A DNA stretch of 20,311 nt from a virus. Where the stretch lies: the IMG/VR virus record IMGVR_UViG_3300017725_001042, positions 1 to 20,311 of that record, one strand, 5' to 3'. Of the stretch, positions 1 to 20,311 are shown piece by piece. Made by a program: the position numbers and the translations under genes. A model generated the notes under the pieces. The model did not search any database and had not been told where the DNA came from. It was given only the letters and a program-made list of their open reading frames with translations. Positions within the stretch are counted from its first letter, which is position 1, and each line of letters begins with the position of its first letter.

Positions 1-855
1 GGTGTATTATTTGTTGACAGTCCAAAAGGTTTAGATTCTATTGTACAACTTATACATAAACAAGATGAAGACGCTGACCTATTAATACAAGAATATATTA
101 AAACAGAATATGATGTGAGGGTACATGTATTAGGTGGTAAAGTATTGGCTGCCATGGCAAGACCAGTTATTGAAGGTGATTTCAGGTCAAATGTATCACA
201 AGGTTCAGTACCTAAAAATATTAAATTAACTGAACTAGAAGTAGAAGAAAGTTTAAAGGCTGCTAAGGCAGTTGGTGGATATTGGACTGCTGTTGACTTT
301 ATACCTAGTAAGAATAGAGATAAACAACCACCATATTTTTTAGAAGTAAACTCTTCACCTGGTACAGAGGGTATAGAAGACGCAACTAAAATGAATATTG
401 CAAAAGAAGTGATTACACATTTTGCAAAAAAAGAAAATAGATATTCTGTTCCTACGGAATGTGGTTATAGAGAAATTTTGACCATAAAACCGTTTGGGCA
501 ATTAGTATCAAAATTTGATACGGGTAATTCAGGTATGCCAGTTATACATGCTGATAAGTATAAGGTAAATGGTAAAAAAATTACTTGGTCTTTATTAGAC
601 AAAACTATTACAAGTGATATTATTCGTAAAGAAGAAATCAAAGTTGGTGGTTTAAGAGACTATGACGAGACCAGATATGTGGTAAAACTAGATGTTGACT
701 TTGCAGGTGGACATTATAGTGATGTGGAATTTACCATAGATAATAGGGAAGATAGAACACCTATTCTACTTGACCGTGAATTTATGAAAAGATTAAATGT
801 CATGGTAAATCCACAAAGAAAATATGTAATAACAACCAAATACAGCCTTGACTAA
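1..855 (+). CDS. RimK-type ATP-grasp ligase fused to retropepsin-like domain (5' partial)
   Basis: The frame is open from base 1, so the start lies outside the window; 284 residues are visible. Residues about 30-125 are the end of an ATP-grasp domain of the RimK type: VRVHVLGGKVLAAMAR, then GDFRSN (59-64), and the Mg/ATP-binding EVNSSPG (115-121). RimK adds glutamates to the C terminus of ribosomal protein S6. From about residue 150 the protein resembles the RimB/ATP-dependent zinc protease family (retropepsin fold): the segment after CGYRE, a DTG (173-175) and a late PILLDREFM. In bacteria RimK and this protease are usually separate neighbouring genes, so the fusion is notable. A role in modifying host ribosomes or another phage target is inference. 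The -35 box of the next promoter overlaps the stop codon. Confidence 0.8.
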   Translation, partial: GVLFVDSPKGLDSIVQLIHKQDEDADLLIQEYIKTEYDVRVHVLGGKVLAAMARPVIEGDFRSNVSQGSVPKNIKLTELEVEESLKAAKAVGGYWTAVDFIPSKNRDKQPPYFLEVNSSPGTEGIEDATKMNIAKEVITHFAKKENRYSVPTECGYREILTIKPFGQLVSKFDTGNSGMPVIHADKYKVNGKKITWSLLDKTITSDIIRKEEIKVGGLRDYDETRYVVKLDVDFAGGHYSDVEFTIDNREDRTPILLDREFMKRLNVMVNPQRKYVITTKYSLD

Positions 856-876
856 ATCATAGTTTTGTGTTATATT
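848..876 (+). promoter_or_regulatory. sigma70-like promoter for the Sm-like gene
   Basis: The -35 box TTGACT (848-853) and -10 box TATATT (871-876) are separated by exactly 17 bp. The -35 box overlaps the stop codon of the preceding gene. The expected transcript start near 883 is at the Shine-Dalgarno sequence, so the leader would be very short. Confidence 0.6.
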
Positions 877-893
877 ATTGATAAGGAGTGAAT

Positions 894-1220
894 ATGAAAA
901 ATGTAAAAATAATTCGTCTATCGACAGGCGAAGATGTAATCGGCGATATCGAAGTAAAAGATAATCAAGTAATTGTAAAACAATCATTTGTATTAATACC
1001 AAGACAAGGACAACCAGGTGGTCCTGTTCAATTAATGTTGTCACCATGGCAACCATATACAGACGACAAAGAAGTTGTAGTTGATGAAAACAAAGTAATC
1101 ACAATGATTAATCCTAAAAAGGATATCTTGGACAACTACACACAAAATACCTCTGGTATTATTAAAGCTTCACCGTCACAATCTAAACTAATTACCGAAA
1201 CTAGTCTGCCTAAAATTTAA
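894..1220 (+). CDS. Phage Sm-like (LSm/Hfq-fold) protein
   Basis: A 108-residue protein opening MKNVKIIRLSTGEDVIGDI. This fits the first strands of an Sm fold, with the conserved glycine and the acidic and hydrophobic pattern of the Sm1 motif (about residues 4-30). A crystal structure of an Sm-like protein of marine cyanophage origin is known, and this looks like that family. Sm proteins form rings that bind RNA; an RNA-chaperone role here is inference. The ATG at 894 is preferred over the in-frame GTG at 888 because TAAGGAG (882-888) lies five bases upstream of the ATG and covers the GTG. It has its own promoter just upstream, and the ferredoxin ATG directly follows its stop codon. Confidence 0.65.
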   Translation: MKNVKIIRLSTGEDVIGDIEVKDNQVIVKQSFVLIPRQGQPGGPVQLMLSPWQPYTDDKEVVVDENKVITMINPKKDILDNYTQNTSGIIKASPSQSKLITETSLPKI

Positions 1221-1559
1221 ATGATTAGTGTCTATTTCGAAAGAGATGGCAGTAAGATTAAGGTTGATGTAGAAGAGGGTTCTACTTTGATGGAGGCTGC
1301 CAAGTATAATTCACATGTGGATATTCCAGAAATACCTGCTGATTGTGGAGGCGCTTGTGCTTGTGCCACTTGTCATGTATATATTGATGAAAGGTGGCTT
1401 GCCAAAATAGAAAAGATAGATTATAATAGTCCCGAATTAGATTTACTTGAATACGATAAAGACTTTAACGAAAAGACCAGTAGATTATCTTGTCAGATAA
1501 CTCTTGGTCCTGAACATGATGGATTAATAGTGAAATTGAGGAAACATGAACTTTTATAA
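1221..1559 (+). CDS. Adrenodoxin-type [2Fe-2S] ferredoxin
   Basis: A 112-residue protein with the bacterial/adrenodoxin-type cluster signature C-x5-C-x2-C: Cys42, Cys48 and Cys51 in DCGGACACATCH, plus the distant Cys91 in SRLSCQITL. These four should ligate the cluster; Cys46 is extra. The length is normal for the family. It would be a soluble one-electron carrier in the infected cell. Its partner is unknown; ribonucleotide reduction or an oxygenase in the same genome are possible acceptors, by inference. The ATG follows the upstream TAA with no spacer and no clear Shine-Dalgarno, so translation is probably coupled. Its 3' end overlaps the polymerase gene by 14 bases. Confidence 0.9.
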   Translation: MISVYFERDGSKIKVDVEEGSTLMEAAKYNSHVDIPEIPADCGGACACATCHVYIDERWLAKIEKIDYNSPELDLLEYDKDFNEKTSRLSCQITLGPEHDGLIVKLRKHELL

Positions 1560-4035
1560 AAATGTAATAGAACACCGTGGTAAATTACTTATTCGTGGCA
1601 TACATGATGGCAAAGACTATAAAGAAAAGATAGACTTTGGTCCTACTATGTACGGATTGACACAAGAACATTCTGTATATAAAACTCTACAAGGTCAGTT
1701 TCTAAAACCTATTGAGTTTACAAACATTAGTGCCGCTCGTAAATTTCGTAAAGAAGTGGCGACAGCAAACTCTCCTATTTACGGTCTCGAAAGATACCAT
1801 TATCAATACATTGGCCAAGAATATCCTGCCGACATTGAGTGGGATAAAAGTTTAATTAAAATCTTTACACTTGATATTGAAACTACTTGTGAAAATGGTT
1901 TTCCAGATGTAGAAAATCCACAAGAAGAAATCATTTGTATATCTATAAAGAACCAATCTAACAAACAGATTATTACATGGGGTGTCGGTGACTTTCATAC
2001 AGATAGAACAGATGTTACCTATGTAAAATGTAAGAACGAAAAACAATTGATGTTTGAGTTTATGAAATTCTGGATTAAAAATCATCCAGATGTTATCACA
2101 GGTTGGAACACCAAGTTTTTTGACTTACCATATTTAATGAATAGAATTAAACTGGTTGCAGGTGATAAAGTTGCAAACAGAATGTCGCCTTGGAATATGG
2201 TCAACAGAGGCGAAGTTGTCACACACGGCAGACCTCAAACAGTTTACAATTTATATGGTATTGCCATGTTAGATTATCTTGACTTGTATAGATGGTTTAT
2301 TCCAACAAGGCAAGAGAGTTATAGACTTGACTTTATTGGTGAACTAGAACTTGGTCAAAACAAAAACGAAAATCCATATGCAACATTTAAAGAATTTTAC
2401 GAGAAAGATTATCAAAAGTTTGTAGATTACAATATTCAAGATGTTGAGATTGTTGACGCATTAGAAGATAAACTTGGTCTTATTGACTTATCATTGACCG
2501 TTGCATATGAAAGTAAAGTAAACTATGATGATATATTCTCACAAGTTAGAGTATGGGACACATTGATTGCAAATCATTTAATGCAAAAGAATATATGTGT
2601 GCCACCAAGAGAAGAGCATAGTAAAGAGACAAAATACGAAGGCGCTTATGTTAAACCACCTATCGTAGGTCAACACAAGTGGATTGTTTCATTCGATATC
2701 AATTCACTATACCCACATATTATTATTCAATACAATATTTCGCCAGAGAAAATTCTAGGTTCATCATCACATGGTATTAATGTGAATAAGATGTTAGAAG
2801 GAACGACACCACTTGACTATCTTAAAACAGAGGGCGCTTGTATCACTCCTAATGGTGCCAAGTTTAAAAACGATAGTCAAGGGTTTCTTCCTGAAATGAT
2901 GGAAAAAATGTACAATGACCGTGTTGTTTTCAAACAAAGAATGTTGAAAGCAAAGGCAGAGTATCAAATTAATCCAACTAACGATTTAAAGAAAGAGATT
3001 GCTAGATGTCACAATATTCAATGGTCTAAAAAGATTGCCTTGAATTCAGCTTATGGCGCAGTTGGTAATCAATACTTTAGATACTATGATGTAAGACAAG
3101 CAAGTGGTATTACCACAGCAGGTCAATTTATTATTCGTCAAGTAGAAACTAAAATGAATGCCTATCTAAACAAAATATTACAAACACAAGATAAGATAGA
3201 TTATGTTGTTGCGTCTGATACTGATAGTATCTATGTCACACTAGACAAACTTGTAGAAAAAACTTGTAAAGGTAAAACAAATGACCAGATTGTAGATTTT
3301 CTTGGTAAAGTTTGTGATACTAAATTAGAACCTGAAATTGAAAAGTGGTTTGCCGAGTTAGCAGATTATTCAAATGCATTTAAAAATGCCATGGTTATGA
3401 AACGAGAAGTAATCGCCAACAAAGGTATATGGGTTGCAAAGAAAAGATACATGTTAAATGTTCTTGATGACGAGGGTGTTAGACTTGCTGACCCTAAACT
3501 TAAACTTATGGGTATCGAGGCAGTTAAATCATCAACGCCTGGTGTTTGTCGTGTTAAGATTAAAGAGGCAATCAAAACCATTATGGGTAAAGAAGAAACA
3601 GATTTACATAAATTGATTGCAGATTTTAGAAAAGAGTTTTTCAAATTACCTGCCGAAGAGATTGCGTTTCCTAGAAGTTGCAATAACTTAAAGAAATACA
3701 AAAGTAGTAGTAGTATTTTTATGAAAGGCACACCAATCCATGTGAAAGGTGCATTGGTTTATAATCATCAAATAGATGAGTTTGGTTTACAAGGTAGATA
3801 TCCTTATATTCAAGAGGGAGATAAGATTAAATTTATCAAATTAAAACCTGCTAACCCATTTAGATATGATGTTATTAGTTATATTACAACACTACCAGAT
3901 GAGTTTAATTTGAGACCATATATTGATTATGATACTCAATTTGAGAAAACTTTTCTTGACCCTATGAGATTTATACTTGAAGCAATTAATTGGAAAGCAG
4001 AACCAGTTGCTACTTTGGAGGCATTTTTCGGATGA
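1546..4035 (+). CDS. gp43: Family B DNA polymerase (T4 gp43-like)
   Basis: An 829-residue replicative polymerase, slightly shorter than T4 gp43 (898). The 3'-5' exonuclease is complete: Exo I DIET (Asp110, Glu112), Exo II around GWNTKFFD (186-193), Exo III YNIQD (295-299). The polymerase motifs are A, DINSLYP (384-390); B, KKIALNSAYG (495-504); C, SDTDS (557-561) with the two catalytic aspartates. It should copy the phage genome with clamp and clamp-loader proteins encoded elsewhere. The ATG at 1546 has TTGAGGA just upstream and lies inside the ferredoxin gene, which suggests coupled translation. The stop codon overlaps the start of a possible 30-residue ORF (ATGA). No intein or split is seen. 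Confidence 0.97.
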   Translation: MNFYKNVIEHRGKLLIRGIHDGKDYKEKIDFGPTMYGLTQEHSVYKTLQGQFLKPIEFTNISAARKFRKEVATANSPIYGLERYHYQYIGQEYPADIEWDKSLIKIFTLDIETTCENGFPDVENPQEEIICISIKNQSNKQIITWGVGDFHTDRTDVTYVKCKNEKQLMFEFMKFWIKNHPDVITGWNTKFFDLPYLMNRIKLVAGDKVANRMSPWNMVNRGEVVTHGRPQTVYNLYGIAMLDYLDLYRWFIPTRQESYRLDFIGELELGQNKNENPYATFKEFYEKDYQKFVDYNIQDVEIVDALEDKLGLIDLSLTVAYESKVNYDDIFSQVRVWDTLIANHLMQKNICVPPREEHSKETKYEGAYVKPPIVGQHKWIVSFDINSLYPHIIIQYNISPEKILGSSSHGINVNKMLEGTTPLDYLKTEGACITPNGAKFKNDSQGFLPEMMEKMYNDRVVFKQRMLKAKAEYQINPTNDLKKEIARCHNIQWSKKIALNSAYGAVGNQYFRYYDVRQASGITTAGQFIIRQVETKMNAYLNKILQTQDKIDYVVASDTDSIYVTLDKLVEKTCKGKTNDQIVDFLGKVCDTKLEPEIEKWFAELADYSNAFKNAMVMKREVIANKGIWVAKKRYMLNVLDDEGVRLADPKLKLMGIEAVKSSTPGVCRVKIKEAIKTIMGKEETDLHKLIADFRKEFFKLPAEEIAFPRSCNNLKKYKSSSSIFMKGTPIHVKGALVYNHQIDEFGLQGRYPYIQEGDKIKFIKLKPANPFRYDVISYITTLPDEFNLRPYIDYDTQFEKTFLDPMRFILEAINWKAEPVATLEAFFG

Positions 4036-4124
4036 CCTTGACATTAGCAATACTTTCTGTTATAATGATACTATTATTACCAACACTTTTATTATGGATG
4101 TGGAATGAAGAAGACCCTAGATAG
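4032..4124 (+). CDS. Possible 30-residue single-pass membrane peptide
   Basis: An ORF of 30 codons opening MTLTLAILSVIMILLLPTLL, with a charged tail NEEDPR. Almost the whole peptide is one hydrophobic segment long enough to span a membrane. The start overlaps the polymerase stop (ATGA), and GGAGG at 4017-4021 is ten bases upstream. The 3' end overlaps the next gene by 20 bases in another frame. This nested position is typical of coupled phage genes. Against it: a consensus promoter (4038-4066) lies inside the ORF, and short AT-rich sequences encode hydrophobic peptides by chance. No function can be given. Confidence 0.4.
   Translation: MTLTLAILSVIMILLLPTLLLWMWNEEDPR
4038..4066 (+). promoter_or_regulatory. 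Perfect-consensus sigma70 promoter after gp43
   Basis: TTGACA (4038-4043), 17 bp spacer, TATAAT (4061-4066), an exact match in both boxes. The expected start point near 4073 is about 30 bases before the 4105 start codon. It would drive the DruA-like gene and perhaps those beyond. Confidence 0.75.
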
Positions 4125-5205
4125 AGAACAGGCGCTACATGTTGCCAATATATTCTCCGATTACTTTGATAAGTTTAGTCGTATAGACCAGTATATGCGT
4201 GACCAGAAAATGGCACAAATAGAAACTATACCGACTTCTCTTCCTGGTATGGGATTAGATACAGAATTATTTGATGACTTTACCATGTCGCCACAAGTTA
4301 TGGATTTACAAATGGTAGAACTAGATAATCACACATGGGACACTTGTATTAATATGATATCAAGTCATAGTAATATGGTAAGCATTCCAAGTAAAAGTTT
4401 AACACTCGCAATAAAAGAAATGAATACAGGCAAGTATGTTGGCTTTATGAGATTTGGTTCGCCAGTTATTAACATGAGACCTAGAAATGTTTTATTAGGT
4501 AATGTACCCGACTTGCCAGTATTTAACAAGACTGCTATTATGGGTTTCGTTATTGTACCAGCACAACCGTTTGGTTTTAATTATCTTGGTGGTAAATTAT
4601 TGGCTGCCTTATGTTGTTCACATCAAGTAAGAGAGATGTTGAATAAAAAGTATGATATGAATTTAGTTATGTTTGAGACCACAAGTTTATATGGTAATAG
4701 TAAATCTGCTAGTCAGTATGATGGTATGAAACCTATGTTAAGAAATAGAGGTTTAACTGATAGTGATTTTATACCAATGATACACGGTAAACCATTCAAA
4801 GATATGTTGGCATATGTTGAAGATAAGATTGGTGTTTTTATTAAAGAAGACGCTTCAAGTAGAAAGTTAAAAATTACAACTGCTATACAAGGTCTAATTA
4901 AAAAAGCACTAGATGGTGATGACCTAGAAAAATTTAAATCTACAATTGCAAATGCTAAAAAACTTACCGAACAGAAAAGATATTATGTATCTAACTATGG
5001 TATAGAGAACTATATAGATATAGTAAATGGTAAAACAAATGAGATTGTCAAAGCACCAAACTATGATAGATTCCATGACAATGAACTGATAGAATGGTGG
5101 CGTAAGTTAGCAACAAAAAGATTTGATAAACTACACGGAGAAGGCCGTTTAAGAAATGACCTAGAAGTGTGGACTAAAGATAGTCAGATAGATATTATAA
5201 GATGA
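4105..5205 (+). CDS. DUF4338/DruA-like conserved phage protein
   Basis: A 366-residue protein. The central part (about residues 105-235) resembles the DUF4338 family, which includes DruA of the Druantia anti-phage system: a GFMRFGSPVINMRPRNVLLG strand region, a hydrophobic strand ending IVPAQPFG, a helix with LGGKLLAAL, then LVMFETTSLYGNSKSAS. The equivalent part of DUF4338 proteins carries a conserved ET followed by a Gly/Tyr segment. The first 100 residues and the basic C terminus (about 240-366) are not recognised. The biochemistry of DUF4338 is not established as far as I know. The gene follows a strong promoter and sits between the polymerase and the halogenase, so it is probably expressed with replication genes. 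The assignment is from memory of the family pattern only. Confidence 0.5.
   Translation: MKKTLDREQALHVANIFSDYFDKFSRIDQYMRDQKMAQIETIPTSLPGMGLDTELFDDFTMSPQVMDLQMVELDNHTWDTCINMISSHSNMVSIPSKSLTLAIKEMNTGKYVGFMRFGSPVINMRPRNVLLGNVPDLPVFNKTAIMGFVIVPAQPFGFNYLGGKLLAALCCSHQVREMLNKKYDMNLVMFETTSLYGNSKSASQYDGMKPMLRNRGLTDSDFIPMIHGKPFKDMLAYVEDKIGVFIKEDASSRKLKITTAIQGLIKKALDGDDLEKFKSTIANAKKLTEQKRYYVSNYGIENYIDIVNGKTNEIVKAPNYDRFHDNELIEWWRKLATKRFDKLHGEGRLRNDLEVWTKDSQIDIIR
5170..5198 (+). promoter_or_regulatory. sigma70-like promoter for the halogenase gene
   Basis: TGGACT (5170-5175), 17 bp spacer, TATTAT (5193-5198). Both boxes deviate a little from consensus, but the spacing is that of the other promoters here. 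The expected start near 5205 is just before the ribosome binding site AAAGGA (5211-5216). Confidence 0.45.
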
Positions 5206-5224
5206 TAAATAAAGGAAATTATAT

Positions 5225-6847
5225 ATGTCAAAACCACAAATAACAATTGTAGGCGGAGGTACTGCCGGCCTTATAACTGCTCTTATTTTAAAAGTAAGAT
5301 TAGAAGCAGATGTAAAAATGATAGTACCAAACGATATTGGTATTATAGGTGTTGGTGAAGGCTCAACCGAACATTGGGCAACTTTTATAGAATTCATAGG
5401 CGATACTTTAACTAACAGTTTAATTAAGACCAAAGGTACTATTAAATCTGGTATTATGTTTGAGGGTTGGACACCAAATCGTGGCGATTACATTCACAGT
5501 ATTTTTGGTGACTATACTAACAAAGTAGGTATGTCAGATTTTATCGCTACTAAATTTATGGGAGATGGTTGGACAAATAGAGATTTTATAGGACCAGAAT
5601 TAAATCAAAATGTTATTGCTGATTACTATGGTCCAGACCAAAAGAGACAAGAAGCTGGTGGTTATTTTCAATTTCATTTTAATACAAATGAACTAAACAA
5701 ATATTTAACTGAACAGGCTAACAATTGGGGTATAGAAATTGTAGATGATAAAGTCCTTGAAGTTATGCAAGATGAAACAGGCATATCAGAGGTAAAAGGT
5801 GAGAAAGATAATTATAAATCAGATTTTTGGATTGACAGTACAGGTTTTAGAAGAGTATTGATGACACCATTAGGTGCTAAGTGGGTATCATATGGTGATA
5901 TGTTACCACTAAAAGAAGCAATTGCTTTTCCTACAAAAGAATTAGATTATTATCCAATGCACACACAAGCATTAGCAATGAAGGCCGGTTGGAAGTGGAG
6001 AATACCTACTTATGGCAGATTTGGTAATGGTTATATTTACGATACAAACTTTATTACTAAAGACCAGGCATATGATGAAGTGTGTCAATTAATGGAAGAA
6101 GATGTTGAAATTGGTAAACATATCAAATTTACTCCAGGAAAATTAGATAAAGTAGCAATTAAAAATTGTGTTGCAATAGGCCTATCAGGTAATTTTTTAG
6201 AACCATTAGAAGCAACATCAATAGGTTCATCTATTCAACAAGCATTTTCTTTAATGCACCTTTTAATTGATGGTAAATTATCAGATTACGATAGAGAAGA
6301 ATATAACAAAGGTACAGATATTCTTTTAGACAACATGAGAGATTTTGTGGCTCTACATTATATTAATGAAAATAGAAGTAGTGATTTCTGGAAACATTGT
6401 GCTACACTACCTAGACCAGAAACACTTAAAACAATGATGACAATATGGAAAGAAAGACCTATGACAGGATTGGACATGGCAAGAATATATGGCCAAACTG
6501 AATATTTAATGTTTTCAGAAACCAACTTTAATCATATAGCTTATTTTCATGGTCTTCTAACGAGTGAAGTTTGTAAAAAATATAACGACAATATCGCCAT
6601 TGGTTTAAGTGAAAGTGTCTACCAAAAGGAATATATTAGAACTTTACAGTTTAGGTTCAGAGAAAATACTAGTATTGATGTCGGTATCATTCCACATGAA
6701 GACTATATAAGAGAGTTGCATAGGTTAAACGGCGACTATAAATCAATAAAATACCATTATTTTTTAGACAGGTATAATAATATGAAGATGACACCTATTC
6801 CTTCAGATAAGGATTATGTTGAACATTCCACCATTGACAAAAGCTAA
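5225..6847 (+). CDS. Flavin-dependent (tryptophan-type) halogenase
   Basis: A 540-residue member of the FAD-dependent halogenase family, which makes hypohalous acid from FADH2, O2 and halide and uses it to halogenate aromatic compounds. Visible features are the N-terminal FAD loop GGGTAG (10-15); the catalytic-type lysine, Lys74, in TIKSGIMFEGW; the family motif WxWxIP as WKWRIP (256-261); and SGNFLEPLEATS (321-332), where Glu329 matches the second catalytic residue of PrnA-type enzymes. The length is normal. A related cyanophage halogenase, VirX1, has been shown to be active, so a functional enzyme is plausible. The substrate cannot be read from sequence. A flavin reductase partner is not seen in the window. 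It has its own promoter upstream and a -35 box of the next promoter near its stop. Confidence 0.92.
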   Translation: MSKPQITIVGGGTAGLITALILKVRLEADVKMIVPNDIGIIGVGEGSTEHWATFIEFIGDTLTNSLIKTKGTIKSGIMFEGWTPNRGDYIHSIFGDYTNKVGMSDFIATKFMGDGWTNRDFIGPELNQNVIADYYGPDQKRQEAGGYFQFHFNTNELNKYLTEQANNWGIEIVDDKVLEVMQDETGISEVKGEKDNYKSDFWIDSTGFRRVLMTPLGAKWVSYGDMLPLKEAIAFPTKELDYYPMHTQALAMKAGWKWRIPTYGRFGNGYIYDTNFITKDQAYDEVCQLMEEDVEIGKHIKFTPGKLDKVAIKNCVAIGLSGNFLEPLEATSIGSSIQQAFSLMHLLIDGKLSDYDREEYNKGTDILLDNMRDFVALHYINENRSSDFWKHCATLPRPETLKTMMTIWKERPMTGLDMARIYGQTEYLMFSETNFNHIAYFHGLLTSEVCKKYNDNIAIGLSESVYQKEYIRTLQFRFRENTSIDVGIIPHEDYIRELHRLNGDYKSIKYHYFLDRYNNMKMTPIPSDKDYVEHSTIDKS

Positions 6848-6862
6848 CTAGTAGTGTATATT
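6834..6862 (+). promoter_or_regulatory. sigma70-like promoter for uvsX
   Basis: TTGACA (6834-6839), 17 bp spacer, TATATT (6857-6862). The -35 box is in the last codons of the halogenase gene. Transcription would start near 6869, ahead of the GAGGTGA ribosome binding site of uvsX. Confidence 0.65.
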
Positions 6863-6886
6863 ATAACAAAAGTGAGGTGAAAAAGT

Positions 6887-7915
6887 ATGAGTAATTTTTT
6901 AACAGATATTATTAAGACAACAGGCAACGAATACGCCACATTGGCTAAAGACGGTGTTGCCGGAGGAGATGTGAGTGGATTTATCGACACAGGTTCGTAT
7001 TCATTCAATGCTCTTCTATCAGGTTCCATTTATGGTGGCCTGCCAAACAGTAGAATTACGGCAATCGCCGGTGAAGCTGCAACAGGTAAAACATTCTTTG
7101 CATTAGGTGTTGTTAAGTCTTTTTTAGAACAAGACAAAGAAGCAGGTGTGATTTACTTCGAGAGTGAAAATGCAGTTTCTAAAGACATGATTGAAAGTCG
7201 TGGTGTAGATAGTAGTAGAATAGTTGTAATGCCAGTTTCAACAGTACAAGAATTTAGAACACAATCAATCAAAGTCATTGAAAAATATTTAGAACAACCA
7301 GAGGGTAGTAGAAAACCTATGATGTTTGTATTAGATAGTTTAGGTATGTTATCTACTACAAAAGAAATGGAAGATACGGCTGCTGGTAAAGAGACAAGAG
7401 ATATGACAAGGTCACAAATTGTTAAATCTACTTTCCGTGTATTGACTTTAAAACTAGGTCAAGCAGGTGTTCCTATGATTATGACCAATCACACATATGA
7501 TGTTATTGGTTCTATGTTCCCTCAAAAAGCAATGGGTGTCGGTTCAGGTTTGAAGTACGCTGCTTCATCAATCATCTATCTAGGTAAACGAAAAGAAAAA
7601 GAAGGTACCGAAGTAGTTGGTAATATTGTACATTGTAAAAATTATAAGTCCAGAATAACAAAAGAGAATGCTCAAATTGATGTAAGACTATCATACAAAC
7701 AAGGTTTAGATAGACATTATGGTCTGTTAGAACTAGGTGAAGAGTGTGGTGTGTTTAAGAAAGTATCTACTAGATATGAAATGCCAGATGGCACAAAAGT
7801 ATTTGGTAAATCTATCAACACAGAGCCTGAAAAATATTTTACAAAAGAGGTATTGGATAAGATTGATGAACATTGCAAACAAAAATTTACCTACGGACAA
7901 GACGAAGACGAGTAG
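6887..7915 (+). CDS. uvsX: UvsX recombinase (RecA family)
   Basis: A 342-residue RecA-like strand-exchange ATPase. Walker A is GEAATGKT (62-69), the strand with the catalytic glutamate is IYFESENA (90-97), and Walker B is FVLDS (148-152). A substrate-binding region follows with TNHTYD and a [17 protein letters not shown] segment typical of RecA/UvsX. It acts on single-stranded DNA in recombination-dependent replication and repair, with UvsY and gp32 encoded elsewhere. The length is a little below T4 UvsX. The ATG at 6887 follows GTGAGGTGA at good spacing. The next gene probably starts inside its 3' end. Confidence 0.95.
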
Positions 7916-8195
7916 ACCATTTGTGTTCGTAGAAAACGAACATGAAGACACAACTTGTATCAAACTTACCGAAGGCGATTACAAAGACATAATCTATAAG
8001 TATGGTAAAGTAGGATTTGGCAAAGATGAAAAGCCAGATGGCACCTTGCCTGTAATATTTGACTATACTGTATTAAGAAATCCACATGATAAGGATATAC
8101 TTGACAATCAGGCATTTATAGATTATATTGGTGATATACTTGTAGAAGTATTAGATGAACAAATTAAAAATGGGACGGCGATAGAAAGTGAATAA
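7866..8195 (+). CDS. Conserved small protein between uvsX and gp41, function unknown
   Basis: About 109 residues if it starts at the ATG at 7866, overlapping the end of uvsX by 50 bases. The recognisable part is [19 protein letters not shown] onward, including [19 protein letters not shown] and an acidic C-terminal helix ([13 protein letters not shown]). The frame stays open upstream inside uvsX to an ATG at 7737, but that part is low-complexity shadow sequence, so the short form is preferred; the exact start is uncertain. Its place between uvsX and the helicase suggests a link to replication or recombination, by inference only. Its 3' end holds the promoter for the helicase gene and overlaps it by 8 bases. 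Confidence 0.65.
8101..8129 (+). promoter_or_regulatory. sigma70-like promoter for the gp41 helicase gene, inside a CDS
   Basis: TTGACA (8101-8106), 17 bp spacer, TATATT (8124-8129), wholly within the preceding coding region. The expected start near 8136 is about 50 bases before the GTG start codon of the helicase. Confidence 0.5.
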
Positions 8196-9546
8196 TAGAA
8201 TTGAAGCAACTATATTAAGTAATCTCTTCTTCAATGAAGATTACACAAGAAAGGTTTTACCTTTCATCAAAGAAGACTACTTTACAAATAGAACTGAAAA
8301 ACTATTGTACGGCGAAATATATAAGTTTGTTGATAAGTACAAAAACAATCCTACTAAAGACGCCATTCTCATAGAACTTAATCAGAGAAAAGATATTAAT
8401 GAAGAAGAACATACTGCCATAAGACATATGGTTGTAGGTTTAAGTGAAGAAGAAGCCGAACCACAATGGTTGTTAGACACAACAGAAAAGTTTTGTAAAG
8501 ACCGTGCCGTTCACAATGCTGTATTATCTGGTATTACTATTCTTGATGGTAAAGATAAGAAACAAACGGCAGAGGCAATACCACATATTCTATCAGAGGC
8601 ATTGGCCGTTTCATTTGACAAGTCAGTAGGTCACGACTATGTTGAAGACGCAGATAAAAGATTTGAATGGTATCATACCAAAGAGAAGAAGTTTCAGTTT
8701 GACCTAAATTATTTCAATAAGATTACTAAAGGTGGTGTTCCAAGTAAAACTTTGAACATTGCTCTTGCCGGCACAGGCGTTGGTAAATCTTTGTTTATGT
8801 GTCATGTAGCTGCTAGTTATTTACTCCAAGGTCTAAATGTATTATATATCACATTAGAGATGGCAGAGGAAAGAATTGCAGAAAGAATAGACGCTAATCT
8901 ATTCAATGTCACTATGGATGACCTACATGATATGCCTAAACAATTGTATGATAACAAAGTTTCTCAATTGAATAAGAAGACAACAGGCAAGTTAATCATC
9001 AAAGAATATCCTACAGCGTCTGCTCATACAGGCCATTTTAAATCTTTGATTAATGAACTTGCCTTAAAGAAATCATTTAAACCAGATGTTATTTTTATTG
9101 ACTATTTAAATATATGTTCATCAAGTAGATTTAAAGGTGGTAATATATCATCTTACTTCTATATCAAGGCGATTGCTGAAGAGTTAAGAGGTCTTGCAGT
9201 AGAACATAATGTACCTATATTTTCTGCCACACAAACAACAAGAACTGGTTTTGTGAGTACAGATATTGGTCTTGAAGATACTTCCGAATCCTTTGGTCTT
9301 CCGGCAACTGCTGACTTTATGTTTGCCTTAATGTCAAACGAAGAACTAGAAGCACTAGGTCAGATGAAAGTAAAACAGTTAAAGAACAGATATAATGACC
9401 CTAGTATCAACAGAGCATTTATTGTTGGTGTTGACAGAGCAAAAATGAGATTGTATGATGTTGAACAAAACACACAAAACATTGTAGATAGTGGTCAAGT
9501 TAAGAAAGAGGACGCTTACGATAAGTTTAGTGATTTTAAGATATGA
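8188..9546 (+). CDS. gp41: Replicative DnaB-like helicase (T4 gp41-like)
   Basis: A 452-residue hexameric helicase that would unwind DNA 5'-3' at the phage fork and load the primase. The N-terminal helical domain (about 1-100) resembles DnaB/gp41. The RecA-like core has Walker A AGTGVGKS (194-201), the strand LYITLEMAEERIAER (219-233) with the catalytic-type glutamate, and Walker B VIFIDYLNI (301-309). A GVDRAKMRLYDVE segment closes the core. The start codon is GTG at 8188, overlapping the stop of the upstream gene; no other start gives a complete N-terminal domain. Its TGA overlaps the ATG of the following oxygenase gene, and the last 100 bases hold a promoter. Confidence 0.93.
   Translation: MNNRIEATILSNLFFNEDYTRKVLPFIKEDYFTNRTEKLLYGEIYKFVDKYKNNPTKDAILIELNQRKDINEEEHTAIRHMVVGLSEEEAEPQWLLDTTEKFCKDRAVHNAVLSGITILDGKDKKQTAEAIPHILSEALAVSFDKSVGHDYVEDADKRFEWYHTKEKKFQFDLNYFNKITKGGVPSKTLNIALAGTGVGKSLFMCHVAASYLLQGLNVLYITLEMAEERIAERIDANLFNVTMDDLHDMPKQLYDNKVSQLNKKTTGKLIIKEYPTASAHTGHFKSLINELALKKSFKPDVIFIDYLNICSSSRFKGGNISSYFYIKAIAEELRGLAVEHNVPIFSATQTTRTGFVSTDIGLEDTSESFGLPATADFMFALMSNEELEALGQMKVKQLKNRYNDPSINRAFIVGVDRAKMRLYDVEQNTQNIVDSGQVKKEDAYDKFSDFKI
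9431..9459 (+). promoter_or_regulatory. sigma70-like promoter for the oxygenase genes, inside gp41
   Basis: TTGACA (9431-9436), 17 bp spacer, TATGAT (9454-9459). It lies in the 3' end of the helicase gene, and the expected start near 9466 is about 77 bases before the 9543 start codon. Confidence 0.45.
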
Positions 9547-10139
9547 GATATTTAGAAATAGATAATTTTTTAGATGAACAACAAAAGAAGGCTGTATGGT
9601 ATGAACTAGAGGCATTTAATAATAAAGACTATCTTGTCAATAGTAATAAAGAAGATTGGACAACTACAACAGATGAGGTTACAGGAGAAAAATTAGCTTC
9701 TTCGTTTAGAATGTTTCCTAATATAGTTTATTCAGATGTAGGTTTTGATGTGTCACCTATATGTAGAGTAAGATATAAATTACATGAAACAGTAAAAGAA
9801 GTTGCAAAAGGTATACCTGATTTTAGAAATTTTGCCTCTTGTGAAAGTTGGTCTACTATTGCACATTACTATGAAGAAGGTGGTTTTTATAAACCTCACA
9901 CAGACAGAGCCATGTTTACAGCACTCTTATGGTTGGCAAAAGACCAATCGAAGTTTGAAGGTGGAGATATAAAATTTGCAGACTTAAATGAAACATCTAA
10001 ATTTGCAGACAATAAGGTGTTGGTCTTTCCATCATTTTTATTACATGAAAGTACAGCAATTAAATTCAAACAACCGGAGACAAAAGGTTTTGGTAAAGTC
10101 ACATTATCTTACTTCTTCACAACTCACTTTGACAAATAA
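9543..10139 (+). CDS. 2-oxoglutarate/Fe(II) oxygenase, prolyl-4-hydroxylase-like
   Basis: A 198-residue double-stranded beta-helix dioxygenase. The iron triad is HTD (His119, Asp121) and His168 in PSFLLHES. Lys185 in GFGKVTLSYFF takes the place of the usual arginine or lysine that binds 2-oxoglutarate. EGGDIKFADL (139-148) and VLVFPSFLLHES are typical of the prolyl-4-hydroxylase branch. Such enzymes couple 2-oxoglutarate and O2 to hydroxylation of a protein, small molecule or base; the substrate here is unknown. Small versions are common in marine T4-like phages. The start ATG overlaps the gp41 stop (ATGA), and its TAA overlaps the next ATG (TAATG), so three genes are translationally linked. 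Confidence 0.88.
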   Translation: MRYLEIDNFLDEQQKKAVWYELEAFNNKDYLVNSNKEDWTTTTDEVTGEKLASSFRMFPNIVYSDVGFDVSPICRVRYKLHETVKEVAKGIPDFRNFASCESWSTIAHYYEEGGFYKPHTDRAMFTALLWLAKDQSKFEGGDIKFADLNETSKFADNKVLVFPSFLLHESTAIKFKQPETKGFGKVTLSYFFTTHFDK

Positions 10140-10408
10140 TGCCTAGAAAAACACAAAAAGTAAGATTTCATAAAGGCGACAAAAGACCAGGAGGAAATGT
10201 CATTAAAAAACTAACATATACCACATCACCAGTAAAAAGAAAATCTAAAATCGTATGGCAAGTACACGAAAAACCTACCGATAATGTAGTTGGTGAATAT
10301 TATTTTGAAGAAGACGCACAACATTTATGTGACTTTCAAAATAAACATCAAGTATGGTTAGTTAATGGTGGTATTCCCAAGTTTCTTCATAATTTTAGGT
10401 TCGTTTAA
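10139..10408 (+). CDS. Small basic protein, unknown function
   Basis: An 89-residue protein with a strongly basic N terminus (MPRKTQKVRFHKGDKRPGG) and a second half rich in aromatic residues (VWQVHEKPTDNVVGEYYFEEDAQHL is its centre, given here only in outline by position 39-63). No known motif is recognised. It is joined on both sides by one-base TAATG overlaps to 2-oxoglutarate oxygenase genes. It is therefore surely co-translated with them and could be an accessory or substrate protein, by inference. The codon use is like its neighbours. Confidence 0.7.
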   Translation: MPRKTQKVRFHKGDKRPGGNVIKKLTYTTSPVKRKSKIVWQVHEKPTDNVVGEYYFEEDAQHLCDFQNKHQVWLVNGGIPKFLHNFRFV

Positions 10409-10986
10409 TGAAAACCCAATGGATATTTCCAACACCAGTATATTATACTATGTTGGATGATGAAGAAGTCCAAACAGAAATCAATAATAAAATTCATAAA
10501 GTTAACTTTGAATATGGACCTAAATCATGGGGTAAAACTCATATGATTACAACCAATTTTCAAGGTGAATTTAATTGTGTGATAGAAGAACTACAATTAA
10601 ACAAACTAAAAAAGGAAATTGGATTTCATTTAAAGCAATTTATAAATGATACTAATTCAAGATTGCCTAAAGATTTTAAGATTACGGAATCTTGGTTTTC
10701 TAAATTTAATAAAGATGATTTTGGTCACATACACAATCATAGTTTATCAGATGTATCTGGTGTCTATTACTATAAAACAAATGGTGAAGATGGCAGTATA
10801 TTCTTTGAGAATCCTAACGACACAGCAAGTTGTTTTGATTTAACAGTACCACAAACAGATAGATTTTATCACAAACCTGAAGTAGGTAAACTTATATTAT
10901 TTCCACCATATTTAAGACATGGTATATTAAAAAATACTACTGATAATGATAGAATTACCATATCTTTTAATCTAAAATACGCTTGA
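10408..10986 (+). CDS. 2-oxoglutarate/Fe(II) oxygenase, 2OG-FeII_Oxy_5/TIGR02466-like
   Basis: A 192-residue protein of a second oxygenase branch. It opens QWIFPTPVYYTML, the usual start of this family (a short segment naming the F-P-T-P-V). It then has HIHNHSLSDVSGVYYY (107-122) with the first metal ligands among His109 and His111, GSIFFENPN (129-137), and LILFPPYLRHGI (162-173) with the distal His171. DRITISFNL (181-189) carries Arg182 for 2-oxoglutarate. The substrate is unknown. It starts on the stop codon of the basic protein (TAATG). The stop is overlapped by a possible -35 box for the next unit. Confidence 0.88.
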   Translation: MKTQWIFPTPVYYTMLDDEEVQTEINNKIHKVNFEYGPKSWGKTHMITTNFQGEFNCVIEELQLNKLKKEIGFHLKQFINDTNSRLPKDFKITESWFSKFNKDDFGHIHNHSLSDVSGVYYYKTNGEDGSIFFENPNDTASCFDLTVPQTDRFYHKPEVGKLILFPPYLRHGILKNTTDNDRITISFNLKYA

Positions 10987-11011
10987 CTTAATACTTAATA
11001 TGATGTAAAAC
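10983..11011 (+). promoter_or_regulatory. Possible sigma70-like promoter before the 11040 gene
   Basis: TTGACT (10983-10988), 17 bp spacer, TAAAAC (11006-11011). The -35 box overlaps the preceding stop codon as at other units here, but the -10 box matches the consensus in only four of six bases. Confidence 0.35.
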
Positions 11012-11017
11012 TCTTCT

Positions 11018-11025
11018 TATAAATA
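11018..11025 (+). promoter_or_regulatory. Possible T4-type late promoter, TATAAATA
   Basis: An exact match to the T4 late promoter octamer. In T4 the start is about six bases past the octamer, here near 11031, which would leave GGAG of the ribosome binding site at the very 5' end of the transcript. That tight spacing lowers confidence. Confidence 0.35.
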
Positions 11026-11039
11026 TATGAGGAGAGCAA

Positions 11040-12305
11040 ATGTTAAACAAGCAACAATCACATCTTATAGAACAAGCTTCTGCTAAGGCAGGAGGTAAAC
11101 TCGAATTCAATATAAAGAAATCGACAAGTAGAATTGTTGTTTACTTTATTAGGGCTTCAAATCGAGCAGACGCTAGACGAAATGTACAGAACCACCTAAA
11201 GGCACAAAAGGTAGTTGTACAAGAGAGAAAGACTAGTCTGTCTAGTGAAAACATTACAGAGTTTACATTAGGTAATTTTACAGTAAGACTTGTTTATAAA
11301 CCTATGTCAGGTGGTATGACAGAGACCACATTAAACTCGACTATTACAGAATTAATACCTTGCATTGCTTTTTTGAATGGTTGTAAAGAGAGAAATCCAG
11401 AGAAACTATATGAAAAGATATTAACATATCCTCAAAAACAAGCTTGTTATCTTGGAAATGACCAAAAAGCAGGTGTAGATTTCATAGAAGATATGCCAAG
11501 GTCTTCCAAGTTTATGGAGAAGATGAAGAACGCAGTTGCTATTACAAAGTTTCTTGAAGATGAAGATAAAAAGAAAAAGATTACAAAGGTATTCTGGACT
11601 TATAGAGCCAAACCTGATGGTGTACCAAAAAATTCACCTGCTGATATAGTTTTATTCTTTGCTGATGGTTCTATTCTCGGGGTGTCCTTGAAGGCTGGTG
11701 GTGAGAGTACAAAAGAACCTCTATTGAACACATATGTAAATAGAGTGTACTACCATTTCGAACCTTCAGGTACGCAGATTAAAAGATTAAAAGAGGACTT
11801 GTATAAAAATACCTATTCTAAAATACCAGGTATTACAAGTAAATCATATGATGAGGGGTCAGAAAGACCAAATACTTTTAATGCATTAGAGGCTTTTGAA
11901 AGAGACAACTTGTCTATGTATGAAAAATACTATGACGCTAACTTGGCTATTATCAGAAACAAATTAATCTATACAATGACCAAAGACTTTGAGACATTTA
12001 AGAAGTATTGTAGAAGTGAGATACTTAAACAAAGTGATGTTCCAGTTATCATAATTAAGGCTGTAAATGACACATACAGAGAGATGAAAGATAGTAATAG
12101 ATTGAATGTATTATTAGCAAAAGCGACAAGTATAGAGGGTATGGTATCTATTTCATCTAAACAAAACTTCGATATTAGAATAAAACGGTATAGTGAAGTG
12201 TTAGGAACCATGAATATGGCAGTCCGGTCTAATAAAGTTGGTGTGGAACACAAATTAGGACAATTTTTCAACTTGGCTGTGAAGTATAATGGTTTAAGTG
12301 GATAA
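11040..12305 (+). CDS. Conserved phage protein with possible PD-(D/E)XK nuclease-like core
   Basis: A 421-residue protein not recognised as a named family. Residues 94-115 hold an ETTLNSTITELIPCIAFLNG helix. Residues about 184-220 hold a strand, then PADIVLFFADG, then SILGVSLKAGG. The D-x(n)-SLK layout (Asp202, Lys218) with a preceding helix carrying Glu95 is like the core of restriction-type PD-(D/E)XK enzymes, where Asp and Lys bind metal. This is a fold guess only. The rest is helical and lysine-rich, without signal peptide or membrane segment. It has a strong ribosome binding site (GAGGAG) and its own promoter candidates, and it stands just before the leader-bearing cluster. Confidence 0.6.
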   Translation: MLNKQQSHLIEQASAKAGGKLEFNIKKSTSRIVVYFIRASNRADARRNVQNHLKAQKVVVQERKTSLSSENITEFTLGNFTVRLVYKPMSGGMTETTLNSTITELIPCIAFLNGCKERNPEKLYEKILTYPQKQACYLGNDQKAGVDFIEDMPRSSKFMEKMKNAVAITKFLEDEDKKKKITKVFWTYRAKPDGVPKNSPADIVLFFADGSILGVSLKAGGESTKEPLLNTYVNRVYYHFEPSGTQIKRLKEDLYKNTYSKIPGITSKSYDEGSERPNTFNALEAFERDNLSMYEKYYDANLAIIRNKLIYTMTKDFETFKKYCRSEILKQSDVPVIIIKAVNDTYREMKDSNRLNVLLAKATSIEGMVSISSKQNFDIRIKRYSEVLGTMNMAVRSNKVGVEHKLGQFFNLAVKYNGLSG

Positions 12306-12308
12306 ATA
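12301..12308 (+). promoter_or_regulatory. Possible late promoter variant, GATAAATA
   Basis: It fits the NATAAATA form proposed for T4-like marine phages and lies about 88 bases before the 12396 start codon, with room for a leader. The octamer also occurs by chance in AT-rich coding sequence (for instance near 16833), so support is weak. Confidence 0.25.
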
Positions 12309-12345
12309 TAATTGTGATTTATTTATGGAATTGATGAAAAAAGGC

Positions 12346-12374
12346 TTGACAATGTTGAATTTTTTTGGTATAAT
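12346..12374 (+). promoter_or_regulatory. Perfect-consensus sigma70 promoter for the 12396-20302 cluster
   Basis: TTGACA (12346-12351), 17 bp spacer, TATAAT (12369-12374), exact in both boxes and in the only true intergenic gap of the right half. The expected start near 12381 leaves the ribosome binding site GAGGAA (12385-12390) five bases ahead of the ATG. No other good promoter was seen downstream, so it may drive the whole cluster. Confidence 0.75.
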
Positions 12375-12395
12375 GGACAAAATTGAGGAAAGAAA

Positions 12396-13610
12396 ATGTT
12401 TAGTTTTAAAGGGTTCCTATCAAGTGGAACAAATACACATCTCGAACACCTAGAAGACGATATAATAAATCGTGGTTCAAAAGGTGGCGAAAACGCAATT
12501 AACTTTTTAAAGTCAACTAGAAATATGTTGGCTGGTTCTGTGGGCGGTAAGCTCAATGTAACCGTTAAGTGGGACGGAGCTCCTGCCATTGTTTGTGGTG
12601 TAAATCCAGAAAACAATAAATTCTTCGTTGGTACTAAATCAGTATTCAATGTCACTCCCAAAATAAATTATACAGTAGCGGACATCAATCGTAACCATTC
12701 AGGCGTAGTTGCAAAAAAACTAAAAGTTTGTTTGAGTGAGTTAAGTAGAGTAGGTATTACCGACATATTACAAGGCGACCTATTGTTTACAGATGATACT
12801 AAATCGGTCACAATAGATGGTGAAAGTATGATTTCTTTTACACCTAATACAATCACATATGCAGTACAAGCTTCTAGTGGTGTTGGTAAAAAGATTGCTC
12901 GTGCTAAAATGGGTATAGTGTTTCATACTCGTTATAGTGGTAAAACAATGGACAAACTAAATGCTAGTTTTGGATCCGTAAAAGGTTCTACATCAAGTAG
13001 AGTTTGGATGGCTTCTGCTCAATATAAAGATACATCTGGTTCAGTAATGTTCAATAAATCTGAACTTGCGGCTTTTGATAATCAAATAAAAATGGCTCAA
13101 GGCTCTTTATCAAAAGCTGCCCCTATACTAAACGAAATGTCAAAGACAAGTCAAGACGCAAACTCGGTTGGTTACAGATTAAAAACTTACTTCAACATGT
13201 ATATTAGAACCACAAAAGGTGGTATGGAAAAAGTTTCAACAATGCAAAAACAATTTGCTGACTACTATGAAAATATGTTGCAAGCAGAAATAGACAGCAG
13301 AAAAACACCAAAAGGTCAAGAGAAATTTATTAAACAGAAAAAAGAGGGTTTGGACTTTATCAAAAGAAATCAACAAGCATTATACTTTGCGATTGCAAGT
13401 CATATCACATTAGCAAATTGTAAAAATACTTTACTACAAAAGATGAACCAGATACAGAGTATCGGTAACTTCATTAGAACATCAACAGGTTATAGAGTGA
13501 CAGCACCAGAGGGTTATGTTGCAGTTGATAGAGTTGCTGGTGCAGTTAAACTGGTTGATAGATTAGAATTTAGTAGAACCAATTTTACATTACCAAAAGG
13601 ATGGAATTAG
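12396..13610 (+). CDS. Conserved phage protein with KWDG (nucleotidyltransferase/ligase-like) motif
   Basis: A 404-residue protein. VTVKWDGAPAIVCG (55-68) has the K-x-D-G form of motif I of ATP-dependent DNA and RNA ligases, where the lysine (Lys58) takes the AMP. Downstream, LQGDLLF (125-131) could match motif III/IIIa and KMGIVFHTRYSG (171-182) motif IV. A clear motif V (K-x-K) is not seen, so ligase activity is unproven. The C-terminal half is helical and lysine-rich. The N terminus MFSFKGFLSSG resembles the amphipathic leaders of the genes that follow but lacks the cleavage-site glutamate. Its TAG overlaps the GTG start of adenylate kinase by one base. Confidence 0.6.
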   Translation: MFSFKGFLSSGTNTHLEHLEDDIINRGSKGGENAINFLKSTRNMLAGSVGGKLNVTVKWDGAPAIVCGVNPENNKFFVGTKSVFNVTPKINYTVADINRNHSGVVAKKLKVCLSELSRVGITDILQGDLLFTDDTKSVTIDGESMISFTPNTITYAVQASSGVGKKIARAKMGIVFHTRYSGKTMDKLNASFGSVKGSTSSRVWMASAQYKDTSGSVMFNKSELAAFDNQIKMAQGSLSKAAPILNEMSKTSQDANSVGYRLKTYFNMYIRTTKGGMEKVSTMQKQFADYYENMLQAEIDSRKTPKGQEKFIKQKKEGLDFIKRNQQALYFAIASHITLANCKNTLLQKMNQIQSIGNFIRTSTGYRVTAPEGYVAVDRVAGAVKLVDRLEFSRTNFTLPKGWN

Positions 13611-14185
13611 TGAAGAGTTTTAAAGATTATATATTCGAAGCGTTAGGTAGAAAACGAATTATAATGATAGGTGGTCCAGGTTCTGGTAAATCTACCTATT
13701 CAGAAATTATATCTAAAGAACTAGAGATACCACATATCTATACTGGTGACATGATGAGAAAGTTGGCAAAGACAGATACACCAGATGGTAAGAAAGTAAA
13801 AGAATTATTAGCGAAAGGTGAATTTGCACCTACACCTATTGTTATCAAAGCAGTAAGTGATAGACTAGAACAACCAGACGCACAAAAAGGTTACATCTTT
13901 GATGGTTTTCCAAGAAGTGTAGAACAAGCAGAGAAGATGAAAACCGCTGATATAAAATATGACTATGTAATTAACCTAGTCGTATCAGAGGAAGAAGTTA
14001 TTAAAAGGTTAACTGCTAGAGGTAGAGCAGATGATAAACCAGAAATTATTAAGAAAAGAATTAAAGTGTATCACGAACTAACTGCTCCATTATTACAACA
14101 TTATAAAGATGAGATAATAAATATTAAAGCAGAGGGTGGCACACCAGAGGGTATAGCAAAAACTATAATTAGTAAGGTAAAATGA
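13610..14185 (+). CDS. adk: Adenylate kinase with probable capsid-targeting leader
   Basis: A 191-residue enzyme that interconverts ATP + AMP and 2 ADP. The P-loop is GGPGSGKST (21-29), the NMP-binding region has YTGDMMR (44-50), DGFPR is at 98-102, and the short zinc-free LID has RLTARGRADD (133-142). GTG at 13610 is preferred to ATG at 13601. AAGGA (13597-13601) is eight bases from the GTG but touches the ATG, and the GTG shares a base with the upstream TAG, like the TAATG joints elsewhere. The start then reads MKSFKDYIFE-ALGRKR. That is eleven residues laid out like the T4 internal protein III leader MKTYQEFIAE-A, with an I-x-E-A site of the gp21 protease type. Packaging into the capsid is inference. 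Confidence 0.9.
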   Translation: MKSFKDYIFEALGRKRIIMIGGPGSGKSTYSEIISKELEIPHIYTGDMMRKLAKTDTPDGKKVKELLAKGEFAPTPIVIKAVSDRLEQPDAQKGYIFDGFPRSVEQAEKMKTADIKYDYVINLVVSEEEVIKRLTARGRADDKPEIIKKRIKVYHELTAPLLQHYKDEIINIKAEGGTPEGIAKTIISKVK

Positions 14186-14877
14186 AAAATTTTGACGACA
14201 TAAGATTTCAAGACCTACAAGAAGGCTTGTACGATAAAAATATATTCAAGGCATTCTTCCTTGCAGGTGGTCCAGGTTCTGGTAAATCATTTGTGACTAA
14301 AGGTGCATTTGGCGGAACAGGATTAAGAGTTATTAATTCAGATAATGCATTTGAAATGTCATTGAAAAAAAATAATCTATCTCTTAAAATGCCTGAAGAT
14401 GAGGCAGAGGCTAGAGATATTATTAGAGACAGAGCAAAGGCTATGACTGGCAATCAAATGGACTTATCAATCAAAGGTAGATTAGGTATGGTCATTGATG
14501 GTACTGGTAGAGATTACGATAAGATTAAATCACAGACGGCACAGTTAAGACAATTAGGTTATGATTGTTATATGATATTTGTCAACACAAGTTTAGATGT
14601 TGCATTAGAAAGAAACGCAAAAAGAGATAGAACTGTACCAGAATATATTACAAGAAAATCATGGTCGGCAGTACAAGCCAATATTGGTAGATTTCAAAAC
14701 CTATATGGTATGTCTAATATGATTATTGTTGACAACAGTAAAAATGAGAAAGAACTTACAACAATTGTTATGAATAAAGTTGATAAGTCAGTTAGAAGAT
14801 TATTAGGTAATAAAATTCAGTCATACACAGCTAAAAGATGGATGGCAACAGAAAGAAAATTAAAGAGAAGAACATGA
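14182..14877 (+). CDS. P-loop kinase, polynucleotide-kinase/zeta-toxin-like
   Basis: A 231-residue P-loop NTPase. Walker A is GGPGSGKS (29-36). GMVIDGTGRDYDKI fits the second strand and substrate region of AAA_33/zeta-type kinases, and a MIFVNTSLDVALERNAKRDR segment resembles the lid arginines of these kinases. It could phosphorylate nucleic acid ends or a nucleotide sugar; the sequence does not decide. The N terminus MKNFDDIRFQDLQE-GLYDK is a short leader ending in an L-x-E-G site like gp21 prohead protease targets. The start overlaps the adk stop (ATGA) with TAAGG upstream, and its own TGA overlaps the next gene. Confidence 0.75.
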   Translation: MKNFDDIRFQDLQEGLYDKNIFKAFFLAGGPGSGKSFVTKGAFGGTGLRVINSDNAFEMSLKKNNLSLKMPEDEAEARDIIRDRAKAMTGNQMDLSIKGRLGMVIDGTGRDYDKIKSQTAQLRQLGYDCYMIFVNTSLDVALERNAKRDRTVPEYITRKSWSAVQANIGRFQNLYGMSNMIIVDNSKNEKELTTIVMNKVDKSVRRLLGNKIQSYTAKRWMATERKLKRRT

Positions 14878-16913
14878 GATTACTAGAAAGCATTATTGAT
14901 ATACCGAGAAAGAACTATGCGCCAGCAGTATTTGATGACGCTGATACTTCTAATCCTAAAATCAAACCTAGTGTTGTTGTATTGATTAACAAACAACTAG
15001 AGATGTTTGAAGAAGAATATCCTGTTTTAAAAGTTTCTCTTATTGGTTCTATTCTTACAAAGAGATATAGAAATGACGCAGACTTGGATTTAAATGTATT
15101 GTTTGATGTACCTGCTGATAAGCAAGAAGAAGAAAGATTAAGACTATCTAAAAAGTATTTGTCTGTAAGTAATCCAGATAACATTCAAGGTAAATTAATA
15201 CCTGGTACTAAACACCCTATCAATTATTATTTTATAACTGATAAAAAAACTTATGATGACCAAAACAAAAAGGCAGACGCCGTGTTTGACATTGAGGGTA
15301 ATAAGTTTGTAAAAAGACCAGAAGATTTTAAGTTTGATGTTAATGTTTATATTGCAGACTTCAATAAAAAAGTACAAGAGTTAGATGTAGTCAAAGGTGA
15401 AATGAAAAGAGATATCATTGACTATGATGAACTAAAAGAATTACAACCAGATGATATTCTAAACCTACAAGAAAAGATTAATGAGAAATTAGAAGAGATA
15501 GAAGATAGTATAAAAGATATTATTAAGATTGGTGACGGCCTTGACGCAGATAGAAGAGCAGCCTTTGATACTGATATGACACCAGACCAAATACAAAAGT
15601 TTGGTATTAAGAATAGATTACCTAAAAATGTGGTCTATAAAATGTTAGAGAAATACCACTATCTTGCTTTCTATAAGAAGTGTAAAAAGATTTTAGATGA
15701 TGGTGAGGTAACAGACGCAGAGATTGATAGTCTCAAAGAGGCAAAAAGTAAGACAGTTGCATTTACATTTGGTAGATTTAATCCACCTACAATTGGTCAC
15801 GAAAAACTTATTAAGAAAGTTAAGTCGTTATCAACAAATGACCATAAAATTTATTTAAGTAGAAGTAATGACCCTAAAAAGAATCCATTAACTCCTACAC
15901 AAAAACTATCTTATATGAAGAAATTGTTTCCTGCTCATGCAAGAAATATAGAAATCAATAAGACTAATATGATATTAGATATTGCTACCATGTTGCATAA
16001 TAAAGGTTATACAAGCATAACAATGGTTGCAGGTTCAGATAGAGTAAGAGAATTCGAAACTATACTAAAGAAATATAATGGTGTATCATCAAGACATGGT
16101 TTATATGACTTCGAAGATATCAAAGTTGTATCTGCTGGTGAAAGGGATCCTGACGCCGAGGGTGCCACAGGTATGAGTGCTAGTAAGATGAGAGACGCAG
16201 CTTCAAAAGGTGATTTAGATAGTTTCAAAAAAGGATTACCAAATAGTACATACGCACAAGCCATGATGAAAGATGTTAGAAAAGGTATGAATTTAGCGGC
16301 TAGTTATGTACCTGAAAACAGAATAGTATCATTAAAAGAATTTGAACAACAACAAGTAAGAGACCTTTATATCAGAGAACAAATCTTTAACATAAATGAT
16401 AAAGTAAAATACAATGACATAGAGGGTAAAGTTGTTAGAAGAAGTACGAATTATGTTGTATTAGAAGATACTAATAATAACATGCACAAAGCATGGATAT
16501 GGGATTGTACACCTATTGCAGGTGATAAAGAAGCAATCATTAGAGAATACAACACTAATATTGATTATGGATTTGAGGCAGTATCTAAACCAGACAGTAA
16601 AAAGATGAAAGGTTTTGCCGAGTGGAACAATGAAAGTTATGATATAGGTCAAGATTATGCACAACACACAATGAAAATGACACCAGGCCAAGATGGATAT
16701 GACCCTAAACATAAGGGTGATAACTACAAACCATCTAAATCTGGTAGTGGTAAACCAGTCACAACTAGACCAGAGACTACTGATATATCTAAAAAAGATA
16801 TCAAAGAATGGTCATCTTCAAAATCCACAATAGATAAATATAGAGAAAGATATAAAGAACATTGGAAGGCCAAGTTAAATGAGGTTGTCCAAAAAATTCT
16901 GGAGAAACTATAA
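14874..16913 (+). CDS. Fusion of pol beta-type nucleotidyltransferase and NMNAT-like adenylyltransferase
   Basis: A 679-residue protein. Residues about 40-130 look like a polymerase beta-type nucleotidyltransferase: GS at 58-59 and the metal-binding DADLD (68-72). A coiled, acidic linker follows (about 165-220). From residue 291 a cytidylyltransferase-fold domain begins: FTFGRFNPPTIGH (297-309) and, later, MSASKMR (434-440), the signature of NMN or pantetheine-phosphate adenylyltransferases. Residues about 505-547 look like a small KOW/SH3 barrel, and the tail is basic. An L-K-E-A site (289/290) lies just before the adenylyltransferase domain. The ATG at 14874 (ATGA overlap) is preferred over one at 14838 inside the previous gene. 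NAD salvage is a plausible role, by inference. Confidence 0.75.
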   Translation: MRLLESIIDIPRKNYAPAVFDDADTSNPKIKPSVVVLINKQLEMFEEEYPVLKVSLIGSILTKRYRNDADLDLNVLFDVPADKQEEERLRLSKKYLSVSNPDNIQGKLIPGTKHPINYYFITDKKTYDDQNKKADAVFDIEGNKFVKRPEDFKFDVNVYIADFNKKVQELDVVKGEMKRDIIDYDELKELQPDDILNLQEKINEKLEEIEDSIKDIIKIGDGLDADRRAAFDTDMTPDQIQKFGIKNRLPKNVVYKMLEKYHYLAFYKKCKKILDDGEVTDAEIDSLKEAKSKTVAFTFGRFNPPTIGHEKLIKKVKSLSTNDHKIYLSRSNDPKKNPLTPTQKLSYMKKLFPAHARNIEINKTNMILDIATMLHNKGYTSITMVAGSDRVREFETILKKYNGVSSRHGLYDFEDIKVVSAGERDPDAEGATGMSASKMRDAASKGDLDSFKKGLPNSTYAQAMMKDVRKGMNLAASYVPENRIVSLKEFEQQQVRDLYIREQIFNINDKVKYNDIEGKVVRRSTNYVVLEDTNNNMHKAWIWDCTPIAGDKEAIIREYNTNIDYGFEAVSKPDSKKMKGFAEWNNESYDIGQDYAQHTMKMTPGQDGYDPKHKGDNYKPSKSGSGKPVTTRPETTDISKKDIKEWSSSKSTIDKYRERYKEHWKAKLNEVVQKILEKL

Positions 16914-17263
16914 TGAAGTCATTAAAAGAGTGGGATAATATAGACGAGAAGTGTGAAGAGTGTATATTCGAACATGAGAGTGAGCCTTTAGAAGAGGCTG
17001 AACATCAAGGTAAGAAAGTCACACTAAACAATCCTATGAGAACTCCAGGTGGACCTAAAAAGTTTGCCGTATATGTGAAAAATGAAACCGGTAATGTGGT
17101 CAAAGTCACATTTGGTGACCCTAATATGGAAATCAAAAGAGACGACCCTAATCGTAGAAAAAATTTCAGAGCCAGACACAATTGTGAGAATCCTGGTCCA
17201 AAAACTAAAGCTAGATATTGGTCTTGTTATCAATGGAGAAGCGGAGCAAAGGTAGACAACTAA
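16913..17263 (+). CDS. Small Cys/His-containing conserved phage protein
   Basis: A 116-residue protein. After an acidic N terminus (MKSLKEWDNIDEKCEECIFE) comes an L-E-E-A site at 27-30, then a compact basic domain with GGPKKFAVYVKN, VTFGDPNMEIKRDD, ARHNC and KARYWSCYQW. The domain is one I remember from many large marine phages, but I cannot name its function. The conserved His and Cys residues in RHNC and YWSC could bind zinc. If the L-E-E-A site is cut, the acidic part would be removed and the compact domain left. It starts on the stop of the preceding gene (TAATG). Confidence 0.7.
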   Translation: MKSLKEWDNIDEKCEECIFEHESEPLEEAEHQGKKVTLNNPMRTPGGPKKFAVYVKNETGNVVKVTFGDPNMEIKRDDPNRRKNFRARHNCENPGPKTKARYWSCYQWRSGAKVDN

Positions 17264-17264
17264 A

Positions 17265-19793
17265 ATGAAAAAAATAAGCGCATACAGAAAGACATTCTCC
17301 GAGGCTTTACAACAAGTCAGAGAGCCTATTAACGAATTTAAAAAAATGACAGTCACATTCAAATCTATGGCTGATATGTCAAAGGCCTCAACTGACTTAG
17401 CAAAACAAGGTTTTACGATTGACGCAAAAGGTATGGTTATGAAAGTAGATGGTAAAGGTGCAGACCTTAACAAGTATGCTACAGACCTTAAAAACTTTTA
17501 TCATGCTTCAGTAAGAGCAGAGAGTTATGCCATTGATGAAAGCGCTGACGAAGATAATTACGACCCTATTACAGAGGCTTGTTGGGTAGGTTGGACTCAA
17601 AGAGGCATGAAAATGAAAGGTGGTAAACAAGTACCTAATTGTGTCAAAGAAGAAATGACAAATGAGGAACTTGAACAAGACTACAATGAAAATGTTGATG
17701 ATTATTTCAAGTCTAAACTAGACGCAAAACAAATTCAAAATTTAAAAACTGTATGGTCAAGAAAGAACGCAAGTGATATTACACCTGCTATCAAGAAAAT
17801 GCTTAAAGCAATGGATGTTCCAACACAACTTGCTATTAAACATGCAAACATCAATCAGATTTCAAAACTAATTGAAGAGAATGAAGACCTAATAGATGAA
17901 AATTTTAGTAAAGCACAACTAGATAAATTAGCCAAAGAGTATGAAAGCTTGAGAGGCAAAAGAATATCTATGGATAATGCAAACAAATTAAGAAAAATGT
18001 TTGACAAGATACCTGATAGTGCATTAAAAGATTTAAAGAACAAAAAGATACCTTTCTTATCAGCCATGGCATTATCAAGAATGGTACAAAAAGGAATGAA
18101 GTTAGAAGATTGGGTGCCTGCTTACGAAGATGTAATCAATGAGGGTACTGGTACTATTACTAATTTCAGAAACGATAGAGAAGTCACTAACATGATGTCT
18201 TTAGCAAAACAACACGGCGTCACAGCAACATTAGTTGGTTCTGGTGCAGGTGCAAAGGTTATGTTAAAAGGTAACATGAGAAAAATATTAGACATGCAAT
18301 TAGCCGCTCAAAGAAACGGTCTAAAAGCTGAAGAAATATTATTTGTAGAAGTAAAAGAGGAAGAAGAACTACCTAAAAAGGTCGCTAAGAAGAATGAACC
18401 TGACCAAATTGCTGATACAGAAACAAAAAAAGAAAGTGGTGACGCAGAGAAATTAAAGTCTGAACTTGAAAAGAAAGACGCAGAAATCAATGCTCTAAAA
18501 ACTAAAGCAGAGACAGAGAAAGCTAAAGTTGCCAAAAAAGAAACAGAGAAGTTGGTAAATCCAGAAACTGGTGAGCCATTACTTCAAGTTGGTATTGCAT
18601 ACAAACATCTTAAAGATAAGATGATGAAACAAAAAGAAGCCGTTAAAGAAATGTGGGAAGAAAATCTTAATGAATTTTCAACTCAACAAATTAAAATGGC
18701 ATATGGTATCTTAAATGACCCTAGATATAAACAAGGTAATTATTCAGGTGCAGTTAAGGCTATTGAGAAACTTGCAACAGGTTTATCTAAACATAAAGAT
18801 GTTGCTAACGCATTAAAAAGAGCAAATGAAGCCTATGAAAATATGTCAAAAGATAAAGCATATGCAATTGGTATGTCAACTGCTAAAAAGAAATTCAATG
18901 ATGAAAAACCATTAGAGAAATCTACTATCAAAAAGGGACATGAGATTGCTGATAAACTTCTAGGTAAGAAAGAAGATTTAGACGCACAACCACAAGACAA
19001 AGATGTTAAGTCAAAAGATGGTACTCAACCTAAAAAGTATTATAAAAATTTATCAAAAGATACTAAAGACAGTAGAGCAAATCACTTTGCTAAAAAAGAT
19101 ACAACTAAAAACGATAACAGTCCAGCACCTGGTGATAAAGACGCAGAAACAAAACCGTCTCAATTCACACAAAAGTACAAGAAGATGTATGGTGAGGGTA
19201 AGATGTCACAGATTGACGCCATGCAAAAAGATGGTAAGTCATCAAGTGAGATTGCTAAGTTAATGAAGTTACCGTTGAGAGTGGTAAAATCAATTCTTGG
19301 AGAACATGTTGAACATCCTGCTAAACAGATGTTCGAACAAATAGAAGGATTGAAAAACAAAGCAGAAAAATCTGGAATGCCATATGGTATTCTAAAAAAA
19401 GTTTACGATAGAGGCATGGCCGCTTGGAGAGGTGGACACCGACCAGGTACTACACAGCAACAATGGGCTTTCGCTAGAGTAAATTCATTCATAACAAAAT
19501 CCTCTGGAACATGGGGTGGTGCAGATAAAGATTTAGCTGCTAAAGTAAAAGGTGAGAGTTTAGAAGAAGCAAGTCTATATGCTTTTAAAGAATATGAACC
19601 ATCACAATCTTATGAAGCAAGTAGAGATATGAAAAATGTTGAAGACGCAATTAAAAGAGCGGGTGGTAGAATTAAAAGTAAAGAAAAACCTACACAAAGA
19701 GAACCAAATGCTTCATTTGAAATTGAAACAGGTAATCCTAATGCAGTTAAAGCTGCTATTAAAAAGGCAGACCCCGAATTTAATGTAGATTAA
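17265..19793 (+). CDS. Large multidomain, possibly capsid-internal, phage protein
   Basis: An 842-residue, lysine- and glutamate-rich protein with no signal peptide or membrane segment. Segments in order: leader MKKISAYRKTFSE-A; a small alpha/beta module (29-85); CWVGW...VPNCV (106-126); a helical region (140-290); a second alpha/beta module (294-365); a charged coiled coil (390-430); a helical part; a Tyr/Lys-rich domain with KKYYKNLSK (590-640); a possible helix-turn-helix (647-679); a conserved domain with GHRPGTTQQQWAFARVNSF (724-742), reminiscent of DUF5824; and a third alpha/beta module (782-842). Sites of the gp21 form occur at IDE-S (92), ITE-A (104), INE-G (293) and LEE-A (768), mostly between segments. 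A scaffold or cleavable internal protein is the best guess. Confidence 0.65.
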   Translation: MKKISAYRKTFSEALQQVREPINEFKKMTVTFKSMADMSKASTDLAKQGFTIDAKGMVMKVDGKGADLNKYATDLKNFYHASVRAESYAIDESADEDNYDPITEACWVGWTQRGMKMKGGKQVPNCVKEEMTNEELEQDYNENVDDYFKSKLDAKQIQNLKTVWSRKNASDITPAIKKMLKAMDVPTQLAIKHANINQISKLIEENEDLIDENFSKAQLDKLAKEYESLRGKRISMDNANKLRKMFDKIPDSALKDLKNKKIPFLSAMALSRMVQKGMKLEDWVPAYEDVINEGTGTITNFRNDREVTNMMSLAKQHGVTATLVGSGAGAKVMLKGNMRKILDMQLAAQRNGLKAEEILFVEVKEEEELPKKVAKKNEPDQIADTETKKESGDAEKLKSELEKKDAEINALKTKAETEKAKVAKKETEKLVNPETGEPLLQVGIAYKHLKDKMMKQKEAVKEMWEENLNEFSTQQIKMAYGILNDPRYKQGNYSGAVKAIEKLATGLSKHKDVANALKRANEAYENMSKDKAYAIGMSTAKKKFNDEKPLEKSTIKKGHEIADKLLGKKEDLDAQPQDKDVKSKDGTQPKKYYKNLSKDTKDSRANHFAKKDTTKNDNSPAPGDKDAETKPSQFTQKYKKMYGEGKMSQIDAMQKDGKSSSEIAKLMKLPLRVVKSILGEHVEHPAKQMFEQIEGLKNKAEKSGMPYGILKKVYDRGMAAWRGGHRPGTTQQQWAFARVNSFITKSSGTWGGADKDLAAKVKGESLEEASLYAFKEYEPSQSYEASRDMKNVEDAIKRAGGRIKSKEKPTQREPNASFEIETGNPNAVKAAIKKADPEFNVD

Positions 19794-19807
19794 GGTTTTT
19801 TTATATT

Positions 19808-20302
19808 ATGAAAGAAGTGGTACGGCATTGTTATGCAAAAGGTAATGTAATATATAAAAGTAGAATTTTAAAATACAAACCTTTTCCATATAAAATGATA
19901 TATCATGTGATGGATTTGATACAAGAAAATTTGACACCTGAGTTATTAAAAGGTAGAAAAAAAGTAATGTATCCTAATGATGTAAACAATGTAAAGTATT
20001 ATGGACATTGTTACCATGCGTCACAAGCTTTATATTATTTAATTGATACCGACAGTTTAATAGGTGTTAGTGCAAAAGATTATAGAGGTGAAAAACATTG
20101 GTGGTTACAAGACGGTAATCAAATCTTTGATGTAACCTCTGAACAATATTTCTCGGTAGATAAAAAACCACCTTGGAATATTGGTAAGAAAACAAAATGG
20201 TATGGTTGGCAAGAAAGACCTCAACAAATATCATTAAATTTAATGACTAGCGTTTTGAAAGATAGACTAGTTAAAGACGAAACAGTAAATAAAGGAAACT
20301 AA
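19808..20302 (+). CDS. Cys/His/Asp peptidase-like conserved phage protein
   Basis: A 164-residue protein with YYGHCYHASQALYYLI (64-79), EKHWWLQDG (95-103) and IFDVTSEQY (106-114). The order of Cys68, His97 and Asp108, each in a conserved-looking setting, is that of a papain- or transglutaminase-like triad. It belongs to a family of small proteins common in phages and bacteria whose substrate I do not know. No signal peptide is seen, so it should act in the cytoplasm or the virion. The start has only a weak ribosome binding site (TAAGG, twelve bases upstream). It lacks the leader and cleavage sites of the cluster before it. Confidence 0.65.
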   Translation: MKEVVRHCYAKGNVIYKSRILKYKPFPYKMIYHVMDLIQENLTPELLKGRKKVMYPNDVNNVKYYGHCYHASQALYYLIDTDSLIGVSAKDYRGEKHWWLQDGNQIFDVTSEQYFSVDKKPPWNIGKKTKWYGWQERPQQISLNLMTSVLKDRLVKDETVNKGN

Positions 20303-20303
20303 A

Positions 20304-20311
20304 ATGTCATA
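20304..20311 (+). CDS. Start of a downstream gene (3' partial)
   Basis: An ATG at 20304 follows AAAGGA (20291-20296) at good spacing and begins one base after the previous stop codon. Only two codons are visible (Met-Ser), so nothing can be said of the product. Confidence 0.4.

Follow-up and report, generated by a model that had tools for sequence, protein, structure and literature searches.

The internal proteins (IPs) of phage T4 have been described as diverse cargo sharing a conserved leader that is cleaved by gp21 (PMC9026906, PMC3012670). Their capsid-targeting sequence is MKTYQEFIAE-A (hyphens mark the cut), and in IPIII mutagenesis targeting was attributed to leader residues 4 and 7, and processing to residues 8 and 10, as reported in PMC9026906. 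In phage P1, an N-terminal signal likewise sends DarB into the head, and for the SPN3US/phiKZ ejection proteins the prohead protease likewise cuts after Glu; these belong to other phage groups, and are set beside our leaders by description. Among cyanophages, an orthologous cytidylyltransferase is reported from the virions of S-SM1, S-SZBM1, S-CREM2 and S-SCSM1, syntenic-block genes from those of three isolates, and an NMNAT-like virion protein is named for S-CBWM1, a phage outside the isolates examined here. In the excerpts consulted, the cytidylyltransferase reports give virion detection and propose no targeting signal. Among the papers listed from the open-licence PMC literature, no title or abstract start contained a capsid-address proposal for cyano- or pelagiphage enzymes, and by title none of those listed for the capsid-targeting sequence dealt with marine phages.

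We analyzed a 20,311-nt stretch, hereafter the window, of IMG/VR record IMGVR_UViG_3300017725_001042, and in particular a cluster of genes on the + strand (12396-19793, Table 1), which the first-pass annotation had proposed to encode, as a whole, capsid-packaged and injected enzymes. Our reading, to which we give a probability of about 0.7, is that the cluster belongs to a late unit and that T4-type leaders load at least part of its products, which are then ejected and act early. It would be a late-expressed, capsid-packaged set of enzymes, probably injected.

Table 1. Features of the window considered in this study.
Feature	Position	Strand	Leader or site	Basis or remark
Exact T4-type late promoter TATAAATA	11018..11025	+		Sequence match; putative function
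h11040, 421 aa, PHROG 2496	11040..12305	+	No canonical leader	Promoter-proximal gene, listed for this reason only
DUF6267 (PF19782) protein, KWDG motif	12396..13610	+	MFSFKGFLSSG (12396-12428)	Pfam; RNA-ligase-like model (weak)
Adenylate kinase (Adk)	13601..14185	+	MELVKSFKDYIFE-A (13601-13639)	PF00406
P-loop kinase	14182..14877	+	MKNFDDIRFQDLQE-G (14182-14223)	AAA_33 / zeta-toxin Pfam; polynucleotide-kinase-like model
Pol-beta-type nucleotidyltransferase + cytidylyltransferase-like domain fusion	14874..16913	+	MRLLE-S; internal LKE-A (15732-15743)	
Small Cys/His-containing protein	16913..17263	+	MKSLKEW..., LEE-A at residue 28 (16913-16996)	
842-aa protein, DUF5824 C-terminal region	17265..19793	+	Divergent, MKKISAYRKTFSE-A (17265-17303)	

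The proposal had been built on (I/L)xE-(A/G/S) sites, and every site quoted was located in the window proteins: IFE-A at residue 13 of Adk, LQE-G at residue 14 of the P-loop kinase, LEE-A of the Cys/His protein, LKE-A at residue 289 of the fusion (which also has LLE-S at residue 5), and four sites in the 842-aa protein (residues 92, 104, 293 and 768). None is present in the window DUF6267 protein. The cluster proteins have 9 sites in 2466 aa (4.3 sites on average after shuffling, P=0.033), i.e. 3.65 per 1000 residues, versus 4 in 1623 aa, i.e. 2.46 per 1000 residues, for the replication controls gp43, UvsX and gp41 (no difference, p=0.36), and the comparison with all 14 other window proteins (10 sites in 4203 aa) showed no difference either (p=0.24). 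Density was thus dropped as evidence of packaging: the first-pass annotation had itself named an equal density in the replication proteins as refuting, and these did not differ from the cluster. Position gave another picture: a site cutting in the first 30 residues was found in 4/6 cluster proteins versus 1/14 other window proteins (p=0.014). As density the site evidence is weak, as N-terminal position it is strong.

Conservation was then counted in related loci, leaving out duplicates and rows shorter than half length. These loci were fetched with six seed patterns, one of them the Adk leader itself, so that with a selection made partly by leader the sites were kept in 54 of 55 Adk, 57 of 57 P-loop kinases and 25 of 37 Cys/His proteins, and in the fusion in 59/59 (N-terminal site) and 50/59 (internal LKE-A). 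All four sites of the 842-aa protein do exist, and 293 recurs in 18/30; the other three (92, 104 and 768) are singletons, each present in 1/30, the window itself, and were discarded. Chance, by which Glu-rich and Leu-rich proteins would often yield such sites, accounts for a density equal to that of the controls and for these singletons, but not for leaders that are N-terminal, conserved and alike across families. We hold it to be a very improbable explanation overall: the leaders of Adk, the P-loop kinase and the cytidylyltransferase already refute it, and it still stands where most internal sites in the 842-aa protein are concerned.

Judging from their sequences, Adk, the P-loop kinase, the fusion and the DUF6267 proteins of some relatives start with a short predicted leader ending in a conserved Glu. 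In the window, the ending (I/L/F)xE-(A/G/S) is found in the Adk, P-loop kinase, fusion and Cys/His leaders, and not in that of DUF6267. The cluster leaders resemble the T4 sequence, positions 4 and 7 included, and have in common with IPI, IPII and IPIII an N-terminal propeptide of 10-19 residues, hydrophobic residues at 4 and 7, and Glu at P1. Positions 4 and 7 are in exact register in DUF6267, the P-loop kinase and the Cys/His protein, and shifted by upstream residues in Adk; this core is absent from the window fusion and 842-aa protein. The Cys/His cleavage site is set back from the N-terminus, as in IPI. Unlike the T4 IPs, which are small anti-restriction proteins, the cluster cargo consists of enzymes, the leaders and their P1' residues vary more, and their targeting is predicted from sequence.

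Leader regexes were composed once leaders had been seen. In 80 related loci, matches came from 4 of 23 gene families with at least 4 members each, all from the cluster (4/5 cluster families versus 0/18 others, p=0.0006; the Cys/His protein is seemingly inside the fusion component rather than separate, hence this count). A further tally, counting in cluster families without matches, gave 6/12 versus 3/52 (p=0.0008). Among 254 T4 ORFs the regex matched only IPII, IPIII, gp2 and gp24, all head proteins. The position-4/7 core matched 5 of 249 T4 proteins, IPI-III included, and 4 of 198 in HTVC008M, all inside a stretch of 19 genes surrounding the cluster that was delimited after the matches were known; HTVC008M gp127, gp128 and gp130 have no E-(A/G/S) leader. 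When a profile was built from marine leaders alone, gp2, IPI, IPIII and IPII took ranks 4, 8, 9 and 10 of 249 T4 proteins. Alt, a known injected T4 protein, ranked 176, and the leader is thus not the sole route. When each family was left out in turn, 28/28 Adk leaders scored above the 95th percentile of controls, versus 14% for the P-loop kinase, 38% for the fusion, 12% for DUF6267, 31% for Cys/His and 34% for the 842-aa family; such gapless profiles do poorly on P-loop and fusion leaders, which vary in length. The T4 IPII/III leader alone, as a single-sequence profile, was too weak (Adk 29%, the other five families 0-14% above the 95th percentile) and was abandoned. The suggestion that these proteins have an address in common rather than a pathway is supported by this T4-like leader type on non-homologous proteins.

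Families differ in how they carry it. Adk (148.7 bits for its Pfam family, gathering score 26.8) has a 17-residue N-terminal extension, residue 19 aligning with residue 2 of the E. coli enzyme (1ake). Its leader matches the regex in 76/80 relatives, from loci partly chosen by leader, with an invariant Glu and variable flanking residues; in a further set of Adk genes, retrieved through DUF6267 instead, the Glu is kept in 16/16, the next residue being Ala in only 7/16 (by eye) and P1' non-small in 9/16. In the P-loop kinase, P1 is Glu in 58/58 and P3 always L or I. For the fusion, the start at 14874 is more plausible than 14838 given the N-termini of relatives, and the internal LKE-A lies at the domain junction, the very point at which stand-alone cytidylyltransferases carry their leader. 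That leader is found in 80/80 IMG/VR loci (the best 80 of 126 relatives), and in 14/17 isolates examined. The Cys/His relatives have the core pattern in 21/32, and in phage Melnitz a domain homologous to this protein is fused to a cytidylyltransferase. In the 842-aa family the position-4/7 core is found in 0/38; a possible second leader form fits HTVC008M gp132, Melnitz gp20 and the protein of the window, and is absent from all 249 T4 proteins and from the ORFs of S-SM1, S-SZBM1 and S-CREM2. In DUF6267, whose start had been described as amphipathic without the glutamate, hydrophobic residues 4 and 7 are indeed retained and the cleavage Glu is missing; the core is present in 22/22 distinct N-termini of relatives, and the full regex matches 14/203 family members.

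Upstream of the cluster, the motif TATAAATA has a single exact match on both strands of the window, at the point where the replication genes end. In relatives, an exact copy lies at most 80 nt upstream of h11040 in 9/13, of DUF6267 in 28/52 and of the Cys/His gene in 11/59, versus 0/35 for gp41, 0/21 for UvsX, 0/33 for h7737, 0/38 for h10139, 0/7 for OG1 and 0/78 for Adk. Only exact matches were used, since with one mismatch there was no excess over shuffles. From its sequence, we infer that the motif opens a transcription unit holding the cluster, which fits late transcription. The family of h11040 shows the leader regex in 0/9 distinct N-termini; S-SCSM1_90 could not be matched to it, with no BLAST match at 1e-3 (window and HTVC008M proteins) and a different PHROG.

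The promoter bears on a reading in which these are auxiliary nucleotide enzymes acting during replication, the leaders dock an enzyme complex, and virion detection is carry-over. Pelagimyophage adk is described in this way, as an auxiliary metabolic gene (PMC7029224), and cluster domains are fused together in relatives, as expected for a complex. Such a role does not sit well with a late promoter placed at the edge of the cluster, none of the tested replication genes being preceded by an exact one, nor with genome scans that liken the leader to the T4 capsid-targeting leader.

Virion data bear on the same question. All four virion-positive isolates examined (S-SM1, S-SZBM1, S-CREM2 and S-SCSM1) have the leader on the cytidylyltransferase. 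In S-SCSM1, virion tags fall on 7/9 syntenic-block genes versus 0/11 replication-side genes. Against carry-over, gp43, UvsX and gp41 are missing from the 30-row S-SZBM1 virion table and untagged in S-SCSM1, the S-CREM2 virion rows consulted hold no replication protein except a Cas9-like nuclease, and the S-SZBM1 table includes the leader-bearing cytidylyltransferase but not the adjoining leaderless DUF6267. On the other side, the S-SCSM1 translational repressor (_70) is also virion-tagged, so that carry-over of abundant proteins is possible, and the S-CREM2 authors allow it for their own data. Moreover, the text description of the S-CREM1 virion list, a shallow one of 14 proteins with four structural proteins, does not name the cytidylyltransferase, although its leader is present. 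Altogether we consider the auxiliary, carry-over account unlikely. Five proteins are virion-detected without a canonical leader (S-SZBM1_139, S-SZBM1_136, S-SCSM1_90, S-SCSM1_92 and S-SCSM1_93); PHROG 4359 is common to the 842-aa protein, S-SZBM1_139 and S-SCSM1_92, and PHROG 9737 to the 842-aa protein and S-SZBM1_139.

Capsid packaging, as first proposed, is partly supported: the cytidylyltransferase ortholog in four virions and the S-SCSM1 tags speak for it, the leader-bearing yet unnamed S-CREM1 enzyme against. Virion presence is published for this ortholog and syntenic genes, and is putative for Adk and the P-loop kinase, where it is suggested by the leaders. Extension to the whole cluster is not supported, DUF6267 having no cleavage Glu here, and being leaderless and absent from the virion table in S-SZBM1.

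Packaged proteins might also be structural or scaffold-core parts that remain in the head, their activity unused in the new host. The T4 IPs are core proteins, and virion presence alone is no proof of ejection; in S-PM2, the annotated cytidylyltransferase has no leader and was not detected in the virion, so that packaging may be dispensable. Conservation of catalytic-type motifs, needless in a dead core protein, makes this improbable: the DUF6267 KWDG (motif I KxDG, with K58, D60 and G61) is invariant in 33/33 rows, and G29, G30, P31, G32, G34, K35, D54, R144, R148 and R150 of the P-loop kinase in 26/26.

Structure models suggest what these enzymes may be. The P-loop kinase model (leader residues 8-13 with pLDDT < 50) may resemble polynucleotide kinases: 4gp7 (Z 16.5, rmsd 2.7, 164 aligned) shares the top score with 2rhm (16.5), closely followed by phosphoseryl-tRNA kinase (Z 15.7) and then by T4 Pnk 1ltq (13.7, near adenylate kinases); by sequence, zeta toxin 1gvn is closest (E=0.0011). 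The DUF6267 model (residues 1-14 with pLDDT < 50) is weakly RNA-ligase-like. In VIA, a single RNA ligase fills its first seven rows (5cou, Z 7.0, rmsd 4.1, 178 aligned), with T4 Rnl2 2hvr at Z 5.8 and Rnl1 2c5u at Z 5.6, below a squalene epoxidase at Z 6.0; Foldseek gave no match at E < 0.001, and the family profile against PDB sequences gave at best E=0.79. For the fusion, phmmer against PDB returned one weak, irrelevant match.

Under the injected-enzyme reading, and by analogy with the experimental T4 system, TATAAATA would drive late transcription, the leader, hydrophobic near positions 4 and 7, would bind the scaffold core, and a gp21-type prohead protease would cut after the leader Glu, releasing the enzyme. 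In the fusion, an extra cut at LKE-A might separate the two nucleotidyltransferase domains. The enzymes would then be ejected with the DNA and be active before any phage gene expression. No gp21 gene lies within the 20,311-base window; gp21 is annotated in HTVC008M, and the major capsid protein (MCP) maturation sites predicted by alignment to T4 are FLSE-A in Melnitz, LLTE-A in S-CREM2 and FLGE-I in HTVC008M. With a Pnk-like kinase, the RNA-ligase-like DUF6267, Adk and nucleotidyltransferases as cargo, the likeliest task would be RNA-end or nucleotide repair or modification early in infection. A more specific version is tentative, and we lean against it: a capsid RNA-repair kit of 5'-kinase, RNA ligase and template-independent nucleotidyltransferases fed by Adk, the adk product being injected, which would heal or modify suicide-cut tRNA or other host RNA before the first phage transcript.

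With the cyanophage cytidylyltransferase / NMNAT-like virion proteins (T4-GC190), the window shares a homologous domain, a syntenic block and a leader; unlike them, its cytidylyltransferase forms a fusion with a Pol-beta-type nucleotidyltransferase and lies beside adk and the Pnk-like kinase. As in the T4 Pnk / RNA ligase pair, a kinase predicted to be Pnk-like is found near a predicted RNA-ligase-like protein. T4 Pnk and RNA ligase are synthesized after infection, whereas their putative window counterparts appear capsid-addressed.

T4-like marine phages are very abundant, and their adk and cytidylyltransferase genes are currently read as auxiliary metabolic genes acting in replication. If the capsid address is true, these enzymes would already be active in the next cell at time zero, which would change the interpretation of such genes. 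It would also provide a sequence rule for spotting injected proteins in unannotated phages, and a mechanism for the repeated, unexplained finding of enzymes in cyanophage virions.

The capsid address that the first-pass annotation had extended to the whole cluster was argued from (I/L)xE-(A/G/S) sites, the hyphen marking the presumed cut after Glu. Density of such sites turned out not to discriminate: the cluster's 9 sites in 2466 residues (3.65 per 1000) exceed shuffled sequences (P=0.033), and are not above gp43, UvsX and gp41 taken together (4 in 1623 residues, 2.46 per 1000; p=0.36) or the 14 non-cluster proteins of the window (10 in 4203, 2.38 per 1000; p=0.24). By position, a site cutting within the first 30 residues was found in 4/6 cluster proteins versus 1/14 others (p=0.014). 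Excluding identical rows and rows below half length, leader sites were conserved in 54/55 relatives of the adenylate kinase (Adk), 57/57 of the P-loop kinase and 59/59 at the N-terminus of the nucleotidyltransferase-cytidylyltransferase fusion, whose junction site was kept in 50/59; the Cys/His protein site was kept in 25/37. Three of the four sites in the 842-residue protein were found in the window only, the fourth being conserved in 18 of 30 rows. The address has good support in Adk, in the P-loop kinase and in the cytidylyltransferase lineage; it is likely for DUF6267 and the Cys/His protein, and uncertain for the 842-residue protein.

Similar leaders precede unrelated proteins. Examples are MKSFKQYFFE-A and MKTFLDFITE-A in Adk relatives, MYSFKQYLNE-A in a DUF6267 relative, MKTLKELKSFISE-G in the P-loop kinase, MKQFKDYILE-S and MRFKDFINE-S in fusion relatives and MQGFKTFLSE-A in Melnitz gp15; T4 has MKTYQEFIAE-A (IPII and IPIII), MKTFKEFTSTTTPVSTITE-A (IPI) and MAIFQIINE-S (gp2). 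The cytidylyltransferase has one in 14 of 17 isolates examined, among them MKKFSAFLNE-A (S-SM1), MRFRQFIIE-A (S-SZBM1), MKNFSSFLTE-A (S-CREM2), MKSFLQFLKE-A (S-SCSM1) and MKRYTNFLSE-A (S-CREM1); as annotated, those of HTVC008M, S-PM2 and C48C1 lack it. In the fusion, LKE-A occupies the leader position of stand-alone cytidylyltransferases, directly before the GRFNPP motif. Stenotrophomonas phage DLP_6 (family not named in its record) encodes DUF6267 (MMKFTQFLAE-S) and a cytidylyltransferase (MKNIKDILE-A) one gene apart. Three IMG/VR loci encode, soon after DUF6267, a 95-residue protein that begins MK(T/S)FK(Q/E)FI(K/N)E-AAVD.KGLKSSTGG, a new cargo with the same leader.

Among 58 distinct N-termini of the P-loop kinase, the residue before the cut was always Glu, the next (P1') always Gly and P3 always Leu or Ile; P2 varied (2.5 bits), and positions P10 to P4 ranged from 2.5 to 3.4 bits. 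Taken alone, this Glu invariance could be structural, because the residue adjoins a conserved domain. Such a cause is not easily possible for Adk, where Glu is invariant (32/32, in an alignment whose anchor itself required Glu) while both flanks vary. The Glu was also present in 16/16 further Adk genes obtained via DUF6267 and not via Adk. In 7 of these genes Ala follows it and in the other 9 the next residue is Val, Glu, Gln or Lys, so that a small P1' is not general in Adk; the leader regex, which requires one, matches 6 of the 16. In an alignment with the E. coli enzyme (1ake), residue 19 of the window Adk corresponds to residue 2. The leading 17 residues therefore form an extension, and the kinase would remain whole if cut after E13.

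According to the review PMC9026906, the first 10 residues of T4 IPIII suffice for targeting, residues 4 and 7 driving it and residues 8 and 10 processing; Asp at 10 blocks processing and not targeting. A hydrophobic-4/7 pattern, with a random internal rate of 0.17%, occurs in 5/249 T4 proteins (gp61.1, IPI, IPII, IPIII and gp54), in 4/198 of HTVC008M (gp130, gp139, gp142 and gp143, all in a 19-gene region around the cluster that was defined afterwards) and in 3/20 of the window (DUF6267, P-loop kinase, Cys/His). HTVC008M gp139, gp142 and gp143, just downstream of the cluster, are candidate packaged proteins. Among relatives, the pattern was found in 22/22 for DUF6267, 28/36 for the P-loop kinase, 21/32 for Cys/His, 13/29 for Adk and 4/36 for the fusion, and in 0/38 of the 842-residue family and none of eight other tested families. 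On this view the window DUF6267 has kept the targeting half of a leader and lost the processing half, which would explain the earlier remark that it has a leader-like start without the glutamate.

Across genomes, the leader regex matched 4 of 254 T4 ORFs (IPII, IPIII, gp2 and gp24, all head proteins; 0.4 expected from random internal positions in 249 annotated proteins), the P-loop kinase alone in HTVC008M, six proteins in Melnitz, including gp15 and the cytidylyltransferase, and three each in S-SM1, S-SZBM1 and S-CREM2, the cytidylyltransferase among them and the rest short ORFs or late internal starts (e.g. a 109-residue S-SZBM1 ORF, MELLMKSFKSFLSE-S). Over the best 80 of 236 IMG/VR stretches with a relative of the window Adk, partly selected for the leader (one of six seed patterns), it matched Adk in 76/80, the fusion component in 25/129, the P-loop kinase in 10/79 and DUF6267 in 2/54, and 19 of 23 families with at least 4 members had no match. 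Over 240 loci, 9/64 families had any match, six being cluster families (Adk, fusion/cytidylyltransferase, gp126, P-loop kinase, DUF6267, Cys/His) and three others (2/32, 1/21 and UvsX 1/43); grouping families after seeing the results, this is 6/12 versus 3/52 (p=0.0008). When trained solely on marine leaders, a profile ranked gp61.1, gp2, IPI, IPIII and IPII 1, 4, 8, 9 and 10 among 249 T4 proteins, and missed Alt (rank 176); leave-one-family-out profiles were strong for Adk only. T4 gp61.1, annotated as hypothetical, starts MKTFKEFIKED and is possibly an unrecognised capsid-targeted protein.

The window, a virus record of 20,311 bases, has T4-like replication genes (gp43, UvsX, gp41), then the cluster. 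Its DUF6267 finds its top phage-record match in Pelagibacter phage HTVC008M (51% identity), where gene order is the same (gp41, gp126, DUF6267, gp128, P-loop kinase, cytidylyltransferase, gp131, gp132), adk being absent at the corresponding place. HTVC008M annotations include halogenase-like and 2OG-Fe(II)-oxygenase-like gene kinds. The putative T4-type late promoter TATAAATA is single in the window; HTVC008M has 20 copies on one strand and a single copy on the opposite strand. In S-SCSM1, the NATAAATA motif precedes 5/7 virion-tagged block genes and 0/17 other genes tested. In nine of 20 HTVC008M genes with NATAAATA at most 60 nt upstream, it lies 5 nt before the start codon, which suggests that late mRNAs there may be leaderless or nearly so.

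Coordinates of features in the window and in other phages
Feature	Genome or locus	Position
DruA (PF14236) match between gp43 and halogenase-like gene (E=2.3e-6; 27.4 bits, cut-off 27)	window	4105-5205
Tryptophan-halogenase-like protein and two 2OG-Fe(II)-oxygenase-like proteins (presumed), amid replication genes	window	5225-6847 and 9543-10986
TATAAATA, 15 nt ahead of gene preceding DUF6267	window	11018
gp139, gp142, gp143	HTVC008M	113582, 114973, 115347
DUF6267 and cytidylyltransferase	DLP_6 (L181)	4001-7892
95-residue protein	IMG/VR L247, L245, L249	6429, 5958, 2871
gp61.1	T4 (NC_000866)	18966-19130, minus strand

Virion evidence comes from cultured relatives. The cytidylyltransferase is listed among 41 virion proteins of S-SM1 (T4-GC190; PMC3037559), among 45 of S-SCSM1 (NMNAT/cytidylyltransferase ORF91; PMC9602691), in Table 3 of S-CREM2 (ORF154, with 155, 156 and 160; PMC10665884) and in the 30 rows of Table 1 of S-SZBM1 (_140, with _139 and _136; PMC9146016). 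The S-SZBM1 rows lack _142 and the DUF6267 protein _141, which has no leader. T4-GC190 is given as undetected in the S-PM2 virion (PMC3037559); the S-PM2 cytidylyltransferase is annotated without a leader, and the older S-PM2 virion study also missed seven structural proteins. GenBank tags as virion proteins 7/9 in the S-SCSM1 block (_89 to _93, _95, _97) versus 0/11 for _78 to _88, in a record that also tags the translational repressor _70, a warning of carry-over. For S-CREM1, PMC9964418 describes the 14 virion proteins as comprising four structural proteins and ten to which no function is assigned, so that its leader-bearing cytidylyltransferase is apparently missing from that list. PHROG 4359 contains the window 842-residue protein together with S-SZBM1_139 and S-SCSM1_92, and PHROG 9737 likewise links it to S-SZBM1_139.

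The cytidylyltransferase, sole enzyme with virion evidence, occurs in relatives as fusions with the DUF5824 region of the 842-residue protein (in HTVC008M and Melnitz), with the Cys/His domain (in Melnitz) and with DUF6267 (in PHROG 455), and these fusions tie most of the cluster to it; Adk and the P-loop kinase are linked by leader and position only. Capsid packaging of the cluster is supported by homology and synteny, and its products may be injected, by analogy with T4. We give a late-expressed, capsid-packaged, probably injected enzyme set a probability of about 0.70, lowered from 0.72 in view of the S-CREM1 virion list and of the different residues that follow the Adk Glu. Among the enzymes, Adk is secure, and the fusion combines NTP_transf_2 and CTP_transf_like domains. 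For the P-loop kinase, the model (pLDDT 86) comes nearest to polynucleotide kinase, with which other P-loop kinases tie. In DUF6267 KxDG is invariant, and the best VIA matches of its model (pLDDT 76, C-terminus poor) are RNA ligases, at Z of 7.0 or less, under the safe fold-match level and with an unrelated protein at 6.0. That the cluster may serve in RNA-end repair is therefore put forward as a hypothesis.
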